Source: Platerodrilus igneus
Taxonomy: Eukaryota > Arthropoda > Insecta > Coleoptera > Lycidae
Assembly: GCA_036346225.1 (NCBI GenBank)
Contig: JARFIW010001480.1
Coordinates: forward strand, 11,501,001 to 11,565,000
Length of the DNA: 64,000 nucleotides
Direction: 5' to 3'
Each line of letters begins with the position of its first letter. Within the stretch, counting starts at the first letter, position 1. Both the position numbers and the translations under genes were made by a program. The notes beneath the pieces are model-generated. The model searched no databases and was not told where the DNA came from. It saw only the letters and a program-made list of their open reading frames with translations. Shown one piece after another: positions 1 to 64,000 of the stretch.

Positions 1-824
1 AATTTTTTTTAAGATATGTTTAATCCCACGTAAAAATCAGTTTAAAAATTATACCCTAGAAATTTAATAGGTCAAATGCTTCTTGTTCAGAACTAAATTT
101 TTTTATAAGAGGAATTTTTGAACTTTTGGATAAATTGAAAGTTGTTATTCAAAGCACGTATATAATGCACATGTTGATTGATAGAAATAAGTGTAAAGTT
201 CACTTTTGATTGAAAGATGTATACTTGCAATATGTTATGTGATTAGTAGAATACCTAAGCTGCTTCTAACATATGTTGAACTGACTTTTTTTAATTTCAT
301 ATAATGCTTAAGCCATATGAACTGTTTATGTAACAAGTTCTTTAGAGAAATTTTGTAAGCCAGAACAGATCTGTTTTATGGATGTTTAAGGACCCGACTG
401 TATTAAATAATTTATAAATGCTAAGACCTCTCCATGTAGAGAAGCAAATTCAGAGATTTTTGAAACTTACTTTATGTTGATTATTTTGATTATAGAGAAA
501 CACACTAAGAAATTTTTGAAACTTATTATATATTAATTATTAAATTTTGTTATAAATAATTTTTGCAACAAAAGAGAATACCATTTAAATTATATTTTGA
601 ATTAATACTTTCGTCTTTTTATTTCACTAATTGAAATTAACATTGTCCAAATTAGATAAGCAAAATTTTGAATGTGGAACTTAGAAAAAAGTTGATACAG
701 TACCAGGTAATAGAAACGGAATAAGTAATTTCCAGTAGAGTATTTTTTCATAGGTAAGGTGTTGTTGAGATTTTGAATTCAAGACAGTCGATCTATAAAG
801 ATCGAAATATTTTTTTTTGTTGTG
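1..824. other. Non-coding, AT-rich, nothing recognised
   Basis: No reading frame here resembles a known protein on either strand. The short ORF on the minus strand at 681-911 has no recognisable domain and overlaps the repeat that follows. Confidence 0.6.
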
Positions 825-1187
825 AGGCACAAACAGTGTCTTATATTTTATTTTTTGTGTGTGACATTCTCTTGCAGGTCCGACATCGCAGAAGCTGGAG
901 CAGAGGTCCAAGAGGTTTCCAGAGGTATTGCTTATTGTAATTTGTATGCTTTTTGGTAATCATTATATCCTATAGGTTTCTGCGTCTTCCTGTAGGATAC
1001 TTTAGTTTGTTTATTGTCTATATAGATGCAGTGGCGTCCATTTACGTTTTTTTGTTCTCGTTTGTAGTCGAGCCCACCCTATATCCACGCCCAAACTCAT
1101 TGCTCACCCTTGGGGTAATTCCCAGACTAAGCCGCGAATATAGTAAAGCTCGTGGGTCCACCGAGGTTTTGTTCACTAATTGACTCA
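825..1187 (+). repeat. Dispersed repeat, copy A
   Basis: This stretch is matched on the opposite strand by 30511-30870. Shared anchors include gcacaaacagtgtctt, a pyrimidine-rich tract ending in cag, gaagtttccag-like sequence, the pair cacgcccaaactcattgctc / cacgcccattctcattgctc, and attcccagactaagccgcg. Both copies leave a short ORF with the same C-terminal reading (LLTLxVIPRLSRE), so the ORF is probably a by-product of the repeat. The family is not recognised. The pyrimidine tract plus cag, followed by a short open stretch, looks like a splice acceptor and exon, but coding potential is unproven. Confidence 0.6.
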
Positions 1188-3468
1188 CTCCATAATTAAA
1201 TTAAATAAAGAAAAATTATAAGTCCACATAAAGTTTTACTACCAATATGTTTTAACTTTGTAACGTTAAGTTTATGTAATAATTTGTTATATAAGTTGTT
1301 TATGATTAATAGAGGATACCCATTAGTAATAGCTATTTGTTTGATTAAATTTGATTCTGTAATATGGTTTTGTTATGGTAACAGGGTTTTATGGAATGTA
1401 TCTCAGCGTTTTGTATTATCGCGACGTTTATCCTAATAATTAGTACGTTATCTTAGTATTGTGTTAAGTGTCCCAATGTACCTTAAGAAAATTTATTTCA
1501 TTGCTTTGATTATACCGACAGCCCCAACTGAAATTATATTTTCTAAAACCGAAAGATTTTAAATTCACTGTTCACAAAATCTTATTATACAGGGAGCGTC
1601 CATCCAAAATTCAAATTTTCTCTTTCGTATCTGGTGTATATTTAAAGTAACGCGAACGCGTTAAAGATCCTCTTGCACACATTAGCAACTCCGCAGTTTT
1701 CACTTGAAACTGACGTTACAGCATCTATCGTTTGGTCAAGCGTGTCTGGATTAGAGTAACTACGCGATCCACTCAAGTTACAATCCTTATTATACCCCAA
1801 TAGGTGTAAAACTCACTTGAAAATAAACCGGAAAAGCGGTAATTTCTATAGCAAAATTAAACTGGTACACTTAACTTACGTAATAAAATAATGAAACTAG
1901 GTTTCTTTAATGATAGAATACGAATATATAGCACAAGCAACTTACAAATTTGCAACCAGCATAAGAGGAACGTTTAACGAATTGCTCAAACAAAACTCTG
2001 TGGAGTGTAAAAATAATCGTGCTTTGCTTTCAATAAAAATACGAAATACCACTGGCTTTGAAAATTCTGCTGCATTGAGCTGTTCCTTAACGTAACGCCG
2101 CTTAAAGCGGAGTATAGTAATTACGTGCATTTACACAAAACAGCAATTTATCTACGTTTCTGTGTTTATTCATGCCCATCCTTTGCTATCTATCCAAGTC
2201 TATCTAACCGAAATCTCCATACATTAAACTTCAACGCGAGTACAGAACGTCGCCCAAAAAATATGATTTTGCATTCAAAGTACAACGATTATTATAATTC
2301 AAAGCAGTATAGCGTCATTTTAGCATATCAATCATTTTGTGGACATATTTAAAGAGAACCGACGACGATATTGATCATCGACTTCCACCGGAAGTGGGTC
2401 GACGGAGCCAGCGGATTATTATCTCACTTACCGACTGAGCGGAACTCCATATTTTATTCAGGATATTCTAGTTATTTCCACTTCGCAATTGCAAATATCC
2501 CTCTGAGGACTACGCTAGGCGTTGATTTCGAATTGAGATTTCATCTTGGGAGCAATACACTCAAACATGCATCATTAATTTTTATTCTATGAGAAAGCTC
2601 GGTGATGTATGTACATCACAACCATTAAAAGGAGGAATAAACTTTTCCCCTACAATTTGCAGTTAAAATAAAGCGGATGATAAAAAATTTGTAACCTAAT
2701 GATATAACCACATGGTTGAATTGTGTTCCCGAAGTGTTCATGTTTGATCCCATGTGAAAACCTCATCTGCGTTGCACGGAATAGAATTTATTCGCACGTG
2801 ATGGAACTGCATGCACGTAGTCCCACAGCGCTGATGAGGATCGTAGTTGTCTGTTGGGCTAACAAACCAACCTTCATGATATATTTTTGGAGTTAAACGT
2901 GAATTCGTTCTTGTGAAAAGGTTTGTAGGATTCTCTCTTATTTCTACGTATTTCAGTTAACAATTTCGATAGAAGACTGCGTGTTTATGTACGGCATTCC
3001 TTACATGAAGCTTCAACTGGCACCTTCACATTTTAATTTCTAAACAGCGTTTAAGGCAGAAAAAATAGAAATTTTGATTAGGAGCAATGTTCCTATATTT
3101 TCGATATTTCTAAAATACACATTTAAAAAAGTTCTTGAGAATTAAAGACAATGTTCAATACAAAAACATACCTCTGCGCCACAAAATATTTTGGTTTTAA
3201 ATTTTGCAGTTGGTGATAGAGTTTGAAGGTCAAATAAGTGCTCTCTAGAGCAAGCGATAAGTTTCAAATTTAGTTTATGATTTAAAAAATATAGATGGTT
3301 CTAGAGCAGGTCGTAGGCATACAAAAAATTTAAAACCACTTCATGCTGTAAATGCTGAAGTTGAAGTACTTAAATAAAATTTTAAATAATAGATTGATTG
3401 TTATTCCTAGACACCGTTTCAAAATTTTAAGGTCTGTTGTGCATAAAGTTGCGTTGAACCTTATGTTT
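1188..3468. other. Non-coding, no gene recognised
   Basis: Short ORFs at 1910-2095, 2125-2352 and 2371-2592 show no known domain and no supporting splice pattern. The stretch tacagggagcgtccatcc near 1590 has the look of a dispersed-repeat edge but was not matched elsewhere in the window. Confidence 0.5.
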
Positions 3469-3470
3469 TA

Positions 3471-3512
<42 letters not shown>
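3469..3512. repeat. (TA)n microsatellite
   Basis: An almost pure TA dinucleotide tract with one G interruption. It encodes the run of IY dipeptides in the 3352-3642 reading frame, which is therefore not a credible gene. Confidence 0.95.
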
Positions 3513-3515
<3 letters not shown>

Positions 3516-4266
3516 CTGTGATAAGGGGTTGTTTAAGGGTGTACCTTATAGTAAAGGTCGTTTAGAAATAAAAAATCATCATAGGAAGCAGAAAAACTGC
3601 ATTTATTTAGTAAAAGAATTGAGAAATGGAGATAGTTTGTAAATAGTAAGCAGTCAACACCCTGTATATAAATATAAATAGTTTTAAGCGACGCAAATAG
3701 ACACAGGAAGACGCACAGTTAGTATAGAAACAAGGAAGACATGCATTAAGTAAATAGTAAATATTTAATACCCTGTACATAGAGTTTTAGTTAATTTAGG
3801 CAATGTAAAGAATGATATTTTTCAGTGGAAGCACGCGTATTTTATATGTAAACATACTAAAGTGTAATTAAACACGCATTCAAAAGAGTTCCAAACAATT
3901 AGGTTAATACGGAGATAAGAAATAGAGCTTCGAGAAGCATAGGGCAAATGCGAACAAGTAGTTAAGAACTTTAATAAGAAAGGAGATTAAAGATTGCGTA
4001 AATAACATGCATATATGAAAATTAAAAGTCGAATTGCATCAGTTGTTTATGGAAAAGCGATTAGATTCATCAAAACACCGCATGTTTGATAACGAAGCAC
4101 CTGCGAGCAGGCCACAATTATTTGAAAACATAGAAAATTACATCAGAAACTACTTTAAATGCAAAGATTTGATTGGTTAAAATGAGCGACGAGTTTGTAG
4201 ACCATACCCACTGATAAGACAGCCCAACGTCGGAGAACGATAATTCCAATTCTTGTTTATACATAG

Positions 4267-4268
<2 letters not shown>
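3513..4268. other. Non-coding, no gene recognised
   Basis: No protein-like frame was found. The stretch lies between two TA-type microsatellites and carries no match to the inverted-arm element that follows. Confidence 0.5.
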
Positions 4269-4308
<40 letters not shown>

Positions 4309-4340
4309 CAACCATTTAATAAAATATATATATATATATA
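4269..4340. repeat. (AT)n tract at the left edge of the inverted-arm element
   Basis: Two pure AT dinucleotide runs (4269-4304 and 4324-4340) are split by about 19 bp of unique sequence. The inverted arm begins at the last repeat unit. A matching AT tract closes the right arm at 10450-10476. Confidence 0.9.
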
Positions 4341-6225
4341 TTGTTGTGGAATTGTAGGTTAAATAGGCGTAGACAATAAAATTTTATCAACTATGTATAT
4401 AGAAAATAGGAACAATTTATTTACGCGCCAAACTAATCAGTTTAAATAGTGAAGACGGACAGGTATTAACATAGTTTATATTTCTAAATTAGAATGTTAA
4501 AATTGCATAAAAGGGAGGAATCTTTAGAGTACATAAAACTCAAGGATACGCATAATTAAATTATAATAATTTTAAATCAAGCGCATGGAAGCAGAAACGG
4601 AGTTTTCAAGTATAGAAAATCAATAATTTACACGCATATTTCCATTTACGTAAACAAAAACGGTTCGTTTACAAATCCTAAGAAGGGGATAAACTCGGAA
4701 TTGTTATTTTAAACAACAAGGGGCTTTAAATAAACACCTGTTATTTAAATGTCAGATTCATAGAACTGGATTATACGTTGAGATAGAATTTCTATGAAAT
4801 TGTTTGCAACGGTCGGTTTGACAAACTAACAATAACAAGTGCATTGAAGACTAAGTGAAATGAACGATTTATAATGTAATACGTATAAAAAAGCGTTGGT
4901 TACAAGTCACGTCAAGACCAACAACAATATCGATTTTCTGTAGCTTGAAAGGGGTTTCTAAAAGTGACAATAAATATGGGTGAAACGAAGAAAGATAGCT
5001 GAGATTTGGAGCGCTATAACGGGAGAAAACTATATCATTGGTCTAAGGCGAGCAGTTTTGAGAAGCGCGCGTCCGTTGAGGTATTAAACGAATTTCAGTG
5101 TAACATTATGATGATCTCGGAATTTTTTAGACGCTACGTTCCAAAATTTGAAGTGATTTTAAAATAAACTTTTCGATGAAGAGAGGTTTCTTGAGGGGTT
5201 GGGAAAAGCGTATAGATACTGTGAGAAAGATATTAAAGCTCTCTTTCTCTTAGATCTTAGATCGCGCTTAGATCTCCAACGTAATTGATAGTATATGCTC
5301 TTACGTGTATTAATTATTGTTTAATCGCTAAAGTAGCATACAACATCCTGTTTTAGAGTATGTAAAGCTGTAGTAACGTACCGGAAAAGTATTAAAAGTC
5401 ATTTGCACGAGTGGGTGCTAAGGTCTAGACAAAAGGTGCCATTACTACAAGACTCAATTGAATGATGGGATGGTACTTGGGTAAGCGAAGCTTAAAGCTT
5501 AACTAGTATGCATGAAGTGTAGTAGTATGGAATGTTAAGTTTGGACAAGACAAATATCTGGGTAGAAGATCAAAGGTGGTTGCAGAGATTTGAATAGTGG
5601 GGATCAGTTGGATCCGGGCATAATCGAAGTATATGGACACAACGGCGAGGGTTTCTGGTACCCATCTTCAGAGGTGACGAGGGACGAAGCCTATTCCAGG
5701 TAAAAAAAATTAATTTCCGGCTTTTTGCTTAAACATTTGTGCTGATATATTTGCGTTAAGTGTTTTGATTTATTGGGGGTGTATTTATTACCATAAAAAC
5801 TCATTTAAAGTGGTATATGTACAGGACAATTAATATTGATTATTTAAAAATGTTTATTGATGATATAAAATGTTGTTGTAAAGAGTAAACGGGTCTTTAG
5901 ATTTAATTTTTAATAAAAATACAATGTTTAAAAGCATTTAGAGGAACTGGGTTATAATGAGCTCAAAATAGACCGGAATAAAATCAATCTAGGGTTGCAT
6001 GACGGGCCCATCAACTCATCTAAAATAAAATTGTTGAAGTATATTAAAATTATAAAGTTTTAAAGGATCTAATGATTGAGATGGTAACAGTTTACAAACT
6101 GTATGTATCAAGGTGTAAATATTTTCTTAATAATGGAAACTTGTTAATATGTGTAAATAAAAAGGTTGTATGTTTTGTTGCATTATTTGAGTGGTAATTT
6201 CATGTGATTGTGTTTGTGTGAAAGT
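4341..6225 (+). repeat. Left inverted arm (about 1.9 kb)
   Basis: Anchors that reappear reverse-complemented in the right arm include ttgttgtgg at the outer edge, ctcaaggatacgcataatta, aatatcgattttctgta, an AGATCT-rich stretch near 5265, gaggtgacgagggac near 5675, ctagggttgcatg near 5990 and caaggtgtaaatatttt near 6110. The match fades near 6225, some 320 bp before gag. No tRNA primer-binding site was recognised just inside the arm. Confidence 0.85.
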
Positions 6226-6542
6226 AAGGTACTTAGGATGGTAGGTATTCAAGACGAAGCCGATTGCTGAGCTAGTCAGGGTGAGCAAAAATACAGAGGC
6301 GTTCAAAAGGTAGTGTAAGAAACATTTAATTTAATTTTTTCAAAAAATTTAATGTTTGCCCAATTCGTGGGGTGAGAAATTTTAAAAGGTTCCACGGCAC
6401 TTTTATGACGACCGGAACGTGAGGGCTCGATTCCCGAATAAAATTCGAAAATTTTATTCCAGGAAACTGGCGAGCTGAGAGAGAGTGTGTGTAGTGTAGA
6501 TTTGTAAATATTTTTGAGTGTGTGAGGAAGTGATTTGAACGT

Positions 6543-7861
6543 ATGCAAAGAAAGGAGTGGCTAAAAAGCCAAGGAGTTGAAATTGGAAGTGACGATAGTG
6601 CATTATTTGAAAAAACAGGAAAAATGGAGGAAGCTGGAGGTAGTAGAGATCAATCAAAAACAGAATCGGGGGACCAAGGAAATGAATTAATAATGAGAAT
6701 GTTAGAGGAAATGCGAATAGGTAGAGAAGAATCAAACCGGAAATTTGATCAGATGAATGCAGAATCAAATCGGAAGTTTGAGGAGATTAGGGAAATGAGT
6801 GCTGAATCGAACGGGAAATTTGATCAAATGAATGAAACATTAACGGGAGTTAGGAAGACATTAAGTGAAAAAATATATAAGACAACCAAAGAATTTTCTG
6901 AGTTTAAAAATAGGTTAACAGTAAAAATGAGGGAAGTAGAAAATAGGGTTGATAAAAATGAACGTAATATAAGAGGTTTGAGTTAGGAAATGGGACAATT
7001 AAGGACGGAGGTTAGAATTTTTTGTGAAGATGAGATCAATGTAAAAATGACTGAAGTAACAGATTCATGTAGAGATCAGCTAGGAGGGGTTGAGAGAGAA
7101 GTAAGCGGAATTAAACAGAATGTATCGACTTTGATGGGGCATGGTCCCAGATTTGTAACAGGGAATATGTCACTGGACCAGCAGATGAAATTTTATGGGG
7201 ATAGTAGGGTGAACCTTCAAATTTTTATAAATAAAACTAGAGGTTTTTGAAACACTACTGGAGCGACCACCGACAAAACCTAGTACGTGACGATTTAATA
7301 ACTGGTAAATATAATGGGGAATTTGCAGGAAATAGGGAGCAGTATGCTATACGAAAGTATAGCATAGCCAAACAACTAAATCCACCATTAACAGACCGAC
7401 AGATTATAAAATACCTTTCACGACATTTTGAGGTTGAGGTTCGGCAACACGTAGCGTTGCAGAGCATAGTAGATAAGGAAATGTTTTTAGAGTACCTGCA
7501 AAGGTATGATGACGTAAGTAGTGGACGACCTCGTGATACAAGGGAACGACAAGTGAATACGTTTAGGTTTGACAATAGAACGGATAGTTATCTAAGACGG
7601 GGGACAAATTTTTATTTTAACAACCGACAGAACTGGGAACCACAACGGACATTCTTTAGGAGTAATAGTGTAGGTAGAGGACCCGCACCACGACCTGGGG
7701 TACCCAGATAAAACAGTTCACCGGACATGAGAGGGACACAGACATCGACAACGAACAGGGAAAATGACAGTACTAACAGAGTAGAGACGCCAAGGACATT
7801 TGCAGAAGTAGTGGCAAGACCAGGACCGAGTAGGGAGAACAGACCTCAACAGGATTTTTAG
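6543..7861 (+). pseudogene. Retroelement gag (capsid precursor), broken
   Basis: Gag would form the particle shell of an LTR-type retroelement. The N-terminal part (6543-6986) is a charged coiled coil with two near-repeats of ESNRKFDQMN. The second part (7247-7711) contains the capsid-like stretch with KQLNPPLTDRQIIKYL and VEVRQHVALQ, typical of Ty3/Gypsy-group gag. Three lesions are seen. There is an in-frame TAG at 6984. A one-base loss in the T run at 7243-7247 moves the frame. There is an in-frame TAA at 7709, after which the same frame stays open to TAG at 7859-7861. No CCHC zinc knuckle was found; the C-terminus is basic and rich in Arg, Gly and Pro instead. The start at 6543 gives the longest open N-terminus, but the true start is uncertain. 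Confidence 0.75.
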
Positions 7862-8532
7862 ACGAGGACAAACCACTAAACATCACTGTGTACAAATACA
7901 AACATCCAAAAGAATTTTTAATAATTGAGGAAGGAGTTGAGTCTAAAATAAAAGAAAGTTTTTGTTTGCCAATAGTTGATGTTAAAATTTTTGAGAAAAA
8001 TTTAGAAGCGTTGTTGGATTCAGGAGCTGAGGTGAGTTTAGTATCGGAGGAATTCGTTAATAAAATTAAAGAAAAGGTGTGTGACAGAATTATGCCAATA
8101 AAAAGAAGTCACCTGGTAGCGCCGAATAAAAAGCGATTTGCTATAGTGAATAGTGTAGTTATTTTAAAAGTAGAGTTGGGTTCAGTAAGCTGTGAGCAGG
8201 AATTTATAATTGTACCTGGATTAAAGTTTAAAGGAATATTAGGGGTCGATTGTATGATGAAGTTAGAAGTAGTAATAGATAATATAGAGAGGAAGGTTGT
8301 TAGGATTGGGGATAGGATATTGCCCTGGAAGGCAAGTTATGAGGTCACAGAGGATGACATGGGGTTATGTATTAATGTTATGAAGGTAGATGAGGAACAA
8401 GTGAAAGAGATCGACGCAGTTAAATATATTGAGGAAAAGTTAGAAAAGGTACAATTGGTAGTGAATAAAGAGTCTGAATTAATAGCAGTAGAAGCGAACG
8501 CAGCATCATGTTACACACACACAGTCAAATGA
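7855..8532 (+). pseudogene. Retroelement aspartic protease, pol truncated after it
   Basis: The frame opens in the -1 phase relative to gag at a T run (ATTTTTAG) and carries the retropepsin active-site motif LLDSGAEVSLVS and the later ILGVDCM motif. The enzyme cleaves Gag-Pol polyproteins as a homodimer. After about 225 residues the frame stops just inside the right inverted arm, so the reverse transcriptase, RNase H and integrase that normally follow are missing. The gag stop and protease frame overlap at the T run, consistent with a -1 frameshift arrangement as in many LTR elements, though ordinary decay cannot be excluded. The protease core itself has no internal stop. Confidence 0.8.
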
Positions 8533-10442
8533 AATTACCAAAATAATACAATAACCATACAACCTTTTATTTACACATATTAACAGATAAAATATTTACA
8601 CCTTGGTACAGAGAGTTTGTTACAACAGTTACCAGCTCAATCGTTAAATACTTTAAGGTTTTTGGTTTTAATATATTTTAACAAATTCTATTCAATACGA
8701 GTAGACGGGCCCCACATGCAACCCTAGTTTGACTTTATTCTGGTCTATTTTGAGCTTATTATAACCCAGTTTCTTTAAATGCTTTCTAAACCTTGCATTT
8801 TATTGAAAACAATTTTGAAGACCCGTTTAGTCCTTAAAACAACAATTTATAGCATGAATAAGCCTTTATATATCATCAATAAACCCTTTTTTAATAATCA
8901 AATTCATTGTCTTGCACATATACCTCTTTAAACACGTTTTATGGTAATAAATATGCCCCCAATAAATCAACACATAAACCCTAAAAATATCAACCCAAAT
9001 GTTTATACAAAAAGAGGAATTTATGTTTCGTTACCTGGAGTCGCCTTCGTTCCTCGTCACCGCTGCAGATGATTACCAGAAACCTTCGTCGTTGTGTCCA
9101 TCTACTACAATGATGCCTGGATCCACTGATCTCCCACCATCCAAGTCTCGGCCACCAAAACTGCTTATCTCCCCAGATATTAGCTTTGTCTCAAACGTAA
9201 CATTCCATAACAAATATATTTCATGCATACAAGTTACACTTTAGGCTTTGTTTACCCAAATATCATTCCTTCATTTAATAGATTCGTTGTAGTAACGTCA
9301 CTTTTATCTAAACAAAAGCAGCAACTCGTGCAATATCACTTTTACAACCTTTTGCGGTACGTTGCTACAGCTTTCATAATTTCTAAACAGGATGTTATAT
9401 GCAACTTTGCTGACTAAACACAATAATCAATACCCGCAAGAGCATTTACTATTATTACGTTGCAGATCTAAGCACGGTCTAAGATCTAAATGGAAAGAGA
9501 GCTTTAATATTTTTCTCAGTGTATTTATATCATTTTCAAAACACCCCGGTGAAACCTATTTCACTTGAAAAGCTTATTTTTCAATTTACTTCTACTAATT
9601 TCGAACGTAACGAACTCTCACTTCTCAAAAATCCCCCTTTCGTCGTGCTGTTACATAGAATTTTGTTTACTATCTCAACGGATACGCTTTTCTTGAAAAC
9701 TGCTAGCCATTAACCAATGATAGAATTTTCCCTCGTCACAGCGCTCCACCTATCTGCTATCTATCTCCGTTCTACGCATGTTTGTTGTCTCCTTTAGAAC
9801 CCCTCTTAAGTTACAGAAAATCGATATTGTGGTCGTCCTTCACATTTACCCGTGTATTTCGTACGTGACTTGTACCCAACGCTTTCTTTTCCTGCTTCTC
9901 TGTCTGTCTTACATTATCGATCGTTTATTCCACTCGGTCTTCAAGGCACTTGTTATTTTAGCAGCTTATACAAATCGACCGTTGCAAACAAACTTCTATA
10001 GAATTTTGTGCTAACGTTCGTTTAAAATTCCATAAACCTGACATTTAACAACAGGTGTTTCTTGAAACAACCGACCGTTTAAAATAACAATTCTTGGTTT
10101 CATACCTACTTAGTATTTGTATAAACGAAAAATGGCTTTTAAAATGGAAATATTTGTGTTTAAAATTATTTGTTTTCTATGCATGCAAGCTCCCTTTTTC
10201 TCCCATGTGTTTGATTTAAAAATATTACAATTACTTATGCGTATCCTTGAGTTTTTATGTACTCTAAAGCTTTCTTCCCTTATGCAATTTTAACATTCCA
10301 ATTTAAATATAGAAGAATACCTTAATAACCGTCCGTTTTCACTATATAAATTAACTAATTTGGCGCGTAAATAATTCGCTCTTGTTTCTATATACACAGT
10401 TGCTAAAATTTTATTGTCTACAGCTATTTAACCTCTAATTCC

Positions 10443-10449
<7 letters not shown>
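8510..10449 (-). repeat. Right inverted arm (about 1.9 kb)
   Basis: This is the reverse complement of the left arm, read from 10449 inward. The inner edge overlaps the last residues of the protease frame. ORFs in this arm (8999-9244, 9223-9417, 9519-9713, 9778-10014) have no recognisable domain and are judged spurious. Confidence 0.85.

Positions 10450-10476
<27 letters not shown>
10450..10476. repeat. (AT)n tract at the right edge of the inverted-arm element
   Basis: A pure AT dinucleotide run that starts immediately after the last base of the right arm. Confidence 0.9.
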
Positions 10477-11161
10477 CTATCTTCAAATGTAACTTTCTGG
10501 GTAGTGGTCATACTTTAATTAAAATAATACATTATAATATTTTTGTTTACGCGTTTCGGTCTACAAGACCATTATTAAAACTTTATTAAAGAAAATATTC
10601 TTCAATAGTACCTACAAATTTTTACTTATAAACTTTTTTCAGATAATTAATCCTTACCTCTAATACAATTATTTTCTAAATTGGTATAGATAAATTTAAT
10701 TTTAACATTAATATGTAATTCACACATTTTCTGTCATTAAATATAATTGTATGCATACACTTTAAAAGCTAAATTAAAACTGTCGATAATAACATTAATA
10801 CATTATTGATAACAACCTTTTATCTAATTTACATTATTGTACTATCAATTATCTATTCAAACTATTTTATTTCTTGAATCTACAGGGTTAAACAATATAA
10901 ATATACACTTGCAATTACTTTTAATTATTCTAACATTACTGATTATTTTGTTATTCCAATTTTTAGTTTACTACTATGTATTTGTTATGTATAATATTAT
11001 TAAATACTAAAGGATTCTTACAGGCAGGAAAAAGTAAGGTAATCGTTCATAATAAAGTAGAGTGTCCGAGTACTCCAGAGTAGTTCTATAACTTTTATTT
11101 TATTCTCAATGTATGAACTTCCGTTTCTTTTTTAAACCATAGTCACAGCTAGGCTGCACAC
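10477..11161. other. Non-coding, no gene recognised
   Basis: Very AT-rich. The string cgtttcggtctacaag near 10552 resembles a motif I have seen next to Penelope-like elements, but no PLE coding sequence is adjacent and the link is weak. Confidence 0.4.
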
Positions 11162-11456
11162 TCTATAAATATTTTCATCTATATATAGGATTTGCTAAAA
11201 CGGAAGCAAACCCAAAGTTACATTTTTTTAAATGAAACACCCTATACTTGGTATCAAATCCTGAGAGTCCTTTTGATAATTATGAAACTGATACAGAGGT
11301 ACCAGGGATCGATAATGGACGGTTTACTATTTATGAATCATTCTATGTAAAAAAATCATCTCTATTTTGAAAACTTGCATACGTATCCGTAGCGAATTTG
11401 AACGGTCAATTCCTTCACGACAAGATTTTCAATATGCTAAAGTAACATTACCCATA

Positions 11457-12512
11457 GCATCATCATCATCATCATTGGGTCTTCAGTCCTGAAACTGGTT
11501 AGACGCGTACCATCATTGTTTCCTATTCTGAACTAACCTACAGATTTCCCCGAAATTTGCACAGTCTGCATCTATCACTATCTGATATAGGTCTACATGC
11601 ACCTCTATTTTCCTATGTCTGCTTGTCATATATCCCATACTATTCCCCAAAAATGCCTTAGAACGTATTCTGCCCTTCTATTTCTCATATTTTTCCCCAA
11701 AGATATCCTTGTTCCCTTACTGTTTCTAGAACCTATTTGTTATTACCTTTGACTGTCCATCCTCATACATCTGAAGCACGGCATTTCAAAGGCTGCTACT
11801 GTTCTTCTGCCTGCTTTTCAGGCTGCTCGTATTTCGTAGGCATACTGTCTGTGCTGTGCTCCACACATATGCTTTCAACAACTTTTTGTTCTATGTTTGT
11901 TGTCTTTCATCATAGGCGCCGTTCTTTTTTGTTAGATGCAGTTCGGTCCCCTTCTATTGTTTTACAATTATATATCCTATTTCTCCGACATTCAGTGGTT
12001 GCGAAGGGGGGTAAGCAGCCTGTGCCTGCCAAGTTCCCTCAGCACTTGAACATTTACTGATTTAATATTTTTTCCAATATATCTTTTCGCACAGTCAACG
12101 TTAGTTGCAGATATTTCACAACAAACAACTAGTTGTTTATAATAATCATCAGATTTATCTGCGCTTATTTTTTCGTCATTGGGTTTCCCGTCTCAAAACT
12201 GGTTGGACACGTACCTGCACTTATTTATTTTCTAAACTAACCTACATAGTTCCATGAAATTCTCACACAGCAATACAGCTCGGTTCCCCTTATATTGTTT
12301 TCTAATATTATGCCATATTTCACTGAGATTTATTGAAGGGGGTTAAGTAACCTGTGGCTGCCAAGATCCCCCAAAACTTAAACATTTGCCGAAACAATAG
12401 TTTTCCAGTAAATGCTTTCACGCAATTACCATCATTCGGGAATATTGCTCCTCCAATGCTTGTAGTTGCTTATATTAAATATCATGTTTAAGTGCAGCTA
12501 TTTTCTTCGTCA
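11457..12512 (-). repeat. Modular 3' region of the RTE-like LINE
   Basis: Downstream of pol the element repeats its own 3' parts. A 3'-end module (CCAACCAGT, AATGACGAAAA) is followed by a spacer of about 250 bp, another 3'-end module, another spacer, a decayed copy of the pol C-terminal segment (encoding remnants of the CGAQH and AFEMWC region) and the final 3' end with the (ATG)n tail. The same order is seen in the plus-strand copy and at 44151-44852 and 49848-51148, so it belongs to the family and is not local damage. Confidence 0.65.
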
Positions 12513-12944
12513 TTAATTTATCCATCTTGGGACTGGTTGGATGCGTACCTCCATTGATTTCTCTTCCTTAGCTAGCCTACACATTTCCATGAAACTCCTA
12601 CAGCCTACATCTTTCACTATCTGTGTGCAGTAGTCTAACCTAGGTCTACCTCTTCTTCTCTTTTTTCCTATCTCTGCTTCTAGTATATTCCGCACTATTC
12701 CTTCATGCCGTAGTATGTGGCCTATCATCCTATCTCTCATATTTTTTACCGTTTTCCACATATTTCTTTCTTCCCCTACCATTTTTAGTACCTCTTCGTT
12801 CTTAACTTTGTCTGCCCATGATATCTTCATCATACGTCTGTAGCACCACATTTCAAAGGCTTCTACCTTTTTCTTGTCCGCTTCTCCCACTGTCCAGGCT
12901 TCACAGCCATACAGTGCTGTGCTCCACACATATGTTTTGAGCAA
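12513..12944 (-). pseudogene. LINE pol C-terminal domain, unit 1
   Basis: The 143-residue frame contains TALYGCEAWTVGEADK, AFEMWCYRRMMKISWADK and GKKRRRGRPRLDYCTQIV. These are typical of the C-terminus of RTE-like pol proteins. It ends at a stop that is also the start of the 3' region. A decayed second version of this same segment occurs further downstream (11740-11930). Confidence 0.8.
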
Positions 12945-13137
12945 TCTTTTTCTTGTTTCTATGTTTGTGGTCTTTGAGCACAGTAGTTGCTTTTTCTTGT
13001 TAAATGTAGCACGACCTTGTGCTAAATCTTTGTTTTATATCTTTTGTGCTTTTCCCATCTTGCGTTATTTGGCTTCCTAGGTAGCAGAAATCCTTAACCT
13101 CTTGTAAGTTCGTGTTACATACTTGTATTCTTGTTTT

Positions 13138-13638
13138 TCATTTATTTTCCCCACCTTTGCATACTAGAACTTTAGTTTTAGTTTTGTTAATTTTCATACC
13201 GTATCTCTCTGTTAGAACCATTTCCATTTCATTGAGAGCAGCTTCTAACCCTTCCTTGCTAGACGCTAATACCGCTATATCATCTGCAAATCTAAGCATA
13301 TCAATTTTTTGTCCCTCCATAGTAATTCCAAATGTCTTCCTGCATTTGACAGTATTCATTGCCTCCTCAATGTACAAGTTAAAAATTAGTGGGGATAGGG
13401 AACATCCCTGTCTTACCGCTTTCCTGATGTTTACTTCTCTACGTTCCTGCTCTAATTCTATTACTCCTGTTTGCTCTTTGTATAAGCTATGTACTATCCG
13501 TCTATCCCTATAACTCATTTCAATCTTTTTGAGTATTTCGAACATTTTTTTCCATTTTACATTGTCAAATGCTTTTTCCAGATCTACAAACCCTATATAC
13601 ACGCTTTCTCTTTTTTCTATTGTTTTCTCCATTATCAC
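13138..13638 (-). pseudogene. LINE reverse transcriptase palm, unit 1
   Basis: The frame reads through the RT core: GFVDLEKAFDNV with the first catalytic Asp, VRQGCSLSPLIFNLYIEEA, and MLRFADDIAVLASS with the two catalytic Asp of the FADD box. No key residue is lost. It is the largest intact RT piece of the family in the window; in unit 2 the same region is split by a one-base difference at AAAATT versus AAATT. Confidence 0.85.
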
Positions 13639-13674
13639 CCTCAGAGCTAAGATAGCCTCCCGTGTGCCCCTGTT

Positions 13675-14544
13675 TCACCTAAACCCAAATTGGTGTTCTC
13701 CTAGTATTTCTTCAGCCCGTTTTTCCATTCGTCTTTGTACAATTCTAGTTAATATTTTTGTTACGTGTGCTGTCAAGCTTATTGTTCGAAAATTTTCACA
13801 TCTATCTGCGCCTTTCTTTTTTGGTATAGTTACTATGATGTTATGTTTGAAATCTTTGGGTATCTCGCCTGTCTCATACATATAGCTTACAAGTTGGAAG
13901 AGACGTTCTGTTACTGCTTGACCAGCGGCTTTTAGAGTCTCCGCTTGCACCTTATCTGTACCCGGCGCCTTACCATTTTTCAGACCCTTTAATGCTATTT
14001 CAAATTCATCTCTAAGTATAGGATATCCCAAGTCATCATTTTTAATGTCTGATTTCTTTTCTAGTGCAGTTAGTTCTTCTCCTGCATATAAATTCCCTAA
14101 ATATTCTTGCCATCTACCCACTTTCTCTACATTTTCTATAATGACATTTCCTCCCGTGTCCCTTATATTTTTGCTTTACGGTTCTATATCCCTAAAATTG
14201 ATTCTAATTAGTTTGTATGCTTCAACTGTCTTTCCTACTTCCATCTTGATTTGTACCTCTTTGCACTTTTCATCAATCCATTGTTCTTTAGCTTTCCTGC
14301 ATTTTCGAATAATTTCCCATTTTATGGCTTTGTATCTCTGTTTTCTTGTTTCGTCTGATTTATTTTTGTATTTTCGTCTTTCTTTTATTAAATTCAGGAT
14401 ATTCTTTGTTATCCATGGTTTCTTATTTACTTTTTGTGTATACCCCAGAATATCTCTGACCGCCATGTCGAGGCTGGATTTAATGTTATTCCATTCTGTT
14501 TCTACTTCCTTAGTATCAGTTATTTTCCCGATATCTTTGAGCAA
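13675..14544 (-). pseudogene. LINE linker and first RT motifs, unit 1
   Basis: The first piece (14544-14176) is a basic linker with GYTQKVNKKPWITKNI. The second (14121-13675) contains LKNGKAPGTDKVQAETLK, the VTIPKKKGADRCENFRTISL block and GEHQFGFR, which are RT fingers motifs 0 to 2. A stop separates the pieces at about 14170. It continues into the palm at 13638 after a frame break. Confidence 0.75.
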
Positions 14545-14545
14545 T

Positions 14546-15487
14546 TCATTTGATCATTTTTCGAATCTTTCTTGAATATCTTTCTTTTAGTTTCTGTAGG
14601 TCTAAGTGCCTTTTTCCGTTTCTTTTTTTCAAATTTTTAAATTTAAGTGCGGCCTTCATAATTACGATGTTGTGGTCAGTGTCTATATCTGCTTGTGGGC
14701 AGCTTCTACAGTCTTTTACTTGATTTCTAAACCGTTGTCTATCAAGAATGTAATCTATTTGATATCTTCCTATATCTCCTGGCATCTTCCACGTATACCG
14801 TCTTCTAGCATGATGTTGAAATAATGTGTTTGTAATGATTAAATTGTTCTTGTCGCAAAATTCTACCAGCCTATTTCCTCTGTCGTTTCTAGTGCCTAAA
14901 CCAAATAAACCCACTATCGCTCCTTCCCTACCCTCACCTACCACTGCATTAAAATCCCCTGTAATTATTAAATTTTCATGTCCTTTTACGTGTCTTAATA
15001 TGTCTTCGATATCTTTGTAGATTGCTTCTACCTCTTCGTCACTGTAGCTAGAGGTGGGCATGTATACTTGTATTATTACTGTGTTTACCGGATTCTAATC
15101 TAACCATGAGTACTCTTTCATTCTTTTGTAAGTAATTTTATACACAGTATCCTATCTTTTCCGCATAAGTATCCCCACACCCAAATTTCCTTCCTCGGCT
15201 CCTGTATGAATTACCCTGAAGTCTCCACTCCAAAAATCCCCCGCCTCTGGCCACCGAACTTCGCTGATCCCTACTATGTCTGATGATAACCTATTCATTT
15301 CGATTTTTAGGTTCTCTAGCTTACCCACTTGCTTCATAGTTCTAACATTCCACGCTCCGACTCGCAAAATGTTCCCGACTCTTATTCTTAACCTTCCGAT
15401 CGCATCCTCCGAAGTAGTCCCGTCCCGGAGATCCGAATGAGGGACTATTTTAACTCTGCAATCTTTTACCCCAGAGAATGCCATCAT
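14546..15487 (-). pseudogene. LINE apurinic-type endonuclease domain, unit 1
   Basis: This domain nicks target DNA to prime reverse transcription. The first piece (15487-15152) carries VGAWNVRTMKQVGKLENLK and ISEVRWP. The second piece (15061-14546) carries ITGDFNAVVGEG, RRYTWKMPGD, YQIDYIL and the catalytic-type DTDHN motif. Between the pieces the frame is lost through a base change in a T run (unit 2 has one more T here and stays open for five more codons) and a stop. All main endonuclease motifs are present. The first ATG at 15487 follows a region that is conserved in the family, so translation may start further upstream. Confidence 0.8.
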
Positions 15488-15904
15488 TTTATTATAGTTT
15501 AGGTACGCTGTGTACTTGGGAGGTAATGTGGTGGTTTCCCGTTGCCATCCACATCGCGGTAGTGTGTCTTAGACTGCCATACCGACCCCTATGGTCTCTG
15601 CCAATCTAAGTACCGAAAGAGCCGCTGCCCTCTTTCGAGGACCTGTCTTAGTCTGGTTCCTCACTAACGACCCTACTACTTTGGTTGGACCTGTAGTTTG
15701 GCTCTTTAGCTCATTAGAACACGCAAGCCATTTCACCTGTTCTAGTAATCTAGAACTTCGGCAAGGTGCAGGTCTATTCGAAATGGATACCCATAGCATA
15801 ATAAACGAAAATAATTTTTTCAAATAGGACTATACATATTGGATGTTGCTATTGAATAGCAATTTTAAAAAGCTTTCCAATGATATAAAACTTTGTATAG
15901 GTTA

Positions 15905-18534
15905 CATGGATAACAAAGAATATCCTGAATTTAATACAGGAAAAACGAAAATACAAAAATAGATCAGATGAAGCGGGAAAACAGAGGTACAAAGCCATTA
16001 AATGGGAAATTATTCACAAATGCAGGAGAGCTAAAGAACAATGGATTGATAGAAAGTGCAAAAAGGTACAAACTAAGATGGAAATAGGAAAGAGACGAAG
16101 CATACAAACTAATTAGAATGAATTTTTCGGATATAAAACCGTATAGCAATAATATAAGGGACGCGGGAAGAAACGTCATTATGGAAAATGTAGAGAACGT
16201 GACTAGATGGGTAGAATATATATGGAATTTATATGCAGGAGAAGAACTAACAACATTAGAACAAGAATTAGACATTGTAAAGGATGGCTTCGAATATCCT
16301 ACATTTTAGATATGAGTTTGAATTAGCCTTAAAGGGTCTGAAAAATAGTAAGGCATCGGGTACAGATAAGGTGCATGCAGAAACTCTAAAAACCTCTGGA
16401 CAAACAGTAACAGACCATGGGGTCCAACTTGTAAGCTACCTGTATAAGACAGGTGAGATACTCAAGGATTTCAAACGTATCATCATAGTAAGTATACCAA
16501 AAAAAGAGGCGCGAATAGATGTGAGAAGTTTTGAACAAAAAGTTTGACAGCACATGTGTCAACAATATTAACTAGAATTGTACAAAGACGAATGGAAAAA
16601 CGAGCTGAATAAATACTAGGAGAAGATCAATTTGGGTTGAGACGAAACAGGAGAACACGGGATGCTATTTTAGCTCTGAGGGTGATAATGAAAAAACAAT
16701 AGAAAAATGGAAAAGCGTGTATATAGGATTTGTAGATCTGGAAAAAGCATTCGACAATGCAAAATGGAAAAACTGATCGAAATACTAAAAAGATTGTAAT
16801 GAATTTTAGAGATAGACGGATAGTACATAGCTTATGCAAGGAGCAAACAGCGCTAATACAATTAAAGCAGAAACGTAGAGAAGTAAATATTAGGAAAGGG
16901 GTGAAACAGGGATGTGCCCTATCCGATTAATTTTTAACTTGTACATCGAAGAGGCAACGAATACTGTCAAATGCCAGAAGACATTTGAAATTATTATGCA
17001 GAGACAAACCATTGATATGCTTAAATTTGCAGATGATATAGCGCTATTAGCATCTAGCAAGGAGGAGTTAAAAGCTGCTTTTAATAAAATGGAAACAGTT
17101 CTAACAGAGAGATACGATATGAAAATTAACGAAAATAAAACTAAAGTACTAGTATGCAAAACAGAGGAAAAGTAATTATAAACTAGAATACAAATAGGTA
17201 ACGAGAATTTGACAGAGGTTAAGGATTACTGCTACTTAGGAAGCCAAATAACGCAAGATGGGAAGAGCACAAAAGACATAAAACAAAGATTAACAGAAGG
17301 TCGTGTTACATTTAACAAGAAAAACAAATTACTGTGTTCAAAGACAACAAACATAGAAACAAGGAAGAGATGGCTTAAAACATACGTCTGTAGGACATTA
17401 TTGCACTGTTGTGAAACCTGGATAGTAGGAAAAGCGGACAGGAATAAGATAGAAGCCTTTGAAATATGGTGCTACAGACGAATGATGAAGATATCATGGA
17501 CACTCAAAATTGAGAACAAACAGTTACTAGAATGGTAGTAGAAGAAAGAAGTATGTGGAAAACAGTAAGAAATAGGAGAGATAAGATGATGCACCACCTA
17601 CTAAGGCGAAATATATTAGAAGCAGAGATAGGAATAAAGAAAAGTAAAGGTAGACCTAGGTTAGACTATTGCACTCAGATAGTGAAAGATGTAGGATGTA
17701 GTAATTTCAAGGAAATGAGCAGGCTAGATCAGAATAAAAATCAATGAAGGTACGCGTCCAATCAATTTGAAGATGGAAAACCTAATGACGAAAAAATAAC
17801 TGTACTTAAACCTTATGATTATTATAAGCAACTACAGGTATTGGTTTCGCAATCTACTAATGTTAATTGTGCAAAAGGATTTACTGGAAAACTATTAATT
17901 CGGCAAATGTTTAAGTGTTGGGTATCTTTGGTAACCAGAGGCTGCTTAATCTCCTTCACATACTACTGAATCATGGTGAAATAGGATGTATAATTAGGTA
18001 ACAACAGAAGGGGAACCGAGTTGAATCTAGACTGTGGAAATTTCATGGAACGGTGTAGGCTAGTTTGGAATAGAAATAAGTGAAAGTACGCATCCAACCA
18101 GTTTCAAGACTGAAAACCTAATGACGAAAAAAATAATTGCACTTAAATCTGATGATTATTATAAACAACAACAGGTGTTGGTTATGAAATATTTTCAACT
18201 AATGTTGATTGTGCGAAAGGATACGTTTGGAAACTATTAATTTGGCAAATGTTTTAGTGTTGGGGGGATCTTGATAGTCACAGGCTACTTAACCCCCTTT
18301 AAACTTCGGGGAAATAGGTTATATATTTGTAAACAATAGAAGGGAACCAAACTGCATTTAACAAGTAAGAGCAACAACTATGTTCGAAGACAACAAACAG
18401 AAATAAGGAGAAAATTGTTGAAAGCATGTGTGCGGAGCACAGCATTGTACGTCAATGAAATAGGGGCAGTAGGAAAAGCAGACAAAAACGGTAGATGCAT
18501 TTGGAATGTTGTGCTTCAAATGTATGAGAATGAC
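15905..18534 (+). mobile_element. RTE-like LINE, 5'-truncated plus-strand copy, unit 1
   Basis: This copy faces the minus-strand element head to head. It starts inside the pol linker (its first bases match 14345-14420 reverse-complemented), which is the usual result of incomplete reverse transcription. It ends abruptly at tatgagaatgac (18523-18534), where the 3' end fragment of another LINE is joined. Together the two copies form an imperfect inverted repeat with arms of roughly 2.6-3 kb. Confidence 0.8.
15964..17747 (+). pseudogene. Decayed LINE pol, plus-strand copy, unit 1
   Basis: Scattered frames carry the family motifs: LKNSKASGTDKVHAETLK (16284-16547), MLKFADDIALLASS (16912-17175), YCYLGSQITQDGKS with AFEIWCYRRMMKISW (17209-17538) and KGRPRLDYCTQIVKDVG (17532-17747). 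Many stops and frameshifts break it, and it is clearly more divergent from the minus-strand copy than unit 1 is from unit 2. So the two opposed copies are separate, older insertions and not a recent inversion. Confidence 0.8.
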
Positions 18535-18676
18535 ATTATAATTTGAATAAGGGCCGCTATACTTGCGGCCACGTCCCCAATGCTCCACCCAGAGATACTA
18601 CATTGGGTTTAAATGCGAAAAATAATCGTGCTTCTAATTAATTCTAACTTCATGATTAATCCACTCTAAATAAAAT
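18535..18676 (-). mobile_element. 3'-end fragment of the RNase H LINE, cut by the duplication joint
   Basis: The 142 bp match 26042-26183 exactly by eye. They are the extreme 3' end of the LINE at 26042-29298 and are cut off where unit 2 starts. This shows that the LINE inserted before the tandem duplication. Confidence 0.85.
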
Positions 18677-18971
18677 TCTATAAATATTTTCATCTATATA
18701 TAGGATTTGCTAAAACGGAAGCAAACCCAAAGTTACATTTTTTTAAATGAAACACCCTATACTTGGTATCAAATCCTGAGAGTCCTTTTGATAATTATGA
18801 AACTGATACAGAGGTACCAGGGATCGATAATGGACGGTTTACTATTTATGAATCATTCTATGTAAAAAAATCATCTCTATTTTGAAAACTTGCATACGTA
18901 TCCGTAGCGAATTTGAACGGTCAATTCCTTCACGACAAGATTTTCAATATGCTAAAGTAACATTACCCATA

Positions 18972-21900
18972 GCATCATCATCATCATCATTGGGTCTTCA
19001 GTCCTGAAACTGGTTAGACGCGTACCATCATTGTTTCCTATTCTGAACTAACCTACAGATTTCCCCGAAATTTGCACAGTCTGCATCTATCACTATCTGA
19101 TATAGGTCTACATGCACCTCTATTTTCCTATGTCTGCTTGTCATATATCCCATACTATTCCAAAATGCCTTAGAACGTATTCTGCCCTTCTATTTCTCAT
19201 ATTTTTCCCCAAAGATATCCTTGTTCCTTACTGTTTCTAGAACCTATTTGTTATTACCTTTGACTGTCCATCCTCATACATCTGAAGCACGGCATTTCAA
19301 AGGCTGCTACTGTTCTTCTGCCTGCTTTTCAGGCTGCTCGTATTTCGTAGGCATACTGTCTGTGCTGTGCTCCACACATATGCTTTCAACAACTTTTTGT
19401 TCTATGTTTGTTGTCTTTCATCATAGGCGCCGTTCTTTTTTGTTAGATGCAATTCGGCCCCCTTCTATTGTTTTACAATTATATAGCCTATTTCTCCGAC
19501 ATTCAGTGGTTGCGAAGGGGGGTAAGCAGCCTGTGCCTGCCAAGTTCCCTCAGCACTTGAACATTTACTGATTTAATATTTTTTCCAATATATCTTTTCG
19601 CACAGTCAACGTTAGTTGCAGATATTTCACAACAAACAACTAGTTGTTTATAATAATCATCAGATTTATCTGCGCTTATTTTTCGTCATTGGGTTTCCGT
19701 CTCAAAACTGGTTGGACACGTACCTGCACTTATTTATTTTCTAAACTAACCTCCATAGTACCCTGAAATTCTCACACAGCAATACGGCTCGGTTCCCCTT
19801 ATATTGTTTTCTAATATTATGCCATATTTCACTGAGATTTATTGAAGGGGGTTAAGTAACCTGTGGCTGCCAAGATCCCCAAAACTTAAACATTTGCCGA
19901 AACAATAGTTTTCCAGTAAATGCTTTCACGCAATTACCATCATTCGGGAATATTGCTCCTCCAATGCTTGTAGTTGCTTATATTAAATATCATGTTTAAG
20001 TGCAGCTATTTTCTTCGTCATTAATTTATCCATCTTGGGACTGGTTGGATGCGTACCTCCATTGATTTCTCTTCCTTAGCTAGCCTACACATTTCCATGA
20101 AACTCCTACAGCCTACATCTTTCACTATCTGTGTGCAGTAGTCTAACCTAGGTCTACCTCTTCTTCTCTTTTTTCCTATCTCTGCTTCTAGTATATTCCG
20201 CACTATTCCTTCATGCCGTAGTATGTGGCCTATCATCCTATCTCTCATATTTTTTACCGTTTTCCACATATTTCTTTCTTCCCCTACCATTTTTAGTACC
20301 TCTTCGTTCTTAACTTTGTCTGCCCATGATATCTTCATCATACGTCTGTAGCACCACATTTCAAAGGCTTCTACCTTTTTCTTGTCCGCTTCTCCCACTG
20401 TCCAGGCTTCACAGCCATACAGTGCTGTGCTCCACACATATGTTTTGAGCAATCTTTTTCTTGTTTCTATGTTTGTGGTCTTTGAGCACAGTAGTTGCTT
20501 TTTCTTGTTAAATGTAGCACGACCTTGTGCTAAATCTTTGTTTTATATCTTTTGTGCTTTTCCCATCTTGCGTTATTTGGCTTCCTAGGTAGCAGAAATC
20601 CTTAACCTCTTGTAAGTTCGTGTTACATACTTGTATTCTTGTTTTTCATTTATTTTCCCCACCTTTGCATACTAGAACTTTAGTTTTAGTTTTGTTAATT
20701 TTCATACCGTATCTCTGTTAGAACCATTTCCATTTCATTGAGAGCAGCTTCTAACCCTTCCTTGCTAGACGCTAATACCGCTATATCATCTGCAAATCTA
20801 AGCATATCAATTTTTTGTCCCTCCATAGTAATTCCAAATGTCTTCCTGCATTTGACAGTATTCATTGCCTCCTCAATGTACAAGTTAAAATTAGTGGGGA
20901 TAGGGAACATCCCTGTCTTACCGCTTTCCTGATGTTTACTTCTCTACGTTCCTGCTCTAATTCTATTACTCCTGTTTGCTCTTTGTATAAGCTATGTACT
21001 ATCCGTCTATCCCTATAACTCATTTCAATCTTTTTGAGTATTTCGAACATTTTTTTCCATTTTACATTGTCAAATGCTTTTTCCAGATCTACAAACCCTA
21101 TATACACGCTTTCTCTTTTTTCTATTGTTTTCTCCATTATCACCCTCAGAGCTAAGATAGCCTCCCGTGTGCCCCTGTTTCACCTAAACCCAAATTGGTG
21201 TTCTCCTAGTATTTCTTCAGCCCGTTTTTCCATTCGTCTTTGTACAATTCTAGTTAATATTTTTGTTACGTGTGCTGTCAAGCTTATTGTTCGAAAATTT
21301 TCACATCTATCTGCGCCTTTCTTTTTTGGTATAGTTACTATGATGTTATGTTTGAAATCTTTGGGTATCTCGCCTGTCTCATACATATAGCTTACAAGTT
21401 GGAAGAGACGTTCTGTTACTGCTTGACCAGCGGCTTTAGAGTCTCCGCTTGCACCTTATCTGTACCCGGCGCCTTACCATTTTTCAGACCCTTTAATGCT
21501 ATTTCAAATTCATCTCTAAGTATAGGATATCCCAAGTCATCATTTTTAATGTCTGATTTCTTTTCTAGTGCAGTTAGTTCTTCTCCTGCATATAAATTCC
21601 CTAAATATTCTTGCCATCTACCCACTTTCTCTACATTTTCTATAATGACATTTCCTCCCGTGTCCCTTATATTTTTGCTTTACGGTTCTATATCCCTAAA
21701 ATTGATTCTAATTAGTTTGTATGCTTCAACTGTCTTTCCTACTTCCATCTTGATTTGTACCTCTTTGCACTTTTCATCAATCCATTGTTCTTTAGCTTTC
21801 CTGCATTTTCGAATAATTTCCCATTTTATGGCTTTGTATCTCTGTTTTCTTGTTTCGTCTGATTTATTTTTGTATTTTCGTCTTTCTTTTATTAAATTCA

Positions 21901-23330
21901 GGATATTCTTTGTTATCCATGGTTTCTTATTTACTTTTTGTGTATACCCCAGAATATCTCTGACCGCCATGTCGAGGCTGGATTTAATGTTATTCCATTC
22001 TGTTTCTACTTCCTTAGTATCAGTTATTTTCCCGATATCTTTGAGCAATTCATTTGATCATTTTTCGAATCTTTCTTGAATATCTTTCTCTTTTAGTTTC
22101 TGTAGGTCTAAGTGCCTTTTTCCGTTTCTTTTTTTCAAATTTTTAAATTTAAGTGCGGCCTTCATAATTACGATGTTGTGGTCAGTGTCTATATCTGCTT
22201 GTGGGCAGCTTCTACAGTCTTTTACTTGATTTCTAAACCGTTGTCTATCAAGAATGTAATCTATTTGATATCTTCCTATATCTCCTGGCATCTTCCACGT
22301 ATACCGTCTTCTAGCATGATGTTGAAATAATGTGTTTGTAATGATTAAATTGTTCTTGTCGCAAAATTCTACCAGCCTATTTCCTCTGTCGTTTCTAGTG
22401 CCTAAACCAAATAAACCCACTATCGCTCCTTCCCTACCCTCACCTACCACTGCATTAAAATCCCCTGTAATTATTAAATTTTCATGTCCTTTTACGTGTC
22501 TTAATATGTCTTCGATATCTTTGTAGATTGCTTCTACCTCTTCGTCACTGTAGCTAGAGGTGGGCATGTATACTTGTATTATTACTGTGTTTACCGGATT
22601 CTAATCTAACCATGAGTACTCTTTCATTCTTTTGTAAGTAATTTTATACACAGTATCCTATCTTTTTCCGCATAAGTATCCCCACACCCAAATTTCCTTC
22701 CTCGGCTCCTGTATGAATTACCCTGAAGTCTCCACTCCAAAAATCCCCCGCCTCTGGCCACCGAACTTCGCTGATCCCTACTATGTCTGATGATAACCTA
22801 TTCATTTCGATTTTTAGGTTCTCTAGCTTACCCACTTGCTTCATAGTTCTAACATTCCACGCTCCGACTCGCAAAATGTTCCCGACTCTTATTCTTAACC
22901 TTCCGATCGCATCCTCCGAAGTAGTCCCGTCCCGGAGATCCGAATGAGGGACTATTTTAACTCTGCAATCTTTTACCCCAGAGAATGCCATCATTTTATT
23001 ATAGTTTAGGTACGCTGTGTACTTGGGAGGTAATGTGGTGGTTTCCCGTTGCCATCCACATCGCGGTAGTGTGTCTTAGACTGCCATACCGACCCCTATG
23101 GTCTCTGCCAATCTAAGTACCGAAAGAGCCGCTGCCCTCTTTCGAGGACCTGTCTTAGTCTGGTTCCTCACTAACGACCCTACTACTTTGGTTGGACCTG
23201 TAGTTTGGCTCTTTAGCTCATTAGAACACGCAAGCCATTTCACCTGTTCTAGTAATCTAGAACTTCGGCAAGGTGCAGGTCTATTCGAAATGGATACCCA
23301 TAGCATAATAAACGAAAAATAATTTTTTTC
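18972..23330 (-). mobile_element. RTE-like LINE, near full length, unit 2
   Basis: It is the counterpart of 11457-15823, with the same order of domains and the same (ATG)n tail at 18972-18990. The dispersal of frame breaks differs slightly from unit 1. The endonuclease piece is longer here, while the RT palm is split. Confidence 0.85.
20021..22994 (-). pseudogene. Broken LINE pol, unit 2
   Basis: The pieces, 5' to 3', are endonuclease 22994-22644 and 22567-22058, linker 22048-21680, RT fingers 21625-21416 and 21386-21180, RT palm 21143-20862 and 20910-20695, and C-terminus 20452-20021. Motifs are the same as in unit 1. The palm is split at 20886, where one A is missing. A 269-residue frame on the other strand (21270-22079) is antisense to this gene and has no domain of its own. 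Confidence 0.8.
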
Positions 23331-23411
23331 AAATAGGACTATACATATTGGATGTTGCTATTGAATAGCAATTTTAAAAAGCTTTCCAATGATATAAAAC
23401 TTTGTATAGGT

Positions 23412-26041
23412 TACATGGATAACAAAGAATATCCTGAATTTAATACAGGAAAAACGAAAATACAAAAATAGATCAGATGAAGCGGGAAAACAGAGGTACA
23501 AAGCCATTAAATGGGAAATTATTCACAAATGCAGGAGAGCTAAAGAACAATGGATTGATAGAAAGTGCAAAAAGGTACAAACTAAGATGGAAATAGGAAA
23601 GAGACGAAGCATACAAACTAATTAGAATGAATTTTTCGGATATAAAACCGTATAGCAATAATATAAGGGACGCGGGAAGAAACGTCATTATGGAAAATGT
23701 AGAGAACGTGACTAGATGGGTAGAATATATATGGAATTTATATGCAGGAGAAGAACTAACAACATTAGAACAAGAATTAGACATTGTAAAGGATGGCTTG
23801 AATATCCTACATTTTAGATATGAGTTTGAATTAGCCTTAAAGGGTCTGAAAAATAGTAAGGCATCGGGTACAGATAAGGTGCATGCAGAAACTCTAAAAA
23901 CCTCTGGACAAACAGTAACAGACCATGGGGTCCAACTTGTAAGCTACCTGTATAAGACAGGTGAGATACTCAAGGATTTCAAACGTATCATCATAGTAAG
24001 TATACCAAAAAAAGAGGCGCGAATAGATGTGAGAAGTTTTGAACAAAAAGTTTGACAGCACATGTGTCAACAATATTAACTAGAATTGTACAAAGACGAA
24101 TGGAAAAACGAGCTGAATAAATACTAGGAGAAGATCAATTTGGGTTGAGACGAAACAGGAGAACACGGGATGCTATTTTAGCTCTGAGGGTGATAATGAA
24201 AAAACAATAGAAAAATGGAAAAGCGTGTATATAGGATTTGTAGATCTGGAAAAAGCATTCGACAATGCAAAATGGAAAAACTGATCGAAATACTAAAAAG
24301 ATTGTAATGAATTTTAGAGATAGACGGATAGTACATAGCTTATGCAAGGAGCAAACAGCGCTAATACAATTAAAGCAGAAACGTAGAGAAGTAAATATTA
24401 GGAAAGGGGTGAAACAGGGATGCCCTATCCGATTAATTTTAACTTGTACATCGAAGAGGCAACGAATACTGTCAAATGCCAGAAGACATTTGAAATTATT
24501 ATGCAGAGACAAACCATTGATATGCTTAAATTTGCAGATGATATAGCGCTATTAGCATCTAGCAAGGAGGAGTTAAAAGCTGCTTTTAATAAAATGGAAA
24601 CAGTTCTAACAGAGAGATACGATATGAAAATTAACGAAAATAAAACTAAAGTACTAGTATGCAAAACAGAGGAAAAGTAATTATAAACTAGAATACAAAT
24701 AGGTAACGAGAATTTGACAGAGGTTAAGGATTACTGCTACTTAGGAAGCCAAATAACGCAAGATGGGAAGAGCACAAAAGACATAAAACAAAGATTAACA
24801 GAAGGTCGTGTTACATTTAACAAGAAAAACAAATTACTGTGTTCAAAGACAACAAACATAGAAACAAGGAAGAGATGGCTTAAAACATACGTCTGTAGGA
24901 CATTATTGCACTGTTGTGAAACCTGGATAGTAGGAAAAGCGGACAGGAATAAGATAGAAGCCTTTGAAATATGGTGCTACAGACGAATGATGAAGATATC
25001 ATGGACACTCAAAATTGAGAACAAACAGTTACTAGAATGGTAGTAGAAGAAAGAAGTATGTGGAAAACAGTAAGAAATAGGAGAGATAAGATGATGCACC
25101 ACCTACTAAGGCGAAATATATTAGAAGCAGAGATAGGAATAAAGAAAAGTAAAGGTAGACCTAGGTTAGACTATTGCACTCAGATAGTGAAAGATGTAGG
25201 ATGTAGTAATTTCAAGGAAATGCGCAGGCTAGATCAGAATAAAAATCAATGAAGGTACGCGTCCAATCAATTTGAAGATGGAAAACCTAATGACGAAAAA
25301 AATAACTGTACTTAAACCTTATGATTATTATAAGCAACTACAGGTATTGGTTTCGCAATCTACTAATGTTAATTGTGCAAAAGGATTTACTGGAAAACTA
25401 TTAATTCGGCAAATGTTTAAGTGTTGGGTATCTTTGGTAACCAGAGGCTGCTTAATCTCCTTCACATACTACTGAATCATGGTGAAATAGGATGTATAAT
25501 TAGGTAACAACAGAAGGGGAACCGAGTTGAATCTAGACTGTGGAAATTTCATGGAACGGTGTAGGCTAGTTTGGAATAGAAATAAGTGAAAGTACGCATC
25601 CAACCAGTTTCAAGACTGAAAACCTAATGACGAAAAAAATAATTGCACTTAAATCTGATGATTATTATAAACAACAACAGGTGTTGGTTATGAAATATTT
25701 TCAACTAATGTTGATTGTGCGAAAGGATACGTTTGGAAACTATTAATTTGGCAAATGTTTTAGTGTTGGGGGGATCTTGATAGTCACAGGCTACTTAACC
25801 CCCTTTAAACTTCGGGGAAATAGGTTATATATTTGTAAACAATAGAAGGGGAACCAAACTGCATTTAACAAGTAAGAGCAACAACTATGTTCGAAGACAA
25901 CAAACAGAAATAAGGAGAAAATTGTTGAAAGCATGTGTGCGGAGCACAGCATTGTACGTCAATGAAATAGGGGCAGTAGGAAAAGCAGACAAAAACGGTA
26001 GATGCATTTGGAATGTTGTGCTTCAAATGTATGAGAATGAC
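23412..26041 (+). mobile_element. RTE-like LINE, plus-strand copy, unit 2 (left part)
   Basis: This part ends with tatgagaatgac at 26030-26041 and resumes at 29299 with the same 12 bases after a 3257-bp insertion. Pol remnants lie at 23627-24055, 24420-24680, 24714-25043 and 25037-25252 with the same motifs as unit 1. The modular 3' region follows from about 25253. Confidence 0.85.
26030..26041. repeat. Target-site duplication, left copy
   Basis: The 12 bp tatgagaatgac are repeated at 29299-29310 and flank the RNase H LINE. Confidence 0.85.
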
Positions 26042-27381
26042 ATTATAATTTGAATAAGGGCCGCTATACTTGCGGCCACGTCCCCAATGCTCCACCCAGA
26101 GATACTACATTGGGTTTAAATGCGAAAAATAATCGTGCTTCTAATTAATTCTAACTTCATGATTAATCCACTCTAAATAAAATTCTAAATAAAAACCTAA
26201 CAAACTTAAATTTAACAAACCTAACAATCTAACAAACCTAAAAATCTGACAAACTGAAACAAAAACTAAAACAAAATCTAAAAACAGGGTTGTAAATAAT
26301 GGTATCCCTAGCGCTGACTCTGGAGTGTACCCGATCAACAAAACACAAGCAAAAATGAGAGGTGGAGGGATCCGTAATACCGGATAGCAGACGCCGGCTC
26401 TGCTTACCAGTGCGACCTGAAGGGTCGTCTTAAAATTATCCGAATCTAGCTAACTAATTTAAATCCATCCCTAGCTTTTCCTATCCTTCTCTAACTGATT
26501 TATATAATGATTACAATCTTCACAATTCTATACTCTTTCTTCCCAAATATATACTGCAACCAAAATGGCGACAGAACGTCAAACAAAACAAATATGCCAC
26601 AAAATGCTACAATACATGCTAATAAATAAATAAATAAATATAAAGTGTAAATATAAAATATAAATAAATATAAATAAATATAATTATATAAATATATAAA
26701 TAAATGTCTAATAAGCGTTAAGCATATAGCAGTGCACAAAAAAGCAAAAGCATCACCCTATTTATCAGGTGCACTCGCCCAAGCATTATGTCGGCTACCG
26801 CCATTACATACAAAACGTGCTTGTTAAATTTTTCAAAACTACTAATTAATGTAAATCAATGCTTGTGCGAGTACAGCTGCCACAATTTAAATCTTACCTC
26901 GATAATAAAATTCTCCAGCATCCGAAGATTTGGTCGTCTGCCTACATCTAACTGTAACTTACTTCTAAAGGGAAGATGGGGTGCACTGCTAAAGTCCTGG
27001 TGGGTATGCACTAAATGTTCTTGGGGGGGATCACAATCCCTATTACTATCACTTCACTTTCAAGTCCTGGGGGGGATGCGCGGTTTCACTCTATTTTATT
27101 ATCTTTATTTATTTATTGATTTAATTTAATGAGGGTTTCTGATTTATTTGTTATTGTTTATTTGTTGTTATTTATTCCCGATTTCCCGATTTTCCGCGCA
27201 TAATTATGAAGATAGGCAGTGATTGTATTAATGGTGTGGGGGTTTCTCGTGCATGCTGGACATTTGGACATAATTATCAAGTTTTTTTTTTTTTTTAATA
27301 CCAGGTTTTATCTATACTCGTATCCTTGCTCACGCCAAGTCAATCTAAAATTATTCAATCCTCCCACCAACCCACCGAATT
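26042..27381 (-). other. 3' UTR of the RNase H LINE
   Basis: The region between the RNase H stop and the 3' edge holds no credible gene. It contains a TAAA-type low-complexity tract (26617-26706), a run of 15 or so T at about 27283-27297 and two short GGTGGG/GGGGG patches near 27000 and 27070. The T run could alternatively be the poly(A) of a shorter form, but the target-site duplication puts the element end at 26042. Confidence 0.6.
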
Positions 27382-28534
27382 TTACACGCGGTTGTCATTG
27401 TCTAACCTCGCGACCCTTCCCGCGAATTCTTTAAATGCTGTCCAGAACACCTTCTTGTTAACCACTTCCCCGACTTCCTCTAGGCTCTTTGGCCATGCCA
27501 GACCTAGGATAGCTAGTTTGCTATCAGCCAACCATCGATTTCCCGCCTCAAGCGGGCAGTCAAAGAGCACGTGCTCTGCGCTTTCCGCGCCCTCACCGCA
27601 TTCGCAGCGGTCGTTGTTGGTTAACCCGAACCTATGTAAATACGCTTTTAGGGCGCCGTGCCCTGTTATCAACTGAACCATTTTATGATCGAGTTTTACC
27701 TCGATCTTGCCTCTAGCTTCTAAGCTCGGTATGAATTTGTGGGTCAACCTGCCCGTGGCAGCGTTGTTCCATCTCTCTTCCCATTGTCGGATTGACTTTT
27801 CGCGCAGCTTTCTTTTAATCCAAGACTTTGGTATCGACGAATGTGATATTCGAAAGTCTCCCGTCGCGGCCTCTTTAGCTAATTCATCAGCCCTATCGTT
27901 TCCTACGTTACCATTGTGCGACCTGACCCAACAGAACTTTAAACGTCGAAACTCGAGCGCCGTACGCGCTATCCTCCATACATCCGCTTGGAGGTCTGTC
28001 GAGGTGTTCATGTTTGTTAAAACCGTCAGTGCCGATTTACTATCACTGATAATATAATACTCGTCTCTGCCCGTATGGTTTATTACGTAATCGATAGCCT
28101 CTTGTATGGCTACCAATTCGTAATGGAAAATTGTGCTCCAGTTCGCGAGTTTGGTTTGAAACCGAAACACCTCCCTTTCCTGCTTATAAACGACAAACGC
28201 CGCGCCTGCTTGCCCATCGTCCATACGTGAACCGTCCGTATAAATTCTGATACCCATCGCGTCCTCATCGCCTACGGCAAACTCGATTCCTCTAATATCA
28301 GACGGGTGCCCCAACTCAGACACAACGAATCTTTCTTGCAATTTCCCTATTACCAAGATTAAGATCTTCGATAATTTCGCGCCCTTTTCCTATATTTATT
28401 AATCGCCTATCTCTAATCTCCCTTACGACATAGTCGATAAGGAGAGTCCTACTGATCACCAAGACCGCCTCCGTGGAGGTGGTCCTGTACGCCCTCGCCG
28501 CTTTTACTGCGGTTATGCGTTGTACGCTCGTCAA
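27382..28534 (-). pseudogene. LINE connection, RNase H and Cys/His motif
   Basis: The connection piece (28534-28316) reads AARAYRTTSTEAVLVIS, typical of this LINE group. The following frame (28356-27382) is an RNase H1 domain. It has IYTDGSRMDDGQAGAAFVV with the first Asp, HYELVAIQEAI with the Glu, IISDSKSAL with the second Asp, and NDRADELAKEA with the last Asp, so all four catalytic positions are kept. A C-x-C-x8-H-x4-C motif (CECGEGAESAEHVLFDC) follows. The two frames overlap by a one-base shift. RNase H would remove the RNA template during integration. Confidence 0.85.
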
Positions 28535-29297
28535 TTAACGCATTTCCCTGACTTTACAACCTTCTGCCCATACAGAAGCTGCGTACAGCATCGCCGGCTC
28601 AATTGCTCCGGCATAAACCGTCCTCAGCGAGTCGCTCCTGAAACCCCACTTTATTTTAGCCATCGCCATCATTTTATTTGATATTTCGCCGCCCTTACTT
28701 TTTACGTATTGTACGTGCGCTTTCCAATTTAATTTATCGTCGATCTTGACGCCAAAGTAAGTAATACAATCTTTGAAAGGGATTTTCTCTGCTCCTAGCT
28801 CTAACCTAGGAGGTCTCTGTCCTGGTTTCGTGCCGAAATAAAGCGCCTCTGACTTCGCTGTGTCAAATTTTAATTTTACCGCCTGCGACCATTCGTGTAA
28901 TTTATTAAGCGCCTCGTTCGGTTTTGTGCGCATATCCATTAACAATCTCGATCTTACAATTAAAAGCGTGTCATCCGCAAACCCAACGATTGAGCATCCT
29001 GCGGGCAACTCCACCCTAAAGATACTCTCATACAACAACTTCCAAAATGTGGGACCAGAACATGACCCCTGCGGGCATCCCCTTTCCACCTCACGCGACA
29101 CAACTTCACCCGGAATTTCAAGCTGCGCCAATCGCTCCGAGAAATAACTCTTGACCAAGGACATCAAGTTTCGCGGACAACCCCTACGATCTAACTCGCA
29201 AACGATTAATGGCCACCAGGCAGCATCAAATGCTCCTGAAATGTCCAAAGCAACAACGACACAGTACTCTTTAGCATCTCTCGCCTGCTTTATTTCC
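28535..29297 (-). pseudogene. LINE reverse transcriptase, 5'-truncated
   Basis: The frame starts at the insertion edge and covers the RT core: ALDISGAFDAAWWP with the first catalytic Asp, VERGCPQGSCSGPTFWKLL, and GFADDTLLIV with the catalytic FADD box. It then continues into the thumb (ITYFGVKIDDKLNWKAHV). A stop or frameshift near 28535 separates it from the downstream connection domain. The endonuclease and gag-like ORF that a complete element would carry are missing. Confidence 0.85.
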
Positions 29298-29298
29298 C

Positions 29299-29605
29299 TA
29301 TGAGAATGACAGCATAGACAGACAAAGTTGAGAACAAAGAGGTTATAAAAATAGTGGGGGAATAAAGATATCTGTGGAAAACAAAAAAAATATAGGAGAA
29401 ACAGGTACTATAGCATTTTCGGGGAATAGTGCGGGATATATTACAAGCAGAGATAGGAAAAGAGAGGTGGATCTAGATCGTACTATTGCACGCAGGAAAG
29501 ATGCGGATTGGAAATTTCAGGGAAATGTGCAGGTTAGCACAGAATAGGAAACAATGAGGGTACGCGTCTAACCAGTTCCAGGACCGAAGCTGATGATGAT
29601 GAAGA
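29299..29605 (+). mobile_element. RTE-like LINE, 3' end of the interrupted plus-strand copy
   Basis: This starts with the right copy of the target-site duplication and continues the family sequence (agcatagacagacaaagtt) through ggtacgcgtctaaccagtt to a gatgatgatgaag tail. It is the missing 3' part of the copy at 23412-26041. Confidence 0.85.
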
Positions 29606-29679
29606 TTAAAATTAAAATTGTGGTTGTTTTTATAATGATGGGAAGTTAAAACTATCGAGTCTTTTTTTTTAATTGGTTC

Positions 29680-30510
29680 TACAATCTGATTTATGATTTG
29701 TTATTCTAGTTTGTAATCAATTTTTGTCTGACCCATCTATATGGAAACACAATCTTTATATTGAATTTGGTATACTATGTTCGATCTATATTGTTTAGGA
29801 GTAATATCTTTAGTTTTTGAAAATAATTGTTTAGTGGTTTTCATATTATATGCTATAATTTCGATGTATTTGTCTTGTAGTATTCGTTTAAGTGAATGTG
29901 TAATTGCTAAATTTTGAATTTTAAAATATTTTATATTAGGGTTAATTTTGTTGCTGATGGTAGTATTACAATTATTTTTTTAGTGGTTATGAAGTCTGTT
30001 TGATGGAATTTAGTATTGCTTAAATTTATAATTCTGTATTTTAAAGATTTTATTACAGCGGTTTCTTGTTAGTATGAGTGGTTTGAATTTTATTTGATGA
30101 AAATGGTTTTTGGTACTATTGTGTATATATTTGACTTTATTCATTACGTGAAACTAATACATCTAGAAAAGGGAGACTTTTATTATTTTCTACTTCTATT
30201 GTAAATTTTTATCTGTTGTTGAATGAGTTAAAGGTGTTAATCATATTAGTATCCATTAAATCAGGACAAATGGAAATGATGTTGTCAACAAATATAAATA
30301 GAAAAGGAACCTGAAAAGAAAGTATAACTATGGCAGTTTTTAATAGTTCATTCATGCTCATGTTTGCAAAGATGGGCGAGCTTAGTGAGCCCAGGGCTGT
30401 TCCATAATTTTGAAGATAAAATTTACCATTAAAATTAAAGTAACTAGTATCAAAGCAGAATTCTGTTAGTTTAAGAAATAGTCTATTGTAATGTCAGTGT
30501 GTTCTTTCGA
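29680..30510 (-). pseudogene. Penelope-like element: RT C-terminal half and GIY-YIG
   Basis: Read on the minus strand, a broken frame gives FNGKFYLQNYGTALGSLSSP and FANMSMNEL, matching the conserved FYxQxxGTxMGSPLSPI motif. IFVDN at 30295-30281 follows, where the usual second Asp of the DD box is Asn, and then SLPFLDVLV. Further down come TKQLFSKTKD and VYQIQYKDCV, a stop, and MGQT, which is the start of the GIY-YIG endonuclease (YMG in place of YIG). Stops and shifts occur throughout, and the C-terminal part of the endonuclease is missing. Confidence 0.75.
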
Positions 30511-30870
30511 CTCCACTCGTTGGATACAAGTGAAGCTTTATCCTTTTTTTTTTGTTCGCGGCTTAGTCTGGGAATTACCACAAGGGTGAGCAATGAGAAT
30601 GGGCGTGGGTATGGTGTAAACTCAATAATAAGCAAACATAGAAAGAAAAAGGGAAATTGAGCGCCACTGTATCTATATGGACAATACAAGAAATTCAATA
30701 CTCCTATGAGAAGATACAGAAACTCATTGGATATAAACACTATAAAAAAACTTACAACTTAATGAACTAACACATCTGGAAACTTCTTGAACGTATCTGC
30801 ATCCTCTTCTATCACGATGATCCTGAAAGAAAAGGTTACACAACAAATTTTCTATTAAAAAGACACTGTT
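30511..30870 (-). repeat. Dispersed repeat, copy B
   Basis: This is the reverse-strand match to 825-1187 and lies at the edge of a block of foreign sequence that splits the Penelope-like element. On the minus strand a pyrimidine-rich tract plus cag precedes gatcatcgtgatagaagagg, and ttgtaagt follows about 65 nt later, so it resembles an exon with acceptor and donor. The same layout is only partly kept in copy A. Confidence 0.55.
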
Positions 30871-32462
30871 TGTGCTTTTCAATAAAAGAGCATAATAATA
30901 ATTATGAGTTAATCATCTTGAGATTACTACACCAAAGGTATTTTAGTTAAAAATGGATATCTAGAATAAATCAATTGTAACATGTCTGTACTTTTATATT
31001 GTTTCAGCATTCGTCTAATTTCGTTACTCAAAAAATTTATTTTCTCAAAGGTATTCTTATTAAAATTAATTATTCATAGAATAAAAAACTTGAATCCAAA
31101 AGTGTAATTTAATGTAGTTTCTCTCTTTTCTTGTTTTTGTTAAAAATAGTTACAAATACAAAATAATAAAATTGAATTCTGATTTTAATTATAAATCTGT
31201 ATTGACATAACAAGACCTTATTTTTGATAATACTGTAAAACGAGATTCTTAATTCCCAACAAACAGATCTGTGTATTGGTTTACATATATTTCAAATAAT
31301 TTTAGTTCATATTCCTTATAAAAAATCTAAATCACACGTAAGTAGTTTAAGTAAATAAAATTTCGAATTTATTCTGGTATAGAAACGACACAATGACCTT
31401 ACTAAAGATTAGACATCTGTAATTAAATCTTTTTAAACAGGAAGTGGACTTTAGAATCTCAATATTTTTGAACACATGTATATTCCACGTGTCTTACAAA
31501 ATTACTTTAATATTACTTCTTAAAGAACCATATTTCACGTTATTTAAATTTGTTTAGCACAATTTTAGCAAATAACTTTGTTATCAAATTAAAGAACTAT
31601 TACTATTTTATGATCTCATGCAAAGTTAATTCGTCCGCAAAATTTAACATGATCAAGCAATCCTCTATTAAAATTTAATATCGTTCGTCAATCCAATGAA
31701 CACTTTTAAAAGTCTAGCAAACGTAGTAACTGAAAGTTTAAATACCTGGACTTAGCGAAGAAGTTACCTCCTCCAAACGAACTGCAATGCACAAGTTCAG
31801 GTCCTGCTTACAAAATTTGATGCCTAGGATATAACGTTGACGACCAACATCTGTTCAATACGTCTTCCTCAAGAAATGTCAAACAACAGCTTTAAATACA
31901 TCCATAACGAAAGTTGCTTTAATTACTAAATATTAATACTAGTTATTCCAAACGCTAAGGAATTAAAGATATTTTGTTTTAGTATAAAAATTAGTTAAAT
32001 ATTGTGGTCTCACCGTTAATAGTCACCGATTTCTCTAGCTATGTTTGTTTGTAGCTTCGTTCACATGTTAAACCTCAATGGCGAATTTGCCTTTTAGTAT
32101 CCTCCATGTAGAGAACAGCTGATATGTCTTACGCGTCACCTCGTGACACTGTATACGCAAGCGCTATTTTAATTTATTAACAGAAAGGATATAATTCGCC
32201 TACGGATTAGGCAACACAAATGACTTGTTCGTTACGTAGTCCTTTTTAAATACGTTTTCAAAGTGTTTAATGCTATTAATTATTTCCTAGTAATGCATTT
32301 AAAGCTAATTAAATGATAATAATGTCCTGTTCTATTGTGAAATTGTTTCCTTCAGATATTACTATATCGAATACAAAAAATCAGATATCACAGATCTACA
32401 ATGAATAGATATGATCTCTTTAAAACCAGTGCCACAGAATATATATTCGTTACAACATATCA
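30871..32462. other. Non-coding block inside the Penelope-like element
   Basis: AT-rich sequence with no recognisable gene. With copy B it separates the two minus-strand RT pieces and so is probably an insertion or part of one. No target-site duplication could be assigned. Confidence 0.45.
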
Positions 32463-32748
32463 AGTTCCAATTATTTCTGATTGCGGTAATTACCATTTCT
32501 TTAGAGACATTGGTAAAGAGAGAAGTAACATCTAATGATACGAGTTTGTAATTGGGTGGTATTTTTATAGTTTTAATTTTATTTGTAAAATCAAAGGAGT
32601 CTTTTTACTGTTAAGGCATTGTAAGTGTAATTTTATTTAAAATGTTTGTTAAAAATTTTGATATTTTGTATGAAGGTGAGTTAATTGATGATATGACTGG
32701 TGTAAGAGGTACATCATTAGTACTCATGAAGTTTCGGTAAACCGTATA
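32463..32748 (-). pseudogene. Penelope-like element: RT N-terminal half
   Basis: The minus strand reads PTVYGLPKLHE, then DVPLTPVISSINSPSY, SKFLTNILNKI, KDSFDFTNKI and NYKLVSLDVTSLFTNV, in order. These are the first conserved blocks of Penelope-type RT, including the first catalytic Asp in SLDVTSLFT. At least three frame breaks or stops are present. It stops near NNWNL, just where the other minus-strand piece (29680-30510) takes up, so the two are probably one element split by about 1.95 kb. Confidence 0.75.
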
Positions 32749-32754
32749 CAGTTG

Positions 32755-33075
32755 GTAAAGTTGACAAAGGTAATAAATCAGTTATTATGTATAAACAAGA
32801 TTAAATTGAAAAAATGATAACATTATTTACAGAAAATAAGACTTATGTCATACAAAAATCTGACCCAACTAATAAATTTAAAACAAAAGGTAATTCTCGA
32901 TTATCAACAATAAATAAAATAAAAATCAAAAATGATGCGACGGTAAAAATATTAAAAAGTTATAATTCCATCCCACCAACTGCATACGATTTACCGAAAA
33001 TTCATAAAAGTACTCATGATGTACCTCTTAGACCAGCCATATTATCAATTGACTCATCTGTACATCTTAGTTAAT
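32755..33075 (+). pseudogene. Penelope-like element fragment, opposite orientation
   Basis: The plus strand reads VDKGNKSVIM, a stop at 32802, then DPTNKFKTKGN, SYNSIPPTAYDLPKIHKST and DVPLRPAILSIDSS before a stop. It covers the region just upstream of, and overlapping, the first RT block of the minus-strand piece. The two fragments therefore lie head to head within a few bases. Confidence 0.75.
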
Positions 33076-34020
33076 CAGAGTCACTAGTTTCTCATTCAAA
33101 GAATATCTTGCGTTTAACTAATTTATCAATCTGACGCTCCGGGTCTGAGATGCGCTGATTTGATACCACACTATAGACAAAAAAAACGGGGAATACAATT
33201 GAACTATTAAAACATTAATGACACAAACCTTACAAGAGATACTTCTAATAGGTTCTATTACCTTAATCAGTACCTAACACCTTAATAAATTGCCAATGCT
33301 ATCATTTGTGTAATAAAACTACGGCGTGTAAGTATTAGGAATACTGCATTTGACGGAATCAATTTGCGCCATATTTAAAATTCCCGCCTTTTTATTTCAA
33401 AAGGAATTGTTTGAGAATGTTGAGCGCAAAATCGCTCTAAATAATCTATATAATAACAGTGCCAAAAGATTTGCTGGCGTAACTATGCTTTCGCTAGCCC
33501 GTGCAATGAAGAAGCGCGGAGTGTGCAAGGAAGCTAAAACGAAAAGAAATTCAAATTAAAAATTGTTAACAGCATTTTACAGTACTCGGATTATTTAGTA
33601 CTTTCAAAATCTACCGATTATTAGTTTTCCAAACGCAATAAGTGCCTTAATGTTGAACTTAATTTTACTTGTTAGTACTCTAAGTGCGGAGGGATCTTCT
33701 TCAAAGGTAAAAATCCTTTTAGGTTCTGCACCTCACTGAGAGATTGGATGACACACCTTTTGGTAATATATATAACACTGCCAAAACCACGAATATCAAT
33801 GATGCAATAAGTGGATTTGTAGCAAAATATGCAAGGCAGAAAGATTTTTAAATTAGATTTTAAGTGTCAGCTATATTAAAGGTTTTGTGTTGTAATAAAT
33901 TTTGAGGTGTATATTGTTTTGGGCGTTGCATAAATATATTCTAATTATAATATCAAATAATTTATGCTTTTAGTGTATGCAATTTGGTTGAATAATAAAG
34001 CACTTAATTAATATACAATA
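33076..34020. other. Non-coding, no gene recognised
   Basis: A 69-residue ORF at 33350-33559 has no known domain. No repeat partner was found in the window. Confidence 0.45.
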
Positions 34021-34667
34021 ACGAGGGCTATTTTTTCAAGGTCCAATCGGTCGTGAAATGAAAATCACAGTGAAAATAAAAACTGTGTCATTTGGAACAT
34101 TTAGATACACCTTCCAGCTATTCCTCTACATAGTCACACATTTGTCGTGGGGTGGTACCAACTTACCAAACCGTCGTTACAAAAAGCAGCCGCTGTGCTT
34201 TTAGCCAATTCTCTACGCCGATCTCCAAGGAATCACTAAGCACAGAAATTGTGGACTGGCGATTTTTTTCGAATCGCCTGATTCACTCGCTGAACAAAAT
34301 CATAGGTTACTTCCCCGACCGTCAGCATCATGAACGTCTGTACGTCATGCTTGAAAGTTCCTCCACCATTTCCGTACTTTGATGTCATAAAAGTTTCACC
34401 GTATATATCACTCATCCGTAGATAAATTTCGGTTGTATTGCCCCTGTCGACATAAAAATCGAATGACAGCACATACTTCACACTTGACAGGAAACATCTA
34501 GGTATGTTACGTGCTTACTGCGTGCTCAGAGCTGACATCTTTAACGTGACGCGATTGACAGGCATACTAAAGACATTGCTCAACACATCTGCGCATAGCG
34601 TCAACGGATTTTCGCCGTGGTTTTAATTTAGCGACCGATCGAACCTTGAAGAAAAACAACCTTCTTG
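34021..34667 (-). mobile_element. Short mariner-family element with TIRs
   Basis: The left end acgagggctattttttcaag and the reverse complement of the right end (acaagaaggttgtttttctt) form terminal inverted repeats that share caaggt, then c-atcggtcg, inside a region of about 40 bp. A TA dinucleotide lies on each side (34019-34020 and 34668-34669), the target duplication of Tc1/mariner elements. At 647 bp it is too short to encode a complete transposase. Confidence 0.75.
34236..34481 (-). pseudogene. Mariner transposase N-terminus remnant
   Basis: The minus-strand frame reads TTEIYLRMSDIYGE and then FVQRVNQAIRKKSP. This corresponds to the first helix-turn-helix and the DDLVQRVNQAIRENRR-type linker of mariner-family transposases; the WCREFKEGRTDVHDE-type segment between them is out of frame here. 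The catalytic domain is absent. The element was therefore a deletion derivative that kept coding sequence, not a MITE made only of ends. Confidence 0.65.
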
Positions 34668-35383
34668 TATATTTAATTCTTTTCTACAGGTATTGTAAAA
34701 TAAGGAAAACAGGCGAATAATTTTGCGCAGGGAGGGGAAGGCGCAACTGGGTTTAATATTAAATGCAACATTCTGAATGTTTTTTATAATTTTTACTACG
34801 ATTGAAAATGTTATTAACTGCCTTTTTCTAATTTTTGCTAGAAACTACATCTGAAAGACTTCTTTTTCTTATGTGTAACAAAACAAAACAAAACAAAAAC
34901 TTGTAGTATTCTTGAATATTTCATGCCATTGCGTTCAAAAATATTTACTTCATTTAACGTTTTCATGTCATAATTGCTCTACTTTCCAAACTCGGTGGAG
35001 CTTTCTTTGTACGCAAAAATACACAATTTATTAACAAAATATATACACAAGTTTCTCTCGCATGATAGCATATTTAATAACTTGGGGCAATTGTTAAGAC
35101 CTAATACCCCGTACAACTTCCTGTTCTCACAACTCGCACTGCAGGCGTTTTAACGCAAAGGGAGAGAAATCAGAAACTGGAAAGAATTTAAGCTGCTGAT
35201 TTATTGATTGACTTCTTTTCCATCACTTCCTTTTAAAAAGATTATTTGGATAAGAAATTTAATCACGAGATTTAGAATTACAAAGGTTTTGATTAGCTTT
35301 GATGTATGAAACGCTTTGATCTTCTTGATTTGAGTTCAAGGAAAGTTCTGCATATTACTAGAGAAAATCAAACAAAAACTCAC
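34668..35383. other. Presumed intron or intergenic DNA; AAAAC repeat
   Basis: A short (AAAAC)n tract lies at about 34876-34900. Nothing else was recognised. If the Ig exon belongs to a live gene, this is the start of its downstream intron. Confidence 0.45.
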
Positions 35384-35509
35384 CTGGATTCGTTACCTCG
35401 CATGGAAGCATGACTGTGTCCTTTTCTGTAACCTTGAAAACTTGGCTCGGTGTCAAGAATGTTGGCAGTTCTGCTGGGTTAACCTTTATTTGGCTGGCTT
35501 GCCAAGATT
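35384..35509 (-). CDS. Internal exon of an immunoglobulin-superfamily gene
   Basis: On the minus strand a consensus acceptor (tgtctttgcag) precedes 126 nt of open sequence and a consensus donor (gtgagttttt) follows. Two bases complete a codon at the start, 41 codons follow and one base is left over, so both introns are phase 1, as is usual for exons of extracellular modules. The peptide contains LPTFLTPSQVFKVTEKD and VMLPCEVTNP, which is the A-to-C strand half of an I-set Ig domain with its first Cys. This resembles the first Ig domain of neural adhesion proteins such as klingon or lachesin relatives, but the gene cannot be named from one exon. The partner exon with the Trp and second Cys was not found within the window. 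It is the best host-gene evidence here. Confidence 0.65.
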
Positions 35510-36739
35510 CTGCAAAGACAATTACATATCAGAACATTTGGCTTTAGAGTTTATTTTAGCTGACGGTTTTCTACTCGTGCACTACTGTATTTATCTAGTT
35601 TAATTATCGTTGCACAGAATGCGGTTCTAAATCAACGTAATTGGTTTATTTCCGTGAATATGTGAAGTTTTAATGGATATGTATATGCAATTTGCAGTAA
35701 TTCTAGAAATTTTAAACAAAGAGAATATATGTTGAGCTAATTATCACGTTCATAAACTAAAGCGGTGCATTGGAACGTTAAAACTTCTTAAACGTTTCTT
35801 TGTAGTCTCTTTGGTTACATAATACCAATTAAAAGATATATTTTCCTAATTAAACTGCCGTTCTCACACAAAAATTTAATGTTCTTTTCAACACAACATC
35901 TGAAATCACCAGTATTAATTAACATTAGAGTATAAACATGAGGCATAAAAGAGCATTCGATTTTTTTACTTTTCAATTTGTAAATATAGTAGGTTTAACC
36001 AGGGGCGTTGACAGCAAACGCTGGGCCCATGGAAAATATTTGGTACGGGGCCAGATAAATTTTGGGCCTTTGGGAGCTTCCTTTTAAAAGGTTTTGTCGC
36101 CAAAAACTCCTCTATCAATTTTATTTTTAATTGGTTAATTACAAAAATAATTTGTTTCTGTTACAACAACTTGAAGTAAATAAATCAATAATTAATAATT
36201 AAAATTGTGGTAAGTAGCTTGAACAACAAACAATGCTAAAGTTATAAAGTTCGAGACAGACTGACAATCATGGCCTCCTCAGGGTATTTATGTAATCCCT
36301 GCTCTCACAGCATCCTGTGGTAAATGCGGATCTCATGTTGCTACTTCTTGATAATATACAATGTATTACTTCTTAGTACTCTTAAATAAAAAAGTTACTT
36401 TCTTATAGTTCATTGTGTCCTGCACCTGCAGAATCATGTTGCGTCTGGTATACACAATGGTTGCTTCCGTTCTCATGTCTGATTTGAACTTTCATTAACC
36501 TTCTATAATGTGTCCTTCAATTATACAATGCAACATTCTATTTCTTAAGACATAGTAATTATATTTATATTTGTATACATATTAATTGGGGGATATGTAA
36601 CTGGCCCCATGCTATTTTATTTGTCAGTAACTATTCCTGTCAAATACGTTTAAATCTCTTCCTGAAGGAGAGATGTACTTAACGATGTTTCTAAGGCGTA
36701 GTGCAAAAAAATAGAGATTAATGCGATTTCAACAATATA
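35510..36739. other. Non-coding, no gene recognised
   Basis: The patch near 36000-36080 (ggggcgttgacagc, ctgggcccatgg) is GC-rich and has the look of an old repeat. No partner was found in the window. Confidence 0.4.
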
Positions 36740-36866
36740 CAGTATTGCCCGAAATAAACAGTACTGAAACTAAGTTGGCGGTGTTTTTATGCGTTCGCTG
36801 TCACACTCAAGTTAGCTAGTATAGACCTGTCAAGTAAACCTCAAACAAGTAATTAGTAGGGCCTAA

Positions 36867-37910
36867 TTGTTAAAAATGGTGTTAAGTACAGAGGAGAAAG
36901 TGTTTCTGGTAGAGCATTATTTTCGTTCATACGGAATCGGCCGACATAATGGTGCAAGTTTGCTATACGTGTCTGATCAATTCACACAAAGGTTTAATAA
37001 ACGTTCTCCAAGTAATGCTGTAATTTTGAAGGTTATTGAAAAGTTTAGAAATACAGGTAGTGTATTGTGCCAACGAAAAGGAAACACGGGGCGTCCCAGG
37101 ACAGTTAACAACAACAATAACCATGAACGTGTTTTAGAGCAAATCATAGAAAATCCGAAAGTCAGCCAGGCAAGGACAGCGTTACAACTTGATTTAAAAA
37201 GAACTTCCTTTCAAAGAATCCTGAAAGAGCTGAGTACATTTTCGTATGTGATTCAGGTACATCAACAACTACATCCTCGGGATTATCGCAGTAGAGTGGA
37301 ATATTGCGCCAGAATTCTCGCGTTACAGTATGAAAAACCTGAATTTTTGAAAAATGTTTGGTTTTCAGACGAAGCACATTTTCACTTGTCAGGCTATGTG
37401 AATCGTCGCACAAATCGATTTCTGGGCTTTGCCAGACCCGATGAGGTTCAAGAGGTTCCTTTACATAGTGAAAAAGTGAGTGTCTGGTGTGCTGTTTCCG
37501 GACACGGAATCATTGGTCCGTACTTTATCGAAGAGAATGGTAGGCAAGTCACACTTAATCAACAGAGGTACAGACAAATTTTAACACGATTTATCCCTGA
37601 TCTACGTCAATTCTGTCGTGCACGTAACTTGGCATTTCGAAACCAATTTTTTCAGCAGGACGGGGCAACTTGCCATACTGCTGCCGCAATTCGTCAATTT
37701 CTTCAAGAACATTTTCCAAGCAAATTCATATCACGATTTACTGAATTCCCTTATCCTTCACATTCTCCAGACCTCACACCTCCAGACGCATACATTTGGG
37801 GCATGGCTAAAAATGCCGTTTTCAAACGGGCACCACAAACCATCGATGAATTAAAGGATGCCGTTAGAGTCTTCTTCGCAGCCCTGAGACAACCCTGCAC
37901 ATTTTTCTAA
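36867..37910 (+). CDS. Tc1/mariner-type transposase (DD41D), 3'-truncated
   Basis: The enzyme would cut and paste its own element at TA sites. The 347-residue frame is open, with an N-terminal helix-turn-helix region (residues 1-110, GRPR at 75-78) and a DDE/D catalytic domain. WFSDEAHFHL gives D168, FFQQDGATCHTA gives D265, and SPDLTPPDAYIWG gives D307. The last two Asp are separated by 41 residues, the DD41D spacing. The last six or so residues come from an RTE fragment that replaces the natural C-terminus from about 37905. A likely left end, cagtattgcccgaaa preceded by TA, lies at 36740; no right end is left. All three catalytic residues are intact, so the truncation is the main defect. 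Confidence 0.85.
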   Translation: MLKMVLSTEEKVFLVEHYFRSYGIGRHNGASLLYVSDQFTQRFNKRSPSNAVILKVIEKFRNTGSVLCQRKGNTGRPRTVNNNNNHERVLEQIIENPKVSQARTALQLDLKRTSFQRILKELSTFSYVIQVHQQLHPRDYRSRVEYCARILALQYEKPEFLKNVWFSDEAHFHLSGYVNRRTNRFLGFARPDEVQEVPLHSEKVSVWCAVSGHGIIGPYFIEENGRQVTLNQQRYRQILTRFIPDLRQFCRARNLAFRNQFFQQDGATCHTAAAIRQFLQEHFPSKFISRFTEFPYPSHSPDLTPPDAYIWGMAKNAVFKRAPQTIDELKDAVRVFFAALRQPCTFF

Positions 37911-38085
37911 AATTTCCAGAGTCTGCATCTTTCACTGTCTGCGTGCAATAGTCTGATCCAGGTCTAGCTCTACCTCTTTTTCCTATTTCTGCTTGTAATA
38001 TATTCCGCACAATTCCCCAGCCTTAGAACGTATCCTGCCCTTCTATTTCTTCTATCTTTTTTTGTTTTCCATAGATATCCAATTC
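37906..38085 (-). mobile_element. RTE-like LINE fragment
   Basis: The 180 bp match the minus-strand 3' region of the family (cagtctgcatctatcactat type sequence, then ccgcac, cttagaacgtatcctgccc). It lacks the very 3' end and tail and abuts the transposase frame directly. Confidence 0.7.
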
Positions 38086-38530
38086 TTTCACATATACGGT
38101 AGTATACGGCTGAATAATCTTTTGCAAGTATAACGATAGAAGAACTGGCGATAATCGAATTGATAGATTCTCCCAGCTAAGCCATTGCAAGTGTTCATGG
38201 GCTCATATATTGGGTTTCTAAAAACCCTCGCTCAAGTGGGTAATGTTCAAAGACATCTCTAGTATCTCGTTCCATACTTCGTTGCTATACACATTCAAAA
38301 CTGACACCTCTTTAACGATGAATTGGTTTGTTTTATACTGGAGCCTTGTATGCCTAAGATGTTGGCCAAAATTTCTCATCGAGAGCTGATTCCTTAACTG
38401 ACCAAAACCTGCAACAAACCATGTATTTATTAAATCAAATCTATTGGCTGTATCCGACTTCTCCCTCCATTCAGCTATTTGCTATCACGGTTTAGTTTTA
38501 GTATAATTTTTTTTATTAGGTATGTATCTG
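38086..38530. other. Unassigned, possible decayed minus-strand coding sequence
   Basis: The minus strand stays open for about 65 codons between 38420 and 38210 (reads GFGQLRNQLSMRNFGQHL). I do not recognise it. It could be the C-terminal part of the adjacent integrase element or an unrelated remnant. Confidence 0.3.
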
Positions 38531-39121
38531 GAGCAGCTGTGAACTGAACTCCTCGCCGTAAAAAAATTGCCTGTCGCACCAAATCTTCCAGTAGATATGT
38601 TATTGGGTTAGTTTGTTGTATTCCTCCAAAACTATAGGTAAAATTTCCAGCCATCTGTAACTTCGTTGCAAGTGGAAAGTCTTATAGAGTTTGTTTTTAA
38701 TTTTTCTGATAAGACGTTCTGCCATTTTGACTTTGACTACTATTTATATGGAATAATGGTTTAGCTTAAAATGTTCCATAAATTTTTAAACTAGCTGTTA
38801 TGATACTCTTTCCTAAAATCCGTCAGTAAATTGATTTTCGTTGCAATATTTCTCTTGTCATGTAGCATCACCTGTAATGTACTTTTTATGGCTTTTGCAA
38901 CTTCTCTACCAGTTTTGTTTATATAGGTCTAGCAAAAGCGTATTTCGTAAAACAGTTCAATCCGATTAGAATATATCTATATCCTTTTTTTCTCGCGAAA
39001 GTAAGGTTGAAATTCTGCAAAGTCAAATTGCAAGAGATCCCATTTTACTGACCTAGGTACGGTGTGCCGACGCAGGAAATTTATGCCAGCCGGTTTAGAT
39101 AATTCTTTCACGATGGTTTCT
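38531..39121 (-). pseudogene. Retroviral-type integrase of Polinton/Maverick kind
   Basis: Read on the minus strand with several frame changes, it gives RRHTVPRSVKWDLLQFDF, KKGYRYILIGLNCFTKYAFA, later ERLIRKIKNKLYKTFHL and YRWLEILPIVLEEYNKL. This order and spacing match integrases of Polintons and related large DNA transposons (the YKYILTVIDCFSKYAWA, then ERFNRTLK, then LVEEYNN pattern). The first catalytic Asp is kept in QFDF; the second catalytic motif lies in a damaged stretch and was not read with certainty. An LTR-element integrase is the alternative, but the following ATPase favours the Polinton reading. Confidence 0.55.
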
Positions 39122-39440
39122 TTATTGATCTTGGAGCAATGCTAAAACTAGACTAAGCGATTCATCAGTTTGTAGTTGCGCCTTCGGGATAAGTTCGAGT
39201 TTCAGCTTATAATACTTATTTCTAACATCTGCTGGTGATGCGTTATAAATCGATGAAAGTGCGGGACTAAGTTCTTGATCGTTTGTTGCAGATGTGGTAT
39301 TCAAATTCATAAACAACTGTACGAACGCTTTCACATCGGTTACAAGCTTTTCAAATTTTTGCCTAAGCTGTGTGATACGTTGATTTCTTGCATTGTAAAC
39401 TAGTCTTGCGCTGAATGTCTTCCCTACTTATAAGACAGTG
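39122..39440 (-). pseudogene. Unknown element protein, minus-strand copy
   Basis: The frame begins near NQRITQLRQKFEKLV and continues as VKAFVQLFMNLNTTSATNDQ and SSIYNASPADVRNKYYKLK. It is homologous to the plus-strand frame at 40590-40886 and lacks a roughly 40-bp segment that the latter has. I know similar proteins only as neighbours of GPSNCGKT-type ATPases in invertebrate repeats; the function is unknown. Confidence 0.5.
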
Positions 39441-39614
39441 GGAAAATGTATAACTTAGGAGATTTAATGCAAACTTTTTGGGTGCGCATCATTATCTGCG
39501 AAAACTGATTGTTTCCTCTCCAGGTTTAAAAAGATAGTACTTCCATAAATAACCAGATCGGTGTCGGATCTAGATTCGGCTGTATTTACCACTCTTCCTT
39601 GCTGCATATCGTAT

Positions 39615-39854
39615 CGGCGATTTCATGGCGTAGTTGGTATGCGTGTGACTACTGCGTCCAAGGTTCCGAGTTCAAATTCCGATACGGTTTGCTTGAAAAA
39701 CGGTAAGTGAGAATTTTAAACAAAAATACGCCCTCGTTCGAATGAAAGGTAAAATGTAGACCCCGTGAGAGAATGTTGTCACGTACGTTAAAGATCTCTA
39801 CCCTGGCGTAATAAAACGTCTTCACAATTCTCAAAATCATGGCAGCCAATATCT
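39615..39854 (+). repeat. tRNA-derived SINE, first of a dimer
   Basis: The head has an A-box-like atggcgtagttggtatgcg and a B-box-like gagttcaaattcc of RNA polymerase III promoters. The body shares gccctcgttc, gaatgaaaggtaaaa and acgttaaagatc with the second copy. It runs directly into the next copy without a target-site duplication between. Confidence 0.7.
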
Positions 39855-40095
39855 GGCGGCTCCGTGGCGTAGTGGTATGTGTGTGACTACTACGGTCAAG
39901 GTCCCGGGTTCAAATCCCAACACGCTCCGCTTGGAAAACGTTAGGCGAGCATTTTTCACAAAAATACACCCTCGTTCTGATGAGAGGTAAAAAGGAGGTC
40001 CTGTGTGTGAGTGTTGTCACGCACGTTAAAGATCCCTACCTTGCTTGGAACAGAAAGGGTTCGGCAAAATTCCAAATTTTCCAGGTAAAAAAAAA
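39855..40095 (+). repeat. tRNA-derived SINE, second of a dimer
   Basis: The head (gtggcgtagtggtatg and B box gggttcaaatccc) is better preserved than in the first copy. The body is the same, and it ends in a short A run (40087-40095). The two units are about 75% alike by eye, so the dimer is old or formed from two subfamilies. Confidence 0.75.
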
Positions 40096-40101
40096 CTCGC
40101 T

Positions 40102-40439
40102 TCATGGCCAATGTAGTACCTTCGGGTGGAGCATTAGAAAATCACATGTTAGGTAGTCAATGTCATCTTTTAAAGGCGCAAATACATTCCTTATCAAGTC
40201 GTATTTTAGTTCAAGTAGGCTTTTTGAAAACACATAGACATTTCGAAATCTAAGCTCATTCACGTGTACAATTAGATCTATTAAGGCATTAGTCTTCCCA
40301 CAGTTAGACGGTCCGGCAAATATAGTTCGTATGTTAGATGGGATCACCGGTCCATGTCTACCCAACATCTTTTACACTAGAATTGGCGAATTCATCAAAG
40401 TTTTGTATAGGTATTTTAACTTCTGGCTCTACGTCTACC
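40102..40439 (-). pseudogene. P-loop ATPase of a Polinton-like element, truncated
   Basis: The frame contains HGPVIPSNIRTIFAGPSNCG with a Walker A motif (GPSNCGKT), then VNELRFRNVYVFSKSLLELK. Upstream, in another frame, IPIQNFDEFANSSVKDVG continues the same protein. This resembles the packaging-type ATPases of Polinton and virophage-like elements and a family repeated in insect and Hydra genomes. The Walker B part is lost: a frameshift near 40150 and the SINE dimer at 40095 end the homology. Confidence 0.6.
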
Positions 40440-40600
40440 GGAACATCATTTGATTTTTAGATAGTGTTGCTCGAGATATCTTCGCAGCGTTCTTTTAGGT
40501 ATATTATACTTTCTATTTGCAGACCGGATACAATACACCTTCTTGGATTTTACTTATTGCTTGCTTTCGCCAACAATTCTTTGGAACAAATCTTTTTTAA
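40440..40600 (-). pseudogene. Possible psq-type helix-turn-helix fragment
   Basis: In two frames the minus strand reads WRKQAISKIQEGVL and then RSANRKYNIPKRTLRRYLEQ. This is the pattern of the psq/CENP-B N-terminal DNA-binding helix-turn-helix found in pogo-like transposases. One frameshift joins the pieces. No transposase domain follows, because the ATPase reading begins next. Confidence 0.4.
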
Positions 40601-40886
40601 GTATGCAAAAAATCAACGTATCACACAGCTTAGTCCTGTTGAAAGATCAGACGCAGCAACCACACATTGTGTAGGCGAAAAATTTGACAAGCTTGTAATC
40701 GATGTGAAAGCATTTGTACATTTGTTTATGAACTTGAATACCACATCTGCAACAAACGATCAAGAACTTAGCATCGCACTTTCATCGATTTATAATGCAT
40801 CACCAGAGGATGTTAGAAATAAGTATTATAAGCCGAAATTCGCACTTACCCCAAACGTGACGCCGGATCGCAGTTTAACTAGTTGA
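40590..40886 (+). pseudogene. Unknown element protein, plus-strand copy
   Basis: This is homologous to the minus-strand frame at 39122-39440 (shared TTSATNDQELS, SSIYNAS and VRNKYYK), and carries an extra LSPVERSDAATTHC segment. The part of the ORF before about 40590 is antisense to the psq-type fragment and probably not real. The frame ends soon after the homology. Confidence 0.5.
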
Positions 40887-41400
40887 TTATTTTTAGGCCA
40901 TGGTCAAATACCAATGTTCCAATTATTAAATGCGGTAATCCCTAATCGTTGATGGTTGGAAAGTATTGACAACTTTAAGTTTGAATGTATAGTTGTACGT
41001 GAGATGAAAGTTACGTATGAAATACAAGAACAAGTTCAATTAGATTTTTAATTAAAAACGCGATATTGGTTAATAGGGTCGACAGCTGGGATTTGTACGT
41101 TGCCCGTAATTATCTAGTTTGTCATGAAGGAATTACTCAAGTAATTTCTATATAAAATGACAGTGCTGGAGTCGTAAGGTAAATACTTTCCTTATTTTGT
41201 ATAACATTTTTATAAGAAGATTTGTAAATTTCATGTCCTGTTACTAACATACAAAATTGCTAGTCTATGCTCTACGTTTGTAATAAGATCTACGAGAAAC
41301 TTAATATAAATATATATTTAAGGTAACAATATTATGAACGACCCTACAAATAATTGTATTTACCGCTAATGATATGGAATGCACTGATGTAATTTTTATT
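40887..41400. other. Non-coding, no gene recognised
   Basis: No domain, repeat partner or splice pattern was seen. Confidence 0.45.
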
Positions 41401-41540
41401 AGTCTAAGTAGTCATGCCTTAGCGACTGTCACAAGAAAATATATTTGTTGTTAGAATCAATCAATCAGTGGAAAAATACTTGTAAATATTACCGTTTCGT
41501 AAAGGATTTAATTGAATATTTAAATCAACGCTCAAAGTCT
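41401..41540 (+). repeat. BEL/Pao 5' LTR remnant
   Basis: It matches 45055-45092 and 45545-45647 in order. No convincing primer-binding site was identified after it. Confidence 0.6.
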
Positions 41541-41670
41541 CTGTACTAATCCACTGTTTCCAACATTCTAAAATTTACAATTTGCTAAAAAATTATTACA
41601 ACTGGTGAATCTGAAAGCAACTGATAAGCCAAGTTAAAGAGCAAGGAAATGCAATCGGCAATTACCAAAT

Positions 41671-41960
41671 TGTACGCATGAGCGTTGTCGGAAACGGGAT
41701 AGTGCTGATAATATGGTCGAATATGATAAATGTCTGCGATGATACCATTTTCAATGTGCAAGAGTGAATAACTCAATTGAGAATCGGGACTGGATATGTA
41801 AAAAGTGTCTAGCAGAGTAAATATCAAATAAACAACGTTCAAGACTAGATGGTAAAACATCCAAAGCACCCCCCATTGTCCAGTTAGAGCTTAGCCGCTT
41901 AGAAGAATTAAAAGGTTCAAGAAAATTTTATAAACAAGAAATATGAGGTTTTAAAAGCTG
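41671..41960 (+). pseudogene. BEL/Pao gag N-terminus with PHD-type finger
   Basis: The reading CTHERC, DSADNMVEYDKCLR, a stop, YHFQCARVNNS and RDWICKKCLAE follows the C4HC3 pattern of the PHD finger that opens gag in Pao-type insect elements. The usual Trp before YH is replaced by a TGA stop and one Cys by Tyr (VEYDKC). A coiled-coil start (VQLELSRLEELKGSRK) follows and then the sequence jumps to the end of RT, marking the internal deletion at about 41960. Confidence 0.65.
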
Positions 41961-42059
41961 TTTCTGACTCAGGCACATTTCAGCTCTGATCCGACAAGCG
42001 AACGTGGAGCTAGAATATTACAACGGGTTGAGGACACTAGACATGGAATTAAGTTTGGA

Positions 42060-42555
42060 AAACGCAACTCAAACCGTACCCCAAAAAGAGAAGTTTTGAG
42101 GACGCTTGTGCTAATCTACGATCCCTTAGGATTTATATCATTTTTTCTCGTGTATGTCAAAATTTTACTTCAAAATATTTACGCGATCTGGAATTAATTG
42201 GGATGATAAAATTACAATTGAACAGTATGTGATGTAGACAAGGTGGACAAAAGTTTTAAGAACCACTTAAACGTTAAAAATTCCTGGATGTTATTCGGTA
42301 ATGAATGGGTCATTTACTATTGAATTGCACTTACTGGTAGATGCAAGTGAAAATGCTTATGCTGCGGTAGCATATTTCCGCATTCTATCTGAAAGCGCAA
42401 TCTATGTAACACTAGTTGGCTCAAAAACTAAAGTGGTTCCTCAGAAACCCTTGCCTATCTCAAGGTTTGAATTGCTAGCCGCGGTAGTAGGTTGTCGCCT
42501 GGCCCAATCAATAATAAAAGCACACTCATTTAACGTTTACCGCCGAGTATTCTAG
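42060..42555 (+). pseudogene. BEL/Pao RT end and RNase H
   Basis: KREVLRTLVLIYDPLGFISF is the conserved block between RT and RNase H in BEL/Pao. The next frame (42301-42555) gives LHLLVDASENAYAAVAYFR with the first RNase H Asp and LPISRFELLAAVVGCRLAQ with the Glu. Its end is replaced by non-homologous codons. Stops separate the parts. Confidence 0.75.
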
Positions 42556-42842
42556 ACAGACTCCAGTAATGTTTTAAGCTGGATTAGATCTGACGCTAGA
42601 AGTTACAAGTTAGTTTGAGAATTGGCGAAATTCTGGAAAAGAGTGATGTTGAAAAATGACGTTAGTTACCAACGGAATTAAAAGTCGCCGATGATGCTTC
42701 TAAATGGAAAACTCCGCCTAAGATAGAAAAAATTTGTAGATGGTTTACGGGACCCTCGTTCATAAAAACAGCGTATCTTCTTGGCCTAAAAGTACTTTTC
42801 TAACGAATAGTAAACCTGATCATGAGTTCCGTATTAATGTAA

Positions 42843-44150
42843 TTGTCTAAAGTAGTAACTGCAAACCCTGACAACATTTCCAGTTGGATTTCTGTGATTC
42901 GAGGGCAAGCCTTTGTAGGAAGATATATTTTAATTCTGCTAAACAGAATAAAAGAAGCTGCGGTACAAAACGGAAAACTAACACTACCGGAAAAAATGAC
43001 AGACAACGACATATTCAAAAGGTGTCAACAGAACTGCTTAACAGAAGTATAACAGTTTTAAGCAGTGCCAACTCTGTAGTTTTAAATAATGGCAGTCGGC
43101 TACATTTGCTTTCACCGTTCATGGACGAAAATGGAATTCTAAAAGTAAAAGGGCGCATAACAAATGCGTTCGAAGGGTTTGAATGGAAAAATAAGCATCC
43201 TGTAGTGCTCGCTGATCATGGTGTTACTAAACCATTTATATCGTACTACCACAAACTCTTTAAACACCAGAATCATGAGCTAGTTATCAACGAGTTATGC
43301 GAACTGTACTTTATCTTGAATTTTTGCCGAAATAAAAAAACTGTGCGCACTGCAAAATAAAAAGGCAGCTCCTAACTCGCCGTCCATGGGAAATTTACTA
43401 AAGGCCCATTTGATGCCATACGTACGTCCTTTTGCTTATGTTGGAATCGACTACTTTGGCCCTTTTTACGCAGCGAATGGACGACGCGTTGGAAAACGAT
43501 GAAGAGTTCTGTTCACCTGCATGGTTGTATGAGCCATACACCTAGAAGTGGCCCATGGCCTTTCCCCGGACTCCTATATTTTAGCATTACGATGCTTTGT
43601 AGATCGGGGTGGCATGCCTATTAAAATTTTTAGTGACAATGCCACTAATTTGAGAGGTGCCAGTAAGCTTTTAGCTGAAGAACTTAAAAAATTATACACG
43701 GACAAACTTCAAGAAAGTTGCGCTGATATGAAATGGAGTTTCATGCCGCCTGCTTCGCCTGATATGGGCGGGACATGGAAAAAGCTGGTGCGATCAGCGA
43801 AGTCCAATCTTCTTGAGGTTATGCCGAAGTGCAGAAATGAGATTCTACATGTTGTGTTTGTGGAAATGTAAAATATTATAAATACTAGACCGCTGATATA
43901 TATTCCATTATCCAAGGAGAATGATGAGGCGCTTACTCCAAACCACTTTTTATTAGGGTGTTCTAGTGGTTTGAAACCGCTAGGCGAATGCGATACAAAT
44001 TGCCTTATATCTAGGAAAGGATACCGCATCTCACAACACATCGTTCAAACCTTTTGGAATAGGCGGGTTAAAGAATATGCCTCTACGCTCACTCGATGTT
44101 CAAAGTGGCACGCTCCCGTAAAACTTACAGCTATTGGAAACATTGTTATT
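42843..44150 (+). pseudogene. BEL/Pao integrase, catalytic Glu replaced
   Basis: The zinc-binding region (MDENGILKVKGRITNAF, then KHPVVL and HYHEKF-like YYHKLFKHQ) is followed by the catalytic core. GIDYFGPFYAANGRR gives the first Asp, IFSDNATNLRGAS the second. The usual Glu in the GGxWE box is Lys (DMGGTWKKLVRSAK). The C-terminal part TPNHFLLG and FWNRRVKEY continues to 44150, where the RTE fragment starts. Its last segment is at 44865-45020. Several stops and frame changes are present. Confidence 0.8.
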
Positions 44151-44852
44151 ATCACCATCACTAGGTCTTCAGTCTTGGAACTGGTTAGACGCGTACCTTC
44201 ATTGTTTCTTATTCTGAACTAACCTACACATTTCCTTGAAATTTTCACAGTCTGCATCTATTACTATCCGATCTAGGTCTACATCTACCTCCTTTTTCCT
44301 ATCTGTGGTTGTAATATATCCCATACTGTTCCCCAAAAATGCCTTAGAACGTATTTTGCCCTTTTATTTCTCCTATTTTTTTCTCACAGACATCTTTATT
44401 CCCCTGTTATTTCTATAACTTATTTGTTATTAACTTTGTCTGCCCATGCTATCATCCTCATACATCTGAAGCACAACATTCCAAAAGGCTGCTACCGTTT
44501 TTCTGTCTGCTTTTCCAACAATCCGTATTTCATATGCATACTGTGCTGTGCTCCACACATATGCTTTCAACAATTTTCTTCTTGTTTCTATGTTTGTTGT
44601 CTTTGATTATAGGCGTTGTTCTCTCTTGTTACATGCTGTTCGGTCCCCTTTTATTATTTTACAATTATATACCCTATTTTTCGACATTCAGTGGTTGTGA
44701 AAGGGGGTATGCAGCCTGTGGCAGCCAAATTCCCCCAGCACTTGAACATCTACCAATATAAAATTATTTCCGATATACTTTTTGGCAGAGTCAACATTAG
44801 TTGCAGATATTTCACAACCAACTCTTGTAGTTGTTTATAATAATCATCAGAT
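44151..44852 (-). mobile_element. RTE-like LINE 3' fragment inside the BEL integrase
   Basis: On the minus strand it carries the spacer, the decayed pol C-terminal module and the final 3' end (ggtacgcgtctaaccagttc) with a short tail at 44151. It is a 5'-truncated insertion. Confidence 0.8.
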
Positions 44853-44864
44853 TATATGCGACGA

Positions 44865-45020
44865 AAACTTGCATCGCAATTTATGGCAAAAGCGCATAGT
44901 AATTGATGTGACAAAGGTTCGGATGGGCAAATGCGTATTGCACTGATACACAGGTTTTCGGGGGAGGTGTATACTTGACCATCGGTAAAACTGGGCGTTC
45001 TAGGCTTGGAAAGAATGGCA
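44865..45020 (+). pseudogene. BEL/Pao integrase C-terminus
   Basis: After the RTE fragment the reading KGSDGQMRIALIHRFSGEVY and then PSVKLGVLGLE matches the DGQVRxAxVxTxxGxYxRPxxKLxVL end of BEL/Pao polyproteins. A purine run (agggggag) at 45049-45056, just before the LTR, fits a polypurine tract. Confidence 0.75.
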
Positions 45021-45054
45021 GTAAGCAAGTTCCTACGGATTACTTACCAGGGGG

Positions 45055-45647
45055 AGTCCAAGTAGTCATGCCTTGGCGACTGTCATAAGAAACAAGTTGA
45101 AAATGCAAGACATTGTCGCAATGAACTTCCAAATGTAGACTTACTTTAAAACAATTTAAAGAAATTAAAATTATTATGTTGTAATAATTATAAGTATTCA
45201 GATAAAAAAATAAAAATTTATTCCCGGGGGGGGGGGTCGGGTATCCGTGGTCAGATTTTGTGGGGGGTACCATATTTCGACTCTGCTATGTTAGGGGAGT
45301 CCAAATATGTATCGCACATTAATTTTGAACCTACTTGAAATTTTAATTTTCCCGACAGAATATCGCGGGGGCACGGCGTCCCCGTGGCCCGATTTCAACT
45401 GACATCAAAACTTAAGCTCAGGACACCGAGCTGAATCGATTGATGTATCACACATTGATGTCCGACCATTAGAAAGGCCTCGGACGGACAGACGGACAGA
45501 CAGACGGACGACAAATCGATTTCATAAACGAACGAAGTTCGTTGAATATATTTGTTGTTAGAACTTATCAATCAGTGGAAAAATACTTGTAAATTTTAGA
45601 GTTTAATAAAAGATTTAATTGAATATGTAAATCTACACTCAAAGTCC
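45055..45647 (+). repeat. BEL/Pao 3' LTR, interrupted
   Basis: LTR sequence at 45055-45092 resumes at 45545. The 452 bp between include a G-run (about 45225-45237), a stem-loop-like cgcgggggcacggcgtccccgtg region and a (GGAC/AGAC)n patch at about 45482-45510. They are absent from the 5' LTR remnant, so they were either inserted here or lost there. Confidence 0.6.
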
Positions 45648-47119
45648 ATGGTTTTTTAACAAATATTTAAATTTTATTGAAACATATTTCAAGTTGTTAT
45701 GCTTTTAAAGGTAAAAACTTCAAGGTTGTAATGATAAGAGTAACATTTGCTCTATGGTAATGTTTTGTATAATTGTTGAAATAATCAACGTGCACTATTG
45801 TGCCATATATCATTTACCCTAATTGCAAGATCTGTGAATTAGAACAATCATTAAACTAAATTCATTATAAATTATCTCTGACACTTTTTGAGCAAATTCA
45901 AAATTTAATTTTGCACTTTTAGGTTCTTGTAAATTATAAAAGGAAATCTTCAGACTTCATTAAATTTTAAAGTGGATCGAATTTCTTTTTATTACTAAAG
46001 GTTTAGAATAGATGGTGTACTTAAAGAATTAGAGAATGATATGAACAAACTAAATATATCCAAATCTAATAAAAGTTTTGAAAAAAAATCTTATGTATAA
46101 GACCTATAAAAATTCCTCAAAAAGGACTATGTTTATTTGAGTAGTTCCGAAGTAAATTGTCAATTAGATATTATTCTGTGTATTTTATGAGACATAAACA
46201 GTGATCTCAGTAATTGATTTTTCTTCTATGTTGCTACAGTATTCCGTGCAGATAAGAAAGAAAGTCGTAAAGCATGCAAAGGAAATCGCCTGCACCAAAT
46301 ACCGCAAGGGTAAAAGAGAAGGATAAAAAAGAACTCCAAAATAATTTGGATATCGTACGAGCGCCAAACGTCGTAGAGTGAAGTGGGTCACACAGAAAAC
46401 AATTGGAGACCACAGTAAGTACATTTATTTACAAACCATTAGTTAACAGACAGTATCAGAAGGAATATTTACAAAAACCAAATCGAATATTTCCGTAACC
46501 ATCCTGTTACAGCATGATTTAAACAAAAGCGTCAACTCGCATATAGCACAACATAGACATATACATTTAAGCAAATATAGATCAGGAATTATTTCCCAGT
46601 CACCTAAAATCTTAAAATCTAAATAACACATACAAAGATACTTTTATTGTATTTTCAGCCCTAAATAACTACAAGAAAAAACTAAGATATAATATATACA
46701 GTTTTAGAACGCTATTTACCAGCTGCTTAAGTACACTCCCTAAAAGTAATAACGTAACCGTAAATTTAAGTAGACTAACCCTAAACTAAAATGAATCAAG
46801 TGATAAACTTAATCTAGATTAGAACTTAGTAAACAAGTTGTTGACGTTAGCATTTCCTAATATTACTTTAGAATCAGTACAATAGCTCTAACGCGAGCTA
46901 CGGTGTATATTCCTTGTGACTTGTAAAGTAATCGCGTAATCATTGTTCACTGTCATGGGAAAGTAAAATTTTGGCACGCAGTCTGTAATTTATTGTGCCA
47001 TAACCACGAATAAGAAAAATATAGTATTTACGTGGTTATCAATCAATAAAAGAAGTAGCTAGATTTTATAGAAGCATCAAGAAAAGTAGGATGATTGCAC
47101 TTAAAGAAGAATAACTGCC
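45648..47119. other. Non-coding, no gene recognised
   Basis: Short ORFs at 46185-46424 and 46443-46631 (minus) have no domain. Confidence 0.45.
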
Positions 47120-47700
47120 TGCCTCTGGTACCATTGTAGCTGCAAGATAAGTATTCCGGCACGTAAAGGTATGTGAGCTTAGTTTTTTTTGTGCATACCA
47201 AGGGTTATTATTTATCAGCGGTTGAAGTTGGTGCAAAACCAGTTCACCATACCCGTTTAAAAGCTACCTTCGCTAGTGCTTCTGGTTATTTTTTCCAAAT
47301 TCTCACTAGAACTTGTTTTACATTTAATACTTTAAATTAATACGCTTGTTTATAGGAAAGTATAAACATTGCTTTTTGTCTGATTAACTTTTTACATGTT
47401 AAGCTACGAATGTACACTTTGTAGATCAATTATTAAAATTGTCTTTTACAGTATAACTTTTTATTAATATTTTTGTTTAAATAAAAGATTTTATTTGGAT
47501 TGTAAATAAAAACTCGATGGCGATATCCTTTCTTTGTCTTTGTAAATAATCTCACTCCCGCATTTGTAGTTAACCCGCTCTTTTTAAATTTCCTTTATCT
47601 TTTTATACGTAGTCGCGATTCGTACAGGTTCTTACTTTATTGTCTTTTCTGTTTCTGTCTGACCTGTGAATTTTATTCTTACAAAATCCCATAAAAGTAT
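47120..47700 (+). repeat. Diverged direct repeat, copy 1
   Basis: It matches 52060-52680 in the same orientation. Shared anchors are agataagtat, aaggtatgtg / gaggtatgtg, aaccagttcaccatac, gtgcttctggttat and acatgttag/acatgttaa. Similarity fades at the 3' end. No coding content or family name can be given. Confidence 0.6.
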
Positions 47701-48659
47701 GAAATCGTTTAAATTAGAAATTTTTAGGAAGAGCTTCTTAATAAGGAGTAAACGATGTTGTTAGAACTTAATATTGATATACCGGATACAGAAATTAACC
47801 TGTTTCGGTAATTTAACGTAACAATGCATTTCTATGTTTCAGATTCAACCAAGACAGTTATTGCCGTTGATGCTCATCGCTACTTAAAAGTTTCTGCATC
47901 TTACCATTCAGGATTTTCTAGTAAGTATCCTTAGAAGCAGTGGCGCCCCCCTATCCTATCTTTGTTTTGATACTCTCGTCCACGACCACTTTTATGCTCC
48001 CACGTGACATAAAAATCAAGCTAGCCCGGAAGTACATTCAGCGATTCCGTTACTTTCAAAGCCATCCTTCTATCCTAACCAAGTGCAAGGCTTACCTCGG
48101 TTTTTAAGGGATCCGATGAACTCCACCAGGTATTCTACCTTATCTATATGTGAGGCTCCTTTAACTTTTAAGAAGCTAACTTAAAAGGTTAAAAAGTCAT
48201 AAAAGACTTCTGGAAATCTGCAGCACTTTGGGTTCTGTTCTAAGTCATTAACAGGTCGATGGAAGGTTTTGTTTTTCTTTATTTGGTAAAAGTAGCTAGA
48301 ATATATCTAATAGTATTTCACTTAAGTTCACCGCTCTCTTAATAGCTAACAATAAATAGATTTATGGAGATGGTTCAAGATTTTCAGCCAACACGTTACT
48401 GATTTCATTCTAACTTGATAAAGTTTTTGAAAAACTTCATAAATTTAATAAGAATACTCCTCTAATGGTTATTTAGTAAATAGTTTCATTTGTAAAGTTT
48501 TATTTACGAAAGTTAGTTTTCCCAGTACGTACACAAAGGTCCATAACCTACATTACGTTTCCTATTTTCCTCAGAAAAAGTTTTTGGAGGATGAAACGAA
48601 TGAAATTATATTACATTCACAATATACTGTTATTATAAAAATGTTAGTAAAGCTTTAAA
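47701..48659. other. Non-coding, no gene recognised
   Basis: No credible gene. The stretch ctgcagcactttgggttctg near 48220 resembles part of the repeat at 48660-49300, so an older third copy is possible. Confidence 0.35.
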
Positions 48660-49300
48660 ATTACGAATAAATTTTGAGTCCCAATCTAATTTTCAAGTTG
48701 CTTTTTCTACCTTTTTTTTATAATAGACACTTAATTTTCCAAAATATACTTTCGCTTTACCGCTATTTTTAGATAAGCTCGCGCGTTCATATAACCACAA
48801 TCTATAGCCTCTAATCCAAAACCAATCTAGGTTATCTTTATTCGGATAACTAATTATAAGACACAGGTTTGGAGAATCCCGTTTAACCTAAACAAAACCG
48901 CTCGCCCCTAAATACATAATGTATTACAGTAATCCCCCTTCAAGGTATATTAATTGTAACAAACTAAACTAAACCTTTTCTTTTCGCCTACATAAGCAGT
49001 AAATACAAACCCAAATGTGTATTCAACACGTAAATTTCAATTCAGGAGCGTTGCGTTCACCATTTTTTCACATTCCATTTTCGCACTTTAGCCACAAAAC
49101 CATTACAGATACCGCATACCATCAAAGCACGGAAAATGCTATATAATACGAAAATGTTAGGGATATTTTAGTTAACAAAATATAAAATTGGATAAGAAGC
49201 CTTCGACAATTTGTGAAAGATTCTGAAAATACCTTTGAAGTTATTTCACTTTATCGTTTATAGAATGCAGCAATTCGGGTTCTGCTTTCGGTCAATGAAT
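48660..49300 (+). repeat. Diverged direct repeat, second family, copy 1
   Basis: It matches 58150-58800 in the same orientation. Shared anchors are cataaccacaatctata / gtaaccacaatataca, ggtaactaatta-type, ataatgtattacagtaatc / attatacattattacaatc, gtaaatttcaattc and gacaatttgtgaa, ending at tttatagaatgcagc. Confidence 0.65.
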
Positions 49301-49847
49301 ATTCACCTTCTTCTGTATTACATTAGATTATTTCTTTCTAGAATAAGACCTAGAGTAGTAGCGACTTTAGGAGGATACGGCGTGGCATAGCTGAGATATT
49401 GAACACGCGGAGGCACGAAGAGGCATGGTTTGAAGAATAGAAATGAACGAGAAAAAATTGAACGCCGTCGTGGGGAAGAAAGGTAAAACTTGAAGAGTAA
49501 ACGGTTCCACAGCAGAAAGGCAAGAAAAATAATTTGGAAAAAGTTGCACCTCGAAGGCAAGCGATCATGTAAAATAACTATGCCAAAAAATACGAGCAAC
49601 AGTAAAAGAAAACAAAGATACAAAAACTAACAAAACAATAACACAAGAAAATTCTGAGTCACCGTGAGCTGTCGACACTAAATATACAATTTTGTAAAAA
49701 TATTTTAAAGGTGGAACAAATATCGGATAAGCCAAAAGGTAGGCGTACTTTTCAGACAAACTATTAAACCATGTAGACCCATATCAGTGAGTAGATTCGT
49801 AAACCGATTTTTTATAACTTTATTAAAATTGTTATCCGCTATAAGAC
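49301..49847. other. Unassigned
   Basis: Overlapping minus-strand ORFs at 49318-49623 are open in two frames because of a purine-rich plus strand (gaagagg, aagaaagg). The plus strand reads ERRRGEER in one frame, but no family was recognised. Confidence 0.3.
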
Positions 49848-51148
49848 GACCATGTCGAATGTTCCAACCAGCTCCAAGACGGAAAACCTTATGAAGAAAA
49901 AAATAATTGTACTTAAATATTAATTTGGCAAATGTCTAAGTGTTGGGGATCCTTGACAATCACAGGCTGCTTTACCCCCTTTACATAACACTGAATCTCG
50001 TTGAAATAGGGGAACCGAGCTGTATCTAGGCTGTAGGAATGTCAGGAAGCTGTGTAGGCTAGATCAGAATAGAAATCAGTGAAGGTACGCACGCGTTCAA
50101 TCAGTTCCAAGACAGAAAATCAAATGACAAAAAAATAATTACACTTAAACCTGATGAATACTCTAAACAAATGCAGGTGTTGTGTGGAAGGATTTATTAG
50201 AAAACTATTGTCGGCAAATATTCAAGAGCCACAAGTTGCTTAAACCCCTTCACATACCACTAAATATCGGTGAGATAGGGTATATATTTACAAACAAGAG
50301 AAGAGGAACCAAGCTGTATCAAGGCAGTGAGAATTTCAGGGAACTGTGTAGGCTTGCTAGCTAGTACACGTACAACCAATTGAAAGACGAAAAACCTAAT
50401 GACAAAAAAATAAGCGCAGATAAATCTGATGATTATTATAAACAGCTACAAGTGTTGGTTTTGCAATATTTTCAACTAATCTTGATTGTGCGGAAGGATT
50501 TATGGGAAAACTATTAATTCGGCAACTGTCTAAGTGTTGGGGGATCCTTGGCAGCCACCGGCTGCTTAAACCCCTTCACATACCACTGAATCTCGGTGAA
50601 ATAGGGCATATAATTAGAAAACAATAGAAGGGAAACCGAACTGTATTTAACAAGATAAAGCAGTGGCTACGTTCGAAAACAACAAACATAGAAGCATGGA
50701 CAAAAGTGTTGGAAGCATATGTGTGGGGAACAGTACTATACACCTATGAAATAGGGACAGTAGGAGAAGCAGACAGAAAAAGAAAGAGGCCTTTCAGATT
50801 GTTATGCGTCAGATGTATGACGATGATAACATGGACAGATAAAGTTTATAACAAAGAGGTAATAGAAATAGTAGGGGAATAAAGATAGCTATCGGAAACA
50901 AAAAAAAATTAGGAAAAATAGAAGGCCAGTATACGTTCTAAGGCACTTTTGGGGAATAGTGCGGGTTATATTACAAGCAGATATAGGACAAAGAAAGTTA
51001 GATGTAGACCTAGATCAGTATATTGCACGCAGATAGTGAAAGATGCAGATTGGGAATTTGAGGGAACTGTGTAGGTTAGCTCAGAATGGAAACAATGATG
51101 GTACGCGTCTAACCAGTTCCGGGACTGAAGACTTATTGATGATGATGT
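49848..51148 (+). mobile_element. RTE-like LINE 3' region with three spacer modules
   Basis: Three successive 3'-end plus spacer modules start at about 49848, 50083 and 50357. A decayed pol C-terminal module follows (50650-50900, tgtgtggggaacagtactat) and then the final 3' end (ggtacgcgtctaaccagttc, gatgatgatg tail). It has one module more than the copies in the tandem duplication. Confidence 0.75.
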
Positions 51149-52059
51149 AAAATGTTGGCGAAATGTGAATAATAGGTACCACAATTAGTGTAATGAAAGC
51201 ATTAAGGATACAAGTCAGAAATAAAACTTCTCTATTAAATCGCAAAACAAAATAGTAACATTTGGGAAACAATAAAAGAAATTTTTAAAATATGAGAATA
51301 TTCTCTTCTAAGATTAGCAAAAGTAGTTCATTTAAGCTTAAGTACGGTATTACACAAAAAATATAAACTACTTTTGAAGTATAGGTGGCAGGTAATGTAA
51401 ATACATTTATTAACTGATATAGGAAACTATACTGTAGAAGGTAGAAATGCCACACTCTTTAATCTTTGTTCGATGGTTAAATGGGTTATATCCGGAATAT
51501 TTTATTTTCTACAATGAATACGCTTTCCGCAACTTGAACACATTTGCTTTAAAAACGAAACTTTATACTATAATTATTTAGTCGAGACCTTGTTGGAGGT
51601 ATCAGTTGATTTGTTAAACATTCCAGTAAAATATGATTACTTTCTCTGCTGTCCCATTCTAAACATTCGTCTAAAGAGTGTATTGAACTATTCCGATAAA
51701 ACCGTATTTTCCAGTTTCAATCGTTCGATAACGCGAATGTTTGCATTTCAAATTCGTGTTATTTAAACTCATTTTTGAACTTGACCCTGCAGCTTGTGCA
51801 TTGAGATGTTTGTTGCATGATTGGTCACCGTACTTTGAAAGTAATGCCCGCTTTTTTTTGTTCGACAAGATAGAGATAGCTTGCGAGTATTGGTGAGTTT
51901 TACCGCGCTTACTTATTCTAATCCGATTTTCTTTTTAGCTTTTTTCAGCTGGAAGCCAAAGCAGTCCTTTCTCTGTGTAGGCCAGACTGATCGTTGCCGT
52001 GGAGCACCTTTTCTTTTGATAGATCACTACTGTAGTTACGATGGCCTTTACGTCGCTGT
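51149..52059. other. Non-coding, no gene recognised
   Basis: Minor ORFs at 51671-51868 (minus) and 51881-52069 have no known domain. Confidence 0.45.
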
Positions 52060-52680
52060 GTTGGCTTAACCCCCACGGTTGGCCAGATAAGTATCTTGAC
52101 GCATAGAGGTATGTGCCTTGTTTTATTTTATGTATGTCAAGAATTGTTACTTATCAACGGTTGATGGTGTGAAACCAGTTCACCATACTTGTTGAACAGC
52201 TGGCGGCGCAGGTGCTTCTGGTTATACTTCGTTAGTCCTTACTATAACGTGGCCTGTATTTAAGGCTTACATTTAACACCTGCAATATTGAAAACAATCA
52301 ACATTCGCTATTTTTAATCTTCACATCTTTGCTATAGAGAATATTTACATTTAATGCTTAACCTTAACACCAATACTATTGAGAAAATCTACATCTAAAA
52401 CTTGCTATTACTATTCCTATTGAGAAAATCGTAACATTAATCTTTCTTTTTGTTTCAATGAATTTTATTACATGTTAGCCGCGAAATGCGCACTTCGTGG
52501 ATCCGGTATCAAATTTGTCCTTTACCATATCACTAAAATTTAATACTTTTATTTGTCCATGCAAATTAAGAAATTTTGTTTTGTTTTTATTTAGTTTTAG
52601 TTGTTAATCGATAATCGTGGACGAGGTGCTTAATTTTTTTCGGTGCATTATTTTTTATTTTTTTGTATGTAGGTGAATCC
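52060..52680 (+). repeat. Diverged direct repeat, copy 2
   Basis: Partner of 47120-47700, about 4.9 kb away in the same orientation. Confidence 0.6.
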
Positions 52681-53483
52681 CCCACTCTCCGCATCTGATA
52701 GCTAGCCTGTACTTACGTTTCGTCCGGCTACGTCATTGTACGTAGCATGTTTTATTTAAGAATAATACCTTTAAACCCTTGGGTGAGTTGTTATCCTTAA
52801 GGGATGTTTTGAGAATACAGGGAACAATTTCAATATCAAAGAAATACGCCACGGTATATTAGCTATAATCAGCTTTAAGGTACACCAAAACGACACAAAA
52901 TTCAAAAAGCAAACACCATCACATCTTTCAAAATGATCATTCCCCTCTGGCTTGTTTGGGGGGGGGGGGTGAATGAGGTGATATAAATATGCTATTATAG
53001 GGAAGGACCAATTGCTTTTGTAGCAATAACAATAGCGGTGGAGCGGTTATGTAATAATTAAAAACAACTACACCAAACTACTTAATAAAGGGTATAAATA
53101 CCTTTTATCCTGTGCCGCTGTGGGCAATAACGTTCACACACAAAAGCTTTCGACGGACCACCAGTAACACGCTCGACCGGGTGATGTCGGTGTCGCTTTC
53201 AAAAGCTCTCATACGACCGTCCTTTGCAAGGGTTCGGATGTGACTCACTTCACGCACTGCCTGCCGGTATATATGTTTCACTGACAACTGTAGGATGCAC
53301 GCACTGACGGTATTTATTGTCACAAAATACCGAATTGTTCGATGATGACGTAACACCCTCCCTCATTTTTAGGAATTCCAGGCGACTCTTTGAAATAAAG
53401 AAATATTTACATACCTTAACACAACATTTACTGTAGGGCTTACCTTCTACACCCTAGACAAACATTTAAGCAAACTTTAAAGT
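52681..53483. other. No gene; weak solo-LTR candidate
   Basis: The stretch 53017-53352 begins TGTAGC and ends GTAACA and contains moderately GC-rich sequence unlike its flanks. That is LTR-like, but no target-site duplication and no partner copy were found. A run of 11 or so G lies at about 52960. Confidence 0.3.
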
Positions 53484-53702
53484 TTGGATCTATTGAATTA
53501 TGGATATCAGTTACACGATTATACTTATATACAGGTACTGAAACCAATTATAACAACTAATATTAGACCAGCGGATTTTGTAGTACCATGTACGTGCAGT
53601 AAATATGCAAAAGAATATATGTGCCCTTGTCGCTCTAAACAATTGGACTGCTGTACATTTTGTAGATGTACTGCTAAGGCCATGTGCAAGAATCCATATT
53701 AG
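53484..53702 (+). CDS. Cys-rich ORF, probable element-derived C-terminal domain
   Basis: The 72-residue frame ends with ten Cys in a regular array: CTCSKYAKEYMCPCRSKQLD, then CCTFCRCT and MCKNPY. This resembles CXC-like Cys-rich tails found in multi-copy insect and cnidarian proteins of transposon origin (pattern CxC, CPCR, LxC, CxCxxxxCxNP). The N-terminal 30 residues are not recognised. The upstream gene is not present, so it is probably the cut-off end of a longer protein. Function is unknown. Confidence 0.45.
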   Translation: MDLLNYGYQLHDYTYIQVLKPIITTNIRPADFVVPCTCSKYAKEYMCPCRSKQLDCCTFCRCTAKAMCKNPY

Positions 53703-54679
53703 AAAAGTAATACATGCTCATAAGGGATGGGTGGTTGGGTTGGGCATGGTATGGGACTCGTATGCAGCCACGTTCACGTAGTAAGTCCTGGATACTGGTA
53801 TTATAAAAATGCTTGTTAATAGGTGCGTTCTTGTTTTTCTGTATTACATGCATAGTATGTGGCATGTCGCTGTAAACGTATAAATAACATATACACAACT
53901 TCTTTGGATGTGATTATTACAGCAGCGGTCCAAATTCTAAATATAATTGACCCTAAACACACTTGTATTGTGTTACTAGACTTTGGAAACCTGAGTTTAT
54001 AACAAAAATGACCGCTGTTTAATTGTTAGAAGTGCAGTAATAACAATAAAAACGTAAAGGGATGATGCGGCGGGCAGCCATTTTTAAAAAATTTATACCA
54101 GTGGTTCATATACCAATATATGAATTATAAATTTAGTGCAAAATCAGAGTCTTTAACTCCATTCGTGTGGTAAATATGCAGTAAAATAGATTTTTTAAGT
54201 GGCAGACATTTTCCAAGATGACGTCCAAAGTGACTTGATCCAGATCATGTGATTAACGATTTCTGAACTTCCAAACATGCCTATACACATTTCCGAAGTT
54301 AAATTGATTAGATCTCGAAGTGCATACAGGATTATACCCATTTCTCCTCCTATAGCGAGTAGTCTTCATAATTAAATAGGTGAATGATTGTGGAACGCAT
54401 AATCTAAATATGGTTCTAGAACATCCATTTGAATTCGTTTGCGTTTTGTTCATAATTCACTCTCGCAACAGTGCAGTAGGATATTGGTAATGAATGAACA
54501 TTCTGAAGAAAAATCAGTTTTTTATTTGGCTAGAACAGATTCTTACGTAAATTTTTAACATCTATCTTGTCGAACGGTTGGAATTGTTAAATTATTCCAT
54601 ACACGAGTAGTTCTCTTACTCCTGCTTGTATTAGTGATTGCAATAGAACATAATACAAATTAGTTTACGGTCACGGAAT
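53703..54679. other. Non-coding, no gene recognised
   Basis: ORFs at 53674-53898 and 54253-54453 (minus) lack any domain. Confidence 0.45.
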
Positions 54680-55298
54680 TTTATGTAATGGGCGACGGGG
54701 AGGGGGGCAACGTTTTGGATAAAATATTGCAGGGGGAGGGAAGTTAAAAAAAAATTATAGAAAGACGCTCCGAGGGCTTGATATTCGCTCGGGAAACAAA
54801 ATTTTTCTATAAATAATAAAATGATGGATAATATGTATAAACTAGTATAAAGGGATTAAGAAATGTTTGTAAACCAAATATAGATAATGTACGCGCCTAC
54901 CGGATCCCCTCCCCATTCTGCCGTGCCGGCCTCGGAAAGTCGTCGCGTAGGAGAATAGTACTGTAGCTAGAGCGAGAGAGTTCGGTCTCGGGTTCACGAA
55001 AACCTCGCTCTGATACTACGTTGGCTACTACTTCGACTAAACCCTGTAGGTCTTCCTACCTTTCCTTTCAAATTCGTCCCTACTACCCTAACCTATTACC
55101 TCCAGTTTAGTGTAGTGCAACGGATGTCCTTTTGTATTGGTAAGTGATAGTAACTAAGTCCTTTATCTGACGTCACTATATGACAATTTTCAACCCCTAT
55201 TATACAGTCCATTCACCCGCTTTCGGATTAACCCTATAATTTCATATTGGCGTTAACAGATAACTTAGGATAAGACTGTAAAAAGAAGGACAAAGAAA
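54680..55298 (+). repeat. Gypsy-like 5' LTR
   Basis: It carries about 375 bp (54890-55265) not found in the 3' copy. This part includes the more GC-rich tcgcgtaggagaatagtact and gttcggtctcgggttcacg. Confidence 0.55.
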
Positions 55299-55309
55299 AC
55301 ATTAAAATA

Positions 55310-55513
55310 ATGAGTGATAAAATATGTAAAATAAATAAGATCAATCTGTGGTCAAAAAAAAGAATATTCATAGGCGAGACACATCTGGGCGAAGCAGAAT
55401 ACCTAGTAGCAAAAGGTTTAAAAATGAATTACATTATAAGATTAGATTGTATAAAAAGGTTTGGAATGGTTATTGATGGAAGGGAAAATGCATATATTTA
55501 CAAGCTCAAATAG
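55310..55513 (+). pseudogene. Gypsy-like protease end
   Basis: The frame ends with IIRLDCIKRFGMVIDGREN, similar to the ILGxDFLxKxGxVID end of retropepsin domains. The active-site motif is missing. The ATG at 55310 is within the 5' LTR edge and is unlikely to be the original start. Confidence 0.5.
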
Positions 55514-55799
55514 GAAATAGGGTGGTTCAAGGATGTAATAATAATAATGAAGATGAATAGATAATCAGGAAGTATAGAAGAGAATAGAGAATTCAAGATA
55601 AGAGTAAGGATACGAATGGAATTTATAAAAAAAAAGATTTAGAAAAAAGAAATGAAGGAAAAGAAGAAATATGGGAAGATGCATTTATTATATGCAACAT
55701 AGTAAAAACAATATTTAAAGAATAACAGATCGGCACGAAAGATGAAAATATTAAATAAAATTATGAAGAATTAATAGATCGTGGAAGATAGATCCGGAA

Positions 55800-56104
55800 G
55801 TAATAGATATCACAACACTCCTAGAAAAGGCCAAGAAATGAATAAGAAGAAATAGAGAAAAGCATTTAAGACGTGAGAACAAAAAAATAAAAAAACGGAT
55901 AGTGTCACCGTGGGAAATTTAGTAATCGTAAAAAGTGTTAGAATAACAAATTATGAAAGAAAAATTTGTGCAAAACTGTCATTTCCATACAGTGGACCAT
56001 ATACAATTAACCAGGTTTTAGCAGAATTAATAAATCGGGAAGGAAGGATAATTGGGCGCTATCATATAAAACTACTATATCCAGTACTAACTGATGTGTT
56101 TTAA
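55800..56104 (+). pseudogene. Gypsy-like integrase C-terminus
   Basis: A basic stretch (RREN, KKIKKRIV) with a frame break leads into GNLVIVKSVRITNYERKICA, KLSFPYSGPYTINQV and RYHIKLLYP. This is the GDLVxVK, then PYxGPFxI, then FHVxxLKPY pattern of Gypsy integrase ends. Confidence 0.65.
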
Positions 56105-56277
56105 CTCCTCAGAGAAACATGAATCTTAAAAGTAGGGTCTAGCTTTGATATTCCACGTTTGGAAATCAAAAATAAAAAAAAAACGAAAAGACAAACAAGC
56201 TGTGTTACACCTTAAATAATCTAACTAACACAAAGTGGACAAAAATTTATTTTTTTAATTTTTTATTTTGGTGAAGC

Positions 56278-56524
56278 TTTATGTAATGGGCTGACAAGGG
56301 GGGGGGCGCAACGTTTCGGATAAAATGTTGCAGAGGGTGGGAAGTTAAAAAAATTTATAGAAAGACACTGCGAGGGGTTGATATTAGTTCGGGAGACAAA
56401 ATTTTTGTATACACAATAAAATTAAGCATTATATGTATTAACTAGTATGTAAGGGATTAAGAAAAGTTTGTAATTCAAATATACATAAGTTAGAATAAGA
56501 TTGTGAAAAGAAGGACAAAGAAAG
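56278..56524 (+). repeat. Gypsy-like 3' LTR
   Basis: It matches the 5' LTR at both ends but lacks its middle part. A run of nine G (about 56299-56307) replaces a mixed G-rich stretch in the 5' copy. Confidence 0.55.
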
Positions 56525-57594
56525 GATGGGTAGGCTAGATTTAATTAAAAAAAATTACGAATAAGGCAAAGGTGGTAACCAATGTAATAATTACTGAGAA
56601 CAATAAATAAGTGGACAGAATATTAAAAGTTTTTTTGGAGAAATAACTCTCTGACACTGATATACGCATATAAAAGTTATTTTTATAAAAGAGAAAAGTG
56701 TTTTTGAAATAATTAGATTAGTTAAAGAAGACATAGTGTTATATAAATAATATTCGTAAAAACGTAGCTCTACTTAGAACTTGTGTAAAAAAAATTTGAA
56801 AGGACGTCAAATTTGACAAATAAAAAATAATTATTTTGCTGGTAAAACAAGGTGTTAAATTTATTCCATAATAGAAGTTGTCAAAAGAAGTAGTGGGGAG
56901 GAAAAGAAGATACAACAAAAGGAAGGTAAGCATATGCCAGAGCAGGGACAAGAAACAACCAAGAGGAATATCAAAATTACAAATAGGAGAATTAAAGAAA
57001 ATATCATTTATCCTTTTCGTTTGGTTTTGACATTTCAAGAGAATCCATGAGTAATTAAAATTTAATTTAAATTTGAAATATAATTAGATCCCGTAAAAAT
57101 AACAAAGCCACGGCATCTAATTAGAAATACAAAAAAAAATATTTTCAAAACCTTAGTTAACTTAACTGCAAAATTTGGAATACTTGTCAAAATTAAGTGT
57201 CAGTCAGATTATTTAAATCAAAGATATAAGTAATTTTAAATTCACTAATCTATTCTGAATTTCTAGCCAAACCACACCATTCTACCGCAAAGCTTTACAA
57301 AATACCGAAACATAAAAGAAATAATTCAACCAAAATTTTGAAAATCGAACCTAATGAATTTCAAGGGAGTTAGAACACATGAGTTGTACTGGAAACCCAT
57401 AACTCACAAATAAGGACATTACTTAACCTAAGTACCAAAAGTTTAATTACAGTAGAAATCGCAACTGTCAATTTAGGCAGTAACAGATCAATTGATTAAA
57501 AAATCTTATTATACATAATTTGTGTAGCACATCGCTTAATTATCCTTAGTTCTGAGATCGTTCACTAGAATATTGATCTAAAGTAATTTGCCAT
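56525..57594. other. Non-coding, no gene recognised
   Basis: The minus-strand ORF at 56739-57038 has no known domain and reflects AT-rich, Phe/Leu-rich translation. Confidence 0.45.
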
Positions 57595-57943
57595 ACCATA
57601 CGGAAAAACAGACAGAAGAACGGTAGCAGCCTTTTGGAATGCTGTGCTTCAGATGTATGAAAATGATAGCATGGACATACAAAGTTAATAACAAATAGGT
57701 TATAGAAATAGTAGGGGAAGAAGGATATCTGTGGAAAAATAAGAAGACATGGAAAGACATTTTTGGGGAATAGTATGGGATATATTACAAGCAGAGATAG
57801 AAAGAAGGAAGTAGATGTAGACGTAGATCAGATAGTGATAGATGCAGACTGCAAATTTCAGGGAAATGGGTAGGTTTGTTCAGAATAGGATACAATGATG
57901 GTGCGCGTCTAACCAGTTCTAGGACTGAAGACCTAATGATGAT
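57595..57943 (+). mobile_element. RTE-like LINE 3' fragment
   Basis: The sequence from the decayed pol C-terminal module (gctgtgcttcagatgtatg) to the 3' end (cgcgtctaaccagttctag, aatgatgat tail) is present. It is a short 5'-truncated copy. Confidence 0.8.
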
Positions 57944-58149
57944 ACGGAAACCACAGAACCCTTCTTCAAGATAAGATCATCAAGTCAACCACTGAGTTTA
58001 AATTTGGGATAGATACGGGTATTTAAATTTTGTAAAATATAAGAGAACCATTAAATATAAATATAAAGTAATAATAACGTATACGTGGGACAAAAGTGCA
58101 TAACATAACAATGCTATTACAGCTTTAGTGGAGTTTTAAAATTATGGAG

Positions 58150-58800
58150 ACATTTTGAGCTCCTATATCCAAACTTCATCTACCTTCTACTTTGTTTCAA
58201 GATAGATATTCACCTAATTTTCCTGGACTTATTTGCGTTTTCCTGTAATCTTTAAATATAGCTCATAGATTTATGTAACCACAATATACAGGTCTTAATC
58301 CAAATCCATTATAGATAACCTTTCTTCAGGTAACTAATTATACGCTACAGATGTAGAGAATTCCATTTCAACTTTACCTTACAAAACCGCCTGCCACTAA
58401 ATAAGTATTATACATTATTACAATCCCGCGGTAAGGTATATTTACTGTAACATAAAATACACCGAACCCTTCGTTTGCAACAACACAAGCAATAAACGTG
58501 CACACAATCGTGTATTATAACCGAGATTCGATTTGTAAATTTCAATTCCGGAGTGCTGCTTCGAAAATATTTTCTTTTGAAATTCCTGTATTTTACACAC
58601 AACTATCGATGTTTGGAAGGAGCGCGATAAAATACTAATATGTTAACTAACTTAAAATGTTCGGCGCATGTTGGATCACTAGGTGTGAAACTGTAGAAGA
58701 GGACTTGGACAATTTGTGAAGGGCTCTAAAAGTACTCTTGAAGCTGTAGCACTCTTTGGTTTATAGAATGCAGCTACGCAACCTTTTTAGTCAATGGCTA
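58150..58800 (+). repeat. Diverged direct repeat, second family, copy 2
   Basis: Partner of 48660-49300, about 9.5 kb away in the same orientation. Confidence 0.65.
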
Positions 58801-60311
58801 TTGACGCTCCGCTCGGTTTAAAATGTATTTAAGAGATTGGTTGCAAGTTAGAGTGAGAAGAAATAATGAAAAACGTTTACATTCGGTTGTTGACTATAAA
58901 TTCAATTGCAATGCTTAAGATTGCAATAAAACCTTAAAATCGAAGGCTTTAATTGGCAGCTTCAACACTTAGTTTCAAGCATAGTCTTATTTAATTAAAA
59001 ACTGGTTGCATAGTAGATGCGTGAACGTCATAATCCTCCTTTTGCATTTTATTGTTATACACTGAGAAAAACGCGAATTTGGTATCCTGTTAAAGTATTG
59101 GAATTCACTAATAAAATATTATTATCACGTTAAATTGTAGTTTATCTCAACAAAATATATAGTGCATCCCGTGAATTTATTCGTGTACCAATATGCAGTC
59201 TTACAGAAAAAGAATTTGTGCGGAATGAAATCAACGCCTGATTAGTACATTTTCCTAATGTAGCAAAATTGTTAAGATGTCCGGTCATTCTCGCATGAAG
59301 TAATAATAATTCTGAACGATAAATTCCTAAAATGCGCTCGCTGAATGACTATTAGGAAATAAGAAGAAATGTTATTTGTGTACTGAAATATTGTCGAAAT
59401 GCACAGCAATTGCATTAGGCGATAACGTAAACCTAATGTGTTCAGACTAACTAATAATACTCCATTATTTGTCCTAATAATAGCAGGTCCCTTCCTTAAA
59501 TTTCATAATATTTGTTTACAAATACTCATTTAGTAGCCATATCTTGGTAATAGTTTCGATTGTCCTAATATTTCTTCTGTTGTCAAAATAATGTGCTCTA
59601 ACAATATTCCTAATATGTTGATAGTTTACCCGGACTACACTCTTTCAGGAAATAATTATGACAACAATAGACAAAGTTATAGTTTTATGGAATATGATAA
59701 TGTATCGTTTGATAAACATGCTCTATTCTTAATTTAATTACTTATCCACTAACGATTTTTTACTTGTATTTTAACTAATTAACGCCGCGCGTTGCCATTT
59801 AGGTACACCTATTATATCCTTTCTTAATGCTTTGCCAAGGGCGGAATTTACAAAAGTGACATTTCGTGAGGGTAAGTTGACTAACTGAGCATGACTAAAT
59901 GCAGTCCAGAAAGCAACTTTAATAGCTCTTGGATAGTGTAAGAGTATACTTCCTTAAATATTCGTCTTATATGGAGTACGCACCGGAATTTTATGTTCAG
60001 TTTGAGTAAGTAATGTGTTTTCTAAAAATTTTAGATTTATCATTCTTTTGTTGTTATAGACACATTGGCATAAGTTCAATAAAGATAACGTAGCATAATT
60101 TGAAAAGTTTGTTTTAAAAATGTGTCTTTTGTAACTTCTTGAAGTCGAACGTTGCCATATGGCAACGCTAGGGGCTTACACTACCTAATACTATATAATG
60201 ATACAAAGAACCATTTATACATTAGAGAGGTTTCTCGCTTGTCGATCTCCTTGATATTGCAATCGTGACGATATCGGAGGCAATATTTATGTAGAACCTC
60301 CCGATCCCAAT
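58801..60311. other. Non-coding upstream of the piggyBac remnant
   Basis: No gene. Near 59060 cactgagaaaaacgcg has the look of a MITE edge, but no matching end was found. At 60150-60165 cgttgccatatggcaacg is a perfect short palindrome, and similar gttgcca and tagcaac words recur at 59795 and 62243-62255, possibly sub-terminal repeats of the piggyBac element. Confidence 0.4.
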
Positions 60312-61927
60312 ATGGACACAGACGAGAATTTCGGAGATGAAGACGGTGGTGGGTATGTTTTGTTTTATTTATCTACATATAAGTTCTTTATAGATTTTTG
60401 TTTTAGCAGATTAGTTCATAATCTTTCATCTCGACAATTACAGGCGGGTACAGAAATTTGCGTATCAAATAATGAAAGACTTGGTGTAAACTATAACAAG
60501 CCTGAAGGTGAATCTATGAATATTGTTTAGACAAATTCTATGCCCGAAGAACTGTAAAAGTAGATCACAGAGCGATTTGACGGAAAAGAAAACAATCCAC
60601 TTTGGAAAATGGATGCAGATTTTGATAGGGAAAGTGTTTTGCTATTTCCGAATCCTGATTATAGTAAGTACGAAGAAATGTCTGTAACCAATGTGTTCGA
60701 ACAATTTGTGCATCGTAAATTTATTGAGCATTTGGTAGAACAAACCAGTCAATATTCACGGTTTCTCAACTGTTCCGACCCCAAAATTATAGCTGATGAA
60801 ATACGATTATTTATTGGCATATTATTTATTAGTGGTTATAATAACGTACCATCCAAGAGGCATTTTAGAGACTATAAAGATGACATGAAAAATTATACCG
60901 TATCTAAATGTATGCGCAAGGATAGGTTTCTACAGATCTGCCGATTTCTGCATGCGACCAATAATACAAGCATGAATCCGTACGATAAAATTTGGAAAAT
61001 ACTCCACTGGAAATGTTAAAAATGAAACGAAAACTTTGTGCCCGAGGAACATCTATCGTACAAGGAATGTATGATTAAATATTTTAGGAGACACAGGTGC
61101 AAGCAATTTATTTGGGGAAAATCAATCAGATTTGGTTACAAAATTCGGTTCTTGAATAGCAAGAATGGATATTTGGTAAACTTCGAACTATATCAAGGGA
61201 AAAATTTTAAAAATGATGACTTTGATAAATTGTTCGGAAAAGCCATTATTCTTTTTCCTAGAAGAATTGACTGTTGGAAAAAAGTATTTGAAGTATAAAC
61301 TTTACATGGACAACTTGTTCACGAAAGCATGTTTATTTTCCTTTTTACTATTTCGTGACTGTAGCGCTATATGAACTATTCGCGAAAATCGTATACCTAA
61401 AGCATGCCCGCTTACGGAAGAAAACTGCTTGCACGAAAAGCGATAAATGCAATAAATAAATTATTGTGAATTAATGATTCTTCATATACTCGCCGTTATG
61501 ATGGACTATTCTATATGCGATGGATGGACAATGCTGTAGCAGCCTACATTTCGTCTTCCTGTGGTATCAGTGAGGTAGCTACTGTTAAGGATTTTTGTAA
61601 AAATATAAACGAAATATACAAATTACCCGACCACGACTAATTAAAAATTACAATGGTTTCTTGGGTGGAACTGACCGTATGGATCAGAACGTGGCATGTT
61701 ATCCAATAGGAATACGGGGAAAAAGTGGTACTGGTCAATCATAACTTGGTTGTTTGATGTTGCACTACAAAACAGTTGGATCCTATACAATAAAGCAAAA
61801 AAAAACTAAATTATCTCAGTTAGATTTTGAAAGAGAAGTAGCTCAAACATATTTAGCAAAATATGGTGTCCCTTTTAAAGGAGCCGGAAGATCATCAGCA
61901 TCTCTAGCATTATCAGCCGATAGTTAA
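60312..61927 (+). pseudogene. piggyBac-type transposase, dead
   Basis: The enzyme excises and inserts DNA at TTAA sites. Exon 1 (MDTDENFGDEDGG) is followed by a likely 54-bp intron (60353-60406, gtatgt to ttttag). The frame then resumes as LVHNLSSRQLQAGTEIC. After a TAG at 60528 the family motifs continue in pieces: DEIRLFIGILFISGYNNVPS, DRFLQICRFLH, ECMIKYF, KQFIWGKSIRFGYK, YMDNLF (second catalytic Asp) and GTDRMDQNVACYPIGIRGK (third). The first catalytic Asp, expected in the YDECM motif, is Lys (SYKECM), and several stops and frameshifts occur. The Cys-rich C-terminal finger was not found; homology ends near GAGRSSASLALSAD. Confidence 0.85.
60353..60406 (+). other. Probable 54-bp intron in the piggyBac transposase
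   Basis: It begins gtatgttttg and ends ttttgttttag. Removing it joins GG to C to make a Gly codon and leaves a smooth acidic-to-family reading. Its length is a multiple of three without a stop, so the frame also reads through it. Confidence 0.5.
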
Positions 61928-62655
61928 ATCTCCAACGAGATTCGATTTGGTAGGGTTGATCACAGCATACAGATGAAAAGAAAAAAAAAGGTGCGCTCTA
62001 AAAACCTGTAAATCGGTTGTAAGGACAATGTGTTCCAGACGCAATGTGGTTTTATGTATCGATTGTTTTATACCTTTCCATTCCCGTTAATGCGTTATAT
62101 TGTGTAATTTTTATTTTTAATACCTATTTTACTAATTTTTCCATTGTTTAGAAAATATATTACTTCCAAGGGTAGTTTAATTTTAACGTTTTGATAACAA
62201 TGAACTAAACGATCGATTTAGCGGTAGTTCAGACGCCTAGTGTTGCCAACTAGCAACAACTCTTATCTCAAGAACGGTTGGAGTTGGAATATACGTTTCT
62301 TATTTTTTTCTATTATTTAGTCATTGCTAAGACTAAAATATATCAATAAAAACCGTGAAATCAAAATATCCAAAATTCAGGCGCCAATGGGTTAAACAAA
62401 GAATAATTAATTGATTATTGCATGGAAACGTTGTCAAACATAAATATAGTGACAAAATATTATGCATTAATAAATTCTTTAATTTATAAGTTTTTCAAAC
62501 AACTAGGTATAAAGTGTAAAACCCTGTTGATTGTTAATGTATAAACTTTCATATAATTTCAAAAAACCATAAATATAGTTGACATCTAATATCTACTCAC
62601 ATATGTATTAATTATGGTATTTTAATTTTAAAAAGTTTGGTGAGATTCTAGAAAG
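61928..62655. other. Non-coding downstream of piggyBac
   Basis: The reading tcaggcgccaatgggttaa near 62378-62396 gives CCCATTGGCGCC next to TTAA on the other strand, a plausible piggyBac right end. No matching left end starting TTAACCC was found. Confidence 0.35.
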
Positions 62656-63052
62656 TTAAAAAAACATTAAGTCCGCAAATGCTTTTTTATTGGGATAAGC
62701 CAAGAAACTACGGTTAAACACAAAGCTTAATAATTGTGATCCGTCGAGTGATTTAAAACAAAGCTGTTGGTTCATTGCCACATCCTTCCCTAGAAGCCTG
62801 TAACTTAAAACTTTGCGCCAATTCCACAGGAAACTTAAGTGCAGGCGCTGTAGGTAGTTGAGTGTACAAAATGTGAGGACCGGCAACTATGGCCGGATTC
62901 TTATATCTGAGACCCAAAACAATGACAAAACACATCTTGTCATCCCTTCTTCGCGCCAACAGTAAGCATAGCGCGCTTAGGTATTCAGTGTGTTTCTGCA
63001 TCTTTCGCCATAAAAACGTTTCGTTAGTAAGTCGTGTTTGTTGTATATGCAT
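62656..63052 (-). other. Unrecognised minus-strand open region
   Basis: Overlapping frames of 99 and 76 residues, slightly more GC-rich than the flanks, read LARRRDDKMCFVIVLGLRYK in one frame. No family was recognised, and no start or splice signal supports a gene. Confidence 0.25.
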
Positions 63053-63119
63053 AAAATAATTAGATTTTCGTTATCTTTGAGTGTCTGTTTAAAGTGCTCT
63101 GTATTGAAAAACGTTAGAA

Positions 63120-64000
63120 ATGTCGTTGGAAGAAATTAATTTGAAAAGAAAAACGAAACAAACAGTTTTGTTTATTTTGTGATAAACCAAATGATTTAGT
63201 GAAAGAACCAAGATAAAGCACGCGGCTTAATATTTAAAAAGCAGCAGATAGAAGAAAAAACAACATTACTGAAAAGTTTTCAAAACTGTATAATCCAGAC
63301 TCCACAAGAAAAGAATTTTTATGGCACCTATTTAAGTAAGTAGAAAATACGGTACCGAGAAATTGCGTTGTGTAAAGAAGAAGAAAAAGAAGTGTTTCAA
63401 CTTCCGAAGCAAGCGTAGGGCTACGTTCTCAAAAATCTCGTTCGTCGTCAAAGACAAGTGCAAAAGTAAATAAACCATTGAAATGCTTAATTTGTAGAAA
63501 ATTAACGAGGAACAAAATAACCAGCTGTATTTGTGTTCCAAAATTTCATCAGCGGAACAAATTTTAAATACTGCACGCAGTAAAGAAGACCATGTTTTTA
63601 CCCAACCTAGTACTAGCCAACGACCTGAAGATTATTTGCTATCGAAGTGAGGTATGACGAATAGTGATACCGTGATTATTTAAGAATGCCGAGAAATTCT
63701 ACTAAACCAGCAGGTCGACCTTCAAATAAGATCCCTCGAGAAATACTTCACGATGCATTTGACAAACTCATAGATGAAATTAAATATCAGTTTTCAACTC
63801 ATTCTTTTGAAGTGCACTTCTTAGCTCAGCGACTGGCTGTACTTACAAATATAAAAGATGCTGTGATCGAGTATCGTGTAGTGAAATCACTAATTATTGA
63901 TAAATTCGGTGAAAACATTATTTTCTTACCCAACTAATAGATCAAAATCTTCATTAGTGTTTATGGAAAATATACCATTGGCGGAAATGATAGAACGTGT
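63120..64000 (+). pseudogene. Decayed Cys/His-type repeat protein, runs off the window
   Basis: A frameshifted reading starts at ATG 63120 (MSLEEINLKRKTKQT) and continues through FSKLYNPDSTRKEF, KCLICRKLTRNK, SSAEQILNTARSKEDHVFTQ and FDKLIDEIKYQF (63686-63937). The order CxxC, then AxxxLxxAxxxxDxVFT, then a mid-region like YLxK, is that of multi-copy invertebrate proteins with a CVICQ...YHKNC type zinc region. These are usually found among repeats. The YHxxC part falls where a frame is lost (about 63640-63690). Function is unknown, and the C-terminal part lies beyond 64000. Confidence 0.45.

What the first reader, a model, noticed from the sequence alone, without database searches (positions are those of the whole stretch)
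4341..10449. Gag-protease element with 1.9-kb inverted arms
Two arms are reverse complements of each other and enclose a retroviral-type gag and aspartic protease, with no RT or integrase. Known LTR elements have direct terminal repeats, and known inverted-end retroelements (DIRS) lack a protease. This may be a non-autonomous element class with inverted ends, or an LTR element whose 3' LTR was flipped while pol was lost.
Basis: partly seen in the sequence, partly recalled or inferred. Interest (0 to 1): 0.75.

Follow-up and report, generated by a model that had tools for sequence, protein, structure and literature searches.

The report
Rearranged gag-protease LTR retrotransposon copy
The block is a damaged copy of an abundant retrotransposon that normally has its long end repeats in the same direction; here the far end was lost and replaced by a backward end repeat of a different subfamily, so it is a rearranged relic and not a new kind of mobile element.

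Summary
Two ~2-kb arms, 4342-6399 and 10448-8513, are reverse complements (76% over 1998 columns). Their outer ends abut (TA)n, and they enclose a retroviral-type protease ORF (Pfam) and gag-like ORFs; no RT or integrase was seen in the 2.1 kb between them. The inverted layout is not the element's own structure. The left arm is a 5' LTR (TG...CA, then a PBS-like site and gag). In the same 2.71-Gb genome, of 40 scored protease copies I looked at the 3' side of 35. An LTR in direct orientation follows in 29, and in 26 of these the tail/LTR boundary lies about 0.9-2 kb after the protease query, leaving no room for pol. Two have an inverted LTR (this one and C1039), and 4 are undetermined. The junction at 8513 is crossed by 0 of 39 other scored places. 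The arms fall in different LTR subfamilies (support 100/100). Best reading: a non-autonomous LTR-gag-pro-LTR family, this copy truncated and fused at a short CA-rich microhomology to an inverted LTR of another copy.

The parts
4324..4341 (.). (TA)n target tract abutting the 5' LTR
   Evidence: sequence; 13 of 13 sampled LTR copies with an intact 5' end (of 20 fetched) are preceded by an AT repeat, short in L028 and L039
4342..6399 (+). 5' LTR (left arm), subfamily A, TGTTGTGGAA...TTCCACGGCA, 2058 bp
   Evidence: 40 of 40 scored places cross from LTR end into the gag leader, 37 of them from query base 20 or earlier
6406..6425 (+). primer-binding-site-like sequence 6 bp after the LTR (compare TGGCGACCCGAACG in L044); primer tRNA not identified
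   Evidence: inference by position
6543..7248 (+). gag-like ORF, N-terminal part (6543-6986, then same frame to 7248 after a stop)
   Evidence: no Pfam match above cut-off; label by position
7247..7711 (+). gag-like ORF, C-terminal part, in another frame (broken gene)
   Evidence: no Pfam match above cut-off, no PDB match
7834..8532 (+). retroviral-type aspartic protease ORF; 3' end truncated by the junction (in L043 the frame goes on about 90 codons further)
8512..8523 (.). junction protease / inverted LTR, with TACACACA shared by both sides (CA-repeat-like)
8513..10448 (-). inverted LTR of subfamily B (right arm), complete 5' end, lacks about 180 bp of its 3' end by comparison with the left arm
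10449..10476 (.). (TA)n tract abutting the 5' end of the inverted LTR

Best explanation
The locus is a chimeric relic. The family inserts into (TA)n tracts, which explains why both outer ends abut TA repeats and imitate a terminal-inverted-repeat element. Shown: the family layout, the one-off junction, the two subfamilies. Inferred: the order of events, and that the family moved with RT and integrase supplied in trans by an autonomous relative while its own gag and protease built or matured the particle.
For: Direct 3' LTR after the tail and polypurine tract: 40 of 40 scored places span that boundary, one being the query's own copy. 13 of the 40 protease copies pair with such a place 630-785 bp downstream (12) or 1748 bp (1) on the same strand. 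Of 20 further protease copies sampled, 13 show the tail-to-LTR boundary and 3 more an LTR piece, all direct. Window junction: 0 of 39 other scored places cross it. The right arm groups with L041/L042 (100/100, inner branch 0.12), the left arm does not. No place is shared between the 40 best left-arm and the 40 best right-arm hits. By contrast the two direct LTRs of the C858 copy are sisters (99/95) at 91.8% over 1276 columns. TACACACA is shared at the junction. Solo LTRs lie in (TA)n. The interior goes with both subfamilies: of the 13 sampled 3' LTR starts, 10 are nearer the right arm and 3 nearer the left.
Against: A second inverted layout exists at C1039, and there the inverted LTR is unusually close to its same-locus 5' LTR (second best of the 39 other scored hits, 95%), so inverted fusions are not unique in kind. 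Only the best 40 candidates of thousands are scored per search, and 5 of the 40 protease copies were not looked at. Eleven of 24 inner forks of the LTR tree are drawn open (weak), and it holds only three B-type rows. The microhomology lies in a CA repeat and may be chance. No helper element was identified. TA repeats hide any target-site duplication.
Confidence: 0.9

Rival explanations
1. The element's own 3' LTR was inverted by a local rearrangement (or gene conversion) after insertion.
For: Simple one-locus event; the C1039 locus looks like this (L041 inverted arm vs L042 5' LTR 94.6% over 1709 columns, sisters 100/99).
Against: In the window the arms are in different subfamilies at 76%, whereas a direct LTR pair of one copy (C858) is 91.8%.
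Confidence: 0.06
2. A retroelement class with genuine inverted ends that mobilises gag-pro.
For: Both outer ends are intact LTR 5' ends in (TA)n, and a second inverted locus exists.
Against: The two junctions differ and neither is crossed by another scored place; the window arms are not a pair; the LTR after the protease is direct in 29 of 35 examined copies.
Confidence: 0.01
3. A DNA transposon with 1.9-kb TIRs targeting TA that captured gag-pro.
For: Outer ends in (TA)n; TA-microsatellite-targeting DNA transposons are known (MuTAnT, title and abstract start in the listing).
Against: Left-arm copies occur alone in (TA)n with TG...CA ends; PBS-like site and polypurine tract flank the internal region in relatives; no transposase ORF between the arms.
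Confidence: 0.01
4. Assembly artefact joining two LTR copies.
For: Repeats are abundant and the junction is seen once.
Against: The contig is 15.8 Mb long and 3900-11000 reads without N; arms at 76% are not easily confused by an assembler (inference).
Confidence: 0.02

Closest known systems
TR-GAG elements (plants; PMC8704663, passages read)
   Same: LTR element whose coding part is gag only, able to move without its own pol
   Different: TR-GAG is described there in plants with a single gag ORF; here gag-like ORFs plus protease, in a genome whose organism was not identified
CM-gag of Culex pipiens (seen only as a reference title in PMC3286476)
   Same: repeated transposable-like element with a gag gene only
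   Different: paper not read; no comparison of sequence made
Ty3/gypsy LTR retrotransposons with ATAT/TATA target motifs (Drosophila, PMC3276498, passages read)
   Same: AT-alternating target; TG...CA LTRs, PBS and polypurine tract are general LTR-element features (recalled)
   Different: no pol in the family as sampled, so the superfamily cannot be assigned by RT or integrase
DIRS-1 (PMC5633606, passages read)
   Same: inverted LTRs around a gag-like ORF, as in this one locus
   Different: DIRS-1 has RT, RNase H, methyltransferase and tyrosine recombinase and an internal complementary region; none found here, and the family's LTRs are mostly direct

Membership tests
LTR retrotransposon | direct long terminal repeats with TG...CA ends | tested here: met
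   met for the family; not met at this rearranged locus
LTR retrotransposon | PBS after 5' LTR and polypurine tract before 3' LTR | tested here: met
   PBS-like TG(A/G/T)CGACC after the LTR (tRNA not identified); AATAGGGGGATTA or close variants before the 3' LTR
LTR retrotransposon | short target-site duplication | tested here: inconclusive
   sampled intact ends lie in (TA)n, so a duplication cannot be delimited
Autonomous Ty3/gypsy element | RT, RNase H and integrase | tested here: not met
   12 of 13 paired copies have the tail/3' LTR query 630-785 bp after the protease query, 1 has 1748 bp
TR-GAG-like non-autonomous LTR element | LTRs with gag coding capacity and no pol | tested here: inconclusive
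   no pol; protease shown; gag identity rests on position only
DIRS | inverted terminal repeats as the family layout | tested here: not met
   of 35 examined 29 direct, 2 inverted, 4 undetermined; neither inverted junction is crossed by another scored place
DIRS | internal complementary region and tyrosine recombinase | tested here: not met
   arm outer 200 bases against 6400-8512: only matches of 10-15 bases at E<=1; no other ORF of 90 aa or more in sense between the arms

The most novel reading that the evidence does not exclude
Inverted-LTR copies of this gag-pro family arise repeatedly (2 of 35 examined) by one process, for example self-integration of the cDNA or strand-switching during reverse transcription, so that such palindromic copies are a regular by-product with fold-back transcripts that could feed small-RNA silencing.
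Probability: 0.06. Interest if true: 0.45.

Novelty: new member of a known kind. Interest (0 to 1): 0.2.

Why it matters
The inverted layout itself is ordinary decay. What remains of some interest is an abundant LTR family (4637 and 3310 first-look candidates; these are not copy counts) that carries a protease and gag-like ORFs but, in the copies sampled, no pol, and sits in (TA)n tracts. That is useful for repeat annotation of this genome, and a case where capsid and protease seem to have been kept without the polymerase.

Tried and rejected
Protein look-ups of the protease ORF and of the 154-aa gag-like ORF gave no hit at E<=0.001. Single-sequence folding of the gag-like ORF was too poor for a fold search. 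Looking for a DIRS-type internal complementary region gave only matches of 10-15 bases for the arm outer ends; the LTR 3' end gave a 21-base hit at E=0.004, not followed. Paper searches saw part of their lists: inverted LTRs (12 of 5,465 listed), TA-microsatellite targets (10 of 79), non-autonomous gag/protease elements (15 of 47), TR-GAG (12 of 12), CM-gag (1 of 1). No listed title described an inverted-end gag-pro element, which is not proof of absence. PMC6911290 was looked at in passages and not used. A loose pattern count of 3' ends in TA tracts was not used, because it also catches reverse 5' ends and other repeats.

Full report
Observation. The two arms are real: 4324-6219 against the reverse of 8513-10466, 76% over 1998 columns, far beyond shuffled letters (score 1567 against at most 33 in 20 shuffles). 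The outer ends are exactly 4342 (TGTTGTGGAA) and 10448 (its complement), each abutting a (TA)n tract. Between them are gag-like ORFs with a broken frame and an aspartic protease ORF (Pfam Asp_protease_2 1.9e-6, RVP 5.3e-6). The gag label rests on position only: there was no Pfam match above cut-off, and for the 7247-7711 ORF no PDB match and no usable fold.

The arm is an LTR. The window's genome is held (2.71 Gb, 1723 contigs). The left arm's inner 433 bases have 39 further scored matches at 89-93%. I fetched 10 kb around 20 of these 39 places. Compared with the window element (hits of 100 columns or more), none has an inverted partner arm or the gag-protease interior; L030, L037 and L039 hold a second, diverged or partial piece in the same orientation as the first. 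The 5' end is intact in 13 of the 20; it begins TG and is preceded by an AT repeat in 13 of 13, short in L028 and L039 (read). At least 11 of the 20 end ..CA and run into a TA repeat, several after one or two extra ~60-base modules (read). The complete ones are therefore solo LTRs sitting in (TA)n; the others are truncated. In the window the left arm ends at 6399 with TTCCACGGCA, mirroring its start, and a PBS-like site follows six bases on. In a query from LTR into gag leader (boundary at query base 170), 40 of 40 scored places cross the boundary, 37 of them from base 20 or earlier; the other three start at 114 or 130.

The family layout is LTR-gag-pro-LTR, direct, without pol. The copy at C858 has, after the protease, about 0.9 kb of further sequence ending AATAGGGGGATTA and then the LTR start in direct orientation. 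A query across that boundary matched 40 of 40 scored places across it, one being C858 itself. Of the 40 scored protease copies, 13 pair with such a boundary on the same strand, with gaps between queries of 630-785 bp (12) and 1748 bp (1). From 25 copies not yet placed I sampled 20 with 500-base pieces: 13 show tail then direct LTR, 3 show an LTR piece in direct orientation without the boundary, so not in the expected register (L049, L063, L064), 2 show tail only (L048, L053; in L053 no LTR follows where expected) and 2 show nothing recognisable (L045, L062). L050 has, beyond its direct LTR start, a 64-73-base inverted piece of the same start. Five copies (C1222, C280, C1032, C954, C932) were not examined. 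With the window and C1039, that makes 29 direct, 2 inverted and 4 undetermined of 35. An RT-RNase H-integrase region (about 3 kb, general knowledge) does not fit in these gaps, so lack of pol is a family trait as far as sampled. Of the 13 sampled 3' LTR starts, 10 are nearer the window's right arm and 3 nearer its left arm, so the interior is shared by both LTR subfamilies.

The window locus is a fusion. A 200-base query over the protease/right-arm junction finds no other crossing place; the other 39 scored matches begin at query base 99-102, 94-98% identical, in the arm only. In a maximum-likelihood tree of 27 LTR segments the right arm groups with both LTRs of C1039 (100/100, branch 0.12) and the left arm lies elsewhere among the solo LTRs. 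A 90-column second piece of L040 was left out of the tree; 11 of 24 inner forks are drawn open (weak), but not the ones used here. LTRs of one insertion start identical (established knowledge), and the direct pair of C858 is indeed a sister pair (99/95). The lists of the 40 best left-arm and right-arm places share no place; apart from the window only C855 has one of each within 12 kb, on the same strand. The joint lies in TACACACA, present on both the protease side (L043) and the LTR side (L041), as in microhomology-mediated joining (inference; the stretch is CA-repeat-like). The right arm lacks the last ~180 bases of the LTR but has its 5' end in a TA tract.

Evidence that cuts the other way. 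C1039 also has an inverted LTR after the protease, with a different junction that no other scored place crosses (0 of 39). There the inverted LTR is close to the 5' LTR of the same locus (95%, second best of the 39 other scored hits; the best is C1371 at 96%, the rest are at most 93%), so a local inversion of its own LTR is likely there. Inverted copies thus arise more than once, but with different breakpoints.

Comparison. The mechanism is that of non-autonomous LTR elements that keep gag: TR-GAG in plants can transpose without their own pol (PMC8704663, passages), and a gag-only repeated element of Culex is cited in PMC3286476 (reference line). AT-alternating targets fit Ty3/gypsy clades of Drosophila (PMC3276498, passages). 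DIRS-1 has inverted LTRs but RT and a tyrosine recombinase (PMC5633606, passages); neither was found here. Verdict: observation confirmed, element-class reading rejected, non-autonomous gag-pro family supported, interest low.

Noticed in passing
window 11162-18680 and 18677-26187: Head-to-tail duplication of a 7.5-kb block at 99.6% identity holding LINE-like RT ORFs (label recalled, from reading); either a recent tandem duplication or an assembly repeat.
   Followed up: no
window 3514-4266: A ~750-bp unit TGCTGTGATAAGG...CATAGCA with (TA)n on both sides, close upstream of the 5' LTR. Among 24 fetched loci searched, L038 holds 705 of its bases at 80% next to its LTR copy, and L026 and L033 hold about 159 bases at 71-74%. 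Possibly a second TA-targeting repeat.
   Followed up: partly
C1397:4786163-4793241, C1633:154836-166425, C1102:634323-640265 (genome places): Copies of the gag-pro element spaced about 5.1-5.7 kb apart, consistent with tandem LTR-internal-LTR-internal arrays.
   Followed up: no
L022, L028, L030, L031 (LTR 3' ends): LTR 3' ends carry one or two extra ~60-bp modules (starting like TTTTATGACGGCCCAACGCTGGGG) that end in a repeat of the terminal CACGGCA or a variant and hold a PBS-like string.
   Followed up: no
L050 234-459: On the strand read, a direct 3' LTR start followed by an inverted 64-73-bp copy of the same LTR start, a small fold-back.
   Followed up: no
window 36867-37910: Long open frame that reads like a Tc1/mariner-type DDE transposase (recalled from reading, no family search run).
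   Followed up: no
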